From Massilia sp. R2A-15 (GTDB taxonomy: Bacteria; Pseudomonadota; Gammaproteobacteria; Burkholderiales; Burkholderiaceae_D), in contig NZ_CP131935.1 of NCBI RefSeq assembly GCF_030704305.1, forward strand, positions 372,001 to 436,000: a stretch of DNA of 64,000 bases, in the 5' to 3' direction. Below are positions 1 through 64,000 of this stretch, piece after piece. How positions within the stretch are numbered: position 1 is the first letter of the stretch; the number at the start of each line of letters is the position of its first letter. The notes beneath the pieces are model-generated. The model made no database searches and was not told the origin of the DNA. It was given only the letters and a program-made list of their open reading frames with translations. Both the position numbers and the translations under genes were made by a program.

Positions 1-911
1 TGCTCGGCTGCGAAGCGCAGCAGGTTCTGCCGTTTTCCACCGGCGTGATCCTCGAGCCGCTGCCGGTCGAGAAGATCGTCGCCGGCCTGCCCGCCGCGAT
101 CGCCAACCTGAAGGCCGACAACTGGTTCAACGCGGCCGAAGCCATCATGACCACCGACACCCAGCCGAAGGCGGCGTCCACCACGGTCACCATCGGCGGC
201 CATGCGGTCACCATGACCGGCATCAGCAAGGGCGCCGGCATGATCAAGCCGAACATGGCGACCATGCTGGGCTACCTGGCGTTCGACGCCAAGGTCGCGC
301 AGCCGGTGCTCGACCAATTGGTGCGCCACGCGGCCGACCAGTCGTTCAACTGCATCACCATCGACGGCGACACCTCGACCAACGACTCCTTCATGCTGAT
401 CGCCACCGGCGCCGGCTCGCTGCAGATCGACAGCGTTGAGAGCGCCGACTACGCCGCGCTGCGCGACGCCGTCACCGATATCTCGCGCAACCTGGCGCAG
501 CAGATCATCCGCGATGGCGAAGGCGCCACCAAGTTCATGACCATCACGGTGGAAGAGGGCGCGTCGGTCGAGGAGTGCCGCAAGATCGCCTACTCGATCG
601 CCCACTCGCCGCTGGTCAAGACCGCGTTCTTCGCGTCCGACCCGAACCTGGGCCGCATCCTGGCCGCGATCGGTTACGCCGGCGTGGACGACCTCGATGT
701 CGGCAAGCTCAATCTCTACTTGGACGACGTGTGGGTGGCCAAGAACGGCGGCCGCAATCCGGACTACCAGGAAGCGGACGGCCAGCGCGTGATGAAGCAA
801 AGCGAAATCACCACCCGCGTCACGCTCGGCCGCGGCAGCGCGGCGGCCACCGTGTGGACCTGCGACCTGTCGCACGAATACGTGACCATCAACGCGGACT
901 ACCGCTCGTAA
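1..911 (+). CDS. argJ: Bifunctional ornithine acetyltransferase / N-acetylglutamate synthase, 3' part
   Basis: The reading frame is open from base 3 and has no start in the window, so this is the C-terminal part of ArgJ. ArgJ moves the acetyl group from N-acetylornithine to glutamate in cytoplasmic arginine synthesis. The visible N-terminal stretch, [18 protein letters not shown], is typical of the family. The self-cleavage site is present as [15 protein letters not shown]; the threonine of MATML is the nucleophile that starts the beta chain in this family. The end of the gene is intact and stops at 909-911. The next gene starts 7 bp downstream on the same strand. Identification is firm; only the N-terminal part is missing because of the window edge. 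Confidence 0.96.
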
Positions 912-918
912 GAATCGC

Positions 919-1797
919 ATGACGCCGCTCGAACAATTCCTTCAGCGCGCCGAAGCATTGCTTCTGCGCGTGGAGGGCGTGCTGCCGCCAGCCGTCCCGC
1001 GCGAGCCGGACTGGAAGCGCAGCTTCGCCTTCCGCTGGAGGAAACGGGGCGGCGCCGGCTACCTGCAGCCGGTCGCGCACGTGGCGGCAATCACGCTGTC
1101 GGACCTGCACAACATCGGCGCGCAGAAGCAGCAGATCGAGCAGAACACGCGCCAGTTCGTGCAGAAGCGCCCGGCCAACAACGTGCTGCTGACCGGCGCG
1201 CGCGGCACCGGCAAGTCGTCGCTGATCAAGGCATGCCTGAACCAGTTCGCCGGCGACGGGCTGCGCCTGATCGAAGTCGACAAGGCCGACCTGGCCGAGC
1301 TGACCGACATCGTCGACCTGGTGGCCGGCCGGCCCGAGCGCTTCATCATCTTCTGCGACGACCTGTCGTTCGAGGAAGGCGAGAGCGGCTACAAGGCGCT
1401 GAAGGTGGCGCTGGACGGCTCGATCTCGGCGCAGTCGGACAACGTGCTCATTTACGCGACCTCGAACCGGCGCCACCTGATGCCGGAGCGGATGTCGGAC
1501 AACGCCGGCTACACCAGCGACGACAACGGCGACCTGCATCCGGGCGAGACGGTCGAGGAAAAGATCTCGCTGTCGGAGCGCTTCGGCCTGTGGCTGTCGT
1601 TCTACCCGTTCAAACAGGACGACTACCTCGACATCGTCGCGCACTGGCTGGGCAGCTTCGGCTGCGACGCTGCGCAAATCGAATCGGCGCGCGCGGAAGC
1701 GCTGCGCTGGGCGCTGCAGCGCGGCTCGCGTTCGGGCCGCGTGGCGTGGCAGTTCGCCAAGGACTATGCGGGCAAATTGCAAGGGCAGGGCGCATGA
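919..1797 (+). CDS. ATP-binding protein, DUF815 family AAA+ ATPase
   Basis: This 292-residue protein has a Walker A motif, GARGTGKSSLIKA, at about residues 93-105 and a Walker B-like stretch, RFIIFCDDLSFE, near residue 140. The order and spacing match DUF815, a family of small AAA+ ATPases of unknown cellular role. No signal peptide or membrane segment is visible, so it is probably cytoplasmic. It starts 7 bp after argJ, and its stop codon overlaps the next start in ATGA, so it is probably co-transcribed with argJ and the Nudix gene. The family call is confident; the substrate or partner is unknown. Confidence 0.85.
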   Translation: MTPLEQFLQRAEALLLRVEGVLPPAVPREPDWKRSFAFRWRKRGGAGYLQPVAHVAAITLSDLHNIGAQKQQIEQNTRQFVQKRPANNVLLTGARGTGKSSLIKACLNQFAGDGLRLIEVDKADLAELTDIVDLVAGRPERFIIFCDDLSFEEGESGYKALKVALDGSISAQSDNVLIYATSNRRHLMPERMSDNAGYTSDDNGDLHPGETVEEKISLSERFGLWLSFYPFKQDDYLDIVAHWLGSFGCDAAQIESARAEALRWALQRGSRSGRVAWQFAKDYAGKLQGQGA

Positions 1798-2258
1798 GTG
1801 AAGTGAAGGCGGGACCGATCGATGTCGTGGTCGGGATCCTGATGAAGCCGAACGGCGACGTGCTGCTCGGCCAGCGCCCCGAAGGCAAGCCGTACGCCGG
1901 CTACTGGGAATTCCCGGGCGGGAAAGTCGAACCGGGCGAGGCGCTGTTCGCGGCGCTGCAGCGCGAATTCGTCGAAGAACTGGGACTGCACGTGGACGCC
2001 GCCGAGGAGTGGTGCGGCGTCGAACACGTGTACGAGCATGCGCACGTGCGCCTGCACTTTTTCATCAGCCGCACTTGGCGCGGCGAACCGCAAAGCCTGG
2101 AGGGGCAGGCTTTCGCGTGGCAGGGCACGGTCGGCGTAGCGCCGCTGCTGCCGGCAACCATCCCCCTGCTTGAATGGCTCGACCAGCTGCGGTACCCGGC
2201 TTACCCGCCGGAGACTGCGTCGGCCAACGCGGCGGCGACCCCGCCGGCATCCGCGTAG
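1794..2258 (+). CDS. mutT: Nudix hydrolase, MutT-type (8-oxo-dGTP diphosphatase)
   Basis: The protein has 154 residues counted from the ATG at 1794, which overlaps the stop of the previous gene by 4 bp. The complete Nudix box GX5EX7REUXEEXGU is present, beginning GKVEPGEALFAALQREF and ending VEELGL. An upstream stretch, YAGYWEFPGG, is typical of MutT. MutT-type enzymes hydrolyse oxidised purine nucleotides such as 8-oxo-dGTP to the monophosphate. The reading frame is open far upstream, but the ATGA junction and the family N-terminus support this start. The last 15 residues are Ala/Pro-rich and unlikely to be catalytic. Nudix is certain; the 8-oxo-dGTP substrate is inferred. Confidence 0.88.
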   Translation: MSEVKAGPIDVVVGILMKPNGDVLLGQRPEGKPYAGYWEFPGGKVEPGEALFAALQREFVEELGLHVDAAEEWCGVEHVYEHAHVRLHFFISRTWRGEPQSLEGQAFAWQGTVGVAPLLPATIPLLEWLDQLRYPAYPPETASANAAATPPASA

Positions 2259-2288
2259 GCCGCTCTTTAAATCTGTACAAGGATCTCT

Positions 2289-3584
2289 GTGAAAATCATC
2301 GTCTTGGGTAGTGGCGTCATCGGCACCACGTCAGCATATTACCTGGCCAAGGCCGGGCACGAAGTTACCGTCATCGACCGCCAGCCGGCGGCCGGCCTCG
2401 AAACCTCCTTCGCCAACGCCGGCGAAGTCTCGCCAGGCTACGCGGCGCCGTGGGCCGGCCCGGGCGTGCCGGCGAAGGCCGTCAAATGGCTGCTGATGCA
2501 GCACAGCCCGCTGGTGGTGCGCCCGGCGCTCGACCCTGAGATGTGGCGCTGGATGTTCCAGATGCTGGCCAACTGCAATCAGAAGAGCTATGAGGTCAAC
2601 AAGGGCCGCATGGTGCGCCTGGCCGAATACTCGCGCGACTGCCTGGTGCAGCTGCGCGCCGACACCGGCATCGCCTACGACGAACGCAGCCAGGGCACGC
2701 TGCAGCTGTTCCGCACCCAGAAGCAGCTCGATGGCGCGGCCAACGACATCGCGGTGCTCGACCAGTACAAGGTGCCGTACTCGGTGCTCGATCCGAAGGG
2801 CTGCGAAGCGGCCGAGCCGGCACTGGCGAACGTGCGCGGCAAATTCGTCGGCGGCCTGCAGCTGCCTGGCGACGAGACGGGCGACTGCTTCAAGTTCACC
2901 CAGCGCCTGGCTGAAATGGCCAAGGAAATCGGCGTCAAGTTCCGCCAGGGCGTCGACATCCAGCGCCTGACGGTCGATGGCGACAGGATCACCGGCGTGG
3001 TCACGTCGATGGGCGAGCTGAAGGCCGATTCCTTCGTGCTGGCGCTGGGCAGCTATTCGCCGCTGCTGGCAAAGCAGATCGGCATCCGCATCCCTGTGTA
3101 TCCGGTCAAGGGCTATTCGATCACGGTGCCGATCGTCGATGCGGCCGGCGCGCCGGAATCGACGGTGATGGACGAGACCTTCAAGGTGGCGATCACGCGC
3201 CTGGGCGACCGCATCCGCGTGGGCGGCACGGCGGAAATCGCCGGCTACGACCTGACCTTGCGCAAGGCGCGCCGCGACACGCTGGAGCATTCGGTGACCG
3301 ACCTGTTCCCGCGCGGCGGCGACACCAGCAAGGCCGAGTTCTGGTGCGGCCTGCGCCCGATGACGCCGGACGGCACGCCGGTGGTGGGCCCGACGCCTTA
3401 CCGCAACCTGTTCCTCAACACCGGCCACGGCACGCTGGGCTGGACCATGGCATGCGGTTCGGGCCGCGTGCTGGCCGACCTGGTGTCGGGACGCCAGCCG
3501 GAGATCGGCCTGGAAGGGCTGTTCATGGATCGCTACGGCAGCGGCAACAAGCCGATCTTCGTGCCGCAGGGCGTGACGGCGTAA
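2289..3584 (+). CDS. dadA: D-amino acid dehydrogenase, small subunit
   Basis: This 431-residue FAD-dependent enzyme oxidises D-amino acids, mainly D-alanine, to 2-oxo acids and ammonia and passes electrons to the respiratory chain. The N-terminus has the dinucleotide-binding fold [19 protein letters not shown] with the downstream acidic residue in VIDRQ. The stretch [20 protein letters not shown] is diagnostic for DadA, as is [16 protein letters not shown] near the C-terminus. The start codon is GTG at 2289, preceded by AAGGA at 2279-2283. Length matches the family. It lies 30 bp after the Nudix gene and ends facing the minus-strand yidD-like gene, with one 27-bp palindrome in between. Confidence 0.95.
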
Positions 3585-3615
3585 CGAAGTCGTTCAGCGC
3601 CGCGGCCCAAGAGCT

Positions 3616-3642
3616 GGGGTCAGGTCCGCTGGACCTGACCCC
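3616..3642. repeat. 27-bp interspersed palindrome, single symmetric copy
   Basis: The arms GGGGTCAGGTCC and GGACCTGACCCC are perfect reverse complements around GCT. It lies between convergent dadA and the yidD-like gene. At least ten other copies of the same unit occur in this window. The RNA hairpin could stop transcription from both sides, although there is no T-run. Confidence 0.9.
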
Positions 3643-3660
3643 GGGTTTGTCGGCGCCGCG

Positions 3661-4146
3661 TCAATCCTCGGCGCGCGTGGCGTCTTCTGCCAGCTCGCGC
3701 TTTGCTTTCCTGACGCGCGCGCGTACCGGGTCGAGGTTTTGCTCCCGGGTTTGGGCAGTCTTATTCGACCTACGCCGCGACCAGAAATCGCACGATGCGC
3801 AATCCCCGAGCACCTCGCAGGTGTCGGAAACCACGTCGCCCGTATCGCAACTCAAGTCGCATCCCGGATCGCAGTCCCCGTGCTGGTGACTCAGTGGCCC
3901 GCCGCCATAGCGGTGCTTGTCGCCGCACGCCTTGAGCCGGCGCCGCAGCAGCCGAAGCCCCTGGCGCAGGCCGGCCCGCGCGATCGCGCGATAGCCATAC
4001 GCCGAACAACTACGGCCGCCCGTGGCGCCGCGCAGGGCGCAGGAAAATCCTTTGTGAGGCGACAGATACCGCTGATAGGCGCGGATCGCCGCGAGAGCGC
4101 AGCGGGCGCCGAGACTGCCTGAAGCGGTGCCCAGGCCTGGCCTCAT
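3661..4146 (-). CDS. yidD: YidD-like membrane protein insertion efficiency factor with Cys-rich tail
   Basis: The 161-residue product contains a YidD core at about residues 18-75: AIRAYQRYLSPHKGFSC, then SCSAYGYRAIARAGLRQG and RLKACG. YidD proteins are small membrane-associated factors that assist YidC-dependent insertion of inner-membrane proteins. Two things are unusual. The core has extra residues (ALRGATGG) between its two cysteine stretches. It is followed by a tail of about 85 residues, of which roughly 78-117 are Cys/Asp-rich (HGDCDPGCDLSCDTGD, then DCASCDF), ending in a basic, charged stretch. The start ATG abuts the yacG stop (TAAATG), so the two are translationally coupled. The YidD domain is confident; the tail has no assigned role. 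Confidence 0.75.
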   Translation of the reverse strand: MRPGLGTASGSLGARCALAAIRAYQRYLSPHKGFSCALRGATGGRSCSAYGYRAIARAGLRQGLRLLRRRLKACGDKHRYGGGPLSHQHGDCDPGCDLSCDTGDVVSDTCEVLGDCASCDFWSRRRSNKTAQTREQNLDPVRARVRKAKRELAEDATRAED

Positions 4147-4341
4147 TTATTCGTCGGCCAGCGGATCGTCCAGCGGATCGGCCGGCGCGGCGGCCGGAAT
4201 CGTGTACTTCTCCTCGGCCCAGGCGCCCAGGTCGATCTGTTTGCAGCGCTCCGAGCAGAAAGGGCGGTACTTGTTGGCCTCGGTCCATTCGACCTTCTTG
4301 GCGCAGGTGGGGCAGGCTACTACTGGCATCGCATCACTCAC
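4147..4341 (-). CDS. yacG: DNA gyrase inhibitor YacG, zinc-binding
   Basis: A 64-residue protein with the four zinc-ligand cysteines of YacG in CPTC and, after about 15 residues, FCSERC; the flanks YRPFC and IDLGAW are typical. YacG binds GyrB and blocks DNA binding by gyrase. The start is uncertain: GTG at 4341 gives 64 residues, and an in-frame ATG at 4329 gives 60. Neither has a strong ribosome-binding site. The zapD stop lies 3 bp upstream of the GTG and the yidD-like start directly follows, so the gene sits in a tight minus-strand operon with coaE and zapD, as in many betaproteobacteria. Confidence 0.92.
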
Positions 4342-4344
4342 TTC

Positions 4345-5100
4345 TTAAAAATTGCACAGCGTGAGTTCGAACGGTACGTCGTCTTCCAGCGGCTTCGGTT
4401 TCAGGTCGCCGCCCTGGCTCGTGAAACGAACCCACAGCATGTATTTGTTGGCGGATATCTCCGGGATCGCACCCAGGTTCTCATCCAGGCTCAGGCGCAG
4501 CATCTGGTAGATTTTCCCTTGCAGCATCTGCTGGTAGCTGCCGGCGTTGGCGATCATCTTGACCGGCCCGCCGGAGTCGCGCAGCAGGCGCAGCACCAGC
4601 GCCAGCGCGTCGAACAGCGGCGCCAGCGGTGCGAACCAGGCGACGATGTCATTGTACCGCTGCTCGGACGGACGCTTCTGCCACGCGTAATACGAGGGCA
4701 AGTCGAACTCGCAGGCGCCGCCCGGGATGATGGTGCGGCCGCGAATGCTCATCAGCCACTCGTTGTCGCGCACGTTCTGGCCGGTCTTGCCCTGCGCCGC
4801 GACCAGGTTGGCGCTGACGGTCTCGAGCTCGCCCAGCACGGCGTCGAGCATTTCCGGGACCACGTTCGGATTGGAACGATAGCTCAGCAGGCTTTGCTTC
4901 TGGCGCTCGAGTTCCTGCAGCAGGTCGGACTTGAGGTCGGCGCGGCCGGCCACTTCCAGCATGTCGAAAATCGTGGACAGCGCGACGTGGTGCTGCATCG
5001 CGTGTTCCTGGTGAACAAAGAACTTGAATTTCTCGTACAGGTCTTCCAGCCGCAACAACGTGCGAATGCGCTCGTTGAAAGGGTATTCGTAGACGATCAA
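4345..5100 (-). CDS. zapD: Cell division protein ZapD
   Basis: This 251-residue protein matches ZapD (formerly DUF1342), a cytoplasmic factor that cross-links FtsZ filaments at the division ring. The N-terminus, [20 protein letters not shown], and the internal stretch [21 protein letters not shown] are highly characteristic. Length fits the family (about 250). It lies between coaE and yacG on the minus strand, the usual gene order in proteobacteria. No membrane segment or signal peptide is seen. Confidence 0.96.
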
Positions 5101-5164
5101 AATGACATCCCTTTTCTTATAGGCCGGAGAAGAATCACGTGATTCTGAACCAAGCGAAGCAAAA

Positions 5165-5812
5165 TTACAAATTCTCCAATGGTAATCCTGTCATTCTGGA
5201 CGACATTGTAATGTATTGCCGGTGCAACGCTTCCACTTGCGGCGCCAGGGCGGCGATGCCGTCGTCGTTGACGATGACGTCATCGGCGGCGGCCAGCCGC
5301 TGGGCGCGCGTGACCTGTGCCGCCATGATCCCCCTCACTTGCGCTTCTGGCAAGCCATTGCGGGCCATCACGCGCGCAATCTGCATCGATTCGGGACAGT
5401 CGATCGCCAGCACGCGCGCGACCCGGCCGCGCCAGTTGCCCGATTCGATCAGCAGCGGCACGACGAAGATGACGTAGGCGCCCTTGGCCTCGGCCGCCTC
5501 GCGTTCGGCGGCGGCGCGGATCAGCGGATGCAGGATGGCTTCGAGGCGTTGCTTGGCGGAAGGATCGGAGAACACCAGCGCGCGCATCGCGGCGCGGTCG
5601 AGCGCGCCGTCGGCGGCCAGGTAGGCGGGGCCGAATTCGGCCGCGATCGCCGCCATCGCCGGGCCGCCGGGAACCGTCATCGAGTGGGCGATCAGGTCGG
5701 TATCGACCACCGAGGCGCCCAGCGCGGCGAACATGTCGGCCACCGTGGTCTTGCCGCAGCCGATCCCGCCGGTCAGTCCGATCTGTAACAGTGGCCCGCG
5801 CGCATTGTCCAT
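5165..5812 (-). CDS. coaE: Dephospho-CoA kinase
   Basis: The 215-residue product catalyses the last step of coenzyme A synthesis, phosphorylating dephospho-CoA. Walker A is [19 protein letters not shown] near the N-terminus. Other family marks are [16 protein letters not shown] and HPLIRAAAE, and [12 protein letters not shown] in the middle. It starts with ATG at 5812, 25 bp after pilD, and is followed by zapD and yacG. The gap of 64 bp before zapD may hold a promoter, but I could not identify one. Confidence 0.96.
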
Positions 5813-5837
5813 GATGTCCTCGCCGGCCCTTGTCGTG

Positions 5838-6701
5838 TCAGCCGATGAACTGGTGCGAGAAAGCGGTGATCTGCGGGCCGTACAGCAGCGCGATCATGCC
5901 GGCCGCGGCCAGGTAGGGGCCGAACGGGATCGGCTTTTCGCGGCCGTGTTTGGCGAACAGGATCAGGCAGATACCGACCAGCGCGCCGACCACCGACGAC
6001 AGAAGGATGATGGCCGGCAGCATGGCCCAGCCCAGCCAGGCGCCGAGTGCGGCCAGCAGCTTGAAGTCGCCATAGCCCATGCCTTCCTTGCCGGTCGCCA
6101 GCTTGAACAGCCAATAGACAGCCCACAGCACCAGGTAGCCGGCCGCCGCGCCGATCACCGCATCCTGCAGCGGGACGAAGGTGCCGTTGATATTGATGAG
6201 CAGACCGGCCCACAGCAGCGGGAAGGTCAGGTCGTCCGGCAGCAGCTGGGTGTCGTAGTCGATCGCCGTCATCGCCAGCAGCGCCCAGCCGAAGCCGAGC
6301 GTGGCAAGGCCGGCCCAGCCGCTGCCGAATTTCCAGATCAGCAGCGCCGACAGCAGGCCGGTGACCAGCTCGATGGCCGGATAGCGGATCGAAATCGGCG
6401 CCTTGCACGCGCTGCACTTGCCGCCCAGCGCGATGTAGCTGACCACGGGAATGTTTTCGAGCGCGGTGATCTGGTGGCCGCAATGCGGACAGGCCGAGCG
6501 CGGCACCATCAGGTTGAAATTGTCCTGGTGCGGCAATTCCTTGCCGCTCTCATGCGCCACGTAATTGTCGGAGTCGCGCTGCATCATCTTCGGCAGGCGG
6601 TAGATGACGACGTTGAGGAAACTGCCGATCAACAAGCCGAACAGTCCTGCGGCCAGGGTCGCGCCCAGCGAGCCGGGGGCGGCAAACAATAGGGTTTCCA
6701 A
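5838..6701 (-). CDS. pilD: Prepilin peptidase / N-methyltransferase, A24 family
   Basis: This 287-residue polytopic inner-membrane enzyme cleaves the leader of type IV prepilins and methylates the new N-terminus. Four cysteines form two CxxC pairs, CPHCG and CSACK, in the cytoplasmic loop of the methyltransferase part. The two catalytic aspartates of A24 peptidases are in [12 protein letters not shown] and [14 protein letters not shown]. About eight hydrophobic segments fit the family. It precedes coaE as usual, but pilC and pilB, which normally lie immediately upstream, are about 4.7 kb away here (11433-14395). Confidence 0.96.
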
Positions 6702-6835
6702 AAGAATAACGCTCCAGTGTGTGACGAAGAACCCGTGGCGATGCCGATTTGTTGCATCTCAGGAAGATTACGAATCATAGACGCGTTCCGCGCGATTGTG
6801 CAAATCAATACGGCGAAATCGCGTCAGTCAGCGGC

Positions 6836-6849
6836 TTGATCTGGATCAA
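6836..6849. promoter_or_regulatory. FNR/ANR box upstream of the universal stress protein genes
   Basis: TTGATCTGGATCAA is a perfect match to the consensus TTGAT-N4-ATCAA bound by FNR/ANR-type oxygen-sensing regulators. It ends 64 bp before the first stress-protein start codon. If it acts at -41.5, transcription would start near 6884, giving a leader of about 30 nt. Confidence 0.75.
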
Positions 6850-6913
6850 AGATATGTTAATGCCAAACTGACAAACTGCAAGGGAAGGGACTTTTCCCGT
6901 GAGCGGAGGCGCC

Positions 6914-7741
6914 ATGTCGTACCGAACCATCGTCGTCCATGTCGATCAGTCCCGCCACGCCGAGGCGCGCATTGCGCTGGCCGCCAGCGTCGCGGCGAGC
7001 CAGGGCGCGCACCTGATCGGCGCGGCCATGACGGGCATTTCGCGCTTCATCTATCACGGCGCCACGGTGGACGTGGCGCGCACCGTGCTGGCGGCCCAGC
7101 TCGACGAGCTGATGGCCCGCGCCAACCTTGCGCTCGACCGCTTCGACGCCATCGCCGGCGCGGTGGACGGGCTTTCCTTCGAGCGGCGCCTGGTCGACGA
7201 CGACGCCGCCGCCGGCCTGGCGATGCAGGCGCGCTACGCCGACGTGGTCGTCATCAGCCAGTTCGATCCCGATGACCCGGCGGCGCGCCTCGATCCTGAG
7301 TTGCCTGCCTTCGTCATGCTCAACAGCGCCGCGCCGGTGCTGATGGTGCCGTTCATCGGCGCCCCGCCAGTGGTCGGCGAAGAGGTGCTGGTGGGCTGGG
7401 ACGAAAGCATGCCGGCGCGCCGCGCGATCGGCAACGCGCTGCCGATGCTGCGCTGTGCCCGCAAGGTGTCGCTGGCGGTATTCAATACGGGCGACCTGCC
7501 GCGCCTGGCCGGCGCCGACATTGCGCTGTTCCTGGCGCGCCACGGCGTGAACGTCGAAGTGCTGCGCGAGGAAACGCGTATCGGCGTCGGCAGCGCGCTG
7601 CTGTCGCTGGCGGCCGATCTGGGCGCCGACCTGCTCGTCATGGGCGGATACGGCCATACCCGCTTTCGCGAAGTGCTGGTGGGCGGCGCCACCGAGGCCA
7701 TTCTCTCCACCATGACCATTCCCGTCTTGATGTCCCATTAG
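6914..7741 (+). CDS. Universal stress protein, tandem UspA-type domains
   Basis: The product has 275 residues from the ATG at 6914, chosen because GGAGG lies 4 bp upstream; a GTG at 6899 is less likely. It contains two Usp-like halves. The first begins SYRTIVVHVDQSRHAEARIAL. The second ends with LLVMGGYGHTRFREVLVGG, the G2xG9GS/T-type nucleotide-binding pattern near residue 240. Double-domain Usps of this size are common in proteobacteria and are often induced by oxygen limitation or stasis, which fits the FNR/ANR box upstream. It is 9 bp from a second Usp gene and probably forms an operon with it. Confidence 0.88.
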   Translation: MSYRTIVVHVDQSRHAEARIALAASVAASQGAHLIGAAMTGISRFIYHGATVDVARTVLAAQLDELMARANLALDRFDAIAGAVDGLSFERRLVDDDAAAGLAMQARYADVVVISQFDPDDPAARLDPELPAFVMLNSAAPVLMVPFIGAPPVVGEEVLVGWDESMPARRAIGNALPMLRCARKVSLAVFNTGDLPRLAGADIALFLARHGVNVEVLREETRIGVGSALLSLAADLGADLLVMGGYGHTRFREVLVGGATEAILSTMTIPVLMSH

Positions 7742-7750
7742 GAGGCACAC

Positions 7751-8206
7751 ATGTACAAGAGAATCCTGGTACCCACCGACGGATCGGAACTGGCCGGCCA
7801 GGCCATCGCCGCGGCGATCGACTATGCGCGTGCCAGCGGCGCGGTGGTCGTCGCCTTCTCGGTCGCGCAGCCATACCCGATATTGCCGGCGGTGGACGGC
7901 GCGATGATGATCGACCCGGGCATCGACAGCGCCGAGCTGCAGCAGGTGGCGCAGCAGGCGGTGGACGAAGTGGCGCGCGTGGCGAAGGACGGCGGGGTCG
8001 CCTGCGAGACGCATACGGCGATGTCGTTCCTGCCGTACGAAGAAATCATCCGCGCCGCCGAGGAGTATCGCTGCGACGTGATTTTCATTGCCTCGCACGG
8101 GCGGCGCGGTTTGTCGCGGCTGCTGGCGGGCAGCCAGACGCAGAAGGTGCTGGCGTATTCGCGCGTGCCGGTGCTGGTGCTGCGGCCGGAGCTTCCCGCC
8201 GCTTAG
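7751..8206 (+). CDS. Universal stress protein, single UspA domain
   Basis: A 151-residue protein with the complete Usp fold signature: YKRILVPTDGSELAGQAIAAA at the N-terminus and IASHGRRGLSRLLAGS before the C-terminal strand VPVLVLRPE. These residues form the ATP-binding site in ATP-type Usps. A good ribosome-binding site, AGGAGG, overlaps the end of the preceding Usp gene (7740-7745), so both are probably translated from one FNR/ANR-controlled message. A palindrome at 8213-8241 follows the stop. Confidence 0.93.
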   Translation: MYKRILVPTDGSELAGQAIAAAIDYARASGAVVVAFSVAQPYPILPAVDGAMMIDPGIDSAELQQVAQQAVDEVARVAKDGGVACETHTAMSFLPYEEIIRAAEEYRCDVIFIASHGRRGLSRLLAGSQTQKVLAYSRVPVLVLRPELPAA

Positions 8207-8212
8207 GCACGC

Positions 8213-8241
8213 CAGGGTCTGACCCCGCGGGTCAGACCCTG
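8213..8241. repeat. 29-bp palindrome after the stress-protein operon
   Basis: The arms CAGGGTCTGACCC and GGGTCAGACCCTG are perfect reverse complements around CGC. It lies 7 bp after the second Usp gene and before copC. It resembles the 27-bp repeat family but has a shortened core (GTCTGACCC rather than GTCTGGTCC). It may act as a terminator, but no T-run follows. Confidence 0.8.
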
Positions 8242-8274
8242 AGCCGGGGTACAATCCGGGAAAACGGAGAACCC

Positions 8275-8628
8275 ATGAAAATCAGTTCATTTGCGCTGGC
8301 TGGCCTGCTTGCTTGCGCGGCGACCGCCGCAAGCGCGCACGCCAAACTCGAGACGTCGGAACCGAAGGCGTCCAGCGTGCTCGCACAGGCGCCGCAGCGT
8401 ATCCGCCTTCAGTTCAACGAGTCGATCGAACCGGCGTTCAGCAAGGTCGCGCTGACGAATGTGCAAGGCACCGAGATCGCGGTGAAAGCGGTCCCCGACA
8501 ACGACAATCGCAAGGCGCTTGCCGTATCGCTGCCGGCCCTGCGCGCGGGCGAGTACCGCGTCCGCTGGACCGCGATGGGCCACGATGGGCACAAGACCAA
8601 AGGCGAATTTTCCTTCACCGTCAAATAG
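8275..8628 (+). CDS. copC: CopC-like periplasmic copper-binding protein
   Basis: The 117-residue protein begins with a Sec signal peptide (KISSFALAGLLACAATAASA, cleavage after ASA), so the mature chain starts HAKLETSEPKAS. The N-terminal histidine of mature CopC is a copper ligand in this family, and the C-terminal stretch MGHDGHKTKGEFSF carries the matching histidines. These proteins bind copper in the periplasm and pass it on. The start ATG has GGAGA upstream. copD begins immediately after its stop codon, the usual pairing. Confidence 0.92.
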   Translation: MKISSFALAGLLACAATAASAHAKLETSEPKASSVLAQAPQRIRLQFNESIEPAFSKVALTNVQGTEIAVKAVPDNDNRKALAVSLPALRAGEYRVRWTAMGHDGHKTKGEFSFTVK

Positions 8629-9513
8629 ATGGGGGCGCAGCTTGCCGCCACGGTGATGCTCAACCTGGCCGCGGCCATTGCGGTCGGGGCGACCTTACTG
8701 ACGCTGTTCTTCTCGCGAGATTCATCCGAGTGGTCGGCAATCAGATTGCCGACCACTCGCGCGATCGCGTTGGGCGCGACCATCGCCGCGCTGCTCGCCA
8801 GCGCGCTTTTGCTCTGGCTAGAGGCGGCGCTGATGGCCGAGACGTCGCTGGCCGAAGCCGGTGCGGCCGTCTATTCCATGCTGACGCAAACTCATTATGG
8901 ATTCGCCTGGAAGATCGGCGCCGTTGCGCTGACGGCGGCAGTGCTGGTGCTGGGGTCGGGTCCTGCGGACCTGACCCCGTTTTTCAGTCGCGGCGGTCTG
9001 CTTGCACTCGCGGTCTTCCTTTATTCACGCAGCATGGTCAGCCACGCGGCCGGCGACGGCGATATCAGCATCGCCATCGCGGTCGACTGGATTCACCTGA
9101 TGGCCATCAGCGCCTGGTCGGGCGAAGTGATTGTCGCCGGCCTGGCGACTTTGTCCAACTCCGGCTCCCACGACAAACAAAGCGTCGCAAGGCATGTGCA
9201 GGCCCTGTCGTCCTCGGCAACGGAGGCGCTTGCGGCTGTCGTCGCCACCGGCGCGTACAGCGCTTGGCACAACCTCGGGAGTGCGGCCAACGTGATGGGG
9301 AGTCCCTATGGCGTCACGCTGCTGGTCAAACTGTCGTGCGTGGTGGTCGCAGTGGGGCTGGGCGCCTTCAACCGCTTCTTCGTGATGCCTTCGGTGCTGG
9401 CCGGTGCGTCCGCGCGGCGCTTCGTGCTGGTGTTGCGGGTGGAAGGAGTGGTACTGATGGCAGTGCTCGTGCTTGCCGCCTTCCTCAGTTCGACGCCGCC
9501 ACCTCTTGCATAA
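8629..9513 (+). CDS. copD: CopD family copper transport membrane protein, with an in-frame repeat insertion
   Basis: A 294-residue inner-membrane protein with about eight hydrophobic segments; CopD proteins are thought to move copper from the periplasm inward with CopC. It starts at the ATG directly after the copC stop. Residues about 109-116 (GSGPADLT) are encoded by a complete copy of the 27-bp palindromic repeat at 8952-8978, placed in a loop between hydrophobic stretches (AAVLVLG and GGLLALAVFLYSR). The frame continues normally, so the gene looks functional. The histidines expected in CopD occur in MVSHAAGDGD and DWIHLMAISAWSG. Confidence 0.88.
   Translation: MGAQLAATVMLNLAAAIAVGATLLTLFFSRDSSEWSAIRLPTTRAIALGATIAALLASALLLWLEAALMAETSLAEAGAAVYSMLTQTHYGFAWKIGAVALTAAVLVLGSGPADLTPFFSRGGLLALAVFLYSRSMVSHAAGDGDISIAIAVDWIHLMAISAWSGEVIVAGLATLSNSGSHDKQSVARHVQALSSSATEALAAVVATGAYSAWHNLGSAANVMGSPYGVTLLVKLSCVVVAVGLGAFNRFFVMPSVLAGASARRFVLVLRVEGVVLMAVLVLAAFLSSTPPPLA
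8952..8978. repeat. 27-bp interspersed palindrome inside copD
   Basis: The left arm is GGGGTCGGGTCC and the right arm GGACCTGACCCC around TGC, with one mismatch between arms. The copy is wholly inside the copD reading frame and contributes nine codons without stop or frameshift. Other copies in the window lie between genes. Confidence 0.88.
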
Positions 9514-9528
9514 GGCAGTGTCAGCGTC

Positions 9529-9555
9529 GGGGTCAGGTCCGGCGGACCTGACCCC
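9529..9555. repeat. 27-bp interspersed palindrome, single symmetric copy
   Basis: Perfect 12-bp arms (GGGGTCAGGTCC and its complement) surround GGC. It lies between the convergent copD and the unknown membrane gene at 9567-10070, 15 bp after the copD stop. Confidence 0.9.
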
Positions 9556-9566
9556 ATTTTCAGCGG

Positions 9567-10070
9567 CTACTTGAGTTTCACGTCCTCGGCTTTCGCTTCC
9601 TCCATCGCTTCGGGTTCGAGCTCCTCGGCCGACCGGTTCAGGTGGATGAACAGCCCCCACGCGGCGAGCAGGATGCCCACGGCGACCAGGATGCTGGCCG
9701 CGTAGGGAAGGTGAGTCGGATTTTCGTGCAGCGCCTTGAACGTGGCGACCAGTCCTTCGACCGCCAGCGCCACGACCACGACCACAAAAAAGCGCGACAG
9801 GAAGCGCCGCACCCGGGTCGGCGCGCTGATGTTGGTGTCGCGGATAACCTCTTCCTCGACGATGGTCTCGGCGATCTGCAGCGCGACCACACCCGACGCC
9901 AGCAGCCCCATGGCCTCGATGATTGACAGTGCCGCGGCGCCGTCGAGGCCGCCCGCAAAGGCCGCCCATCCCATCCGGGCAGAGATCACGATGAGCATCA
10001 GCGCGGCGCCGGCAAACAGGAGCGCCATCAGCGCGTGCACGGAGCTGAACAGGGCAGTGAGTATTTTCAT
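9567..10070 (-). CDS. Uncharacterised inner-membrane protein
   Basis: I do not recognise the family. The 167-residue product has about four hydrophobic segments: near residues 5-30 (LFSSVHALMALLFAGAALML), 45-65 (AMGLLASGVVALQIAETI), 85-110 and 125-145. A short charged tail follows (EELEPEAMEEAKAEDVKLK). The ATG at 10070 is preferred over an upstream TTG at 10088 because GAGG precedes it, although only 2 bp away. It faces copD across a repeat. There is no sign that it belongs to the copper genes, since it is on the other strand. Confidence 0.75.
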   Translation of the reverse strand: MKILTALFSSVHALMALLFAGAALMLIVISARMGWAAFAGGLDGAAALSIIEAMGLLASGVVALQIAETIVEEEVIRDTNISAPTRVRRFLSRFFVVVVVALAVEGLVATFKALHENPTHLPYAASILVAVGILLAAWGLFIHLNRSAEELEPEAMEEAKAEDVKLK

Positions 10071-10146
10071 TCCCTCATGTTGCCACAACTGAGCAGTGGA
10101 TGAGGCGCGCCAGAGAGTCGTCGGTCGCCCAACAACATCGATGCGT

Positions 10147-10842
10147 CTAGGAGGATTTCGTCACGATTTCGACGCCGATCTGTTCGGCCAAGGCCAAAAC
10201 CGCGCGATAGGTAGGCAAGTCTTCGATGAGACTTCGCGATACGCCGGTTTGATTCAGGACGCCTTTCCCAAGGCGGTCGCCAAAAATAATCAAAGCTTGG
10301 GCGCTGTCATCCTGCCGCGAAGTCCAGCACATACCCTGCACATCGGGGTGCTGATTGTGAATAGCTTCAGCCCACTGTCGGGTGATGGGGTACTGATCGG
10401 CCTCGGTATCGATGATCCGGCTTCTCGGCACGCCGAGTTTGCGGAGCGCCCTGCCGCGGAAGTCAGCGAGCATGAGGCTCGCGCCAGGTGTTAGCTGAGA
10501 GTGTACTTGCCGGGCTAGCCTTGCTTTGTCGAACGTTTTCAAGCCAGACGCATACGGAACGTCGTAAAAAACGGTTTCCATCATCGCGCACTCGAAAGTC
10601 GATCCTCCGTAGAGCGTCGGGACTGGTGCCCCCAAAGCGTCTTTGATTGGACTAAACCGTGCGCTACCGCTAAGGCCCGGATTGAATTCATCACTGGCGT
10701 AGACGCTCAGATGTACCCGATGAATAATCGTTTCGACGGCCCATTCCATAGTGGAAACAGCAATCTTCGCGGGGGGAAGTACCGCGGCGCCGGCGCCAGC
10801 AGCGTCGCGGCCTGGTTGGCCTTTGGCCGGGCCCCTAACCAT
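10147..10842 (-). CDS. RES domain protein, probable toxin of a toxin-antitoxin pair
   Basis: The 231-residue protein has the RES fold signature: an Arg in IIHRVHLSVY near residue 42, FNPGLSGSARFSPI, then TLYGGSTFECAMMETVFYDV with the conserved Glu, and a later Ser in CWTSRQDDSAQ. RES toxins degrade NAD+ in known systems such as MbcT and Res. The first 30 residues are Gly/Ala/Pro-rich and may not be translated; the Met at about residue 32 (MEWAVETIIHRV) is an alternative start. The annotated start overlaps the end of the upstream gene by 8 bp. That upstream gene ends like an MbcA/ParS-type antitoxin. Base composition is visibly less GC-rich than in neighbours, suggesting transfer. Confidence 0.85.
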   Translation of the reverse strand: MVRGPAKGQPGRDAAGAGAAVLPPAKIAVSTMEWAVETIIHRVHLSVYASDEFNPGLSGSARFSPIKDALGAPVPTLYGGSTFECAMMETVFYDVPYASGLKTFDKARLARQVHSQLTPGASLMLADFRGRALRKLGVPRSRIIDTEADQYPITRQWAEAIHNQHPDVQGMCWTSRQDDSAQALIIFGDRLGKGVLNQTGVSRSLIEDLPTYRAVLALAEQIGVEIVTKSS

Positions 10843-11266
10843 GTGCTATTTCTTGGACCTCTTCGACAGCGGCTGCGAGTACCCGCTCTGGCGCCGTCGC
10901 CAGTAGATCCTGGGGACGCTTCCCGCCTAAATAGCTATTTACAGATTGAAACCAGTAGGCCATCCCCCACCCATCCTTGATCCGTCCCAGAACTTCCACT
11001 ACTGCGCTCAAGGACTTCAACGGGCGGTACCCATTGCTCGGGTCGAGACCAAACGAAGGGTAGTAATCGACACCGTTGTGGCGAATCGCAAAAATTGCGC
11101 CTGCACGTTTCCATTTGCCCGGTTGTATACTTGGATTGGTCGGGCTGAAGCCAGCCGCCTCTGAAATCTGCGGCGCCGACATCCAATCGCCCGAATTCAA
11201 CACCGCACTCCGCGCTCGGGCCAGCATCAGAGCTTCCTTCTCCGGGTGCTCGAAGGGTGAGTTCAT
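10835..11266 (-). CDS. Probable RES-toxin antitoxin, MbcA/ParS/Xre-like
   Basis: The 143-residue product ends with SYLGGKRPQDLLATAPERVL, the pattern (LGG-x-P-x-x-L) of the toxin-binding region in MbcA/ParS/Xre antitoxins. The N-terminal part contains WMSAPQISEAAGFSPTNPS, which looks like a winged or helix-turn-helix DNA-binding segment. It lies directly upstream of, and overlaps, the RES gene, the standard antitoxin-first order. An AT-rich region with an inverted repeat (11301-11319) precedes it and could be its own operator. The assignment rests on the C-terminal motif and position; the N-terminal half is not a standard Xre domain as far as I can see. Confidence 0.75.
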   Translation of the reverse strand: MNSPFEHPEKEALMLARARSAVLNSGDWMSAPQISEAAGFSPTNPSIQPGKWKRAGAIFAIRHNGVDYYPSFGLDPSNGYRPLKSLSAVVEVLGRIKDGWGMAYWFQSVNSYLGGKRPQDLLATAPERVLAAAVEEVQEIAHG

Positions 11267-11300
11267 AGCTACTTACCTTGGTAGGATGCCTGATTAGGTC

Positions 11301-11319
11301 ATATGATTTGATCTCATAT
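11301..11319. promoter_or_regulatory. Inverted repeat upstream of the RES/antitoxin pair, candidate operator
   Basis: ATATGA and TCATAT form a perfect inverted repeat separated by 7 bp, 35 bp upstream of the antitoxin start, in the most AT-rich part of the neighbourhood (11280-11340). Toxin-antitoxin operons are usually autoregulated at such sites, but binding is inferred only from position and symmetry. Confidence 0.45.
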
Positions 11320-11390
11320 TAACCCATATAACCTTACCTGCTACGCTACTTAGCAAGATGCGAAGATCGCTTGATCTTGAGCGCACGATG

Positions 11391-11412
11391 AAAAAAGCCG
11401 CCCGAAGGCGGC
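11391..11412 (-). terminator. Rho-independent terminator of pilB-pilC
   Basis: Read on the minus strand, GCCGCC, a TTCG loop and GGCGGC are followed by six T, 21 bp after the pilC stop. This is a textbook intrinsic terminator and shows that the pil transcript ends here rather than continuing towards pilD. Confidence 0.88.
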
Positions 11413-11432
11413 TCGGTTGCAGGCGGCAAGCC

Positions 11433-12662
11433 TTACACCACCGACCCCAGCTTGAAGATCGGCAGATACATCGCGATCACCAGGCCGCCGATCAGCACGC
11501 CGAGGATCACCATGATCATCGGCTCCATCAGCGCCGACAGCGCGGCGACGGCTTCATCGACTTCCTCTTCGAAGAAGTCGGCCACCTTGCCCAGCATCGA
11601 GTCGAGCGCGCCGGACTCTTCGCCGATCGCCACCATCTGGGTCACCAGGGGCGGGAACACGTTGGCGTTCTGCATCGCCATGGTCAGGCTGGTGCCGGTG
11701 CTCACTTCGCTCTGGATCTTGCGCGTCGCGTCGAGGTAGACCACGTTGCCGGCCGCGCCGCCGACCGAATCGAGCGCTTCGACCAGCGGCACGCCGGCCG
11801 CGAACATGGTCGCCAGCGTGCGCGTCCAGCGCGCGATCGCCGCCTTGCGGATCACGCCGCCGAACACCGGCGCCTTGAGCAGCGCCACGTCCATGAAACG
11901 CTGCACCTTGGGCGAGCGCTGCCAGGCCTGGAAGAAAAAGTAGATCGCCGCGCCAAGGCTGCCGAAGATCATCCACCACCACGCGACGAAGAATTCGGAA
12001 ATCGCCATCACCACCAGCGTCGGCGTCGGCAGGTCGGCGCCGAAGCTGGCAAACACCTGTTTGAACGCCGGTACCACCCAGATCATGATCACCGCGGTGA
12101 CGATGAAGGCGATCGCCAGGATCGAAATCGGGTAGGTCAGGGCGGACTTGATCTTGCCCTTGATGGCCAGCGTCTTTTCCTTGTACACCGCCAGGCGCGT
12201 CAGCAGGTCTTCCAGAATACCGGCCTGCTCGCCGGCGCCCACCAGGTTGCAGAACAGCGGGTCGAAATACAGCGGGTACTTGCGGAACGCGTTATTGAGG
12301 CTGGTGCCGGTTTCGATGTCGTTGCGCAGGTCCATGATCAGCTTGGCCATCGACGGGTTCGCGTGGCCCTTGCCGACGATGTCGAACGACTGCAGCAGCG
12401 GCACGCCGGCCTTCATCATGGTCGCCAGCTGGCGCGTGAACAGGGCAATGTCCTTGCCGGTGATTTTCTTGCCGCTGCGATAGACCTTTTTCTTGATCTT
12501 GGTGACCATCACGCCCTGGCGGCGCAAGGTGACGTTGACGATGGCTTCGCCCCCCGCGCGCAGCTCGCCGCGCACGGTCTTGCCGGCCTTGTCCTTGCCT
12601 TCCCAGGCATAGACATTTTCCTTGACCTGGGCCAGGCCGGCTTTCGATGATGAACTTGCCAT
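11433..12662 (-). CDS. pilC: Type IV pilus inner-membrane platform protein PilC
   Basis: This 409-residue GspF/PilC family protein sits in the inner membrane and couples the pilus motor ATPase to fibre assembly. Two repeated GspF domains are seen: the first contains FTRQLATMMKAGVPLLQSFD and the second WTRTLATMFAAGVPLVEALD. Three hydrophobic segments and the C-terminal MYLPIFKLGSVV are typical. It follows pilB by 8 bp. It is followed by a strong terminator instead of pilD, which is displaced to 5838-6701. Confidence 0.96.
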   Translation of the reverse strand: MASSSSKAGLAQVKENVYAWEGKDKAGKTVRGELRAGGEAIVNVTLRRQGVMVTKIKKKVYRSGKKITGKDIALFTRQLATMMKAGVPLLQSFDIVGKGHANPSMAKLIMDLRNDIETGTSLNNAFRKYPLYFDPLFCNLVGAGEQAGILEDLLTRLAVYKEKTLAIKGKIKSALTYPISILAIAFIVTAVIMIWVVPAFKQVFASFGADLPTPTLVVMAISEFFVAWWWMIFGSLGAAIYFFFQAWQRSPKVQRFMDVALLKAPVFGGVIRKAAIARWTRTLATMFAAGVPLVEALDSVGGAAGNVVYLDATRKIQSEVSTGTSLTMAMQNANVFPPLVTQMVAIGEESGALDSMLGKVADFFEEEVDEAVAALSALMEPMIMVILGVLIGGLVIAMYLPIFKLGSVV

Positions 12663-12670
12663 TCGGTTTC

Positions 12671-14395
12671 CTATTCGTTAGTGCAGCCAAGCACTTCTTC
12701 GAGGCTGGTGAGGCCCTGCTTGACCTTCATCAGGCCGGACCGGCGCAGCGACTTGACGCCCTCCGCCTCCGACTGCGCGGCAATTTCCATCGAGTTGCCG
12801 TGGGCTAGGATGATTTTTTCGATGGCCGGCGTGATCGGCATGATCTGGTAGATGCCGACCCGTCCCTTGTAGCCGCCGCCCAGGCAGCGGTCGCAGCCGA
12901 CCGGGCCGTACGGCTTCCAGTCGCCTTCCAGTTCTTCCGGGCGGAAGCCGGCGCCGAGCAAGATCTCGCGCGGCGTGTCGATCGGCTTTTTGCAGGTGCA
13001 CAGGCGGCGCGCCAGGCGCTGCGCGGTGATCATGATGACCGACGAGGCGATGTTAAACGGCGCCACGCCCATGTTCATCAGGCGCGTCAATGTCGATGGC
13101 GCGTCGTTGGTGTGCAGCGTCGAAAACACCATGTGGCCGGTCTGCGCGGCCTTGATCGCGATGTCGGCCGTCTCCAGGTCGCGGATCTCGCCGACCATGA
13201 TGATGTCCGGATCCTGGCGCAGGAACGATTTGAGCGCGACCGGGAAGGTCAGGCCGGCGCGGTCGTTGACGTTGACCTGGTTCACGCCGGGCAGGTTGAT
13301 CTCGGCCGGGTCTTCCGCGGTCGAGATATTGATGCCCGGCTTGTTGATCACGTTCAGGCAGGTGTACAGCGACACCGTCTTGCCCGAGCCGGTGGGGCCC
13401 GTCACCAGTACCATGCCGTACGGACGCTGGATGGCTTCGAGCAGCAGTTCCTTCTGGTCCGGGTCGTAGCCGAGCGCGTCGATGCCCATCTGGGCCTGGG
13501 TCGCGTCGAGAATACGCATCACGGTCTTCTCGCCGAACAGCGTCGGCAGGGTCGAGACGCGGAAGTCGATGGTTTTGACCGGCGACAGCACCAGGCGCAT
13601 GCGGCCGTCCTGCGGCACGCGCTTTTCGGAAATGTCGAGCTTGGCCAGCACTTTGATGCGCGAGACCAGCTTGTCGCGGATTGTGATCGGCGGCTGGGCG
13701 TGCTCGCGCAGCACGCCGTCCACGCGCAGGCGGATGCGGTAGAACTTTTCGAACGGCTCGAAGTGGATGTCCGACGCGCCCAGGTTGATCGCGTCCATCA
13801 GGATCTTGTTGAGGAACTTGACGATCGGCGCGTCTTCGATCTCGTTGGCGGCGTCCGGCGCTACCGTCGTCGGCGCGTCCTCGGCAAATTCGATATCCTG
13901 CTCGTCGCCGGCCAGTTCCTGCAGGCTCTGCTCGGCGCTCTTGCCCAGCGCCGCCAGCAAGGTCAACAGGGCGTCGTGCGGCACGATCACCGGCTCGACC
14001 GACGCTTCGCTCTGGAACTTGATCTGGTCCAGCGCCTGGTTGTTGGTCGGGTCCGAAATCGCCACCGACATCTTGTTGCCGCGCTTGGCCAGCGCGATCA
14101 CCCGCTGCGCCTGCATCAGCTTGTCGTCGATGGCCTTCGGCGGCAGCAGCGCCACATTGAAGGCCTGCAAGTCCATCATCGGATAACCGAAGGTCTCGGC
14201 GCAGAACACCGCCAGCGAACGCGCGTCGATCAGGCCGCTCGTGACCAGGCTGTCGATGAACTGGACTTTATCCGTGGCCGCCTTCTTTTGCAGCGTGTCG
14301 GCCTGCGCCGCGGTCAGGCGCCCCGCCTGGGTCAGCGCGCGCGCCAATCCCGACATCGGAGTGCCTGAAGCGGGGTTCGAAATCACAGCTGCCAT
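12671..14395 (-). CDS. pilB: Type IV pilus assembly ATPase PilB
   Basis: The 574-residue cytoplasmic ATPase powers pilus extension. An N-terminal GspE/MshEN domain (about residues 1-150) precedes the ATPase core. Walker A is GPTGSGKTVSLYTC (about residue 328), the Asp and His boxes follow, and Walker B is DIIMVGEIRD. Four cysteines of the zinc-binding insert are present as CTCKKP and CDRCLGG. Length matches PilB. It is co-directional with pilC downstream. Its promoter probably lies in the 167-bp gap at 14396-14562. Confidence 0.96.
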   Translation of the reverse strand: MAAVISNPASGTPMSGLARALTQAGRLTAAQADTLQKKAATDKVQFIDSLVTSGLIDARSLAVFCAETFGYPMMDLQAFNVALLPPKAIDDKLMQAQRVIALAKRGNKMSVAISDPTNNQALDQIKFQSEASVEPVIVPHDALLTLLAALGKSAEQSLQELAGDEQDIEFAEDAPTTVAPDAANEIEDAPIVKFLNKILMDAINLGASDIHFEPFEKFYRIRLRVDGVLREHAQPPITIRDKLVSRIKVLAKLDISEKRVPQDGRMRLVLSPVKTIDFRVSTLPTLFGEKTVMRILDATQAQMGIDALGYDPDQKELLLEAIQRPYGMVLVTGPTGSGKTVSLYTCLNVINKPGINISTAEDPAEINLPGVNQVNVNDRAGLTFPVALKSFLRQDPDIIMVGEIRDLETADIAIKAAQTGHMVFSTLHTNDAPSTLTRLMNMGVAPFNIASSVIMITAQRLARRLCTCKKPIDTPREILLGAGFRPEELEGDWKPYGPVGCDRCLGGGYKGRVGIYQIMPITPAIEKIILAHGNSMEIAAQSEAEGVKSLRRSGLMKVKQGLTSLEEVLGCTNE

Positions 14396-14562
14396 ATGCG
14401 CGCGGGGTGAGGGGAGGACGTTGAAAATTCGCCATCACCAGAGGGAAATGGGGCGAAACTGCATTGGATGATGCCTCCGGGCACTACTTTTGTAAAGCGT
14501 TTGTCGCAGCGAAGCGGCATGCATACCACGTAGACAAAATGGCATGCGTCATCATGGTGCGC

Positions 14563-15855
14563 TCAATGATGGCGTTTATGCCCGGCCGGCCGTTTCAGTT
14601 TGACCACTTTGATCGCCTGGTTCTGCACCTGCACCACCTCGATCACGCAGTTCGCCGTCTTCAGGCTGATCGCCGCCTCGGGGATTTCCTGCAGCAGTTC
14701 GAGCATCAGGCCATTGAGCGTCTTCGGGCCATCCAGCGGGAAATTTAGCCCAAGTTGCTTATTGATGTCGCGCAGCGGTGTCGACCCTTCCAGCAGGCAT
14801 TCGCCATGCGCGTCCCAGCCGAAGGTCTCGCTGCGCGAGGCGCCCGGCACCGAGGTGGTGAATTCGCCGATCATTTCCTCGATGATGTCGTCGAGCGTGA
14901 CCAGGCCTTGCACCTCGCCGTACTCGTCGACGATGATCCCCAGGCGTTCCTTGTTTTCCTGAAAATATTGCAGCTGCGTGAACACCCCGGTGTCCTGCGG
15001 AATGAAATAGGGCTCGACGAGCAGTTCGCGGAAATGCTCAATGGTCAGTTCCTCGGCCTGGTTCAGCAGCGCCACCGCCTTGCGCACATGCAAAATGCCG
15101 ACGATCTGGTTGATCTCGCCTTCGTACACCGGCAGCTTGTTGTGATAGCAGGTCGTCAGCTGGTGCTTGATCTCTTCCACCGGCACCGCCAGGTTCAGCG
15201 CCTCGACCTGCGCGCGCGGGGTCATGATGTCCTCGACCGAGATGGTTTCCAGGTCGAACAGGTTGAGCAGGATGCTCTTGTGCTTTTGCGGAATGAAATT
15301 GCCGCCTTCGAGCACGATCGAGCGCAGTTCTTCGGGCGAGAGTCGGTGCTGATGGATATCGTGGCCGGACTTGATGCGCAGCAACTTGAGCACCACCTTG
15401 ACGAACAGGTTGACGAACCAGATCACGGGCTTGGCCGCGGCCATCAGCGGTTTCAGGAACAGGCTGGTCGCCAGCGAGATTTTTTCCGGATAGGTCGCGC
15501 CGATCACTTTCGGCGAAATTTCGGCGAACACGATCAGGAGAAAAGCCACGACGGCGGTGGCGATCGTCAGCACGCTCTCGTCATGGCCGAAGAACAGGAT
15601 CGCGATGGTCGTCACCAGCGCGGTGGCCATCGCATTGATCAGGGTGTTGGCGATGAGGACCAGCGACAGCAGCTTGTCGGTGCGCTCCAGCAGCCACAAA
15701 GTGGTGATGGCGCCCTTGTTGCCGCGTTTGGCCAGGTGGCGCAGGCGATATTTGTTGGCCGCCATCAGCGCCGTTTCCGCCATGGCGAAAAAGGCCGAGC
15801 ACAGTATCAGGACGGCGAGGGCAAGCACCAGTGCCCAGAGCGGCACGGTATTCAA
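14563..15855 (-). CDS. HlyC/CorC family membrane protein with DUF21, CBS and transporter-associated domains
   Basis: The 430-residue protein has an N-terminal DUF21/CNNM membrane domain with about four hydrophobic segments and the motif SAFFAMAETALMAANKYRLR. Two CBS domains follow (about 200-325, with VEDIMTPRAQVEAL and LGIIVDEYGEVQGLVTLDDI). The C-terminal CorC_HlyC domain covers about 345-425. Such proteins are implicated in magnesium or cobalt efflux; the ion specificity here is unknown. It ends 167 bp before the pilB start on the same strand and is not obviously co-transcribed with it. Confidence 0.9.
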   Translation of the reverse strand: MNTVPLWALVLALAVLILCSAFFAMAETALMAANKYRLRHLAKRGNKGAITTLWLLERTDKLLSLVLIANTLINAMATALVTTIAILFFGHDESVLTIATAVVAFLLIVFAEISPKVIGATYPEKISLATSLFLKPLMAAAKPVIWFVNLFVKVVLKLLRIKSGHDIHQHRLSPEELRSIVLEGGNFIPQKHKSILLNLFDLETISVEDIMTPRAQVEALNLAVPVEEIKHQLTTCYHNKLPVYEGEINQIVGILHVRKAVALLNQAEELTIEHFRELLVEPYFIPQDTGVFTQLQYFQENKERLGIIVDEYGEVQGLVTLDDIIEEMIGEFTTSVPGASRSETFGWDAHGECLLEGSTPLRDINKQLGLNFPLDGPKTLNGLMLELLQEIPEAAISLKTANCVIEVVQVQNQAIKVVKLKRPAGHKRHH

Positions 15856-15997
15856 GGCTTACCGCCAGGAGAAAGACTAAATAATGCTGGGTGCATCGAC
15901 AGCGGGCCGGGCCCAGATGGCGCGGCGTAGTGCTGCCGCAGAGCTTCGAATTCTACGGCCCCCGCGCTTTCCTTGCAAGTTTGTCCAGTGTGGGGCT

Positions 15998-16558
15998 TTA
16001 CCCATTCCACCAGTGCGAGGTCTCGCCGTGCGCCGGCAACCTGGCCTGCGTCACGCTGTCGATCAGGCCGGCGGCCAGGGCCTGCTCGGCGGTGAACAGG
16101 CGCGCGTTGCCGAACAGGTGGGTGCGGATGTCGTCCGGCCCGGCGCCGCCGCGCGTGGCTTCTTCATAGATGTTGGCGTAGCGTTCGGCGTCGAAGTCCA
16201 GGCATTCGCGCCATTCCGACACGCGCGAATGGTCGGCCGCCACCAGGTTGCCGAAGCCCCAGTTGAGCGGATGCACGAGGAAACGCGAGCCGGGGCAGGC
16301 GCGCCGCTTCGTGCCGGCCAGGAAGATCACGACCGCGATCGACTCGATATTGCCCATGTTGTGGGTGGTCAGCGGAACCGGCAGCGACTTGAGGAAGTAA
16401 TACAGCGCGAATCCGGCCGTCATGTTGCCGCCCTCGGAAGACAGGTGCAGCTCGATCTCGCTGGCGCCCGCCTGCAGCGCCTGCAGGCACAGGTTGCGCA
16501 CGGTGCAGGCCGACGAATGGTTGATGGGGCCGATGAAGTGAACGATATGTAACGCCAT
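15998..16558 (-). CDS. ClpP-like serine protease family protein (S14-like), catalytic Asp apparently replaced
   Basis: The 186-residue protein has the ClpP/crotonase fold. NMTAGFALYYFLKSLPVPLT corresponds to the ClpP handle region. MGNIESIAVVIFLAGTKRRA carries the expected nucleophile Ser73, and SRFLVHPL carries His96. Aligned to E. coli ClpP at the C-terminal pattern (RLFTAEQALAAGLIDSV against RFLSAPEAVEYGLVDSI), the catalytic Asp position is Ala153. So it may be an altered or inactive protease, or use another acid. No signal peptide is seen. It follows uraH on the same strand by 67 bp. It is not the housekeeping ClpP, which is longer and normally next to clpX. Confidence 0.72.
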   Translation of the reverse strand: MALHIVHFIGPINHSSACTVRNLCLQALQAGASEIELHLSSEGGNMTAGFALYYFLKSLPVPLTTHNMGNIESIAVVIFLAGTKRRACPGSRFLVHPLNWGFGNLVAADHSRVSEWRECLDFDAERYANIYEEATRGGAGPDDIRTHLFGNARLFTAEQALAAGLIDSVTQARLPAHGETSHWWNG

Positions 16559-16625
16559 GGAAACTCCCGGATTGCAATCATTCCCACAATAGCAAATAGC
16601 GGCCCGATCCGGCGTCTTGCTGACC

Positions 16626-16979
16626 CTAGCTGCCTCGATAGGTGGAGTAGGACCACGGCGTCACCACCAGCGGCACGTGGTAGTTCTGGTCGGCGTGGGC
16701 GATGCCGAAGGCGATCGTCACCTGGTCCACGAAACGCGGCTCGGGCAGCGCCACGCCCTGGGCGGCGAAATAGTCGCCGGCCGCGAACACCAGCTCGTAC
16801 TTGCCGGCCGCCATCGCGTCGCCTTCGAGCAGCGGCGTGCTGCAGCGTCCGTCGGCATTGGTGGTGTCGGCCTTGACCAGCGCGCGCGCGCCGCCGTCGA
16901 GCCGGTACAGTTCGACGCGCACGCCCGCGCCCGGCTTGCCCTGCGTGGTGTCGAGCACGTGGGTGCTGAGTTTGCCCAT
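16626..16979 (-). CDS. uraH: 5-Hydroxyisourate hydrolase (transthyretin-like)
   Basis: The 117-residue protein begins KLSTHVLDTTQGKPGAGVRV and ends YSTYRGS. Both are signatures of HIU hydrolase; the terminal YRGS tetrapeptide contributes to the active site. It opens 5-hydroxyisourate, the product of urate oxidation, to OHCU. It is divergent from puuE with a 60-bp gap, which places it in the purine degradation cluster. No uricase or OHCU decarboxylase gene is in the window. Confidence 0.95.
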   Translation of the reverse strand: MGKLSTHVLDTTQGKPGAGVRVELYRLDGGARALVKADTTNADGRCSTPLLEGDAMAAGKYELVFAAGDYFAAQGVALPEPRFVDQVTIAFGIAHADQNYHVPLVVTPWSYSTYRGS

Positions 16980-17039
16980 GGTTTTTTCCTATATGTCGTG
17001 TATCGCCGCGATCATATACCAAGGTATTGCGAACATTAT
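16980..17039. promoter_or_regulatory. Divergent uraH / puuE promoter region
   Basis: Only 60 bp separate the two opposed starts, so both promoters must overlap here or lie within the genes. The tract is AT-rich and contains ATATG and CATAT as an inverted repeat around a GC-rich centre. I could not assign convincing -35 and -10 boxes or a regulator. Confidence 0.35.
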
Positions 17040-17993
17040 ATGATGGCGAATATGAGCACCTACGACAATTACCCACGCGACCTGGCCGGCTACGGCCGCA
17101 ATCCACCCCATCCGGCATGGCCCGGGCAGGCGCGCATCGCGCTGCAGTTCGTGCTGAACTACGAAGAGGGCGGCGAGAACAGCGTGCTGCACGGCGATCC
17201 TGCGTCCGAGACCTTCCTGTCCGAAATCATCGGCGCCCAGGCATTCCCGATGCGCCACATGAGCATGGAGTCGCTGTACGAATACGGCTCACGCGCTGGC
17301 CTGTGGCGCCTGCTGCGCATGTTCGAGCAGCGCAAGATGCCGCTGACCATCTTCGGCGTCGCGATGGCGCTCAAGCGCAATCCGGAAGCGGTCGCCGTGT
17401 TTCGCGAGCTGGGCCACGAAATCGCCTGCCACGGCCTGAAATGGATCTCCTACCAGAACGTCGACGAAACCACCGAGCGCGCCCACATGGCCGAGGCGGT
17501 GCGGATCATGCGCGAACTGACCGGCGAAGCGCCGCTGGGCTGGTACACCGGGCGCGATTCCCCGAATACCCGACGGCTGGTGGTCGAACACGGCGGCTTC
17601 GCCTATGACGCCGATAATTACGGCGACGACCTGCCGTTCTGGGAACAGGTCAAAACCAGCGACGGCGCGGTGAAGCCGCAGCTGGTGGTGCCCTACACTT
17701 TGGATTCCAACGACATGCGCTTCGCCGCGATGCAAGGCTTCAATAGCGGCACCCAGTTCTTCGATTACCTGAAGGATTCCTTCGACACGCTGTACGCCGA
17801 AGGCGACCCGAATGGCCTGAACCAGCCGAAGATGCTGTCGATCGGCCTGCACTGCCGCATCGTCGGCCGGCCGGGGCGGGCCGCGGCGCTGGCGCGCTTC
17901 CTCGACTACGTGCAGTCGCACGACAAGGTGTGGGTCGCGCGCCGCATCGACATCGCCAACCACTGGAAAGCCACGCACCCGTTCGAAGGCTAG
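17040..17993 (+). CDS. puuE: Allantoinase PuuE (polysaccharide deacetylase type)
   Basis: The 317-residue product matches PuuE, the allantoinase related to polysaccharide deacetylases rather than to the dihydroorotase family. Diagnostic stretches are YPRDLAGYGRNPPHPAWPG, LNYEEGGENSVLHGD, SMESLYEYGSRAG and SIGLHCRIVGRPGR near the end. It hydrolyses allantoin to allantoate. The start is taken as the first Met of MMANMSTYDNYP at 17040; the third Met at 17052 is also possible and no ribosome-binding site decides. The last base of its stop codon is the first base of a 27-bp repeat. Confidence 0.92.
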   Translation: MMANMSTYDNYPRDLAGYGRNPPHPAWPGQARIALQFVLNYEEGGENSVLHGDPASETFLSEIIGAQAFPMRHMSMESLYEYGSRAGLWRLLRMFEQRKMPLTIFGVAMALKRNPEAVAVFRELGHEIACHGLKWISYQNVDETTERAHMAEAVRIMRELTGEAPLGWYTGRDSPNTRRLVVEHGGFAYDADNYGDDLPFWEQVKTSDGAVKPQLVVPYTLDSNDMRFAAMQGFNSGTQFFDYLKDSFDTLYAEGDPNGLNQPKMLSIGLHCRIVGRPGRAAALARFLDYVQSHDKVWVARRIDIANHWKATHPFEG

Positions 17994-18077
17994 GGGTCTG
18001 GTCCTGCGGACCTGACCCCATCTTGGTCGCCGGCGTGGGCATTTGAAAATGGGGTCAGGTCCGCAGGACCAGACCCC
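17993..18077. repeat. Inverted pair of 27-bp palindromes (17993-18019 and 18051-18077)
   Basis: The first copy has arms GGGGTCTGGTCC and GGACCTGACCCC around TGC. The second is its exact reverse complement. A 31-bp spacer separates them. The first copy begins on the last G of the puuE stop codon. The pair lies between the co-directional puuE and xdhA. Confidence 0.92.
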
Positions 18078-18185
18078 GGCGCTGTTGAATTATGCGAGAT
18101 TTGGTATAACCGACATCGCAAAATTGATATATGTGGTCGGGTCGCCGGTGTTAACCTAGTAAGCTGGGAGAAAACCGAGGCAAGC

Positions 18186-19663
<1,478 letters not shown>

Positions 19664-19667
<4 letters not shown>

Positions 19668-21991
19668 GCGAAGCGGATACCCCTGTCGTCAAACCGTGGA
19701 GCGCCGTCGGCGTCCCGCGCGCCCACGAATCGGCCGCGCTGCACGTGCTCGGCCAGGCCACCTACACCGACGACATCCCGGAAGTGCAGGGCACCCTGCA
19801 CGGCGCCCTCGGCCTGTCGTCCAAGCCACACGCGCGCATCGTGTCGATCGATCTGGCCAAAGTGCGCGCGGCCGCCGGCGTGGTCGGCGTATTTGCTGTC
19901 GGCGACATCCCTGGCGTGAACGACTGCGGCCCGATCATCCATGACGACCCGATCTTCGCCGACGGCGTTGTGATGTACGTCGGCCAGCCGATCTTCATCG
20001 TCGTCGCCGAGACCCACGACCAGGCCCGCCGCGCCGCGCGCCTGGCGGACGTCGTCTACGAAGAACTCCCGGCGATCCTGACGCCGCAGGCTGCCAAGGC
20101 CGCTCAGTCCTACGTGCTGCCGCCGATGCGCCTGGCGCGCGGCGACTACCAGGCCGCGTTCGAACGCGCGCCGCACTCGGTCAAGGGCGAGCTCTACGTC
20201 GGCGGCCAGGAACAGTTTTATCTGGAAGGCCAGATCGCCTACGCCGTGCCGAAGGAAGACAAGGGCATGCTGGTGCTGTGCTCGACCCAGCACCCGAGCG
20301 AGATGCAGCACGTCGTCGCGCACGCGCTGGGCGTCCACTCGCACAACATCACGGTCGAATGCCGGCGCATGGGCGGCGGCTTCGGCGGCAAGGAATCGCA
20401 GTCGGCGCTGTGGTGCGCGGCCTCCGCCATCGCCGCGGCAAAGCTCAGGCGCCCCGTCAAGCTGCGCGCCGACCGCGACGACGACATGCTCGTCACCGGC
20501 AAGCGCCACTGCTTCCACTACGAATACGAAGTCGGCTACGGCGAGGACGGCCGCATTGTCGCCGCCAAGGTCGACATGGTCACCCGCGCCGGCTATTCGG
20601 CCGACCTGTCAGGCCCCGTCGCCACGCGCGCCGTCTGCCATTTCGACAATACCTACTACCTGTCCGACGTTGATATCCGCGCCGCCTGCGGCAAGACCAA
20701 CACTCAGTCCAACACCGCCTTCCGCGGCTTCGGCGGCCCGCAAGGCGCCATCGCGATCGAATACGTGATCGACGAAATCGCCCGCAACCTGGGCCGCGAT
20801 GCGCTCGACATCCGCCGCATCAACTTCTACGGCGACGACACGCGCAACGTCACGCCCTACGGCCAGGTCGTGGTGGACAACGTCATCGGCGCGCTGACGG
20901 CCGAACTGGAAGCGTCCAGCGAATACCGCACACGCCGCGCAGCGATCGACGCCTTCAACGCGAGCAGCCCGGTGCTGAAGAAAGGTCTCGCGCTCACGCC
21001 GGTCAAGTTCGGTATCGCCTTCAACGTCACCCACCTGAACCAGGCCGGCGCGCTGGTGCACGTGTACGTGGACGGCTCGATCCTGGTCAACCACGGCGGG
21101 ACCGAAATGGGGCAGGGCATCAACACCAAGGTGATGCAGGTCGTCGCGCACGAGCTGGGCGTCGATATGGCGCACGTGCGCGCCACCGCCACCGACACCA
21201 GTAAGGTCGCCAACACCTCCGCCACCGCCGCATCGACCGGCGCGGACCTGAACGGCAAGGCGGCGCAGGACGCCGCGCGCCAGATCCGGGAACGTCTGGC
21301 CGCCTATGCGGTCAAACTGTATGGAGGCGAGGTCGCGCAAGTGCGCTTCGCCGCCGATATCGTCCACGTCAACGGCCACGAAGTGCGCTTCCCGGAACTG
21401 GTGCAGAAAGCCTACCTGGCGCGCGTGCAGTTGTGGTCCGACGGCTTCTACGCAACGCCGGGACTGCACTGGGATCCGAAAACCATGAGCGGCAATCCGT
21501 TCTCCTACTTCGCATACGGCGCCGCCGTGGCCGAAGTGGTGGTCGATACCCTGACCGGCGAGTGGAAGCTGCTGCGCGCCGACGCGCTGTACGACGCCGG
21601 CAACTCGCTCAACCCGGCCATCGACATCGGCCAGGTCGAAGGCGCCTTCATCCAGGGCATGGGCTGGCTCACCACCGAGGAACTGTGGTGGAACGACGGA
21701 GGCAAGCTGATGACGCACGCGCCGTCCACCTACAAGATCCCTGGCGTGTCCGACTGCCCCGACGACTTCCGCGTGAAGCTTTTCAAGAACCGTAACGTGG
21801 CCGACAGCATCCACCGCTCCAAGGCCGTTGGCGAGCCGCCGCTGCTGCTGCCGTTCTCGGTCTTCTTCGCGATCCGCGACGCGGTGTCGGCGGTCGGCGG
21901 CCACAAGGTCAATCCGCCGTTGAACTCCCCGGCCACCAGCGAGGAAATCCTCAAGTCGATCGCCGCCGTCGAAGCGGCAGTGGGCGCGTGA
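19664..21991 (+). CDS. xdhB: Xanthine dehydrogenase large, molybdopterin-binding subunit
   Basis: The 775-residue catalytic subunit binds the molybdenum cofactor. Key motifs are MGGGFGGKESQS, FRGFGGPQG (substrate-site Arg), HGGTEMGQGINTK and the catalytic Glu in KAVGEPPLLLPFSVFFAI. It starts within the end of xdhA and its stop overlaps the xdhC start, so xdhABC is a tightly coupled operon. It has the full family length and no broken motifs. Confidence 0.97.
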
Positions 21992-22989
21992 TGGACGAGT
22001 GGCGCCTGGCCAGCACCGCGCCGGCAGTTCTGGTGACGGTGGCCATTGGCGAAGGCTCGGTCCCGCGCGGACCGGGCACGCGCATGACGGTCACGCAGGC
22101 CGGCCTGGCCGGCACGATCGGCGGCGGCCACCTGGAACTGCGCGCCATCGAGATCGCCCGCGCCATGCTGCTGGACGGCCGCGCGCGCCATTTCGAGCGG
22201 TTTGCGCTCGGCCCCAGCCTCGGCCAATGCTGCGGCGGCGTGGTGCACCTGGCGTTCGAACTGGCCGACCCCGCGCAGGCATCGCTGCTGGCCGAACGGC
22301 GCGACAGCGACAGCTGGCGCCTGACCGCGCTCGACGGCGCGATTGAAACCGCGCTGTTCGACGCCGCCGGCGTGCAGCTCGCCGGTTCGCCCGCGCCCGT
22401 GTTCGCCCGCACCCGCGGCACGCACGTGATGCAGGAGCAGGACGGCCGCCGCTGGCTGGTCGCGCAGGTCGAAGCGCCGCGCGCCCATCTGGTGCTGTTC
22501 GGCGCCGGCCACGTCGGCGCCGCCGTCGTGCGCGCGCTGGCCCACCTGCCGTGCACCATCACCTGGGTGGACGAACGCGACGACCTGTTCCCGGAACACG
22601 TACCTGACAACGTGCGCATCGAAGCGACCGATGCGCCCGAAGACGTGGTCGCCAGCGCGCCGGCCGGCGCCAGCTACCTCGTCATGACCCACTCCCATGC
22701 GCTCGACCAGCGCCTGGCCGAAGCGATCCTCGCGCGGCCGCAGGTCGGCTGGTTCGGCCTGATCGGCTCGCACACCAAGCGCAAGCAGTTCGAACACCGG
22801 CTGCGCGCGCGCGGCCTCGACCCGGCCCGCATCGACGCGATGGCCTGCCCGATCGGCCTGCCCGGCATCACCGGCAAGGAGCCGGCCGTGATCGCCGCGT
22901 CGGTATCGGCGCAACTGTTGATGCTGTGGGAAGCGGCCGCGCGCGCCGATGCTGGCGCGCCGCCCATTAGACTGGTAGGCTCCTGCTGA
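21991..22989 (+). CDS. xdhC: Xanthine dehydrogenase accessory protein XdhC
   Basis: The 332-residue XdhC binds molybdenum cofactor and helps sulfurate and insert it into XdhB. The N-terminal XdhC/CoxI domain shows GEGSVPRGPGTRM and GTIGGGHLELRAIE with CCGGVVHLAFE. The C-terminal Rossmann domain begins HLVLFGAGHVGAAVVRALAHL and has VMTHSHALDQRLAEA and FGLIGSHTKRKQF. The ATG at 21991 overlaps the xdhB stop (TGATG); a GTG one codon earlier is also possible. Confidence 0.95.
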   Translation: MDEWRLASTAPAVLVTVAIGEGSVPRGPGTRMTVTQAGLAGTIGGGHLELRAIEIARAMLLDGRARHFERFALGPSLGQCCGGVVHLAFELADPAQASLLAERRDSDSWRLTALDGAIETALFDAAGVQLAGSPAPVFARTRGTHVMQEQDGRRWLVAQVEAPRAHLVLFGAGHVGAAVVRALAHLPCTITWVDERDDLFPEHVPDNVRIEATDAPEDVVASAPAGASYLVMTHSHALDQRLAEAILARPQVGWFGLIGSHTKRKQFEHRLRARGLDPARIDAMACPIGLPGITGKEPAVIAASVSAQLLMLWEAAARADAGAPPIRLVGSC

Positions 22990-23010
22990 GCCGTAACAAG
23001 AAAGACCCTG

Positions 23011-24318
23011 ATGTCCACTGTAATGCCAAGCCTGCGGGCCTATCGCGCCAGCCTGCTGCACTTCCACGCCGATCCGGCGTTCGCCGAACATGCCTACTCC
23101 TGGCATGAGGACGGACTGCTGCTGGTCGACGGCGACAAGATCCATGCCGCCGGCGATTACGCCCAGCTGGCGCCTACGCTGCCCGAGGGCGTCGAGGTGC
23201 ATGACTACCGCGGCAAGCTGATCGTCCCCGGCTTCATCGACACCCATCTGCATTTTCCGCAGACCGACATGATCGCTTCGCCGGCGCCTGGCCTCCTGCC
23301 GTGGCTGGAGACCTACACCTTCCCGACCGAGCGCCAGTTTTCCGACCCGGCGCACGGGCGCGAAGTGGCCGAGTTCTTCCTCGACCAGCTGCTGCGCAGC
23401 GGGACGACGACCGCGATGGTCTACTGCACCGTGCACAAGGAATCGGTGGACGCGTTTTTCGAAGCCAGCGAAGCGCGCGGCCTGCGCATGGTCGCCGGCA
23501 AAGTGCTCATGGACCGCAACTGCCCCGAATTCCTCGCCGACACGGCGGAGAGTGGGGCGCGCGACAGCGAAGAGCTGATCCGCAAATGGCACAAGCGCGG
23601 GCGCTCGCTGTACGCGCTGACGCCGCGCTTTGCGCCGACGTCGACCGAAGCCCAGCTCACGCTGACGGGCGAACTGGCGCGGGCCTACCCGGACACCTTC
23701 ATCCAGACCCACGTGTCGGAAAACCGCGACGAATGCGAGTGGGTCAAGTCGCTGTTCCCGGCGTCGCGCAGCTACCTCGACGTGTACGACCACTACGGCC
23801 TGCTGCGTCCGCGCGCCTTTTTCGGCCACTGCATCTGGCTCGACGACCGCGACTTCGCGCGCATGGCCGAAACGCAGTCGGCGGCGGCGGTGTGCCCGAC
23901 CTCCAACCTGTTCCTGGGCAGCGGGCTGTTCGACTTCGAGCGCGCCGACGTGGCGCGGGTGCCGCTGTCGCTGGCGTCGGACGTGGGCGCCGGCACGGCG
24001 TTCTGCATGCTGCAGACGATGAACGAGGCGTACAAGGTGGCGCGCATGAAGGGCAGCTACCTGCCGGCGCTGCGCATGTTCTACCTGGCGACGCTGGGCG
24101 CCGCGCGGGCGATGCAGCTCGAAGGGACGATCGGCAATTTCGCGCCGGGGACCGAGGCGGACTTTATCGTGCTCGATCCGCAGGCCACGCCGCTGCTGGC
24201 GCGGCGCAGTGCCGAACTGAATAACCTGGAAGAGCTGTTGTTTGCGCTGGCGCTGCTGGGAGACGATCGGGCGATTGCGGCGACCTATTCAGGCGGGCGC
24301 CTGGTTCATCAGCGGTAA
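23011..24318 (+). CDS. guaD: Guanine deaminase
   Basis: This 435-residue amidohydrolase deaminates guanine to xanthine, the substrate of the xdhABC product just upstream. Zinc ligands and active-site motifs are visible as PGFIDTHLHFPQTD, QTHVSENRDE, FGHCIWLDDRD and SLASDVGAGTAFCM. Length agrees with E. coli GuaD (439). It begins 21 bp after xdhC and is likely the last gene of that operon, followed by an inverted pair of repeats facing the minus-strand response regulator. Confidence 0.97.
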   Translation: MSTVMPSLRAYRASLLHFHADPAFAEHAYSWHEDGLLLVDGDKIHAAGDYAQLAPTLPEGVEVHDYRGKLIVPGFIDTHLHFPQTDMIASPAPGLLPWLETYTFPTERQFSDPAHGREVAEFFLDQLLRSGTTTAMVYCTVHKESVDAFFEASEARGLRMVAGKVLMDRNCPEFLADTAESGARDSEELIRKWHKRGRSLYALTPRFAPTSTEAQLTLTGELARAYPDTFIQTHVSENRDECEWVKSLFPASRSYLDVYDHYGLLRPRAFFGHCIWLDDRDFARMAETQSAAAVCPTSNLFLGSGLFDFERADVARVPLSLASDVGAGTAFCMLQTMNEAYKVARMKGSYLPALRMFYLATLGAARAMQLEGTIGNFAPGTEADFIVLDPQATPLLARRSAELNNLEELLFALALLGDDRAIAATYSGGRLVHQR

Positions 24319-24328
24319 ATGCGAAGAT

Positions 24329-24397
24329 GGGGTCAGGTCCGCGGGACCAGACCCCGATGCTGCCGACGCCGGGGTCTGGTCCTGCGGACCTGACCCC
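24329..24397. repeat. Inverted pair of 27-bp palindromes (24329-24355 and 24371-24397)
   Basis: The first copy has GGGGTCAGGTCC and GGACCAGACCCC around GCG. The second is in opposite orientation (GGGGTCTGGTCC, TGC, GGACCTGACCCC). The spacer is 15 bp, the shortest of the four pairs. They lie between convergent guaD and the response regulator gene. Confidence 0.92.
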
Positions 24398-24401
24398 ATT
24401 T

Positions 24402-24767
24402 TTACGCCAGCGTTTCGATCAGCTCGAGCAGCTTGACATGATCGAGCGGCTTGTTGAGGAAGGCGGTGGCGCCCTGGCGCAGCGCCCACACGCGGTCCGA
24501 ATCCATGTCCTTGCTGGTCAACAGGATCACCGGGATGTGCCAGGTGGTCTCGTCGTTGGTGATGGCGCGCGTGGCCTGGAAACCGTTCAGGCCCGGCATG
24601 ACGATATCCATGATGATCAGGTCCGGCAGCTCGCTCTTCGCCTTGGCGACGGCTTCCTCGCCGTCGTTGGCCATGATGACGCGGTGCCCCTCCTTGGTCA
24701 GGAGGGCGTTCAGGACCAGCCGCTGCGACAGGGAATCGTCCACTACAAGTATTTTTTGATTGGCCAT
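24402..24767 (-). CDS. Single-domain response regulator (CheY/PilH-like)
   Basis: The 121-residue protein is only a receiver domain. The acidic pocket is LVVDDS, the phospho-acceptor Asp is in LIIMDIVMPGLNG, the Thr is in VILLTSKD and the Lys is in FLNKPLD. There is no output domain, so it must act by protein contact, as in CheY or PilH. The ATG at 24767 is followed by the typical ANQKILVVDDS start. It follows the small unknown gene at 24779-25102 by 11 bp, so the two are probably co-transcribed. The partner kinase is not in the window. Confidence 0.9.
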   Translation of the reverse strand: MANQKILVVDDSLSQRLVLNALLTKEGHRVIMANDGEEAVAKAKSELPDLIIMDIVMPGLNGFQATRAITNDETTWHIPVILLTSKDMDSDRVWALRQGATAFLNKPLDHVKLLELIETLA

Positions 24768-24778
24768 GGCAGTGTGGT

Positions 24779-25102
24779 TCAGGTTGCGGATGTCGGGGAG
24801 GGCGCCTGCTGTTCGGCCACCTTTTCTTCCGGCAGGTAGCGCCAGTAGAACGCGTGCGGCTGCATCGAAAACTCGTCCTGCAGCTCCTTGCAGATCATCG
24901 ATTCGGCCAGGTACAGCGCCTTCAGGTTGGTGGTGCGGCTCAGCGTCACATACACGCGCAGCGTCTTGGTCTGCGACGAGTTGTGCAGCTCCATGTCGGT
25001 CACGTCGATTTCCATGCCGCGCAGCTTTCTCTTGATGTGTTTGGCCACATCGCGCTTCACGGCTTTGAACAGCTCCGGACTGAGGAACCTGGCGTTCGAC
25101 AT
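24779..25102 (-). CDS. Uncharacterised small conserved-looking protein
   Basis: I do not recognise this 107-residue protein. It has no signal peptide or hydrophobic segment and is rich in charged and aromatic residues. Recognisable stretches are FKAVKRDVAKHIKRKLRG, a basic amphipathic helix, and the C-terminal MQPHAFYWRYLPEEK. Codon use is normal for the window and the ATG start is well placed 11 bp upstream of the response regulator, so I regard it as real. The pairing suggests a role in signalling with that receiver protein, but this is inference only. Confidence 0.68.
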   Translation of the reverse strand: MSNARFLSPELFKAVKRDVAKHIKRKLRGMEIDVTDMELHNSSQTKTLRVYVTLSRTTNLKALYLAESMICKELQDEFSMQPHAFYWRYLPEEKVAEQQAPSPTSAT

Positions 25103-25377
25103 GAATTAAAGCCCCGATCGAATGACGAAAATATGGAAAGTGCGCGTCTGGGCTGCGCACTCACCAGTAGATATGATGTGTTGCCCGTCGTCAACCGGTC
25201 AAGGTCAAGGAAGGCGCAATTTTTCGTCGGCGCGCAGTGGCCGGACTCAGCGATATTATACCCGCAACCCGGTGAAATGGTGCTGGAAAGCAACATCATG
25301 CTGCGTGTTGCAAACAAGGCATGAAGGCTATACAGTAGCCGCGCACCACGCACAAACATTTACCGAGAGAACATCGA
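25103..25377. other. Intergenic region upstream of the exported adenosine deaminase
   Basis: This 275-bp gap separates divergent genes. A possible promoter for the deaminase is TTGCAA at about 25310, 17 bp, TACAGT, about 40 bp before the start. The conserved purine-regulon element seen elsewhere is not present here. I see no small gene or RNA. Confidence 0.4.
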
Positions 25378-26874
25378 ATGCACAAGACATTAAGCGGCGC
25401 CATGCTCGCCCTGGCCCTGGCGGGCATCGCCGTCGACGCCGGCGCCAAGGGTCCTGCCACCAAGGGCAACGAAGCGGCCACTGCGCATTATTTCGCCGGC
25501 CTGGTTAGCGGCGCGGATCCGAAGCTGGCCGAACTGACCATGTTCTTTTCGCAAATGCCCAAGGGCGGCGACCTGCATCACCATTATTCGGGCGCGCTGT
25601 ACGCCGAGCAGTACGTCGATTTCCTCGACAAGCAGGGCCTGTGCGTCAACAAGACCACCTACCGCATCGAAACGAACAAGGCCGTGATCGACGCCGAGCG
25701 CGCGCTGCCCGCGGCGCAGCGCAACTGCCTGTCCTCGGGCGAAGTGTATGCGGACGACGCCGCCTACCGCGAGCTGCTGCAGCGCTGGTCGAGCAAGGAC
25801 TTCCGCAACCACGGCGCGGTGCAGCCGCCGCCGGACCGCCAGTTCTTCCAGACCTTCGGCTTCTTCGGCCCGGTGTCGAACGCCAATTTCAATGAGGGCC
25901 TGCAGACCCTCAAGCAGCGCGCCATCGCGGAGAACGTCAGCTACATCGAAACGATGTTCAAGATGGCGCCGTTCTCGACCGACGCCGGTTTCGACGCCCG
26001 GGCCTGGCAGGCGCGCGACGACGCGGAGCTGACCGCGCTGATGCGCAGCCAGCTCGCCCAGCTGAACCAGGACGCCGGCTTCCAGCGCACCATCGACGAT
26101 TACGTCGCCAAGATCGCCTCGGCCGCGGCCGGCATCGACGACGACAAATTCACCATGCGCTACCAGTCCTACGTGCTGCGCCTGCTGGCGCCGTCGCAGG
26201 TGTTCTCGTCGATGGTGGCCGGCTTCAAGGCGGCCGGCCAGAGCGAGCTGATCGTCGGCGTCAACATCGTCGGCCAGGAAAGCCAGATGGTGTCGATGCG
26301 CGACTACACCTTGCACATGAAGATGTTCCAGTTCCTCAAGGCGCAGTATCCGAACGTCAAGGTCGCGCTGCACGCGGGCGAGCTGGCGCTGGGCGACGTC
26401 GCGCCGGAAGGGCTCAAGTTCCACATCGACCAGGCGCTGGCGCTGGGCCACGCCGACCGCATCGGCCACGGCATCGACCTGGCGCACGAGAGCAACGTGC
26501 TGGGCATCATGAAGAAGATGCGCGAGGCTGACATTCCCGTCGAGATCAACCTCACCAGCAACGACTTCATCAACGGCGTGCGCGGCGAGGCCCATCCGGT
26601 GACCCTGTACCGCAAGCATGGCGTGCCCTTCGTCATCTCGACCGACGACGCCGGGGTGACGCGCCACGACTTGTCCAACGAGTACATGCTGTTTGCCAGC
26701 CGCTACAAGCCAGACTACGCCGAGGTGAAGAGGCTGTCCTACGACAGCGTGCGCTACGCCTTCCTGCCCGAAGCGCAGAAGCAGCGCCTGAAGCGCCAGC
26801 TCGACGTGCGTTTCGGCAAATTCGAGGCCGACATCGCCGCGCTCGACCGCCAGCGCACCGCACCCGCCCGCTGA
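25378..26874 (+). CDS. Exported adenosine deaminase family protein
   Basis: The 498-residue protein starts with a Sec signal peptide (MHKTLSGAMLALALAGIAVDAGAKG), so it works in the periplasm or outside. The zinc-dependent deaminase motifs are KGGDLHHHYSGALY (two His ligands), VALHAGELALGD (His and Glu), ADRIGHGIDLAHE and VISTDDAGVTRHD (the Asp ligand). Length and export resemble the secreted ADGF-like deaminases more than the roughly 330-residue cytoplasmic Add. It converts adenosine, or a related nucleoside, to inosine. It lies just upstream of the TonB receptor and nucleotidase genes and fits extracellular nucleoside processing. The exact substrate is inferred. Confidence 0.88.
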   Translation: MHKTLSGAMLALALAGIAVDAGAKGPATKGNEAATAHYFAGLVSGADPKLAELTMFFSQMPKGGDLHHHYSGALYAEQYVDFLDKQGLCVNKTTYRIETNKAVIDAERALPAAQRNCLSSGEVYADDAAYRELLQRWSSKDFRNHGAVQPPPDRQFFQTFGFFGPVSNANFNEGLQTLKQRAIAENVSYIETMFKMAPFSTDAGFDARAWQARDDAELTALMRSQLAQLNQDAGFQRTIDDYVAKIASAAAGIDDDKFTMRYQSYVLRLLAPSQVFSSMVAGFKAAGQSELIVGVNIVGQESQMVSMRDYTLHMKMFQFLKAQYPNVKVALHAGELALGDVAPEGLKFHIDQALALGHADRIGHGIDLAHESNVLGIMKKMREADIPVEINLTSNDFINGVRGEAHPVTLYRKHGVPFVISTDDAGVTRHDLSNEYMLFASRYKPDYAEVKRLSYDSVRYAFLPEAQKQRLKRQLDVRFGKFEADIAALDRQRTAPAR

Positions 26875-27136
26875 TCAAGGTTCCGGCCGGCGCCGCCGGC
26901 CCGGAGCGGCGCCGCTTCCCGGCAGGGCGCGGCGTGGCGAAAATGTGATCATAAGTTTAACTTTGTGGTCAACTCGCTACACAATTTCGTCCAGAGCGCT
27001 CCCTTTGGCGAATATCCGCGTTAAGAGATTTCTTATAGGAATGCCTCATTTATAATTCCGTCGTTCCCTCTGGCAGGAATAAATGCTGGGCAAACAATGT
27101 TTCGAGGCCCGTGTTTTGCTTATTTATAGCGTTTTG
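26875..27136. other. Intergenic region after the deaminase gene
   Basis: This is the first part of a 564-bp gap before the TonB receptor gene. The first 60 bp are GC-rich, with inverted GGCGCCG-type stretches that may form a hairpin after the deaminase stop. The rest is AT-rich, with a TATAAT at about 27051. I see no gene. The conserved promoter element at 27137-27196 and a leader of about 240 bp follow. Confidence 0.5.
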
Positions 27137-27196
27137 ATATAAATATGCAAAGCAAATCGTATTTGCCGTGCATCGCAAGCCTCATGCATAGTGAAC
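27137..27196 (+). promoter_or_regulatory. Conserved nucleoside-regulon promoter element, copy A (TonB receptor)
   Basis: ATATAAAT (27137-27144), TTGCCG (27163-27168), an 18-bp spacer and CATAGT (27187-27192) occur with exactly the same spacing as in copies B (39495-39550) and C (42799-42854). The intervening TCGTATTTGCC and ATGCATAGT are also shared. TTGCCG and CATAGT fit sigma-70 -35 and -10 boxes. The GCAAAT-CGT-ATTTGC palindrome at 27152-27166 overlaps the -35. Transcription would start near 27199 and leave a leader of about 240 nt before the receptor gene. Confidence 0.75.
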
Positions 27197-27438
27197 GATA
27201 GCAATGCAAAACGACAATATTTTTCCTGGTGATCTGTCATCAAAGTGAAATGGTCATTTGGCATGATGTCTGGCTGGACGCCGCTCGGAGAAATCCGCTT
27301 GCCGGGGGTGGCAATGAATAAGCGACGGTTGCCGCGGCAGCCGTGGCGCGCAGGTTTGCAGTAAAAAAGAGAAGTTCCTTCCGACACCAGTCGGACAGTC
27401 GCTTGACATAACTTTGTTGTCTTTTTTGGGGTTATACA

Positions 27439-30400
27439 ATGATCACTCACAAACGGATCCAGCTGACCAAGCTGGCGCTGGCATTGTCCATCGCGTTGGC
27501 CGCCGCGCCATCCTTTGCACAGAACACGACCTCTGCGATCGCAGGTCGTATTTCCGGCCCGGACGGAAAACCCGCCAGCGGCGCCACCGTCACCATCGTG
27601 CACACCGAATCGGGTTCGGTCAGCACCGTGACGACGGACGCCGAAGGCCGCTACATTGCGCGCGGCTTGCGTACCGGCGGTCCATACACGATCACCATCA
27701 GCCGTAACGGCGTGACGGAAAAGCGTGAAGGCGTGTTTACCCAGCTGGCCGAGACCGCATCGGTCGACGCCACCATCGGCGCGATCCAGTCCGTGACCGT
27801 GACCGGCTCGGCCGCACGTTCGGAAAAATTCTCGCGCAGCAACATGGGCGCCACCACCAACATCGGCGCCACCGAACTGGCCACCCAGGCTTCGATCCAG
27901 CGCAACCTGCAGGATTACGCCCGTGCTGACCCGCGCGTGTCGCAGACCGACAAGGAGCGCGGCGAACTGTCCGTGGCCGGCCAGAACTCGCGCTACAACT
28001 CGATGACCATCGACGGCGTGGCCGTGAACGACACCTTCGGCCTGGAAGCGAACGGCAGCCCGACGGCGCGCCAGCCGATCTCGATCGAAGCGATCCAGTC
28101 GGTGCAGGTGAACGTCGCCAACTACGACGTGACCCAGAAGGGCTACACTGGCGCCAACATCAACGCGGTCACCAAGTCGGGCACCAACGACTGGAAGGGC
28201 GGGATGTACTACGTGTTCCGCGACGACCGCCTGGTCGGCAAGCGCTACAACTACACCAACGACACCTACTTCGACGCGCCTGCGTTCGAAGAGACGACCA
28301 AGGGCGGCTGGGTCAGCGGCCCGCTGGTCCAGGACAAGCTGTTCCTGTTCGCGCTGCTCGAAGAGCACAAGAGCACCCGTACCGCGCCGGCCTTCGGCCC
28401 GCTGGGCAGCCCGATGACCAACGTCGGCATCACGCCGGCCGCGATTGCATCGGCACAAGCGATTGCCAAGAACACCTACAACGTCGACATCGGCGGCCTG
28501 AACGTGCCGGAAGGCTCGGCCCTGTCGGTGCGCGAGCAGATGATCAAGGTGGACTGGAACATCAGCGACAAGCATCGCGCCAACCTGCGCTACGCCACGA
28601 CCAACCAGGCCGAGCCGATCTTCCCGTTCATTTCCTCGACCGGCCTGACGCTCGATTCGACCTTCTACTCGCAAGGCAAGACCATCGAGACCACGGTCGC
28701 CCAGGTGTTTTCGGACTGGACGCCGAACTTCTCGACCGAGCTGAAGGCGTCGCGCCGCAAGTACGACGCCGTGCCGACCAACAACTCGCGCATGCCGCTG
28801 GTTGGCCTGCAGTTCACCGGCCCGCTGCCAGCCGGCAGCCCCGCCGGCGTGCCGACCGGCAGCCGCTTCCTGAACTTCGGTACCGAAAACAGCCGTCAGC
28901 GCAACATCCTCGGCACCGATACCCAGGATCTGTATGCCGGCGCCAACTGGTCGATCGACGACCACGAGATCAAGTTCGGTACCGACTATGCCCGCAACCG
29001 CATCTACAATGCGTTCCTGCAGAACATCTTCGGCAACTACACCTTCGGTTGCGTCAACAGCAGCGCCACCTACACCTACTCGTTCGGCGCCGTGAACTGC
29101 TCGACCAGCAGCCAGGCAACGATCGAGCAGGCCGTGCTGGAAAACTTCCGCATCGGCCGTCCATCGGCCTACACGGTCCAGGTAGCAGCACCGGGCGGTT
29201 CGCTGGATAACGCTGTCGCCAACTTCACGCTGAAAAACACCGGCCTGTTCGCGCAGGATACCTGGAACGTCTCGCCGGCCCTGACCCTGACCTACGGCGT
29301 GCGCATCGACTCGGCCAAGGTGGACAACCGTCCGCTGGCCAACGCCGCTGCCGCAGCGCCTATGGTTCCGGGCAAGGTTGTCGGCGGCGTCTTCACGCGC
29401 CAGTCCGGTGGCTTCGGCTACGACAACACCCGCACCATCGATGGCCAGAAGCTGATCCAGCCGCGCTTCGGCTTCAACTACAAGCTGATGCCTGACCGCA
29501 ATATGCAACTGCGCGGCGGCGCCGGCCTGTTCCAGGGCGCGGCAGCAACGGTGTGGATGTCCAACCCGTTCTCCAACCCTGGTATCGCCACCCGCGTGAT
29601 CACCTGCAGCACCTCGACCACGCCGCAGTGCCCATCGACCGGCGGCACGTTCAGCGCCAACCCGGACACCCAGCCGACCAGCATCGCCGGCTCGACCCCG
29701 GCGGCGAACGTCGACTTCCTCGACCCGAGCCTGCGCCAGCCTTCGATCTGGAAATCGAACCTGGCGTTCGAGACCGAACTGCCATGGTATGGCGTCGTGT
29801 TCGGTGCTGAGATGCTGTACACCAAGAACAAGGATTCGATCTACTACGAATCGCTGAACCTGGGTGCACCAACCGCCACCGGTACCGACGGCCGCAACCT
29901 GTACTACAACGCAAACGGCCTGGACAGCACCAAGTTCACCGCAGCGAACGGTTCCGTGACCGTCAGCGGCGTGTCGTCGAAAGCGCTGAGCAACCTGAGC
30001 TACGGCAACGTCATGCTGGCCAAGAAGACCGACCTGGGCGACGCCAAAGTGCTGACCCTGTCGTTCTCGCGTCCGCTGACCCGCGGGCTGGGTTGGTCGG
30101 TCGCCTACTCGCGCACCGATGCAACCGAAGTGTCGCCGCTGACCTCGTCGGTCTCGACCTCGAACTTCAACGGCCGCTCGGTATTCAACCCGAACGAAAA
30201 CGTTGCCTCGAACTCGAGCTACCTGGTCAAGGACCGCGTCAACATGCTGGTGAACTGGCAGAAGAAATTCTTCGGCACGTACAACACCCGCTTCGGCCTG
30301 TTCTACGAAGGCCGTTCGGGCAAGCCATTTAGCTGGACGGTCAACAATGACCTGAACGGTGACGGCCTGGCCGGTAACGACCTGATGTACATTCCGAAGG

Positions 30401-30855
30401 CCCCAGGTTCGGGCGACGTGCTGTTCTACGGCGACACGGCCGCCAACCACCCTGCCGAAGACAAGTTCTGGGGCATCGTCAACGGCGACAAGGACCTGCG
30501 CAATGCGGCAGGCAGCGTCGTGAAACGTAACGGCAGCTTCGCGCCTTGGACCAACAGCTTCGACATGCGCATCAGCCAGGAGATTCCAGGCCTGTTTGCC
30601 CGTAACAAGGCCAGCCTGGCAATCGACTTCCTGAACTTCGGCAACCTGCTGAACAAGCGTTGGGGTCACATCAACGAAGTGACGTTCCAGTCCGCCGGCG
30701 GCCAGGCACGCAGCTTCGTCGACTATGTTGGTATCGACAAGGCAAGCGGCAAGTATGTGTACGCCGTGCGTCCGCAAGTCGAGAGCCTCGACATTCGCCA
30801 GGCCAAGGGCGAATCGCAGTGGGCAATCCAGGCAACGGTCAAGTACGAGTTCTGA
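27439..30855 (+). CDS. TonB-dependent receptor, Oar-like with carboxypeptidase-regulatory domain
   Basis: The 1138-residue outer-membrane protein has a signal peptide (LALALSIALAAAPSFAQ). A carboxypeptidase-regulatory-like domain follows at about 30-105 (AIAGRISGPDGKPASGATVT), then a plug domain at about 115-235 (NSRYNSMTIDGVAVND) and a long beta-barrel ending in an aromatic residue (VKYEF). Receptors of this type import large or scarce substrates using TonB energy. Neighbouring exported nucleotidase, nuclease and deaminase genes, and a promoter element shared with nucleoside transport and catabolism genes, suggest nucleosides or oligonucleotides as substrate; this is inference. A strong terminator follows at 30883-30909. 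Confidence 0.9.
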   Translation: MITHKRIQLTKLALALSIALAAAPSFAQNTTSAIAGRISGPDGKPASGATVTIVHTESGSVSTVTTDAEGRYIARGLRTGGPYTITISRNGVTEKREGVFTQLAETASVDATIGAIQSVTVTGSAARSEKFSRSNMGATTNIGATELATQASIQRNLQDYARADPRVSQTDKERGELSVAGQNSRYNSMTIDGVAVNDTFGLEANGSPTARQPISIEAIQSVQVNVANYDVTQKGYTGANINAVTKSGTNDWKGGMYYVFRDDRLVGKRYNYTNDTYFDAPAFEETTKGGWVSGPLVQDKLFLFALLEEHKSTRTAPAFGPLGSPMTNVGITPAAIASAQAIAKNTYNVDIGGLNVPEGSALSVREQMIKVDWNISDKHRANLRYATTNQAEPIFPFISSTGLTLDSTFYSQGKTIETTVAQVFSDWTPNFSTELKASRRKYDAVPTNNSRMPLVGLQFTGPLPAGSPAGVPTGSRFLNFGTENSRQRNILGTDTQDLYAGANWSIDDHEIKFGTDYARNRIYNAFLQNIFGNYTFGCVNSSATYTYSFGAVNCSTSSQATIEQAVLENFRIGRPSAYTVQVAAPGGSLDNAVANFTLKNTGLFAQDTWNVSPALTLTYGVRIDSAKVDNRPLANAAAAAPMVPGKVVGGVFTRQSGGFGYDNTRTIDGQKLIQPRFGFNYKLMPDRNMQLRGGAGLFQGAAATVWMSNPFSNPGIATRVITCSTSTTPQCPSTGGTFSANPDTQPTSIAGSTPAANVDFLDPSLRQPSIWKSNLAFETELPWYGVVFGAEMLYTKNKDSIYYESLNLGAPTATGTDGRNLYYNANGLDSTKFTAANGSVTVSGVSSKALSNLSYGNVMLAKKTDLGDAKVLTLSFSRPLTRGLGWSVAYSRTDATEVSPLTSSVSTSNFNGRSVFNPNENVASNSSYLVKDRVNMLVNWQKKFFGTYNTRFGLFYEGRSGKPFSWTVNNDLNGDGLAGNDLMYIPKAPGSGDVLFYGDTAANHPAEDKFWGIVNGDKDLRNAAGSVVKRNGSFAPWTNSFDMRISQEIPGLFARNKASLAIDFLNFGNLLNKRWGHINEVTFQSAGGQARSFVDYVGIDKASGKYVYAVRPQVESLDIRQAKGESQWAIQATVKYEF

Positions 30856-30882
30856 TAGAACCGTCTGAGCGTTGTTGAAAAA

Positions 30883-30909
30883 GGCTGGTGGCGACACCAG
30901 CCTTTTTTT
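30883..30909 (+). terminator. Rho-independent terminator after the TonB receptor gene
   Basis: GGCTGGTG, loop GCGA and CACCAGCC are followed by seven T, 28 bp after the receptor stop. The A-run before the stem makes it usable from the other strand too. Confidence 0.92.
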
Positions 30910-31009
30910 ATGGAACGCGCAATGACGCCACCCGGCCGATACATTCGAATACATTCCATGCGGGGCAATCCTCCCACCGCCCCTGGCTCTTAGGTTATCC
31001 TTCAGTCCT

Positions 31010-32719
31010 ATGAAATCATTCCCCAATACCCTCACGCTGGCGGCGCTGGCCGCCGCGCTTCTTTCCGGTTGTGCCTCCACCGATGCGAACCGGCCCGCAG
31101 CGGCCCCAATCGACATCAACCTGGTCGCCCTGAACGACTTCCACGGTCATCTCGATGCGAGCAAATTCGTCTACACGAGCGCGCGCGACGGCAAGGAAGT
31201 CACCACCACGGCCGGCGGCATCGACAACCTCGCCGCGGCGCTGCAGGCGTTCCGCAAGGAAGACAAGGACCTGCTGCTGGTCGGCGCCGGCGACCTGGTT
31301 GGCGCCAGCCCCGCCATGTCGTCGATGTGGGCCGACGAGCCGAGCGTCGATGCGCTTGGCATGCTCGGGCTGCGCGTGTCCTCGGTGGGCAACCACGAAT
31401 TCGACCAGGGCCGCGTCGAACTGGTGCGCAAGCAGACCGGCGGCTGCGCCACGGCCGCCCAGCCGGCCAAGGCCTGCAAGTTCGCGCCCGATTTCCGCGG
31501 CGCCCAGTACACCTATCTCGCATCGAACGTGATCGACGCCGCGACCGGGCGCTCGCTGTTCCCGGCCTACTCGATCCAGACGGTGAAGGGCGTGAAGATC
31601 GCCTTCATCGGCGCCGTGCTGAAAGACACCGCCTCGGTGGTGGTGGCGTCGAGCATCGCCGGCCTGTCTTTCATCGACGAAGCGACCGCGATCAACCAGG
31701 CCGCCGCGGAAGCGCGCGTGCAGGGCGCCACCGCGTTCGTCGTGCTGATCCACGAAGGCGGCAGCACGCCCGAGCCGTTCGACCAGCCTGATTGCAGCCA
31801 GCTCAAAGGCCCCATCGTCGGCATCTCGCGCAAGCTCGATCCGGCGATTCGCCTGATCGTCAGTGGCCACACCCACAAGGGCTTCCAGTGCAAGGTGGAC
31901 GGCCGCACGATCACCCAGGCGCAGATGGGCGGGCACGTCCTCTCGCGCATCAAGCTGGCGGTCGATCCGGCCACCGGCGCCGTGCGCGACGTCAGCGTGC
32001 GCAACGTGCCGGTACTGGCAGGCCAGTATCCCGCCGACCCGGCCGCGACGGCCTTCCTGGCCTCGGTCAAGGCGCGCAGCACGGCGGCGTTGGCGCGTCC
32101 CGTAGCGCGCGTGGCGTCGAAAAGCGTCGGGCGCAAGGCCAATGCCGCCGGCGAAACGCCGCTGGGCGACCTGATCGCCGACGCCGTCGTCGAAGCCACC
32201 CGCGCGCAGGGCGTGCAGATCGGCTTCATGAACGTCGGCGGCATGCGCGCCGACTTTGACGCCGGCGACAACCTGGTGGCGACCTTCGGCCAGGCCCAGG
32301 TTGTGCTGCCGTTTTCGAACACGCTGGTGGTGATGGACATGACGGGCGCGCAGATCCGCGGCCTGCTCGAGCAGCAGTTCCAGCGGCCCGACGACCACGA
32401 GGGCCATGCGATCCTGCAGGTCTCGAGCGGACTGCGTTACCAGTGGGACGACTCGCGGCCGAAGGGCGGCAAGGTGGTCCCGGGCAGCATCCGCATCGAC
32501 GGCGCGCCGCTGGACGAAGCGAAGACCTACCGGGTGGTGGCCAACAACTTCCTGGCCGAAGGCGGCGACGGCTTCCCGATGTTCGCCAGCGCCACCAACA
32601 AGAAAGACACCAGCATCGTCGACCTCGACGCCTTCATCGGCCTGCTGGTCAAAAAAGAAACCGAAGGCGCCGGCGCATCGTTTGCCGCGCCGGCCCCGCG
32701 TATCGAACGCATCAAATAA
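31010..32719 (+). CDS. Lipoprotein 5'-nucleotidase / metallophosphatase (UshA-like)
   Basis: The 569-residue protein has a lipoprotein signal with the lipobox LLSGC (Cys21), so it is anchored in the cell envelope. The metallophosphatase domain has NDFHGHLD, GAGDLVGASP, GNHEFDQGRVE and SGHTHKGFQC with the metal-binding Asp, Asn and His residues. A C-terminal 5'-nucleotidase domain (about 360-540) has GETPLGDLIADAVVEATRA and VVANNFLAEGGDGFPMF. It should release nucleosides and phosphate from extracellular nucleotides. The S1/P1 nuclease gene follows 13 bp downstream, making an operon. Confidence 0.93.
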   Translation: MKSFPNTLTLAALAAALLSGCASTDANRPAAAPIDINLVALNDFHGHLDASKFVYTSARDGKEVTTTAGGIDNLAAALQAFRKEDKDLLLVGAGDLVGASPAMSSMWADEPSVDALGMLGLRVSSVGNHEFDQGRVELVRKQTGGCATAAQPAKACKFAPDFRGAQYTYLASNVIDAATGRSLFPAYSIQTVKGVKIAFIGAVLKDTASVVVASSIAGLSFIDEATAINQAAAEARVQGATAFVVLIHEGGSTPEPFDQPDCSQLKGPIVGISRKLDPAIRLIVSGHTHKGFQCKVDGRTITQAQMGGHVLSRIKLAVDPATGAVRDVSVRNVPVLAGQYPADPAATAFLASVKARSTAALARPVARVASKSVGRKANAAGETPLGDLIADAVVEATRAQGVQIGFMNVGGMRADFDAGDNLVATFGQAQVVLPFSNTLVVMDMTGAQIRGLLEQQFQRPDDHEGHAILQVSSGLRYQWDDSRPKGGKVVPGSIRIDGAPLDEAKTYRVVANNFLAEGGDGFPMFASATNKKDTSIVDLDAFIGLLVKKETEGAGASFAAPAPRIERIK

Positions 32720-32732
32720 GGAAAACCGAAGC

Positions 32733-33785
32733 ATGAAAAAACTAGCTTGTGTACTCGCGCTGGCAGGCGCCTTCGTCTCCACCGAGGCTCTCGCCTGGGG
32801 CAACGACGGCCACCGCGCGGTCGGCGCCATCGCCGACAAACTGATCAAGGGCAGCAACGCCGGGAAGCAGGTCGCCGCGCTGCTGCAGCCGGGCGAGAGC
32901 CTGGAATCGGTCGCCAACTGGGCCGACTGCGTCAAGGGCAATTACTGCGGTCCGCAGACACCCGAGATGGTCGCGTATGTGAACGCCAATCCGAAGGCCA
33001 GCGAGTACCACTACACCGACGTGCCGTTCCAGAAGGACCACTACCATGACGGCGACGTCGGCACCGGGCCGGACGACATCGTGCAGACGCTGAAGGAGGC
33101 GATCGCCGTCCTGCAGGGCAAGACCGATCCGGCGCTGAATCCGCACGGCTTCTCGAAGCGCGAGGCGCTGCTGCTGATCACCCACATGACCGGCGACATC
33201 CACCAGCCGCTGCACGTGGGCGCGGCCTACGTGGGCGCGGACGGTAAGTTCGTGGTGCCGAACAAGCACACCGACATCGACACCGTGGCGATCTTCGATT
33301 CGCGCGGCGGCAACAACTTCCTGATGGACGACGAGAAGGTCGCGGCCATGGGCAAGCAGATCGAAGGCGAGAACCCGAAGCCGCGCGAAGGAGTGCCGCG
33401 CGCGCTGACCAAGCCCTTCCACTCGTACTGGGATTCGACCTCGGTCGATTACGCGATGCGCCGTATCGGCACCCGCACGCCCGAGAAATTCGCGCAGGCG
33501 GTCATCGACAGCAACCCGGGCGTGGTCAAGAACAGCGGCGATCCGGTGACCTGGCCGTACCAATGGGCCGACGACGCGCTGGTGGTGTCGAAGCTTGCCT
33601 ACGCCGACGTGACCCTCGGCCCGGGCAACCGCCAGGTCGGCAAGAAGGGCGACGTGTACTACAACTGGAACATCGAAGTGCCGTCCAACTACCCGGTGCC
33701 GAGTTCGGCGATCGCCAAGACCCAGCTGATCAAGGGCGGCTACCACCTGGCCGCTTTGCTGCAGGCCATCTGGCCGAATCAATGA
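32733..33785 (+). CDS. Secreted S1/P1-type nuclease
   Basis: The 350-residue protein has a signal peptide ending EALA, so the mature chain starts WGNDGHRAVG. In S1/P1 nucleases the mature N-terminal Trp is itself a zinc ligand, which supports both the start codon (ATG 32733) and activity. Other ligands are in SVANWADCVKG, YHYTDVPF, LLITHMTGDIHQPLHVG and the DSRGGNN stretch, with HSYWDSTSVDYAM downstream. Such enzymes cut single-stranded DNA and RNA and remove 3'-phosphates. It is encoded between the 5'-nucleotidase and the MipA/OmpV gene with tight spacing; together they could turn extracellular nucleic acid into nucleosides. Confidence 0.93.
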   Translation: MKKLACVLALAGAFVSTEALAWGNDGHRAVGAIADKLIKGSNAGKQVAALLQPGESLESVANWADCVKGNYCGPQTPEMVAYVNANPKASEYHYTDVPFQKDHYHDGDVGTGPDDIVQTLKEAIAVLQGKTDPALNPHGFSKREALLLITHMTGDIHQPLHVGAAYVGADGKFVVPNKHTDIDTVAIFDSRGGNNFLMDDEKVAAMGKQIEGENPKPREGVPRALTKPFHSYWDSTSVDYAMRRIGTRTPEKFAQAVIDSNPGVVKNSGDPVTWPYQWADDALVVSKLAYADVTLGPGNRQVGKKGDVYYNWNIEVPSNYPVPSSAIAKTQLIKGGYHLAALLQAIWPNQ

Positions 33786-34594
33786 AACGCACGCTGACCG
33801 GTGCGTTGGCGCTTTTTGCCAGCGTTTCAGCGACGGCGCAGACGTTGCCGTTATGGGAAGCCGGCGTGGTGGTGGGCGCCGTCACCTCGCCCGCCTATCC
33901 GGGGGCGGCGGAAAAGACCAGCCGCGCGCTGGCGCTGCCGTTCTTCGTCTACAGGGGAGAGGTGATCCGCACCGACCAGGGCGGCATCGGCGCGCGTGTG
34001 GTGCATACCGACCGGGTCGATTTCGATGTCGGCTTCGCAGGGTCGCTGCCATCGCACGATGTAGCCGCCCGCGAAGGGATGCCGGACCTCGGCCTTCTGC
34101 TCGAATTTGGGCCCCGCCTGAAATACCTGATCGCCAACCCCACGCCGAGCAGCCGGCTGCGCATCGAACTTCCGCTGCGTGCGGTGTTCGAAGTGCATGC
34201 GGGCGTGCGCCGCCAGGGAACCACGTTCGAGCCGCGCCTGGTTTGGGATACGCGCGAGAACGGCAGCCCGTTCGGCTATGACCTGAGCGTAGGCGCGGTG
34301 TTTGGGGACCGTGGGATCAATCGCTACCTGTATGACGTGGCGCCGCAATACGCCACTGCCACGCGGCCTTCCTACAGCGCGTCCGCCGGGTTGATGCTGG
34401 TACGTGCGGGCGCGTCGGCAAGTTACCGATTCCGCCCGGACGTGCGCGTCTATGTTTATGCGCGCGAGGAAAGCTATGCCGGTACTGCGAATCTCGACAG
34501 CCCGCTGGTGAAGGGCCGCAACGGCGCGTCGTTCGGTGTCGGTGTGCGCTGGACGCTGGGCCGCTCGGCACGGAATGCAGTCAGCGCGCAATAA
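33782..34594 (+). CDS. MipA/OmpV family outer-membrane protein
   Basis: The 270-residue protein starts at the ATG that overlaps the nuclease stop (ATGA). It has a signal peptide (MKRTLTGALALFASVSATAQ) and a beta-rich body typical of MipA/OmpV: GVVVGAVTSPAYPGAAEKT, RVDFDVGFAGSLP and LGLLLEFGPRLKYLI. The C-terminal part ends in alternating barrel strands (GASFGVGVRWTLG). The role of the family ranges from a murein scaffold to outer-membrane pores. Being the last gene of the nucleotidase-nuclease operon, it may be the exit or entry pore of that system, which is inference. A bidirectional terminator follows. Confidence 0.85.
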   Translation: MKRTLTGALALFASVSATAQTLPLWEAGVVVGAVTSPAYPGAAEKTSRALALPFFVYRGEVIRTDQGGIGARVVHTDRVDFDVGFAGSLPSHDVAAREGMPDLGLLLEFGPRLKYLIANPTPSSRLRIELPLRAVFEVHAGVRRQGTTFEPRLVWDTRENGSPFGYDLSVGAVFGDRGINRYLYDVAPQYATATRPSYSASAGLMLVRAGASASYRFRPDVRVYVYAREESYAGTANLDSPLVKGRNGASFGVGVRWTLGRSARNAVSAQ

Positions 34595-34603
34595 GCGATG
34601 ACG

Positions 34604-34634
34604 AAAAAAATGGCGCCGTCGGCGCCATTTTTTT
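34604..34634. terminator. Bidirectional Rho-independent terminator
   Basis: A run of A, then ATGGCGCC, GTC, GGCGCCAT and a run of T form a symmetric hairpin between the convergent MipA/OmpV gene and the ABC permease gene. It can end both transcripts. Confidence 0.92.
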
Positions 34635-34651
34635 GTCCCTGCCAGCGTCGG

Positions 34652-35620
34652 CTAGCGCGACTTGACGAACGGTTTGCCGATCGCTTTCGGCGCCACCGAC
34701 TTGGCCATCAGGCCAGCCAGCACAATCACCGTGACGACGTACGGAATCATCTGGATCAGCGAGCCCGGGATGCGGCCCACGCCCGGCAGGTCCACGCCTT
34801 CCATCTGGATCTGCACCGCGCTGAAGAAGCCGAACATGACGCAGCCGAGCGCCGTGAACATCGGACGCCAGTTGCCGAACACGAGGGCGGTCAGGGCCAG
34901 GTAACCCGCGCCGGCCGACATGTCGCGCAGGAAGAAGCCGCTCTGCACGATCGCCAGGTAGGCGCCCGAGAACGAGCACAGCACGCCGGCGATCATCATC
35001 GCCGCATAGCGCGTCGCCTCGACGTTCACGCCGGCCGCATCGGCCGCGTGCGGATTTTCGCCGCAGGCGCGCAGGCGCAGGCCGAAGCTGCTGTGGTAGA
35101 CCACCCAGTGCACCAGCGGCACCAGCGCGAACGCCAGGTACACCAGCACCGAATGGCCGCCGATCACATGGCCGTAAAGCCAGCCGATGAAGGGCACTTG
35201 CTCCAGCGCGGCGGTACCCGGGAGGACCACGTCGTACAGGCGCGCCTGGCCGAGGTCCGGCGTGCGGCCGCCCTGCTGATAGAAGAACTGCGCCAGTACG
35301 AAGGTCAGCCCGCTCATCGCGATGTTGATCGCGATGCCGGCCACCAGCTGGTTGCCCTTTTGCGTGATGCTGACGAACGCCTGCACCATTGCCAGCGCGG
35401 CCGACACGGCCACGCCGGCCGCCACGCCGTACCACGGATTCTGCGTGGTGTAGGCGACGGCGGCCGAGGCGAACGCGCTGGCCAGGATCTTGCCTTCCAG
35501 GGCGAGGTCGATCACGCCGCTGCGCTCGGCGAACAGGCCCGCCATCGCGGCGAACATCAATACCGGGGCATTGCGGATGGTCGATACCACGATGCTGGCT
35601 AAATGGAGATCTTCCAACAT
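34652..35620 (-). CDS. ABC transporter permease, nucleoside importer (BMP-type system)
   Basis: The 322-residue integral membrane protein belongs to the BPD-transp-2/RbsC-like permease group used with BMP-type binding proteins. It has eight or more hydrophobic segments and the group signature FGLRLRACGENPHAADAAGVN, where the EAA-like loop contacts the ATPase. It is the last gene of the minus-strand operon bmp-ATPase-permease-permease, 3 bp after the first permease. The same four-gene layout is known for purine-nucleoside importers such as PnrA/YufNOPQ systems. Confidence 0.92.
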   Translation of the reverse strand: MLEDLHLASIVVSTIRNAPVLMFAAMAGLFAERSGVIDLALEGKILASAFASAAVAYTTQNPWYGVAAGVAVSAALAMVQAFVSITQKGNQLVAGIAINIAMSGLTFVLAQFFYQQGGRTPDLGQARLYDVVLPGTAALEQVPFIGWLYGHVIGGHSVLVYLAFALVPLVHWVVYHSSFGLRLRACGENPHAADAAGVNVEATRYAAMMIAGVLCSFSGAYLAIVQSGFFLRDMSAGAGYLALTALVFGNWRPMFTALGCVMFGFFSAVQIQMEGVDLPGVGRIPGSLIQMIPYVVTVIVLAGLMAKSVAPKAIGKPFVKSR

Positions 35621-35623
35621 GGC

Positions 35624-36709
35624 TTACCCTTTCTTCCCAACGTTGATCAGTTTCAGGATTGCCGGCGCATAGAAGTTCTCCATCGCGCCGCAGAACAGGA
35701 TGATCAGGCCCTGGATGAAAATGAAGGTCTCCTGCGGGATGTTCGGCTTTTCCAGCGACAGGTCGAAGCCGCCCTGGATCAGGGCGCCGAACAGGACCGA
35801 CGACAGGAAGATGCCGACCGGATGCTGGCGCCCCATCAGCGCGATCGCGATGCCGACAAAGCCGGCGCCGGCGGGGAAGTTCAGCGACAGGTAGTGGGTC
35901 GAGCCCATGACCGAGTTGACAGCCGCCAGGCCCGCCAGCGCGCCCGACACCAGCATCGCGACGATGATCATGCGGCTGATTTTCACGCCGGCGTAGTGCG
36001 CCGCGTGCTGATTGAGGCCGGTGGCGCGCAGCTGGTAGCCCCACGACGAACGCCACACCATGACGCCGTACACCACCAGCGCGAAGATCGCGAACAGGAA
36101 GCTGATGTTCAGCGGCGTGTCGCCCAGGATCGGGAAGAGCTGGTTCAAGCGCGGCATTTCGGCGGCGGCCGAGAACACGCGGCTGGCCGGATTCTGCTGG
36201 CCTTCCGGGATCAGGTACTTGACGATGATGAAGTTCATCAGACTCGCGCAGATGAAGTTGAACATGATCGTCGTGACCACCACGTGGCTTCCGCGTTTGG
36301 CCTGCAGGTAGCCCGGGATGAAGGCCCAGGCGGCGCCGAACAGCGCGGCGCCCACCATGCCGGCCGGGATCAGCAGCCAGCCAGGCAGGATGCGGTCGAG
36401 GGCCAGCATCGCCAGCGTCAATCCCAAGCCGCCGAAGTACATCTGGCCTTCGCTGCCGATGTTAAAGAGGCCGGCCTTCATCGCGATCGACACGGCAAGG
36501 CCGGTGAAGATGAAGGTCGAGGCGTAGAACAGCGTGTAGCTCAGGCCTTCCGGATTGATGATGGCGCTGTTGATCAGGATGCCCATCGATTCGGTGGGGC
36601 TCTCGCCGAGCAGGTGGATCACCAGCGCGGCCACCAGCAGCGCCGACAGCAGGTTCAGGAGGGGCAGGGCGACCGCGGTGGCCCAGCGTGGAAGTTCAGT
36701 CGTTTTCAT
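35624..36709 (-). CDS. ABC transporter permease, nucleoside importer (BMP-type system)
   Basis: The 361-residue membrane protein is the larger of two paired permeases. The loop GYQLRATGLNQHAAHYAGVK is the counterpart of the coupling loop in the partner permease. About ten hydrophobic segments are seen. The start overlaps the end of the ATPase gene by 4 bp and the partner permease follows after 3 bp, so the two permeases are made together and probably form a heterodimeric channel. Confidence 0.92.
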   Translation of the reverse strand: MKTTELPRWATAVALPLLNLLSALLVAALVIHLLGESPTESMGILINSAIINPEGLSYTLFYASTFIFTGLAVSIAMKAGLFNIGSEGQMYFGGLGLTLAMLALDRILPGWLLIPAGMVGAALFGAAWAFIPGYLQAKRGSHVVVTTIMFNFICASLMNFIIVKYLIPEGQQNPASRVFSAAAEMPRLNQLFPILGDTPLNISFLFAIFALVVYGVMVWRSSWGYQLRATGLNQHAAHYAGVKISRMIIVAMLVSGALAGLAAVNSVMGSTHYLSLNFPAGAGFVGIAIALMGRQHPVGIFLSSVLFGALIQGGFDLSLEKPNIPQETFIFIQGLIILFCGAMENFYAPAILKLINVGKKG

Positions 36710-38235
36710 GAGGTATGCATCCCGCCCATCAGGAGGCCAATGCGGGTGGTGTCAAATTCTTCGATATTCAGTTCGCCGGTGATGCGGCCGCCCGACATGA
36801 CGATGATGCGGTCGGCCAGCGCACGCACTTCTTCCAGTTCGACCGACACCAGCAGGATCGCGACGCCTTCGTCGCGCATTTTCAGCAGCTGCGTGTGGAT
36901 CGACTCGATGGTGCCGATGTCGACGCCGCGGGTAGGCTGCCCGACCAGCATCAGCTTCGGCGCCGCCGACACTTCGCGCGCGATCACCACCTTTTGCTGG
37001 TTGCCGCCCGAGAGCAGGCCGATGCGCAGGTCCGGATTGGCCGGGCGCACGTCGAAGGCCTTGAGCAGGCCCGCGCAGCGTTTGGCGATGGCGCCGAAAT
37101 CGAACAGGCCCCAGCGGTTCTTCACCCGGTCCTGGTAGCCGAACACGGTGTTCTGCTCGACCGAGAAATCCTTGATCACGCCGTCGCGCAGCCGGTCTTC
37201 CGGCACGTGGCCGATGCCCAGGTTGCGGAAGGTGGCCGGCAGGCCGTCGGCGTCGTGGCGGCCGGCGAACGGCAGCGCCTTGCCCAGCATCTCGACCTTG
37301 CCGGAGGTCGGCAGGCGCATGCCCGACAGGATCTCCATCAATTCGCTCTGGCCGTTGCCCGACACGCCGGCGATCGCGACGATCTCGCCGGCGCGCAGCG
37401 TGAAGCCGATGTCGGCCAGCAGGCGCACGCCGGCCTTGTCCTGCAGCTGCAGGTCGGAGACGGCGAGCACCGGCGCGCCCGGCTTGAACGGCGCGCGCGG
37501 CAGCTCGCTCTGGATCGGGCGCCCGACCATCATGTTGGCCAGTTCTTCCTTCGACGTGGCCGCGGTGGCGACGGCGCCGACCACGCGGCCGGCGCGCATC
37601 ACCGTCACCTGGTCGGTGATCTCCATGATCTCGCCCAGCTTGTGGGTGATCAGGATGATGGTTTTGCCCTGCTCCTTGAACAGGCGCAGGATCTCGAACA
37701 GCGACGCGGTCTCCTGCGCGGTCAGCACCGCGGTCGGCTCGTCGAGGATCAGGATGTTGGCGCTGCGGTAGATCTGCTTGAGGATCTCGACGCGCTGCTG
37801 GGCGCCGACCGACAGGTCCGAAATGGTCGCCAGCGGATCGACGTCGAGGCGGTAGCGCGTGCAGATCTCGCGCAGCTTCGCCTCGGTGGCGGCGCGGTGC
37901 GCGGCCAGGCGGAAGCCGCCTTCGGTGCCGAGCATGACGTTGTCCAGCACGGTCATGTTCTCGACCAGCATGAAGTGCTGGTGCACCATGCCGATGCCCA
38001 GCGCGATCGCCTCATGGCTGGTGCGGATGTTGCGCGGCTCGCCGTCGATCAGCAGCTGGCCGCTGTCGGCGTTATAGTAGCCGTACAGGATGCTCATCAG
38101 GGTCGACTTGCCGGCCCCGTTCTCGCCGATCACGCCGTGGATCGAACCTTTGGCGATGGTAAAGCTGACGTCGGCGTTCGCCTGCACCGGGCCGAAGGCC
38201 TTGCATATGTTGCGAAATTCTACGGCTGGCTGCAT
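36706..38235 (-). CDS. ABC transporter ATP-binding protein, two nucleotide-binding domains
   Basis: The 509-residue ATPase has two ABC domains, as in sugar/nucleoside importers of the RbsA type. The first has Walker A GENGAGKSTLMSIL and signature LSVGAQQRVEILK with Walker B ILILDEPTAVL. In the second, Walker A is degenerate (IAGVSGNGQSELME, lacking the GKS/T lysine) while the signature LLSGGNQQKVVIAREV is intact. This asymmetry is normal for the group. It energises nucleoside uptake through the two permeases downstream. Confidence 0.94.
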   Translation of the reverse strand: MQPAVEFRNICKAFGPVQANADVSFTIAKGSIHGVIGENGAGKSTLMSILYGYYNADSGQLLIDGEPRNIRTSHEAIALGIGMVHQHFMLVENMTVLDNVMLGTEGGFRLAAHRAATEAKLREICTRYRLDVDPLATISDLSVGAQQRVEILKQIYRSANILILDEPTAVLTAQETASLFEILRLFKEQGKTIILITHKLGEIMEITDQVTVMRAGRVVGAVATAATSKEELANMMVGRPIQSELPRAPFKPGAPVLAVSDLQLQDKAGVRLLADIGFTLRAGEIVAIAGVSGNGQSELMEILSGMRLPTSGKVEMLGKALPFAGRHDADGLPATFRNLGIGHVPEDRLRDGVIKDFSVEQNTVFGYQDRVKNRWGLFDFGAIAKRCAGLLKAFDVRPANPDLRIGLLSGGNQQKVVIAREVSAAPKLMLVGQPTRGVDIGTIESIHTQLLKMRDEGVAILLVSVELEEVRALADRIIVMSGGRITGELNIEEFDTTRIGLLMGGMHTS

Positions 38236-38322
38236 AGCGAATCAGTAGGTAAGGGTAAATGCATCAAAAGCGCGCCGGACCGGGCTGGCCGGTGCGGCGC
38301 GCTTTCAGTTAATACGAAAAGA

Positions 38323-39318
38323 TCAGACCGGGCAGCTGCTATTGGCGCGGTAGTCGATGACCTTGATCTTGCCATTGATGATGGCCGTCTTGGCTTCGTT
38401 GACCTTCTTCTCGATTTCCGGCGATACCACCGCGCGGTTATCCTTGTCGAGCGCCCAGTCCACGCCGCCTTCCTTCAGGCCGCGGTAGGTCACTCCCGGT
38501 TTCCAGGTGCCGTTCTTGACCGCCATGAAGGAGTCGTAGATGGCGCCGTCGACGCGCTTGACCATCGAGGTCAACATCGTGCCCGGGTGGAGGTAGTTCT
38601 GGTTCGAATCGACGCCGATCGCCAGCTTGCCTTTTTCCTTCGCGGTCTGCAGCGTGCCCATGCCGCTGCCGCCGGCAACGGCGAACACCACGTCGACGCC
38701 GCGGTCGAACTGCGCGCGCGCCAGTTCGCCGCCCTTGGCCGGATCGTTCCAGGCTGCGCTGGTGGTGCCGACCATGTTCTGCAGGACTTCCACTTTCGGG
38801 TTATTGGCCTTGGCGCCCTGGGTGTAACCGCAGGCGAAGGCGCGGATCAGCGGGATGTCCATGCCGCCCACGAAACCGAGCTTCTTGGTCTTCGACGCCA
38901 TCGCCGCGGCCACGCCCACCAGGTAGGAGCCTTCTTCTTCCTTGAACAGCACGGAATTGATGTTCGGGCCTTTGGCGACGCTGTCGATCAGCACGAATCG
39001 CACGTTCGGGAATTCGGCCGCGACCTTCTGCACCGCCTGGGTCTGCGAGAAGCCGATCGCCGCGATCAGGTCGAGCTTCTTGCGCGCCAGGCCGCGCAGC
39101 ACTTGCTCGGCCTGGGTGTCGCTGCTGGCCTGCGCTTCGATGTAGTTGATCTTGGTCTCGGCCTTGAAGCGGCTGGCGCCTTCGAATGCGGACTGGTTGA
39201 ACGACTTGTCGAACTTGCCGCCGGCGTCGTAGACGATGCCCAGTTTCGGGTCGGCCGCCGAGGCGCTGGCAGCGACGCACAGCGCCGCGATCGTGATACT
39301 AAGTTGCTTTAATTTCAT
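38323..39318 (-). CDS. BMP family nucleoside-binding protein (PnrA-like)
   Basis: The 331-residue protein has a cleavable signal peptide (MKLKQLSITIAALCVAASASA) and the BMP/PnrA fold: KLGIVYDAGGKFDKSFNQSA near the mature N-terminus, FVGGMDIPLIRAFACGYTQG and VVFAVAGGSGMGTLQTAKE. BMP proteins of this kind bind purine nucleosides in the periplasm. The mature part shows no lipobox, so it is probably a soluble periplasmic protein rather than a lipoprotein. It is the first gene of the importer operon and is preceded by copy B of the conserved promoter element (39495-39550) and a leader of about 170 nt. Confidence 0.93.
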   Translation of the reverse strand: MKLKQLSITIAALCVAASASAADPKLGIVYDAGGKFDKSFNQSAFEGASRFKAETKINYIEAQASSDTQAEQVLRGLARKKLDLIAAIGFSQTQAVQKVAAEFPNVRFVLIDSVAKGPNINSVLFKEEEGSYLVGVAAAMASKTKKLGFVGGMDIPLIRAFACGYTQGAKANNPKVEVLQNMVGTTSAAWNDPAKGGELARAQFDRGVDVVFAVAGGSGMGTLQTAKEKGKLAIGVDSNQNYLHPGTMLTSMVKRVDGAIYDSFMAVKNGTWKPGVTYRGLKEGGVDWALDKDNRAVVSPEIEKKVNEAKTAIINGKIKVIDYRANSSCPV

Positions 39319-39494
39319 GAAGGCTCCTGGAATATCGATATTGTACCCGGCGCAACGGCTGCGTTGGGAGGGTCTGTGTAGCTTAATAGTAACTAAACAG
39401 GCAAAGCCAGCGATTCCACGTCGGCGAGACGGATTGTGTCAGGCCTGTGCGCAACAAGTGGTTACCGATTGTATCGAGTGTGATTCCAGTGCGA
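39319..39494. other. Leader region of the nucleoside importer operon
   Basis: About 175 bp between the inferred start of transcription (about 39488, minus strand) and the importer start at 39318. It contains the perfect 12-bp palindrome AATATCGATATT at 39331-39342, just upstream of the ribosome-binding region, and no reading frame I would accept. Confidence 0.5.
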
Positions 39495-39550
39495 ACTATG
39501 CATCAATGGCAATATGTATGGCAAATACGATTTTTCTTGCCGATTTATAT
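39495..39550 (-). promoter_or_regulatory. Conserved nucleoside-regulon promoter element, copy B (ABC importer)
   Basis: On the minus strand ATATAAAT (39550-39543), TTGCCA (39524-39519), 18 bp and CATAGT (39500-39495) repeat the geometry of copies A and C exactly. The intervening GGCAAGAAAAATCGTATTTGCC and ATGCATAGTT closely match the other copies. It points towards the importer operon. Confidence 0.75.
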
Positions 39551-39575
39551 TTTTGTGAAATATATGGAGGAGGTT

Positions 39576-39662
39576 GTCGTACCTGTGGAGGCAGGTACCC
39601 ATGCTGAATCGGCGCAGAGGTGAAGCGAACCCAGTATGGGTACCTGCCTGCGCAGGTGCGAC
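39576..39662. repeat. Double-hairpin inverted repeat element, type with TACCTGC stems
   Basis: Two 31-bp arms (39576-39606 and 39632-39662) are inverted copies with a few mismatches. Each arm contains an inner hairpin of the form TACCTGC ... GCAGGTA, followed by CCCATACTG. The layout matches the element at 48374-48452, whose stems read ATTCCCGC and GCGGGAAT. It lies between the lysR-like gene and the importer promoter. Confidence 0.8.
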
Positions 39663-39668
39663 ACCCAT

Positions 39669-40574
39669 CTACTCGTGCGCGACGGGATTGAGGATGTTCA
39701 GGAACGCCCGCACCACCGGCGCGTCGTCCTGCGTGGTGTAGGCGATATACAGGTTGGCCGACGGCGGATCGGTCTTGATCGGCAAAAAGATCACGCCCGG
39801 CCAGCCGATCCGGCTGGTGGTCTCGGGCATCAGCGCCACGCCCAGTCCCGCGCCGACCATCGCCAGCAGGGTCTGCGGCTCGGTCGCCTCCTGGAATATG
39901 GTCGGCTGGAAGCCGGCGTCGATGCAGCACTGGATCAGGTAGCGCGGGAACGCCGACTTGTCGAGCGCGAGCGTCAGCATCGGCTGGTCGGCGATGTCGA
40001 TCAGTTCCACGTGGCCCTTGACGGCCAGCGGATGGTGCTCGTTGACCGCCACGCACACGTTCTCGCGGAAGCATAGCTCCTGGCGCAGGTTGTCGTGTTT
40101 GAGTTCGTCCGGATCGAGCGGCGGCTCGCGCCAGAAGCCGACGTCGATCTGCTTGGCGCGCAGCGCCTCGTACTGCGCGTTCGGGCCCGACTCGTGCAGC
40201 GTCCAGGTCACGCGCGGGAACTTGGTCTGGAATTCTTCGAGCAGGCTGGGAATCGGCCCCCACATCGCCGAGCCGACGATACCCACGCGCAGGCGCCCGA
40301 CTTCGCCGCGGTCGATCTGGCGGATCGTGTCGATCGTCATGCGCATCCGTCCCAGCAGCTCGGACGCCTCGGTCATCAAGGCCTTGCCGGCCACGGTCAG
40401 CTCGAACGTGCGGGTGGTGCGCGCAAACAGCTTCACGCCAAGCTCGCTCTCGAGCTTCATGATCTGCTGCGACAGCGGCGGCTGCGAAATGTGCAGCCGT
40501 TCGGCCGCGCGGCTGAAGCTCTTTTCCTCTGCGACCGCGAGGAAGTATTTCAGCTGTTTCAGGTCGATGGACAT
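39669..40574 (-). CDS. LysR family transcriptional regulator
   Basis: The 301-residue regulator has the LysR N-terminal winged helix-turn-helix (LKQLKYFLAVAEEKSFSRAA, then LHISQPPLSQQIMKLESELG) and a C-terminal substrate-binding domain from about residue 90. It is encoded 10 bp after psuG on the same strand and is probably co-transcribed with psuK-psuG, so those genes or the nearby nucleoside importer are likely targets. LysR genes are more often divergent from their targets; the co-directional position is less usual. The effector is unknown. Confidence 0.92.
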   Translation of the reverse strand: MSIDLKQLKYFLAVAEEKSFSRAAERLHISQPPLSQQIMKLESELGVKLFARTTRTFELTVAGKALMTEASELLGRMRMTIDTIRQIDRGEVGRLRVGIVGSAMWGPIPSLLEEFQTKFPRVTWTLHESGPNAQYEALRAKQIDVGFWREPPLDPDELKHDNLRQELCFRENVCVAVNEHHPLAVKGHVELIDIADQPMLTLALDKSAFPRYLIQCCIDAGFQPTIFQEATEPQTLLAMVGAGLGVALMPETTSRIGWPGVIFLPIKTDPPSANLYIAYTTQDDAPVVRAFLNILNPVAHE

Positions 40575-40584
40575 GGGAGCGGTC

Positions 40585-41516
<932 letters not shown>

Positions 41517-41520
<4 letters not shown>

Positions 41521-42659
41521 TCCTGGTAAAGGGCGTTGAAAGGCTGCGGCGCGGCGGCGCCGGCGTCGAGGGCGGGAACGTCGTCGAGGCTGTCGATGTC
41601 GAGGTGGGGGCAGACCGTCTCCTCGCAGGCGAGCGTCATGGCCGAGAGCTTCAGGCCGCGCCGGCACGCCAGCTCGAGGTCTTCGCTGCCCTGGAACAGC
41701 GACCAGCACACGGCTGCCGCGAAGGCGTCGCCGGCGCCGGTGACGTCGACGATATGCGCGTCCGGCGCGTCCAGCTGGCCGACGCCGCCGGCGCGGGTGA
41801 AGACCACGCCTTTGCCGCCGCGCGTGACGATGACGTCCTGGACGCCTTGCGCGCGCACCAGCGCGCAGGCCGCGGCGAAGTCGGCGTCGGTGACGATCTT
41901 CTTGCCGACCCGGGTCTCCAGCTCGCCGTGATTGAGGATCAGCAGGCGCACGCCGCGCAGGTCCAGCGGCAGGCGCGCCATCTTCGGCTGCGACACCGCC
42001 ACCACGATCAGCGGAACCGCGTCGCGCGCCGCTTCCGCGATCAGCGCGGCCACCGTGTCGAGCGGCAGGTTCAGGTCGGCCACACTCAGGGCGGGCAGGG
42101 CGCCCGGCGCCCGCCCGGCCAGGAAGTCCGGCGTGATGGCGTCGTACAGGGCCATGTCGGCCAGCGCCACCAGCATTTCGCCGTGGTCGTCCAGCACCGC
42201 GGTGTAGGTGCCGCTGCAGGTGTTATCGAGTTTGAGCGTGCCGCGCGTGTCGATGCCGGCCGCCTCGGCGTGCGCCAGCAGCGCGCTTCCCGACGAGTCG
42301 TTGCCGATCGCCGTCGTCAGCGACACCGGGGCGCCGAGCCGGGCCAGGTTCTCGGCGATGTTGCGCGCCACGCCGCCGAACGATTCGTCCTGGCGCGCGG
42401 GATTCGAAGTGCCCATCGTCAGCGTCGCCAGCGAACGCAGTTTGCGATCCAGGTTGGCCGCGCCGAAGCAGGCGATCGGCCGGCTCCCGGGCAGCACGTA
42501 GGCGCGCCCGAGCAGGCGCCGCTCGCGGATCAGGCTGGCGATGTGGCCCGCCACCGCCGAGCGCGACAGGCCCAATTGCACCGCCAGGTCCTGCTGGGAG
42601 ATGAACGGGTTGGAACGGATCAGTTCGTAGAGCTGGTCTTTTTTCGACGAGTCGGTCAC
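41517..42659 (-). CDS. psuK: Pseudouridine kinase with N-terminal helix-turn-helix domain
   Basis: The 380-residue protein joins a small winged-helix domain (residues about 8-55: [20 protein letters not shown], then [13 protein letters not shown]) to a PfkB kinase (about 65-370). PfkB marks are [30 protein letters not shown], and [20 protein letters not shown] with the catalytic Asp and anion hole. The kinase phosphorylates pseudouridine for PsuG, the next gene. The DNA-binding part suggests it may also regulate its own operon, and repeated sites lie 15-45 bp upstream of its start. HTH-PfkB fusions are known in this kinase group. Confidence 0.93.
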
Positions 42660-42671
42660 GGGGTACTTTTC

Positions 42672-42704
42672 ACAAACATTTGTCTTTGATGGTAAACACT
42701 TGTT
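42672..42704. promoter_or_regulatory. Repeated AAACAYTTGT sites upstream of psuK, candidate operator
   Basis: AAACATTTGT (42674-42683) and AAACACTTGT (42694-42703) are direct repeats with a 20-bp period, two helical turns. The first is part of the palindrome ACAAA-CA-TTTGT. They end 13-44 bp before the psuK start codon. A natural candidate binder is the HTH domain of PsuK or the LysR protein, but this is inference. Confidence 0.45.
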
Positions 42705-42798
42705 CGCCGCGAGTCAACGACGGATCGTTTTAAGCCAGGCTTTAAATAGGCGATGTCTGCACGGGCCCACAGGATTGCCCAGGATTTATATGCAGTAT

Positions 42799-42854
42799 AT
42801 ATAAATAAGGAAGAAAAAGGGTATTTGCCATACATATCGAACTTCATGCATAGT
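42799..42854 (+). promoter_or_regulatory. Conserved nucleoside-regulon promoter element, copy C (phosphorylase/deo operon)
   Basis: ATATAAAT (42799-42806), TTGCCA (42825-42830), 18 bp and CATAGT (42849-42854) match copies A and B in order, strand and spacing. GTATTTGCCATACATAT is shared with copy B and TTCATGCATAGT is nearly identical to A and B. Transcription would start near 42861, about 70 nt before the phosphorylase start. Confidence 0.77.
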
Positions 42855-42929
42855 TATAATACTAGGCTGGCCGTTCGCGCCCGCACCTGTCCCCTGATTG
42901 AAGCCCCTCTCACCGAACAAGGAAACCGC

Positions 42930-43787
42930 ATGTCCAACAACACCCCATTCGAAGCCGCCGATGTAATCCGCGCGCGCAAGCCTGGTTTCGCGCCCCGCGT
43001 GGCGATGATCCTCGGTTCCGGACTGGGCGTGCTGGCCGAGCAGATGACCGACGCCGTCTCGATCGGCTTCGACGAACTGCCTGGCTTCCCGATCAGCACC
43101 GTGCACGGCCACGCCGGCGAACTGGTGCTCGGCACGCTGGCCGGCGTCGACGTCGTCTGCATGAAAGGCCGGGGCCACTTCTACGAAGGCTACGGCATGG
43201 GCGTGATGACGTCGGCCGTGCGCACCATGAAGCTGCTCGGCTGCGAGATGCTGTTTGTGACCAACGCGGCCGGTTCGCTGCGCACCGAAGTCGACGCCGG
43301 CAGCCTGGTCGCGCTGACCGACCATATCAACTGGCTGCCAGGCACGCCGATGATCGGCCCGAACGACGACCGCTTCGGCCCGCGCTTCTTCAGCATGGCC
43401 AACGCCTACGACGCCGACATCCGCAACCTGGTCAAGCAGACCGCCGCCGACAAGGGCATCACCCTGCACGAAGGCGTGTTCATCGCCTACCCGGGCCCGA
43501 ACTTCGAAACCGCCGCCGAGATCCGCGCGATGGCCCGCCTGGGCGCCGACGTGGTCGGCATGTCTGTGGTGCCGGAAGTCGTCTCGGCGCGCCACTGCGG
43601 CCTGAAGGTCACCGGCGTGTCCGTCATCACCAACCTGGCCGAAGGCATGTCGCCGTTCCCGCTGTCCCACGAGCAGACCCTGAAGTACGCCGCCATCGGC
43701 GCCAAGGACCTGGTCACCCTGATCCTGGCCTTCCTGGAAAACGTGGCGAAGACGCCGGGCGACGCCTCGCCGCGCGCCGACGCCTGA
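42930..43787 (+). CDS. punA: Purine-nucleoside phosphorylase, trimeric PunA/XapA type
   Basis: The 285-residue enzyme cleaves inosine, guanosine and deoxy forms with phosphate to free base and (deoxy)ribose 1-phosphate. Family motifs are AMILGSGLGVLAEQM, VHGHAGELVLG, GRGHFYEGYGMGVMTS and FVTNAAGSLRTEVDAGSLVA. The start at 42930 has AAGGA upstream (42919-42923); the frame is open further upstream but that would read through the promoter. It is the first gene of the phosphorylase-deo operon, directly behind conserved element C, and its products feed deoB. Confidence 0.95.
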   Translation: MSNNTPFEAADVIRARKPGFAPRVAMILGSGLGVLAEQMTDAVSIGFDELPGFPISTVHGHAGELVLGTLAGVDVVCMKGRGHFYEGYGMGVMTSAVRTMKLLGCEMLFVTNAAGSLRTEVDAGSLVALTDHINWLPGTPMIGPNDDRFGPRFFSMANAYDADIRNLVKQTAADKGITLHEGVFIAYPGPNFETAAEIRAMARLGADVVGMSVVPEVVSARHCGLKVTGVSVITNLAEGMSPFPLSHEQTLKYAAIGAKDLVTLILAFLENVAKTPGDASPRADA

Positions 43788-43812
43788 TCGACTTACATTA
43801 ACGAGGCATACC

Positions 43813-45006
43813 ATGTCCCGCGCATTCATACTTTTGCTTGACTCCTTCGGCTTGGGCGCCGCGCCCGACGCCGCCAAATTCGGCGACGCCGGCGCGAACA
43901 CCTTCGGCCACATCGCCAGCTGGGCGGCGGACGCCGGCAAGCCGATGCAGCTGCCGAACCTCGAGCGCCTCGGCCTCGCCGCCGCGGCGCATTCCGCCTG
44001 CGGCGAATGGGCTGCCGGCTTCGACCAGCGCGACGGCTTCACCGGCGCGTACGGCGCCGCGCACGAGCAGTCCACCGGCAAGGACACCCAGAGCGGTCAC
44101 TGGGAAATCGCCGGCGTGCCGGTCAATTTCGACTGGGGCTACTTCCCGCGCACCGTGCCGTCGTTCCCGGCCGAGCTGACCGACAAGCTCAAGGAAATCA
44201 CCGAGGTGCCGGGCTTCCTGGGCGACTGCCACGCATCGGGCACCGACATCATCAACAAGCACGGCGACGAGCATGTCGCCACCGGCAAGCCGATCATCTA
44301 CACCTCGGGCGACTCGGTGATGCAGATCGCAGCGCACGAAGAGTCGTTCGGCCTGGAGCGCCTGTACGCGGTGTGCGAAGCGGCCTACGAACTGGTCAAG
44401 CCGTACAACATCGGCCGCGTGATCGCGCGTCCTTTCCTGGGCGAGAACGGCAACTACCGCCGCACCAGCAACCGCCACGACTACGCCGTGCCGCCGCCGG
44501 CGCCGACCCTGCTCGACCACGTGAAGAACGAAGGCGGCGAGGTAATCGGCCTGGGCAAGATCAGCGACATTTTCGCCGCGCAGGGCATCTCGCGCGTGGT
44601 CAAGGGCGCCGACAACATGGCGCTGTTCGACGCGCTGCTGAAAGTGGCCGACGAGGCGGGCGACAAGTCGCTCACTTTTGTGAACTTCGTCGACTTCGAC
44701 CAGGCCTTCGGCCACCGCCGCGACATCGCCGGCTACTCGAACGCGCTGCACGAGCTGGACGCGCGCCTGCCGGAGTTCATCGCCAAGCTGAAGGAAGGCG
44801 ACCTGGTGGTGATCACCGCCGACCATGGCTGCGATCCGAGCTGGCCGGGCTCCGACCACACGCGCGAGCACATTCCAATGATTTTCTTCGGCCCGGGCGT
44901 AACGCCGCGCGCGCTGCCGGTTTCGCAAACGTTCTCCGACATCGGCGCAACGCTGGCCAAACACCTGGGCGTCAAACCTCTCTCCAACGGAACACCTCTG
45001 CTATGA
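43813..45006 (+). CDS. deoB: Phosphopentomutase
   Basis: The 397-residue metalloenzyme moves phosphate from C1 to C5 of ribose or deoxyribose, linking the phosphorylases to DeoC and the pentose pathway. It belongs to the alkaline-phosphatase superfamily: LDSFGLGAAPDAAKFGDAGA at the N-terminus holds the metal-binding Asp, STGKDTQSGHWEIAG holds the phospho-Thr region, and ADHGCDPSWPGSDHTREH the remaining metal ligands. It lies 25 bp after the phosphorylase gene. The stop overlaps the deoC start (ATGA). Confidence 0.97.
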   Translation: MSRAFILLLDSFGLGAAPDAAKFGDAGANTFGHIASWAADAGKPMQLPNLERLGLAAAAHSACGEWAAGFDQRDGFTGAYGAAHEQSTGKDTQSGHWEIAGVPVNFDWGYFPRTVPSFPAELTDKLKEITEVPGFLGDCHASGTDIINKHGDEHVATGKPIIYTSGDSVMQIAAHEESFGLERLYAVCEAAYELVKPYNIGRVIARPFLGENGNYRRTSNRHDYAVPPPAPTLLDHVKNEGGEVIGLGKISDIFAAQGISRVVKGADNMALFDALLKVADEAGDKSLTFVNFVDFDQAFGHRRDIAGYSNALHELDARLPEFIAKLKEGDLVVITADHGCDPSWPGSDHTREHIPMIFFGPGVTPRALPVSQTFSDIGATLAKHLGVKPLSNGTPLL

Positions 45007-45959
45007 CCCAACCACACGATTTCAAACGCAATGAGGCCATCGGCCTCGATCTCGGCTGGGTCAACCAGATCAAGGTCAACCGCAACGCCGCCGACCGCCG
45101 CGCCGCCAGCCTGGCGAACCGCCGCACGGTGAAGAAGGAATACCAGGCCGCGTGGCTGGTCCAGGCGATCAAGTGCATCGACCTGACCACCCTCGGCGGC
45201 GACGACACCCCGGGCCGCGTCGAGCGCCTGTGCATGAAGGCGATGCGCCCGCTGCGCACCGACCTGGTTGAAGCGCTGGGCGTGCAGGGCCTGACCACCG
45301 GCGCCGTCTGCGTGTACCACGAGATGATTCAGCCCGCCGTCAAGATCCTGCAGGGCCGCCTGCCGATCGCCGCGGTGTCCACCGCTTTCCCAGCCGGCCT
45401 GGCCAGCATGGAAACCAAGCTGCGCGAGATCGAGCTGTCGGTCGCCGCCGGCGCCACCGAAATCGACATCGTCATCACCCGCCAGCACGTCCTGAACGGT
45501 AACTGGCAAGCCCTGTACGACGAGATGCTCGCCTACCGCCAGGCTTGCGGCGACGCCCACGTCAAGGCGATTCTCGCCACCGGCGACCTGGTCACGCTGG
45601 AAAACGTCGCCAAGGCGTCGTGGGTCTGCATGATGGCCGGCTCGGACTTCATCAAGACCTCGACCGGCAAGGAAGGCGTGAACGCCACCATCCCGGTCGC
45701 GCTGACCATGGTGCGCGCGATCCGCGAATACCACGAGCAGACCGGCTTCCAGGTGGGCTTCAAGCCGGCCGGCGGCGTCAGCTCGGCCAAGTCCGCGCTG
45801 CAGTACCTCGCGCTGATGAAAGAAGAACTGGGCCGCGACTGGCTCGAGCCGCACCTGTTCCGCATCGGTGCATCGAGCCTGCTGACCGACATCGAACGCC
45901 AGCTCGAACACTACGTCACCGGCAATTACTCGGCGAACCACCGCCACGCGCAACCATAA
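45003..45959 (+). CDS. deoC: Deoxyribose-phosphate aldolase
   Basis: The 318-residue aldolase splits deoxyribose 5-phosphate into glyceraldehyde 3-phosphate and acetaldehyde. The Schiff-base lysine is Lys218 in SDFIKTSTGKEG, and a further family motif is VGFKPAGGVSSAKSAL. It is longer than E. coli DeoC (259) by an N-terminal extension of about 60 residues, as in the longer DeoC subgroup. The start is the ATG overlapping the deoB stop. The acetaldehyde it makes is the expected substrate of the aldehyde dehydrogenase encoded next. Confidence 0.96.
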   Translation: MTQPHDFKRNEAIGLDLGWVNQIKVNRNAADRRAASLANRRTVKKEYQAAWLVQAIKCIDLTTLGGDDTPGRVERLCMKAMRPLRTDLVEALGVQGLTTGAVCVYHEMIQPAVKILQGRLPIAAVSTAFPAGLASMETKLREIELSVAAGATEIDIVITRQHVLNGNWQALYDEMLAYRQACGDAHVKAILATGDLVTLENVAKASWVCMMAGSDFIKTSTGKEGVNATIPVALTMVRAIREYHEQTGFQVGFKPAGGVSSAKSALQYLALMKEELGRDWLEPHLFRIGASSLLTDIERQLEHYVTGNYSANHRHAQP

Positions 45960-45976
45960 ATACCAACGGATTCGTC

Positions 45977-48355
45977 ATGCCAACTATCAACGAGATTCTC
46001 ACTACCATGGATTACGGCCCAGCCCCGGAAAGCACCAAAGAAGCGCAAGCGTGGCTGGAACAGCATGGCCGCACCTTCGGCCTGTTCATCGACAACGCAT
46101 GGACCGAAGCGTCCGACACCTTCGCTTCGACCAACCCTGCCGACGGCAAGGAACTGGCGCAGATCACGCAAGGCACCGCGGCCGACGTCGACCGCGCCGT
46201 TGAAGCTGCGCGCCGCGCCCAGCCGGGCTGGGTCGCGCTGGGCGGCCATGGCCGTGCGCGCGTGCTGTACGCGCTGGCACGCCTGCTGCAAAAGCATTCG
46301 CGCCTGTTCGCGGTCATCGAAACGCTCGACAACGGCAAGACGATCCGCGAAACCCGCGACGCCGACCTGCCGCTGGCCGCGCGCCACTTCTACCATCACG
46401 CCGGCTGGGCCCAGCTGCAGTCGGAAGAATTCGCCGACTACCGCGCCGTCGGCGTGGTTGGCCAGATCGTCCCCTGGAACTTCCCGCTGCTGATGCTGGC
46501 GTGGAAAATCGCACCGGCGCTGGCCGCCGGTAACACCATCGTCTTCAAGCCGGCCGAATTCACCTCGCTGACCGCGCTGCTGTTCGCCGAGATCTGCCAG
46601 CAGGCCGGCGTGCCGGCAGGCGTCGTCAACATCGTCACCGGCGACGGCCGCGTGGGCGAGGCGATCGTCAACCATGCGGGCATCGACAAGCTGGCCTTCA
46701 CCGGTTCGACCGAAGTGGGCCGCATCATCCGCAAGGCCACTGCGGGCTCCGGCAAGAAGCTGTCGCTGGAACTGGGCGGCAAGTCGCCGTTCATCGTGTT
46801 CGAAGACGCCGATCTCGACGCCGCCGTCGAAGGCCTGGTCGACTCGATCTGGTTCAACCAGGGCCAGGTCTGCTGCGCCGGTTCGCGCCTGCTGATCCAG
46901 GAATCGGTCGAAGAGCGTTTCCTCGCCAAGGTCCGCGCGCGCATGGACAACCTGCGCGTCGGCTCGCCGCTCGACAAGTCGATGGACGTCGGCGCGCTGG
47001 TCGATCCGATCCAGCAGCAGCGCATCCACGCGCTGGTCGAATCGGCGCGCGCCGAAGGCTGCACCGTGTACCAGCCGTCGTGCGGCATGCCGGAAGCCGG
47101 CTCGTGGTACCTGCCTACCCTGATCACCGGCGCCTCGACCTCGGCCGCCGTCGCGCAAGCCGAGATCTTTGGACCGGTGCTGGTTGCCATGAGCTTCCGC
47201 ACCCCGGCTGAAGCAGTCCAGCTGGCCAACAACACCGTGTACGGCCTGGCCGCATGCGTGTGGTCCGAGTCGATCAGTCTCGCGCTCGACGTCGCGCCGC
47301 AGATCAAGGCCGGCGTCGTGTGGATCAACACCGCCAACCAGTTCGACGCCGCATGCGGCTTCGGCGGCTACCGCGAATCGGGCTTCGGCCGCGAAGGCGG
47401 CAAGGAAGGCATGTACGAGTACATGACCGCGCTGGCCGAAGACGCGCGTCCCGCGCTGCCAATGGTGGAAGCCAAGGGCAAGGTCAAGTCGTCCGATTCG
47501 GGCAGCCCGTTCGCGGTTGACCGCACCGCCAAGCTGTACATCGGCGGCAAGCAGGCCCGCCCTGACGGCGCCTACAGCCGCGCCATCGCCGGCGCCGACG
47601 GCGCCTTCCTGGCCGATGTCGGCGAAGGCAACCGCAAGGACATCCGCAACGCTGTCGAAGCGGCGCACAAGGCGACCGGCTGGACCAAGGCCACCGCGCA
47701 CAACCGCGCACAGGTCCTGTACTACATCGCCGAAAACCTCGCGATCCGCGCTGACGAATTCGCCGCGCGCCTGGCCGCGATGACCGGCTCGAAGAATCCT
47801 GAGAAAGAAGTGCAGGCATCGATCGAGCGCCTGTTCTACTACGCAGCCTGGGCCGACAAGTACGACGGCCTGGCGCACCAGCCGCCGATGCACGGCATCA
47901 CCGTCGCGCTGAACGAGCCGGTTGGCGTGATCGGCATCATCTGCCCGAACGAAGCGCCGCTGCTGGGCTTCATCTCGCTGGTGGCGCCTGCGATCGCGCT
48001 GGGTAACCGCGTGATCGCGGTGCCGTCGGAAGCGCATCCGCTGGCCGCGACCGACCTGTACCAGGTGCTCGACACGTCCGACCTGCCGGGCGGTGTGCTG
48101 AACATCGTCACCGGCAGCGCCGACGAACTGGCGCGCACGTTGGCGTCGCACTCGGACGTCGATGCGATCTGGCGTCACGACGGCTCGGCCGAAGGCTGCG
48201 CCGAAGTCGAGCGCCTGTCGGCCGAGTCGCTCAAGCGCACCTGGGTGGGCGGCGGCAAGGGCCGTGACTGGTACAGCACCAAGCAGGCCGGCGGCCGCGC
48301 CGTGCTGGCGCACGCCAGCCAGGTCAAGAACGTCTGGATCCCTTACGGCGTTTAA
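45977..48355 (+). CDS. Aldehyde dehydrogenase, two-domain ALDH16-like protein
   Basis: The 792-residue protein has a complete ALDH domain (about 35-490) with LELGGKSPFI (catalytic Glu) and NQGQVCCAGSR (nucleophile Cys299). A second, partial ALDH domain (about 510-790) begins KLYIGGKQARPDG and contains LNEPVGVIGIICPNEAPLLG but lacks the Cys motif and catalytic segment. This arrangement matches the ALDH16 family, in which the second domain is a pseudoenzyme used for assembly. In the deo operon its likely job is to oxidise acetaldehyde from DeoC to acetate. It is followed by a double-hairpin repeat (48374-48452) before deoA. Confidence 0.9.
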   Translation: MPTINEILTTMDYGPAPESTKEAQAWLEQHGRTFGLFIDNAWTEASDTFASTNPADGKELAQITQGTAADVDRAVEAARRAQPGWVALGGHGRARVLYALARLLQKHSRLFAVIETLDNGKTIRETRDADLPLAARHFYHHAGWAQLQSEEFADYRAVGVVGQIVPWNFPLLMLAWKIAPALAAGNTIVFKPAEFTSLTALLFAEICQQAGVPAGVVNIVTGDGRVGEAIVNHAGIDKLAFTGSTEVGRIIRKATAGSGKKLSLELGGKSPFIVFEDADLDAAVEGLVDSIWFNQGQVCCAGSRLLIQESVEERFLAKVRARMDNLRVGSPLDKSMDVGALVDPIQQQRIHALVESARAEGCTVYQPSCGMPEAGSWYLPTLITGASTSAAVAQAEIFGPVLVAMSFRTPAEAVQLANNTVYGLAACVWSESISLALDVAPQIKAGVVWINTANQFDAACGFGGYRESGFGREGGKEGMYEYMTALAEDARPALPMVEAKGKVKSSDSGSPFAVDRTAKLYIGGKQARPDGAYSRAIAGADGAFLADVGEGNRKDIRNAVEAAHKATGWTKATAHNRAQVLYYIAENLAIRADEFAARLAAMTGSKNPEKEVQASIERLFYYAAWADKYDGLAHQPPMHGITVALNEPVGVIGIICPNEAPLLGFISLVAPAIALGNRVIAVPSEAHPLAATDLYQVLDTSDLPGGVLNIVTGSADELARTLASHSDVDAIWRHDGSAEGCAEVERLSAESLKRTWVGGGKGRDWYSTKQAGGRAVLAHASQVKNVWIPYGV

Positions 48356-48373
48356 TTAGTTACATTCAAGACC

Positions 48374-48452
48374 GTCATTCCCGCGCAGGCGGGAATCCAT
48401 AGCACCTGCGAACAGCAAGCTCAGTATGGATTCCCGCCTTCGCGGGAATGAC
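48374..48452. repeat. Double-hairpin inverted repeat element, type with ATTCCCGC stems
   Basis: Arms 48374-48401 and 48425-48452 are inverted copies (27 of 28 bases match). Each holds an inner hairpin ATTCCCGC ... GCGGGAAT followed by CCATA. Such repeats are widespread in proteobacteria. This one sits inside the deo operon, between the ALDH16-like gene and deoA, where it could act on RNA stability or partial termination. Confidence 0.88.
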
Positions 48453-48485
48453 GTTTGTAGAGCCAACGAATTCAAGAGGTACACC

Positions 48486-49808
<1,323 letters not shown>

Positions 49809-49821
49809 GAAGGGAAGCGCC

Positions 49822-51445
<1,624 letters not shown>

Positions 51446-51451
51446 AAACCT

Positions 51452-51534
51452 GGGGTCAGGTCCGCAGGACCAGACCCCCGATGTAGCCGGCGCCGCGTCA
51501 CGAAGCCGGGGTCTGGTCCCGCGGACCTGACCCC
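51452..51534. repeat. Inverted pair of 27-bp palindromes (51452-51478 and 51508-51534)
   Basis: The first copy has arms GGGGTCAGGTCC and GGACCAGACCCC around GCA. The second is in opposite orientation (GGGGTCTGGTCC, CGC, GGACCTGACCCC). A 29-bp spacer separates them. The pair lies between the convergent deaminase-like gene and the NTF2-like gene. Confidence 0.92.
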
Positions 51535-51538
51535 ATCT

Positions 51539-51931
51539 TCAAGCCGGCGCCCCCAGCAAATTCGCATCGCGCGCCAGCCGCCACTTGCCGTCCTCCTGCT
51601 TGCGCAAGATCGACAGCGTATGCCCGCTGCGCTGCATCGGCGTATTGCCGTGCTTCGATGTCACCGTCACCGACAGGCGCGTGCGGCACCACGCGATGTC
51701 GCCGGCCACTTCGATCTCCTCGATCTCGCTGTGCGATTCGATCGCGTGCGTCGACAGCATCCCGCGCAAGCCCTGCTCGAACGCGGCGCGTCCATGAATG
51801 GCCGGCTGCCCGGCCACCAGGAACACCACGTCGGGCGTCATCAAATCGAGCACCGTGTCCACATCGCCCTGGCGCGTGGCGCGCAGCCACGTGTCGATCA
51901 GGTCGCGAATCGCCTGTTCATCCGTGTTCAT
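51539..51931 (-). CDS. SgcJ/EcaC-like NTF2-superfamily protein (DUF4440-type)
   Basis: The 130-residue protein has the NTF2-like fold pattern: DEQAIRDLIDTWLRATRQGD at the N-terminus, TPDVVFLVAGQPAIHGRAAF and a C-terminal DGKWRLARDANLL. Proteins of this type are small cone-shaped domains with diverse, usually unknown, roles. Nothing in the sequence points to a catalytic centre. The VOC protein gene lies 9 bp upstream, so it is probably the third gene of a small minus-strand operon. Confidence 0.82.
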   Translation of the reverse strand: MNTDEQAIRDLIDTWLRATRQGDVDTVLDLMTPDVVFLVAGQPAIHGRAAFEQGLRGMLSTHAIESHSEIEEIEVAGDIAWCRTRLSVTVTSKHGNTPMQRSGHTLSILRKQEDGKWRLARDANLLGAPA

Positions 51932-51940
51932 GATGCCTCC

Positions 51941-52327
51941 TTACGCCGCCTTCGGATCGGCCTGCATCATCCCGACGATGTTCCCGTCGGGGTCCTTGAT
52001 GTAGGCCAGCCAGCCGATGCCCGGCACGGCCATCTTCGGCACCGCCACCTGCGCGCCCGCGCCCGTCGCCTTGGCCACCGCCGCATCGACGTCGCCCACG
52101 CCGATGGTGCACACGAACGCGTTCACCGGCGCCATGTCCGCGGCCGGCGGTCCGCGCCGCGGCAGCAGCCCGCCGTTGATGCCGGGCTGGTCGTCCGGCC
52201 CGGTGTGGATCATCCAGTAGTCGCCGCCCTCCCACTTGTGGAAAGACCAGCCGAACAGCGCGGAATAAAAATCCATCAGCGCCTGCGGATTGGACGCCTG
52301 GATTTCGAAATGCATGGGACGTGACAT
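51941..52327 (-). CDS. VOC (glyoxalase/bleomycin-resistance) family protein
   Basis: The 128-residue protein starts MSRPMHFEIQASNPQALMDF at the ATG at 52327, which has a GAGGAGAG ribosome-binding sequence; the frame is open further upstream but without support. It has the paired beta-alpha-beta-beta-beta modules of VOC proteins: YSALFGWSFHKWEGGDYWMI and VGDVDAAVAKATGAGAQVAV, ending IKDPDGNIVGMMQ with a metal-ligand-type residue. Substrate unknown. It is between a second VOC gene and the NTF2-like gene. Confidence 0.87.
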   Translation of the reverse strand: MSRPMHFEIQASNPQALMDFYSALFGWSFHKWEGGDYWMIHTGPDDQPGINGGLLPRRGPPAADMAPVNAFVCTIGVGDVDAAVAKATGAGAQVAVPKMAVPGIGWLAYIKDPDGNIVGMMQADPKAA

Positions 52328-52346
52328 GGGTCTCTCCTCGATGTGG

Positions 52347-52778
52347 TTATTGCTGCCAAGGGTCGTAAGTGCCGATGCTCCAGATATGCTGCTCGAGGTC
52401 GCGGCAGGTGAAGCCGCGCCCGCCGTATTCTTCGTCCACGATGTCGATGACGATCTTGCCGCCCGCGTCGAGCACGCGCTGGTACACCGCGTCCGCATCC
52501 GGGACGACGAGATAGGTGGTCTGGGTCTCCGAGCCGCCGATGTCTTCCGGCTGCACCACCAGCGGGCCGTAGGCGCCTTCGTTGCTGGCCGAGCCGAGCA
52601 TGATCATGCCGCCGCCAAAAATGAGCTGCGCGTGCGCGATGGTGTCGTCAGGGCCCGGCACCACCAGGTGCTGGGTGAAGCCGAACACCGCGCACAGCCA
52701 GTCGATCGCGCGCGCGGCGTCGCGGTAGCGCAGGCAGGGAATCAGGGTAGAGCCGGTGCTGCTGGGGTCTGCTGGCAT
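52347..52778 (-). CDS. VOC family protein, PhnB/glyoxalase-like
   Basis: The 143-residue protein shows TLIPCLRYRDAARAIDWLCA and FGFTQHLVVPGPDDTIAHAQ, then the second module beginning YLVVPDADAVYQRVLDAGGK and a C-terminal GGRGFTCRDLEQHIWSIGTY, typical of PhnB-like VOC proteins. It precedes the other VOC gene by 19 bp on the minus strand and shares little sequence with it. No catalytic role can be assigned. The first ten residues are weakly conserved in type and the start may be slightly downstream. Confidence 0.85.
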   Translation of the reverse strand: MPADPSSTGSTLIPCLRYRDAARAIDWLCAVFGFTQHLVVPGPDDTIAHAQLIFGGGMIMLGSASNEGAYGPLVVQPEDIGGSETQTTYLVVPDADAVYQRVLDAGGKIVIDIVDEEYGGRGFTCRDLEQHIWSIGTYDPWQQ

Positions 52779-52838
52779 GGCGCGCTCCGTGGAAATGGCA
52801 AATCCGACATCTAATGGTAAGCCATTTTCAGGATCGCG

Positions 52839-53600
52839 CTACATCTGCTGGAACAGGTGCGCATGGTTGCGGCTCACTTCCAGCTCGTGCTGGAAGTCGC
52901 GCACCTTGAGCATCTGCCTGCCGCGCAGGTCGCGCGTGACCGAGACGATCGCGTCCACCCGCACCAGGGTCGAGCGGTGGACGCGCCAGAACTCGTCGGG
53001 ATCGAGTTCGTCGGCCAGTTCCTTGAGCGTTTTACGGATCAGCAGTTCGGCCTGCGCGGTCTGCACCCGCGTGTATTTTTCGTCGGACTGGAAGAACAGG
53101 ATTTCGCGCGTGCTGACCATGCGCAGGCTGCCGCCCACCTGGGCCTGGATCCAGCGCAGGTACGCCGGCCTGGCGGCGCCGCCGGTCTGCAGCGCGGCGG
53201 TGAGTTCAGCCAGCTTCGCGCCGATGTCCTGCGGCGCCGAGGCCAGGCGCTGGCGCAGGCGCGCGCAGGTGGTCTCCAGCCGCGCCGCCGTCACCGGCTT
53301 GAGCAGGTAGTCCATCGCGCCCTGTTCGAATGCGTCGATCGCATACTGGTCGTAGGCGGTGACGAACACGATGTGGCAGCGGTTGTACAGCCGGCGCGCC
53401 GCCTCGATCCCGGACAGGCCCGGCATGCGGATGTCGAGGAACACGATGTCGGGCCCGTGTGCGGCGGCCAGCGCCACCGCTTCCACGCCGTTGGCCGCTT
53501 CGCCGACGACTTCCAGCGCCGGCCACGCCTCGCGTAGCCGCGCGCGCAGCTGGTCGCGCATCGGCGCCTCGTCGTCGGCGATCAGCGCGCGCACCATCAT
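52839..53600 (-). CDS. LytTR-family response regulator
   Basis: The 253-residue regulator has a receiver domain (ALIADDEAPMRDQL, phospho-Asp in DIVFLDIRMPGLSG, Lys in DYLLKPV) and a C-terminal LytTR DNA-binding domain from about residue 155 (ILFFQSDEKYTRVQT, FWRVHRSTLVRVDAI). The ATG at 53600 overlaps the kinase stop (ATGA) and has GGAGGG upstream; the second Met one codon later is also possible. It pairs with the LytS-like kinase upstream. The target genes are not evident. Confidence 0.94.
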   Translation of the reverse strand: MMVRALIADDEAPMRDQLRARLREAWPALEVVGEAANGVEAVALAAAHGPDIVFLDIRMPGLSGIEAARRLYNRCHIVFVTAYDQYAIDAFEQGAMDYLLKPVTAARLETTCARLRQRLASAPQDIGAKLAELTAALQTGGAARPAYLRWIQAQVGGSLRMVSTREILFFQSDEKYTRVQTAQAELLIRKTLKELADELDPDEFWRVHRSTLVRVDAIVSVTRDLRGRQMLKVRDFQHELEVSRNHAHLFQQM

Positions 53601-54487
53601 GCTCCCTCCATCATCGAATACGGCACCCGGATCGACGCCAGCGTTCCGCCTTCGGGCGGCGCCTCGATCACCAGTTCGGCGCTGGCGCCGTACAGCAGGC
53701 GCAGGCGTTCGCGGATGTTGGCCAGGCCGACGCCGTCGTCGGACAGCGGATTGAAGCCGGCGCCATTGTCGCGCACGTCCACGTGCAGGGTCGCATGCAC
53801 CACGTGGGCGCTGACCTCGATGCGGCCGCCTTCGATCTTCGGCTCCAGCCCGTGCTTGATGGCGTTCTCGATCAGGATCAGCAGCATCATTGGCGGGAAG
53901 GGCGCGCTGCCGAGGAAGTCGGGCACGTTGAACTGCACCGCCAGCCTTTCCTTCATGCGCGCCTGCATGATGGCCAGGTAGGCGCGCGACAGCTCCACCT
54001 GCTTGCCCAGGGTGCCACCGCCGTTGGCGCGCATCTGCGGCAAGGTCGCGCGCAGGTAGTCGATCAGGTGCGCATGGATGCGCGCGGCCTCGGACGGGTC
54101 GGTCTCGATCAGCTGGCCGATCAGGGCCAGCGTATTGAACAGGAAGTGCGGCTCGACCTGCGCCTGCAAGGTCGCCATCTGCGCCTCGGTCAGCTTGCGG
54201 TCGACCGTCGCCGCGTCGGCCTTGCGGTCGGCCGCAGCCGCGTCCAGCTCGGCCTTGCGCTTGCCGCCGGCGAGTACCTTGACGGCGAACGAGACGAAGA
54301 TGAACCAGACGGCGGGTTCGGGCGTCTGCAGCATGCCGAAGCCGACCAGCGCGAACACCCAGATGATCACCAGCTGGCGCCACTCGACCACCGCGACCCA
54401 GTCGAAGAAGCGCCACCAGCTCTCCTTGGCCAGCTCGGTGGCCTCGCGCAGCAGGTCCATGCCGCGGTTCAGGTGCGAAGTGCTCAT
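53597..54487 (-). CDS. LytS/AlgZ-type sensor histidine kinase
   Basis: The 296-residue membrane kinase has two hydrophobic segments near residues 36-72, a short coiled stretch rich in Ala/Asp/Lys (about 75-100) and the His_kinase domain with QVEPHFLFNTLALIGQL, where the His is phosphorylated. The HATPase domain has LLILIENAIKHGLEP and DNGAGFNPLSDDGVGLANIR. It starts at 54487, overlapping the stop of the small membrane gene upstream, and ends overlapping the regulator start, so all three are one operon. There is no extracytoplasmic sensor domain of note, so the signal may be membrane-derived. Confidence 0.93.
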   Translation of the reverse strand: MSTSHLNRGMDLLREATELAKESWWRFFDWVAVVEWRQLVIIWVFALVGFGMLQTPEPAVWFIFVSFAVKVLAGGKRKAELDAAAADRKADAATVDRKLTEAQMATLQAQVEPHFLFNTLALIGQLIETDPSEAARIHAHLIDYLRATLPQMRANGGGTLGKQVELSRAYLAIMQARMKERLAVQFNVPDFLGSAPFPPMMLLILIENAIKHGLEPKIEGGRIEVSAHVVHATLHVDVRDNGAGFNPLSDDGVGLANIRERLRLLYGASAELVIEAPPEGGTLASIRVPYSMMEGA

Positions 54488-54738
54488 GGTCGGTCCTTGT
54501 GGCGCCGCGTGTTGATCACGATCGCCGCGACGGCCACTTTGACGATCATGAAGAAGACGAACAGGCAGATCGCCAGCGGCACGATGGTGATCACCAGAGC
54601 CAGCATGATGCAGGCGGCGAGCAGCTGCGGCCAGGACATTGCGCCGAGCGCGCGCGCGCCGTGGCGCACCGCCTGCATCAGCGCCCGGCCGATCTCGTCG
54701 AGCAGTTCGTTCAATGATGCGAATGTCGCGTTTTTCAT
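54484..54738 (-). CDS. Small uncharacterised membrane protein of the LytS/LytTR operon
   Basis: The 84-residue product starts at the ATG at 54738 with GGGAG upstream. It has an N-terminal amphipathic part (MKNATFASLNELLDEIGRAL) and a long hydrophobic region of about 40 residues (about 38-75: LLAACIMLALVITIVPLAIC), enough for two close membrane segments. I do not recognise a family. Its stop overlaps the kinase start, so it is probably part of that signalling unit. Confidence 0.7.
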   Translation of the reverse strand: MKNATFASLNELLDEIGRALMQAVRHGARALGAMSWPQLLAACIMLALVITIVPLAICLFVFFMIVKVAVAAIVINTRRHKDRP

Positions 54739-54972
54739 GCGGATGCTCCCGGGAGACGTTTGTCGATGGCTTGACTTTAGCAAGCGCGCAGGGTGAATGA
54801 CACGCCTGTCCGATGAAGCGCGCAAACCATGGGATAAACGGTGATTCGGCGCGATTAATGGGCCTGGCGCCGCATCGTGATAGTCGCCTCGGATTCTCCA
54901 AATGATAATTTATTTTTTGTAACTAAATGCTCTATAATTTGTATCAGACGCAAATACTAGACTTGGTTACTT
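54739..54972. other. Divergent intergenic region, LytS operon / diguanylate cyclase
   Basis: This 234-bp gap becomes strongly AT-rich near its right end. TATAAT at 54934-54939 is a good -10 box for the cyclase gene, about 35 bp upstream of its start; the -35 (TTATTT) is poor. I see no small gene. Confidence 0.4.
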
Positions 54973-56145
54973 ATGCTTTCTGCGGTACGAGATCTTGCCC
55001 ATTCCAGTTGTTTATCCGATCCTGCCACCGCCGCTATCTCGGCCCGCAGCGGCGAATTTCAAAGCGCGCAGTACGAGGCGGCCTTCAACGATCGCCAGCT
55101 GGAGAAAACCCGTCCGCAACTGCGCGCCACGCTGCTGTTCTGCTCCTGCTTCTTCGTCGCCTTCAGCCTGACCGATTTCAGTGTGCTCGGCTACGGCCGC
55201 GACGCCTTCATCCTGTTGCTGACGCGCCTGGCCGTTGCGCTGACCGCGGCCGCCGGATGCGTTCTCAGTTCGCGCAATCCGGAGTCGGTGGCGTTGACGC
55301 GCCTGGCCGCGAGCGCCGCCGAAATCGTCGCCCTGGTGGCGTTCCAGGTGGTGGTGGCGTACCGGCCGAACGAAATCGCGTGGCATGCCATGTCGATGGC
55401 GCTGATGCTCATCGTGGTCTATCTGTATATTCCCAACCGCCTTGCGTACTCGGTGGCGATCGCGCTGGCCGCGACCGGCGGCTTCATTGCGATGGTGCTC
55501 GCGCTGGGACGCCTGAACGCCTCGGAGCTGCTGACGATGTCGATGCTGCTGGTGCTGGCCAACGCGTTCGGCTGCGTGGCCGCGCGCCGTTACCAGGTCT
55601 TGTGGCGCGAGGAGTTCCGGGTTCAGACCGTGCTGCACCAGATGTCGATGCACGATGCGCTCACCGGCTGCTTCAACCGCAACTACCTTCAGCATGGCCT
55701 GCTCGAGGCCGAACTGGCGCGCGCGCAGCGCTTCAAGCTGCACCTGACCGTCATCATGTGCGACCTCGATCACTTCAAGCAGGTCAACGAGAAGCACGGC
55801 CACATCGGCGGCGACCTGGTGCTGGCCCACTTCGGCCGGCTGCTCACCAGCATGACGCGCACGCGCGTCGACAGCGTGGTGCGCTACGGCGGCGAGGAGT
55901 TCCTGCTGGTGCTGCCCGAGACCGCGCTCGAAGGCGGCGTGATGCTGGCCGAACGGCTGCGCCGCGCGCTGTCCGAATCGGCCGTCCTGCCCGACGCCCG
56001 CGTTACCGCCAGCATCGGCGTGGCCTCGGCGAATTTCGCCGTCGATGCGCCCAGGTCGCTGCGCGAAATGATTTCATCGGCCGACCACTTGCTGTACGAA
56101 GCGAAAAACGGCGGCCGCAACCAGGTCAGGGCGCAGCACGTCTAG
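54973..56145 (+). CDS. Membrane-bound diguanylate cyclase (GGDEF domain)
   Basis: The 390-residue protein has about six hydrophobic segments between residues 50 and 205, then a GGDEF domain (about 225-388) with the active-site motif as GGEEF (residues 306-310). MSMHDALTGCFNRNYLQHGL starts the domain and IMCDLDHFKQVNEKHGH holds the metal-binding Asp. Activity is likely because GGEEF is an accepted form. There is no RxxD inhibitory site at the expected position. It makes the second messenger cyclic di-GMP, usually affecting motility or biofilm. It is followed by an inverted repeat pair. Confidence 0.93.
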   Translation: MLSAVRDLAHSSCLSDPATAAISARSGEFQSAQYEAAFNDRQLEKTRPQLRATLLFCSCFFVAFSLTDFSVLGYGRDAFILLLTRLAVALTAAAGCVLSSRNPESVALTRLAASAAEIVALVAFQVVVAYRPNEIAWHAMSMALMLIVVYLYIPNRLAYSVAIALAATGGFIAMVLALGRLNASELLTMSMLLVLANAFGCVAARRYQVLWREEFRVQTVLHQMSMHDALTGCFNRNYLQHGLLEAELARAQRFKLHLTVIMCDLDHFKQVNEKHGHIGGDLVLAHFGRLLTSMTRTRVDSVVRYGGEEFLLVLPETALEGGVMLAERLRRALSESAVLPDARVTASIGVASANFAVDAPRSLREMISSADHLLYEAKNGGRNQVRAQHV

Positions 56146-56147
56146 CA

Positions 56148-56230
56148 GGGGTCTGGTCCTGCGGACCTGACCCCATTTTGTTCTTGCGTCGCGCCCGAAA
56201 GATTGGGTCAGGTCCGCGGGACCAGACCCC
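56148..56230. repeat. Inverted pair of 27-bp palindromes (56148-56174 and 56204-56230)
   Basis: The first copy has arms GGGGTCTGGTCC and GGACCTGACCCC around TGC. The second is opposite in orientation and has T instead of G as its first base. The spacer is 29 bp. The pair lies between the convergent cyclase and GNAT genes. Confidence 0.92.
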
Positions 56231-56236
56231 TCTGCG

Positions 56237-56788
56237 CTACGCTTTCCAGTGGCGCCTGAGCAGGCCGTAGAACACTGTGTCGCACACCTCGCCGCCGACG
56301 ATCCACCGCTCGGGCATGAATCCCTCGCGCACAAATCCCAGCCGTTCCAGCACGCGCGCCGACGCCGCATTGCGCGGGTCGATGTCCGCCTCCACCCGGT
56401 TCAGGCCGAGCTGCTCGAAGCCATAGCCGAGCAGGGCGCGCACCGCTTCGCCGGCGTAGCCTTTGCCCCAGTGTTCGCGCGCGAGCGAATAGCCGATGTC
56501 GCAGCGCCGGTTTTGCTCGCTGAACGCCCACAGCGCGGCCTGGCCGATCAGCATGCCGGTCGCCTGCACTTCGATGCCGACGCGAAGCGCCGTGCCGCTG
56601 GCCAGGTTCTCCTCGCCTTTGACCAGATACTCGTCGGCCTGTTCCATCGTGGTCCACGGCGAGCCGGCGCCGTAGCGCATCACCTCGGGATCGGAAAATA
56701 TCGTGAACATTGCGGGCGCGTCCTCTGGGGTGAGCAGGCGCAGGACCAGCCGTTCGGTGGCGATGGTCCCGATGTCAATCACTGGCAT
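56237..56788 (-). CDS. GNAT family N-acetyltransferase, RimJ/RimL-like
   Basis: The 183-residue protein has the RimJ/RimL-type GNAT pattern: TERLVLRLLTPEDAPAMF at the N-terminus, DIGYSLAREHWGKGYAGEAV for acetyl-CoA binding and ADIDPRNAASARVLERLGF near the C-terminus. It would acetylate an amino group of a protein or small molecule; the substrate cannot be told. The start overlaps the end of the TetR gene by 14 bp, so it is the last gene of the MocR-TetR-GNAT operon. Confidence 0.9.
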   Translation of the reverse strand: MPVIDIGTIATERLVLRLLTPEDAPAMFTIFSDPEVMRYGAGSPWTTMEQADEYLVKGEENLASGTALRVGIEVQATGMLIGQAALWAFSEQNRRCDIGYSLAREHWGKGYAGEAVRALLGYGFEQLGLNRVEADIDPRNAASARVLERLGFVREGFMPERWIVGGEVCDTVFYGLLRRHWKA

Positions 56789-57440
56789 TGCGGTCTCCTG
56801 GAGGCGTTGGTTTGATGGCGACCGCGCACAATACCATGTCGACGATCATCTGCTCGGCGTCGTCGAAGTCCTTGCGCACAAGCTGCTTGCGGTTCAGCAC
56901 CAGCGCCATCTGCGCCGAAAAGTCGGCATACGACTGCGTCATCGCCCAGATCGCGAACAGCAGGTGGGTGGCGTTGACCGGCGCGATGCGGCCTTCGGCG
57001 ATCCAGCGTTCGAACACTTCGATGTCCTTGCGCACCAGCGGCACCACGCGGTTGCGGATCTGCTCCCCGTATAGCGGCGCGCCGCTGATGACCTCCATCG
57101 CGTACACGCGCGAGCCGAGCGGATGCTCGCGCGAGAAGCGCAGCTTGGCCTGGACGTAGGCGCGCAGCATGTCGCCCGGCTCCTGCGTGGGATCGGCCAG
57201 CAGGTCCATGCGCGTGAGCCATTCGTCGAGCACGTCGTCGAGCACGCGCTGGTACAGGGCCTGTTTGGTCGGGAAGTAGTACATCAGGTTCTGCTTCGAC
57301 AGCCCGGCGTTGTCGGCCACGGTGGCGATCGAGGCGCCTTCGTAGCCGCGCTCGGCGAACACGCGCACCGCCTCGGCCACGATATCGGCCTCCAGCTTGT
57401 CGCGGTTGAGCGCCTGCCGCTTGATCCTGGTAATGGTCAT
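56775..57440 (-). CDS. TetR family regulator, RutR-like
   Basis: The 221-residue regulator has a TetR N-terminal helix-turn-helix (EAVRVFAERGYEGASIATVA, then GLSKQNLMYYFPTKQALYQ) and a C-terminal domain resembling RutR (YcdC), including SREHPLGSRVYAMEVISGAP and VNATHLLFAIWAMTQSYADF. RutR senses uracil and thymine and controls pyrimidine use, which fits the divergent reductive pyrimidine degradation operon. The 4-bp overlap with the MocR gene (57437-57440) makes them one operon. The effector here is inferred. Confidence 0.85.
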   Translation of the reverse strand: MTITRIKRQALNRDKLEADIVAEAVRVFAERGYEGASIATVADNAGLSKQNLMYYFPTKQALYQRVLDDVLDEWLTRMDLLADPTQEPGDMLRAYVQAKLRFSREHPLGSRVYAMEVISGAPLYGEQIRNRVVPLVRKDIEVFERWIAEGRIAPVNATHLLFAIWAMTQSYADFSAQMALVLNRKQLVRKDFDDAEQMIVDMVLCAVAIKPTPPGDRNASD

Positions 57441-58894
57441 GGTCCCTTAACCGATGTGAGGAAGTCGATCAGCGCGGGCGAGTCGCCCGCATACGCAACG
57501 TTGAAGCGGAACCAGATCGACTCCGAGGGCCGCAGCATGAAAAACTCGTTGGGCGACAGCAGGATGCCGGCCTTCAGCGCCAGGCCGGCGATCACCTTGC
57601 CGTTCCATTCCGGCGTTGGCGCGCGCTGCCAGCCGGCGCTGACGAACATGCCGCCGCGCGGCCTGGCGATCGGCGCCATTCCCGCCTCAAGCAGCCGTTC
57701 GGTCGTGCGCTCGCGCGCCGTTTTCAGCTGGTCGGTCAGCCGTTCGACCATGCGCTTGTACGGCCGTGCCGACACCGCGTGGTACACCGCGCGCTCGTTG
57801 ATCTCGGATGTGGTCAGGCCGGCCAGCATCTTCACGCGCAGCAGTTCCGGCACCAGCGAATTGGACGCGCAGATCGAGCCGACCCGCAGCACCGGCGACA
57901 GCGTCTTGGAGAAGCTGCCCACGCGGATCACGCGGCGCAGGCCGTCCATCGCCGCCAGCGAGGCTTCGCCCGGCGCCGCAAGCTCGCGGTAGATGTCGTC
58001 CTCGACCAGCCAGAAATCGAACTGCTCGGCCACGCCAAGCAGGCGGTGCGCCTGCGCCTGCGGCAGCGAGGTGCCGAGCGGGTTTTGCAGCACCGTGTTG
58101 ACGAACATGAGCTTGGGCTGCAGCGCCGCGGCCCGCTCGGCGAGCACCGCGAAATCGAGGCCGTCGGCGCCGCGCGGAATGCCCACCGGGACGCAGCCGT
58201 GGTGGCGGATCAGCGAGGTCAGGTTGCTGTAGCCGGGATCCTCGACGAACACCGTGTCGCCCGGTTTCGTCAATGTGCGCAGGATCAGGTCGAACGCGTG
58301 GGTGGCGCCATGCGTCAGCAGCACCTGGTCCGGCTCGACGGCGAACAGGTCTTCGGTCAGTGTCGAGGCGAGATGCTGGCGCAGGGTAGGGAAGCCGAGC
58401 GGATGGCCGTAGCCGCGCAGGCGGTTGGCGGGGATCTTCATCGCGTGGCGCACCGCGTCGAGGATGGTGGTCTCGCCGTACCACTCGGGCGGCAGCCAGC
58501 CGGCGCCCACCGGAAGCGCGTCCGACACGCCCGAATACAGGTCGGGCGTGAGCGCGTCGATCGCGGTCGGCGTGGCCGCCAAAGCCAGTGCCGGCGCGGC
58601 CGCCGTTTCGCTGCGCGCGACAAAAAAGCCGGAACCACGGCGCGACGAAAGCAGTCCAACATTGAGCAGCCGGTCGTACGATTCGACCACCGTGAACGTG
58701 CTCACGCCATTCGATTTTGCGAATTGTCGCACCGACGGCATCTTGGTCCCAACCCGTAATTCCCGACGGTTTACCATCTGCGCGATCGCTGCCACAATCT
58801 GATCGACCAGGCTGCCTCGTTTGCTGCGGTCGATCGCCAGCACCGGCCAGGCCGCCGGCTCATTTCCAACAGGAATATTTTCAGCATCCGTCAT
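57437..58894 (-). CDS. MocR/PdxR-family regulator (GntR helix-turn-helix plus aminotransferase-like domain)
   Basis: The 485-residue protein has an N-terminal GntR winged helix (VDQIVAAIAQMVNRRELRVG, then TKMPSVRQFAKSNGVSTFTV) followed by a fold-type I aminotransferase-like domain of about 370 residues. That domain includes the PLP region VLLTHGATHAFDLILRTLTK and IRVGSFSKTLSPVLRVGSI, whose Lys is the expected PLP-binding residue. MocR regulators use PLP and an amino compound to control a nearby aminotransferase or related gene. Here a divergent omega-aminotransferase starts 174 bp away, the likely target. Confidence 0.93.
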   Translation of the reverse strand: MTDAENIPVGNEPAAWPVLAIDRSKRGSLVDQIVAAIAQMVNRRELRVGTKMPSVRQFAKSNGVSTFTVVESYDRLLNVGLLSSRRGSGFFVARSETAAAPALALAATPTAIDALTPDLYSGVSDALPVGAGWLPPEWYGETTILDAVRHAMKIPANRLRGYGHPLGFPTLRQHLASTLTEDLFAVEPDQVLLTHGATHAFDLILRTLTKPGDTVFVEDPGYSNLTSLIRHHGCVPVGIPRGADGLDFAVLAERAAALQPKLMFVNTVLQNPLGTSLPQAQAHRLLGVAEQFDFWLVEDDIYRELAAPGEASLAAMDGLRRVIRVGSFSKTLSPVLRVGSICASNSLVPELLRVKMLAGLTTSEINERAVYHAVSARPYKRMVERLTDQLKTARERTTERLLEAGMAPIARPRGGMFVSAGWQRAPTPEWNGKVIAGLALKAGILLSPNEFFMLRPSESIWFRFNVAYAGDSPALIDFLTSVKGP

Positions 58895-59068
58895 CGATCG
58901 TCCCTATTGCTGCATCGCGCAAAACTGTACTGCTCGCATCACCGATACGGTTGGTGTCTTTTGCCGATTGTGTATATGTGCCAGTGTTAATCTGCTGACT
59001 ATTATTGCACCATCATTTTGCCAACTGGTAAATAATTTTTTTCGCCGTCAAAACAAGTGGAGAGCCGA
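58895..59068. promoter_or_regulatory. Divergent MocR / aminotransferase control region
   Basis: This 174-bp AT-rich gap separates the MocR gene and the pyrimidine operon. A likely promoter for the operon is TTGCAC (59005-59010), 18 bp, TAAATA (59029-59034). Inverted stretches such as CACC-GATACGGTT-GGTG and several TTGCC repeats may be regulator sites; none is proved by sequence alone. Confidence 0.45.
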
Positions 59069-60385
59069 ATGAACGAATCCCGCCCAGCATCGATGTCCTC
59101 ATTTTGGATGCCTTTCACCAACAATCGCGACTTCAAGGCCAACCCGCGCCTGCTGGTCTCGGCCGAGGGCATGTATTACAAGGACGTCGACGGCAACAGC
59201 GTGCTCGACGGCACCGCCGGCCTGTGGTGCGTGCCTTGCGGCCACGCCCAGCCGAAGATCGTCGCCGCCGTGCGCGAAATGATCGGCCAGCTCGACTTTG
59301 CCCCGACCTTCCAGATGGGCCACCCGGCCGCCTTCGACTTGGCCGAGCGGCTGATGGACTACAGCGGCCACAAATTTGGCCACGTGTTCTACACCAACTC
59401 CGGCTCCGAAGCGGTCGACACCGCATTGAAGATGGCGCTGGCCTACCACCGCGCGCGCGGCGAGGGCACGCGCACCCGCCTGATCGGTCGCGAGCGCGGC
59501 TACCACGGCGTCGGCTTCGGCGGCCTGTCGGTCGGCGGAATCGGCGGCAACCGCAAGAGCTTCGGCCCGCTGCTGCCCGGCGTCGACCATCTGCCGCACA
59601 CCCACAACCTCGAACAGAACGCGTACACCCGCGGCGAGCCTGAACACGGCGCCAACCTGGCCGACGAACTCGAACGCCTCGTCGCGCTGCACGACGCGTC
59701 GAACATCGCCGCCGTCATCGTCGAGCCGGTGGCCGGCTCCACCGGCGTGCTGGTGCCGCCGAAGGGCTACCTGAAGCGCCTGCGCGAACTGTGCACGAAG
59801 CACGGCATCCTGCTGATCTTCGATGAAGTCATCACCGGCTTCGGCCGCCTCACCACCCCGTTCGCCGCCGACTACTTCGAGGTCGAGCCGGACATGATGA
59901 CCACGGCGAAGGGCCTGACCAACGGCGTGATCCCGATGGGCGCGGTATTTAGCAAGAAGCATATCCACGACGCCTTCATGGACGCGCCGCCCGGCATCGA
60001 ACTGTTCCACGGCTACACCTACTCGGGTCACCCGGTCGCCTGCGCCGCCGCGCTGGCCACGCTCGATGTGTTCGAGGACCAGAACATCCTCGGCCACGCG
60101 CAGGAAGTGCAGCAGTACTGGGCCGATGCGGTGCATTCGCTCAAGGGCCTGCCGCACGTGATCGACCTGCGCTCGATCGGCCTGATCGCCGGCATCGAGC
60201 TGGCGCCAATTCCCGGCAAGCCGGGCGTGCGCGCCTTCAACGCCTTCAAGAAAGCCTTCGCCGACGGCATCCTGATTCGCACCACCGGCGACATCATCGC
60301 CCTGTCGCCGCCGCTGATCATCGACAAGCAGCACATCGACGAATTGTTCGGCAAGCTTGCCACCGTACTGAAAAACCTCGACTGA
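59069..60385 (+). CDS. Omega-amino acid:pyruvate aminotransferase (beta-alanine transaminase type)
   Basis: The 438-residue class III aminotransferase begins [20 protein letters not shown], the N-terminus typical of beta-alanine:pyruvate transaminases. PLP-site motifs are [27 protein letters not shown]-type [20 protein letters not shown] and the PLP-Lys in [20 protein letters not shown]. In this operon it should convert beta-alanine to malonate semialdehyde. The ATG at 59069 has GGAGAG at 59059-59064; a GTG at 59057 is less likely. Confidence 0.92.
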
Positions 60386-60398
60386 CCGAAAGCACACA

Positions 60399-61901
60399 AT
60401 GAGTAACCTCGACACCATCACCCACTTCATCGGCGGCCACAAGGTCGATACCACCAGCGGCCGCTACGCCGACGTGTTCAATCCGGCCGTCGGCGAGCCA
60501 TGCGCGCGCGTCGCGCTGGGCACCGCCGATGAAGTGAACGCCGCCGTCGCCGCCGCGTCGGCCGCGTTCCCGGCCTGGTCCAACACGCCGCCGCTGGCGC
60601 GCGCCCGCGTGCTGTTCAAGTACCTGCAGCTGTGCCAGCAGCACACCGACGAATTCGCCGCCATGCTCACCCGCGAGCACGGCAAGACCTTCTCGGACGC
60701 GCAGGGCGAAGTCGCGCGCGGCATCGAGATCGTCGAATTCGCGGTCGGCATTCCGCAGCTGCTCAAGGGCGAATTCACCGACCAGATCGCGCGCGGCATC
60801 GACGCCTGGGCGATGCGCATGCCGCTCGGCGTGGTCGCCGGCATCACCCCCTTCAACTTCCCGGTGATGGTGCCGATGTGGATGTTCCCGGTCGCTATCG
60901 CCTGCGGCAACACCTTCATCCTCAAGCCGTCCGAGCGCGATCCGTCGCCGTCGCTGCTGCACGCGAAACTGCTCAAGGAAGCCGGCCTGCCGGACGGCGT
61001 GTTCAACGTCGTCCAGGGCGACAAGGTCACCGTCGACGCGCTGCTCGACCACCGCGACGTGCAGGCAATCAGCTTCGTTGGCTCGACCCCGATCGCCGAA
61101 TACATCTACGCGCGCGGCAGCGCCTCGGGCAAGCGCGTCCAGGCGCTGGGCGGCGCCAAGAACCACATGGTCGTCATGCCCGACGCCGACATGGACATGA
61201 CGGTCGATGCGCTGATGGGCGCGGCCTACGGTTCGGCGGGCGAGCGCTGCATGGCGATCTCGGTGGTCGTCGCGGTCGGCGACGCCGGCGACAAGCTGGC
61301 CGGCGCACTGGCAAAGCGCGCCGCCGCACTGAAAATCAGCGACGGCATGGAGTCCGGCGCCGAAATGGGGCCTGTGGTCACCAGCGCGGCCAAGCAGCGC
61401 ATCGAAAAACTGATCGGCGAAGGCGTCGAGCAGGGCGCGACGCTGTTGGTCGACGGCCGCAACTTCAAGGTGCCCGGCCGCGAGAACGGCTTCTTTGTGG
61501 GCGGCACGCTGTTCGACCACGTCACGCCCGACATGACCATCTATAAAGAAGAAATCTTCGGACCGGTGCTGTGCATGATGCGCCTGCCGGACGTGGGCAG
61601 CGCGGTGGAGCTGATCAACGCCAACGAGTACGGCAACGGCGTGGCGATCTACACCCGCGACGGCGGCGTGGCGCGCGAATTCGTGCGCCAGATCCAGGTT
61701 GGCATGGTTGGCGTCAACGTGCCGCTGCCGGTGCCGATGGCCTTCAACAGCTTCGGCGGCTGGAAGCGCAGCATGTTCGGCGACCACCACGCCTACGGAC
61801 CGGAAGGCGTGCGCTTCTACACGCGCCACAAGGCCGTGATGCAGCGCTGGCCGAACACCGCCAGCGCGGGCGCGGAATTTGCTTTTCCACAGATGAAGTA
61901 G
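60399..61901 (+). CDS. mmsA: CoA-acylating methylmalonate/malonate semialdehyde dehydrogenase
   Basis: The 500-residue enzyme oxidises malonate or methylmalonate semialdehyde to acetyl- or propionyl-CoA. Active-site marks are [36 protein letters not shown] and [12 protein letters not shown] with the catalytic Cys at about 284. It follows the omega-aminotransferase by 13 bp and therefore completes beta-alanine breakdown from uracil. The C-terminal [13 protein letters not shown] is typical. A hairpin (61908-61930) lies just after the stop. Confidence 0.95.
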
Positions 61902-61907
61902 CAGTGA

Positions 61908-61930
61908 ACGGCGGTGCGGTGCACCGCCGT
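61908..61930. other. Perfect hairpin between mmsA and preT
   Basis: ACGGCGGTGC, loop GGT and GCACCGCCGT pair perfectly, 6 bp after the mmsA stop and 37 bp before preT. No T-run follows, so it looks more like an RNA-processing or stability element inside the operon than a terminator. Confidence 0.6.
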
Positions 61931-61966
61931 GCAGCACATTAAAATTAAAATAGCCAGGGACGCAAC

Positions 61967-63343
61967 ATGATCGAATCATTGAAACACCTGCCGCGCACCA
62001 GCGTGGCCGACGGCTCGTTGGCGGAGCAGTTCACCGACCTCGCGCCGCCGCTCACGGCTCGCCAGGCCGCCATCGAAGCGGCGCGCTGCCTGTACTGCTA
62101 CGACGCGCCATGCACGCGCATCTGCCCGTCGCAGATCGACGTGGCCAGCTTCATCCGCAACATCCACGACCAGAACATCAACGGCGCCGCGGCCGGCATC
62201 CTGAAGCAGAACATCCTGGGCGGCAGCTGCGCGAGGGTTTGCCCGACCGAGATCCTGTGCGAGGACGCCTGCGTGCGCAATCACGATGAAGAAGGCCAGC
62301 CGGTCAAGATCGGCCTGCTGCAGCGCCACGCGCTCGATCATGCACACTTCGCCGAGCATCCGTTCCAGCGCGCCGCATCGACCGGCAAGGTTGTCGCCGT
62401 GGTCGGCGCCGGCCCTGCCGGCCTGTCGTGCGCGCACCGCCTGGCGATGCTGGGCAACGACGTCGTCATCTTCGAGGCGCGCGAAAAATCGGGCGGCCTC
62501 AATGAATACGGCATCGCCAAATACAAGCTGACCGGCGACTTCGCGCAGCAGGAAGTCGACTTCCTGCTCTCGATCGGCGGCATCGAGGTACGCCACGGCT
62601 ACAAGCTGGGCGACAACCTGACGCTGGCCGAACTGCACGGCCAGTACGATGCGGTGTTCCTCGGCCTGGGCCTGAACGCCAGCCGCGACCTCGGCCTGAC
62701 CGGCGAACATGCGCCCGGCCTGATGGCGGCGGTGGACTACATCGCCGCGCTGCGCCAGGCGGCAGACCTGTCCGCGCTGCCGGTGCCCAAGCGCGCCATC
62801 GTGATCGGCGCTGGCAATACCGCGATCGACATGGCCGTGCAGATCAAGCGCCTCGGCGCCGAAGACGTGACGCTGGTGTACCGCCGCGGCTTTGAGTCGA
62901 TGACCGCGACCCACCACGAGCAGGACATCGCCAAGGCCAACTTCGTGCGCATGCGCACCTGGGCCGCGCCGCTGGAAGTGCTGCTCGACGAGTTGGGCAA
63001 TGTGCGCGGCATGCGCTTCGAAGAGACGCGTCTCGACAACGGCCGCCTGGTCGGCACCGGCGCCTTCATCGAGATCGCCGCCGATGCCGTGTTCAAGGCG
63101 ATCGGCCAGAGCATAGACCCGGCCGGCCTGTCCGACCCGATGGCGCAGCAGTTGGAGCGCAAGAGCGACAAGATTCACGTCGACGGCCAGTTCCGCACCG
63201 CGATCGCGGGCGTGTACGCCGGCGGCGATTGCGTCGCGCCGGGACAGGACCTGACGGTGCAGGCGGTACAGCACGGCAAACTCGCGGCGCACGCGATCCA
63301 CAACGACATCCAGACCAAAGCGGGGGCAGCATGGCCGACCTGA
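61967..63343 (+). CDS. preT: NAD-dependent dihydropyrimidine dehydrogenase subunit PreT
   Basis: The 458-residue subunit transfers electrons from NADH. The N-terminal Fe-S region has CLYCYDAPCTRICPSQIDVA and GGSCARVCPTEILCEDACVR. The FAD fold is VVGAGPAGLSCAHRLAMLG and the NAD fold AIVIGAGNTAIDMAVQ. Together with PreA it reduces uracil and thymine to dihydropyrimidines, the first reductive step. Similar to glutamate-synthase small subunits, but the preA gene directly after it decides the assignment. It overlaps preA by 13 bp. Confidence 0.93.
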   Translation: MIESLKHLPRTSVADGSLAEQFTDLAPPLTARQAAIEAARCLYCYDAPCTRICPSQIDVASFIRNIHDQNINGAAAGILKQNILGGSCARVCPTEILCEDACVRNHDEEGQPVKIGLLQRHALDHAHFAEHPFQRAASTGKVVAVVGAGPAGLSCAHRLAMLGNDVVIFEAREKSGGLNEYGIAKYKLTGDFAQQEVDFLLSIGGIEVRHGYKLGDNLTLAELHGQYDAVFLGLGLNASRDLGLTGEHAPGLMAAVDYIAALRQAADLSALPVPKRAIVIGAGNTAIDMAVQIKRLGAEDVTLVYRRGFESMTATHHEQDIAKANFVRMRTWAAPLEVLLDELGNVRGMRFEETRLDNGRLVGTGAFIEIAADAVFKAIGQSIDPAGLSDPMAQQLERKSDKIHVDGQFRTAIAGVYAGGDCVAPGQDLTVQAVQHGKLAAHAIHNDIQTKAGAAWPT

Positions 63344-64000
63344 GCATCGATTTCTGCGGCATCAAGTCGCCCAATCCATTCTGGCTGGCGTCCGCGCCGC
63401 CGACCGACAAAGCCTACAACGTCGTGCGCGCCTTCGAAGCAGGGTGGGGCGGTGTGGTGTGGAAGACGCTGGGCGAAGACCCGGCCGCGGTCAACGTGTC
63501 GTCGCGCTACTCGGCGCACTACGGCAAGAACCGCGAAGTCCTCGGCTTCAACAACATCGAGCTGATCACCGACCGCAGCCTGGAAATCAACCTGCGCGAG
63601 ATCACCCAGGTCAAGAAGGACTGGCCGGACCGCGCGATGATCGTCTCGCTGATGCTGCCTTGCGAGGAGCAGCTGTGGGCCGACATCCTGCCGAAGGTCG
63701 AGGCGACCGGCGCCGACGGCATCGAGCTCAATTTCGGCTGCCCGCACGGCATGCCGGAGCGCGGCATGGGCGCGGCGGTGGGCCAGGTGCCGGAATACGT
63801 CGAGATGGTCACGCGCTGGTGCAAGAAGCACTCGAAGCTGCCCGTCATCGTCAAGCTCACGCCGAACATCACCGACGTGCGCGCTCCGGCGCGGGCCGCC
63901 AAGGCCGGCGGCGCCGATGCGGTCTCCCTGATCAACACCATCAACTCGATCACCCACCTGGACCTCGACCGCATGGTGGCGTTCCCGGTGGTCGGCAACG
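63331..64000 (+). CDS. preA: NAD-dependent dihydropyrimidine dehydrogenase subunit PreA, 5' part
   Basis: The reading frame begins with ATG at 63331, inside the end of preT, and runs to the window edge (about 223 codons seen). ADLSIDFCGIKSPNPFWLAS and TDKAYNVVRAFEAGWGGVVW are typical of PreA, and LNFGCPHGMPERGMGAAVGQ holds the substrate-loop Cys of the dihydroorotate-dehydrogenase-like domain. The C-terminal ferredoxin-like domain lies outside the window. Dihydropyrimidinase and beta-ureidopropionase genes would be expected just downstream. Confidence 0.95.
   Translation, partial: MADLSIDFCGIKSPNPFWLASAPPTDKAYNVVRAFEAGWGGVVWKTLGEDPAAVNVSSRYSAHYGKNREVLGFNNIELITDRSLEINLREITQVKKDWPDRAMIVSLMLPCEEQLWADILPKVEATGADGIELNFGCPHGMPERGMGAAVGQVPEYVEMVTRWCKKHSKLPVIVKLTPNITDVRAPARAAKAGGADAVSLINTINSITHLDLDRMVAFPVVGN

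Follow-up and report, generated by a model that had tools for sequence, protein, structure and literature searches.

A 71-bp element that occurs three times in the 64-kb stretch of Massilia DNA analysed here (the window) is predicted, with a probability of roughly 80%, to serve a XapR-type LysR activator as operator-promoter, and its regulator is very probably the XapR-like LysR protein encoded beside copy B. In this genome the predicted regulon also takes in a TonB-dependent receptor, the genes of an ABC importer and a deo operon. Its assignment to the XapR type is based on the co-occurrence of the element with the LysR gene, on a protein score above the XapR cut-off and on the presence of a matrix site upstream of xapA in five of eight XapR-like loci.

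Direct reading of the window reproduced the positions and strands of the three copies claimed in the first-pass annotation, as well as their internal spacings (26 bp from ATATAAAT to TTGCC and an 18-bp spacer before CATAGT). The length of 60 bp given there had to be revised to about 71 bp, a left half-site upstream of ATATAAAT having been missed. The copies are laid out as follows:

27122-27192, + strand: copy A, whole element, 71 bp
27122..27144, + strand: copy A dyad ATTTATAG-N7-ATATAAAT, predicted LysR recognition site, exact match to ATTTATA-N9-TATAAAT
27159..27192, + strand: copy A GTATTTGCC block, with -35-like TTGCCG at 27163-27168 and -10-like CATAGT at 27187-27192
39565-39495, - strand: copy B, whole element, 71 bp
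39543..39565, - strand: copy B dyad ATATATTT-N7-ATATAAAT, 2 mismatches
39495..39528, - strand: copy B GTATTTGCC block, with TTGCCA at 39524-39519 and CATAGT at 39500-39495
42784-42854, + strand: copy C, whole element, 71 bp
42784..42806, + strand: copy C dyad ATTTATAT-N7-ATATAAAT, exact match
42821..42854, + strand: copy C GTATTTGCC block, with TTGCCA at 42825-42830 and CATAGT at 42849-42854

In the consensus of related loci, the full element combines a LysR-type dyad (ATTTATAY-N7-RTATAAAT, with ATATAAAT as its right half) with GTATTTGCC and a promoter, TTGCCA-N18-CATAGT, which lie downstream at a constant distance; an A-rich block precedes the -35. The palindromic half-site pair is kept letter by letter and the adjoining spacers are unconserved. 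What the first-pass annotation described as conserved bases ahead of the -35 is corrected to one half of a T-N11-A dyad of LysR type; the additional conserved bases argue for a dedicated regulator, bearing out the earlier proposal. A partial palindrome, GTATTTGCCATAC, has its centre 32 bp away from that of the dyad and is inseparable from promoter constraint. ATACAT-N10-ATGCAT was considered as a second binding site; it is partly self-palindromic and indistinguishable from that same constraint. In copy C, TATAAT (42855-42860) directly follows CATAGT, and it follows the CATAGT position in 16 of the 80 copies upstream of purine nucleoside phosphorylase (PNP) genes in relatives, so that the assignment of CATAGT as the -10 is provisional.

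The pattern GTATTTGCCRTRCAT-N8-TSATGCATAGT has exactly three exact matches in the window and none in 100 dinucleotide shuffles. A genome scan, as proposed in the first-pass annotation, recovered only these three copies from the 5.03-Mb genome at up to 3 mismatches, and none for a reversed control pattern. The exact dyad ATTTATA-N9-TATAAAT occurs genome-wide only in copies A and C, with five further places besides copy B at 2 mismatches; when up to 3 mismatches are allowed, the dyad by itself shows no genome-wide enrichment (24 places vs 36 for the reversed control).

As anticipated, one copy each lies ahead of the TonB receptor gene, of the genes for the Bmp ABC importer and of the PNP/deo operon, and none before any other gene in the genome. 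The surrounding genes, as identified by Pfam and other models, are:

27439..30855, + strand: TonB-dependent receptor with CarboxypepD_reg domain (Pfam), downstream of copy A
31010..32719, + strand: 5'-nucleotidase (Pfam 5_nucleotid_C, Metallophos), after the receptor
34652-35620 and 35624-36709, - strand: two ABC permeases (Pfam BPD_transp_2)
36706..38235, - strand: ABC transporter ATPase (Pfam ABC_tran, two stretches)
38323..39318, - strand: Bmp/PnrA-type substrate-binding protein (Pfam Bmp), downstream of copy B
39669..40574, - strand: XapR-like LysR-family regulator (HTH_1, LysR_substrate, NF007439), proposed binder of the element
40585-41709, - strand: PsuG-like gene, between the LysR gene and copy C
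41517-42659, - strand: PfkB kinase with N-terminal HTH (HTH_24), between the LysR gene and copy C
42930..43787, + strand: PNP of XapA type (TIGR01699), downstream of copy C
43813..49808, + strand: deo genes, whole span
43813-45006, + strand: DeoB
within ORF 44007-45959, + strand: DeoC
within ORF 45545-48355, + strand: aldehyde dehydrogenase
48426-49808, + strand: DeoA

The PNP scores 406 bits against TIGR01699 (cut-off 370.9) and is 66% identical to E. coli XapA; it presumably shares one transcript with the deo genes.

In relatives, the element precedes the PNP gene in 80/80 loci, which form one clade and are not independent of each other, the Bmp importer gene in 41/41 loci and the TonB receptor in 18/18, the search for receptor orthologs having covered only the 22 genomes sampled from genera g1 and g11. 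A loose consensus rule gave 204 matches, including chance matches and some outside the family. The earlier view that the conservation is functional is upheld.

The LysR protein reaches 319 bits against NF007439 (PRK09986), above the cut-off of 290. We take this to be the XapR model, in line with the 531 bits scored by E. coli XapR; the controls YfeR (122) and four Oxalobacteraceae paralogs (197-256) fall below the cut-off. An operator matrix trained on Oxalobacteraceae loci only was applied to 8 XapR-like loci outside the family; a 14-bp spacing is fixed in this matrix and is therefore imposed on its matches. In E. coli, G758, G589, G648 and G762 the top-scoring site of the locus lies upstream of xapA (0/300 shuffles each). 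No convincing matrix site was seen at xapA of G557 or G734, where 2/300 and 233/300 shuffles, respectively, reach the score and the LysR proteins pass the XapR cut-off with 395 and 407 bits, and neither PNP nor matrix site was seen at the XapR-like locus of G453. In the E. coli xapA-yfeN spacer the strong site faces yfeN, unlike the Massilia copies, and the xapA-facing site scores only 3.8. The first-pass annotation knew of no described site with this pattern; the site is nevertheless not without precedent, a matching layout having been seen in 5 of these 8 XapR-like loci, E. coli xapA among them. Neither the element nor an Oxalobacteraceae XapR regulon is described in titles and abstracts among the matches listed, most subscription journals lying outside their scope.

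It is rather unlikely, in our estimate, that the LysR protein binds the element without being a functional XapR and responds to another signal, e.g. a deoxyribonucleoside, a pyrimidine nucleoside or pseudouridine. Such a role would fit an identity to E. coli XapR of only 41%, targets that include thymidine phosphorylase and deo genes, and the fact that lysR immediately follows the psuG-like gene in the same orientation. However, the XapR cut-off is passed, the phosphorylase is of XapA type and the operator layout is shared with E. coli xapA; moreover, L072 lacks both the psuG-like gene and the kinase gene and keeps LysR and elements.

Across 392 family genomes, element and LysR are found together in 166 and are both missing from 200, the element alone being scored in 21 and LysR alone in 5; the reversed control pattern has matches in 7/392. 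Direct reading of the sequence revealed the element in 4 of the 5 LysR-only genomes. At least 17 of the element-only genomes have a core at 3 mismatches that is chance-like by score, and in G183, a fragmented assembly, a true element lies at the end of a contig and the LysR reaches only 39%; the remaining ones are G252, G312 and G317, whose core scores are not among the matches listed. At L072 and in G019, the LysR gene and that for PNP or the ABC ATPase are immediate divergent neighbours with the element in between; direct divergence of the regulator gene from a target across the site is seen at L072 and L165. The LysR gene of the window comes third in the cluster divergent from PNP and is not its direct neighbour.

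The PfkB kinase, divergent from PNP, carries a DNA-binding domain, adjoins copy C and is present in 79/80 loci, yet as binder of the element it is very improbable: at a threshold of E<=1e-20 no copy was found in either G019 or the L072 genome (completeness not stated), both of which retain LysR and elements, and the kinase was rejected on that ground; it also has another candidate site on its own side, consisting of repeats of AAACAnTTGT. A strong constitutive sigma-70 promoter with A-rich, UP-like upstream sequence and no dedicated regulator is consistent with TTGCCA/CATAGT at 17-18 bp spacing and with the A-rich block, but is hardly credible and was rejected on account of the conservation of the half-sites beside unconserved spacers and the restriction of the element to genomes with LysR and to nucleoside genes.

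The mode of action proposed for the XapR-type activator is inferred, from DNA binding and activation to the inducer, the start sites and what receptor and importer take up. One LysR dimer would bind the dyad some 66 bp upstream of the predicted start, and a second dimer would occupy GTATTTGCCATAC, three turns downstream and overlapping the -35. The inducer would be a nucleoside, a first guess being xanthosine or a related purine nucleoside, and inducer-bound LysR would recruit RNA polymerase to TTGYCA-N17/18-CATAGT, leading to joint induction of the TonB receptor and 5'-nucleotidase, the Bmp-type ABC importer and the XapA/deo degradation operon.

The element is thereby given a candidate regulator, and a sharp operator model becomes available for an activator of the LysR family, the E. 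coli sites of which are rated low-evidence in PMC7567609. More tentatively, and with slightly less than even odds, XapR could be the master regulator of complete outer-membrane-to-cytoplasm nucleoside scavenging in the Massilia/Duganella/Janthinobacterium group; the linked receptor would therefore be a TonB-dependent nucleoside/nucleotide receptor, with predicted nucleoside or nucleotide uptake. The outer-membrane arm may be old, the strongest E. coli XapR-type site pointing at yfeN, a Tsx-family channel; yfeN is predicted to be a second, unrecognised XapR target in E. coli.

In LysR-type promoters the regulator recognises a T-N11-A site near -65, and an activation site lies near -35. The consensus contains such a dyad near -65 (-66 relative to the predicted start), and the element resembles these promoters in the form and position of its dyad and in the distance of roughly three turns to the -35 block, differing from typical ones in its longer conserved dyad arms and conserved A-rich linker. 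Enterobacterial nucleoside genes are under CytR/CRP/DeoR control, involving LacI- and DeoR-family repressors. That system likewise places nucleoside uptake and breakdown under joint control (PMC3454398), whereas CytR and DeoR, unlike the Massilia LysR, are repressors of other families with other sites. E. coli PunR, according to PMC8376909, is a LysR regulator of the purine nucleoside transporter gene punC, comparable in its control of nucleoside transport through a 23-bp palindromic site, whose consensus (TsttwTCAAwAwwwTTGaaGGCA) is unlike the Massilia element. The E. coli xapAB promoter, as presented in PMC7205307, has two XapR sites, one partly over the -35. The Massilia system differs from it in its predicted targets (ABC importer, TonB receptor and deo operon) and in the window encoding an ABC importer instead of any XapB relative (E 1e-3), and resembles it in its LysR regulator (41% identity), its XapA target (66%) and two putative sites, one partly over the -35, the E. 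coli xapA-yfeN spacer containing a matching dyad plus GTATTNG.

The window carries three copies of a promoter element of about 71 bp, each ahead of a gene or putative operon for which a role in nucleoside use is predicted. The features concerned are:

27122-27192, plus strand: copy A of the element, before the TonB receptor gene
27439-30855, plus strand: TonB receptor gene
39565-39495, minus strand: copy B, before the Bmp ABC importer
39669-40574, minus strand: XapR-like gene of the LysR family (the LysR), proposed binder of the element
41517-42659: PfkB-type sugar or nucleoside kinase fused at its N-terminus to a winged HTH (the HTH-kinase), adjoining a psuG-like gene
42784-42854, plus strand: copy C, before the XapA-type purine nucleoside phosphorylase (PNP) and deo genes

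The first-pass annotation had described a shared 60-bp element at these places and proposed a nucleoside regulon; all three copies were confirmed where it had located them, and a left half-site upstream of the conserved core, which it had overlooked, was added. The core has three exact matches in the window and none in 100 shuffles, and a scan of the 5.03-Mb genome at up to 3 mismatches returned no place besides the three copies. The dyad ATTTATA-N9-TATAAAT is without mismatch at copies A and C, its only exact occurrences in the genome, and has two mismatches at copy B, a level also reached at five other places. Taken alone at up to 3 mismatches, the dyad is not enriched in the whole genome (24 places versus 36 for the reversed control); a longer degenerate pattern that joins the dyad to GTATTNG recovers only A, B and C when up to 2 mismatches are allowed.

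Elements collected under a loose rule (dyad with up to 5/16 mismatches, GTATTTGCC with up to 3/9) amounted to 204 hits, 176 of them distinct, including some chance matches and a few from outside the family. Their consensus is ATTTATAY-N7-RTATAAAT-N4-AARNAAAATNGTATTTGCCATACATAT-N6-TGATGCATAGT, with little information in the three gaps and in the flanks, which argues that constraint rather than mere kinship maintains the conserved parts. In its T-N11-A form the dyad matches LysR-type sites. With CATAGT taken as the -10, the centre of the dyad would fall at about -66, and a partial palindrome, GTATTTGCCATAC, would lie at about -34, over the -35 hexamer TTGCCA. Of 80 PNP copies, 74 have an 18-bp spacer and 6 a 17-bp spacer, lengths compatible with a sigma-70 promoter. 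TATAAT immediately follows the -10-like hexamer in 16 of the 80, so that the assignment of the -10, and with it the predicted start site, is provisional.

Conservation extends to all three targets. The element occurs upstream of PNP in 80/80 loci, the best 80 of 255 PNP relatives in the genome collection, and upstream of Bmp in all 41 of these in which a Bmp gene was found; the 80 loci belong to Massilia, Duganella, Janthinobacterium, Rugamonas, Pseudoduganella and a few unclassified bacteria, and represent one clade rather than independent cases. Of 22 genomes sampled from genera g1 and g11, 18 (including that of the window) have a receptor ortholog, and the best site of the receptor locus is the element in 18/18 (scores 26.6-79.6, runner-up at most 20.0; 3 of the 18 loci belonged to the training set). 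A 5'-nucleotidase lies inside every one of these loci, and 16 of the 18 also contain a gene for an adenosine-deaminase-like protein. The corresponding gene of the window (25378-26874, upstream of copy A) falls under every equivalog cut-off. A gene for a MipA-like outer-membrane protein (33563-34594) lies between the receptor and 5'-nucleotidase genes and the ABC importer.

Within the family, the core was detected in 187/392 genomes (reversed control, 7/392) and orthologs of the LysR (E<=1e-60) in 171/392. Both occur in 166 genomes, the element only in 21, the LysR only in 5 and neither in 200. Four of the LysR-only genomes (G318, G354, G368 and G019) possess the element after all, in forms that are more mismatched or have a shortened spacer, and the fifth (G111) contains nothing but paralogs of at most 39% identity. 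Four genomes of genus g28 that lack the LysR (L004, L006, L007 and L008) share a similar core look-alike with 3 mismatches, TACTTGCCGGACATG...TTATGCATAAT.

The LysR is the probable binder of the element. The HTH-kinase, the rival candidate, accompanies PNP at 79/80 loci, but it is absent from locus L072, and a search at E<=1e-20 found it neither in G019 nor in the L072 genome, whose completeness is not stated. At L072 the LysR directly adjoins PNP in divergent orientation; in G019 it is divergent from an ABC ATPase gene, with the element in between, and a different contig carries a second element, placed before a Bmp gene. The HTH-kinase gene is closely preceded by two AAACAnTTGT direct repeats, 20 bp apart (42674-42703), and similar words (loose pattern) occur in 72/80 loci and not in L072, which has no kinase. 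These repeats may be the HTH-kinase's own operator, and the fusion is possibly a kinase-regulator of pseudouridine breakdown.

Assignment of the LysR to the XapR type rests on its NF007439 score of 319 bits (cut-off 290), compared with 531 for E. coli XapR, 122 for YfeR and 197-256 for four LysR paralogs from other Oxalobacteraceae. It shares 41% identity with E. coli XapR, and the window PNP 66% with XapA. XapR-like proteins are rare, the LysR being matched at 1e-65 in 6/398 genomes of the phylum and E. coli XapR in 4/247 genomes of the order of G557, the source of one of the XapR-like loci considered below.

The element resembles sites at xapA of E. coli and of some relatives. A matrix covering the dyad and GTATTTG at a fixed spacing, trained on 143 sequences from Oxalobacteraceae, was applied to E. 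coli and seven XapR-like loci. Its top sites within the retrieved locus scored 25.4 in E. coli, 27.7 in G762, 13.5 in G758 and 13.4 in both G589 and G648, each scoring above 300/300 shuffles of the upstream region. The matrix gave no convincing site in G557 (best 6.0, pointing away from xapA and reached by 2/300 shuffles), in G734 (score reached by 233/300) or in G453, where no PNP was seen within 20 kb. By eye, a remnant can be read in G557 and G734: a TATCAAT half-site and, 14 bp beyond it, AATTGG. Genome scans of G762, G758, G589 and G648 with a degenerate pattern, itself designed around these sites, returned the matrix site as the sole zero-mismatch match in each, and 1-2 further places per genome at two mismatches.

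In the E. coli xapA-yfeN spacer (L143:7965-8033) the strongest XapR-type site points at yfeN, which encodes a Tsx-family channel (Pfam); beside it a weak matrix site (3.8) faces xapA. One study describes a pair of XapR sites at xapAB, the first overlapping part of the -35 and the second lying farther upstream, and an apparent absence of xapR autoregulation (PMC7205307); another rates the XapR sites as low-evidence (PMC7567609). A third reports a site for HusR, another LysR factor, in the same spacer (PMC12844172), which may therefore serve more than one regulator.

On the best-supported reading, a XapR-type activator would act from the dyad and the promoter-proximal site, with a nucleoside as inducer. 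Activation by the LysR would then yield uptake through both membranes, nucleosides or nucleotides being the presumed substrates of the receptor, followed by cleavage by XapA and the Deo enzymes. The mechanism is of a known LysR kind and the regulator a member of a known family; as far as the literature searched shows, the operator model is new, as are the extension of the regulon to a TonB receptor and the prediction of yfeN as a XapR target.
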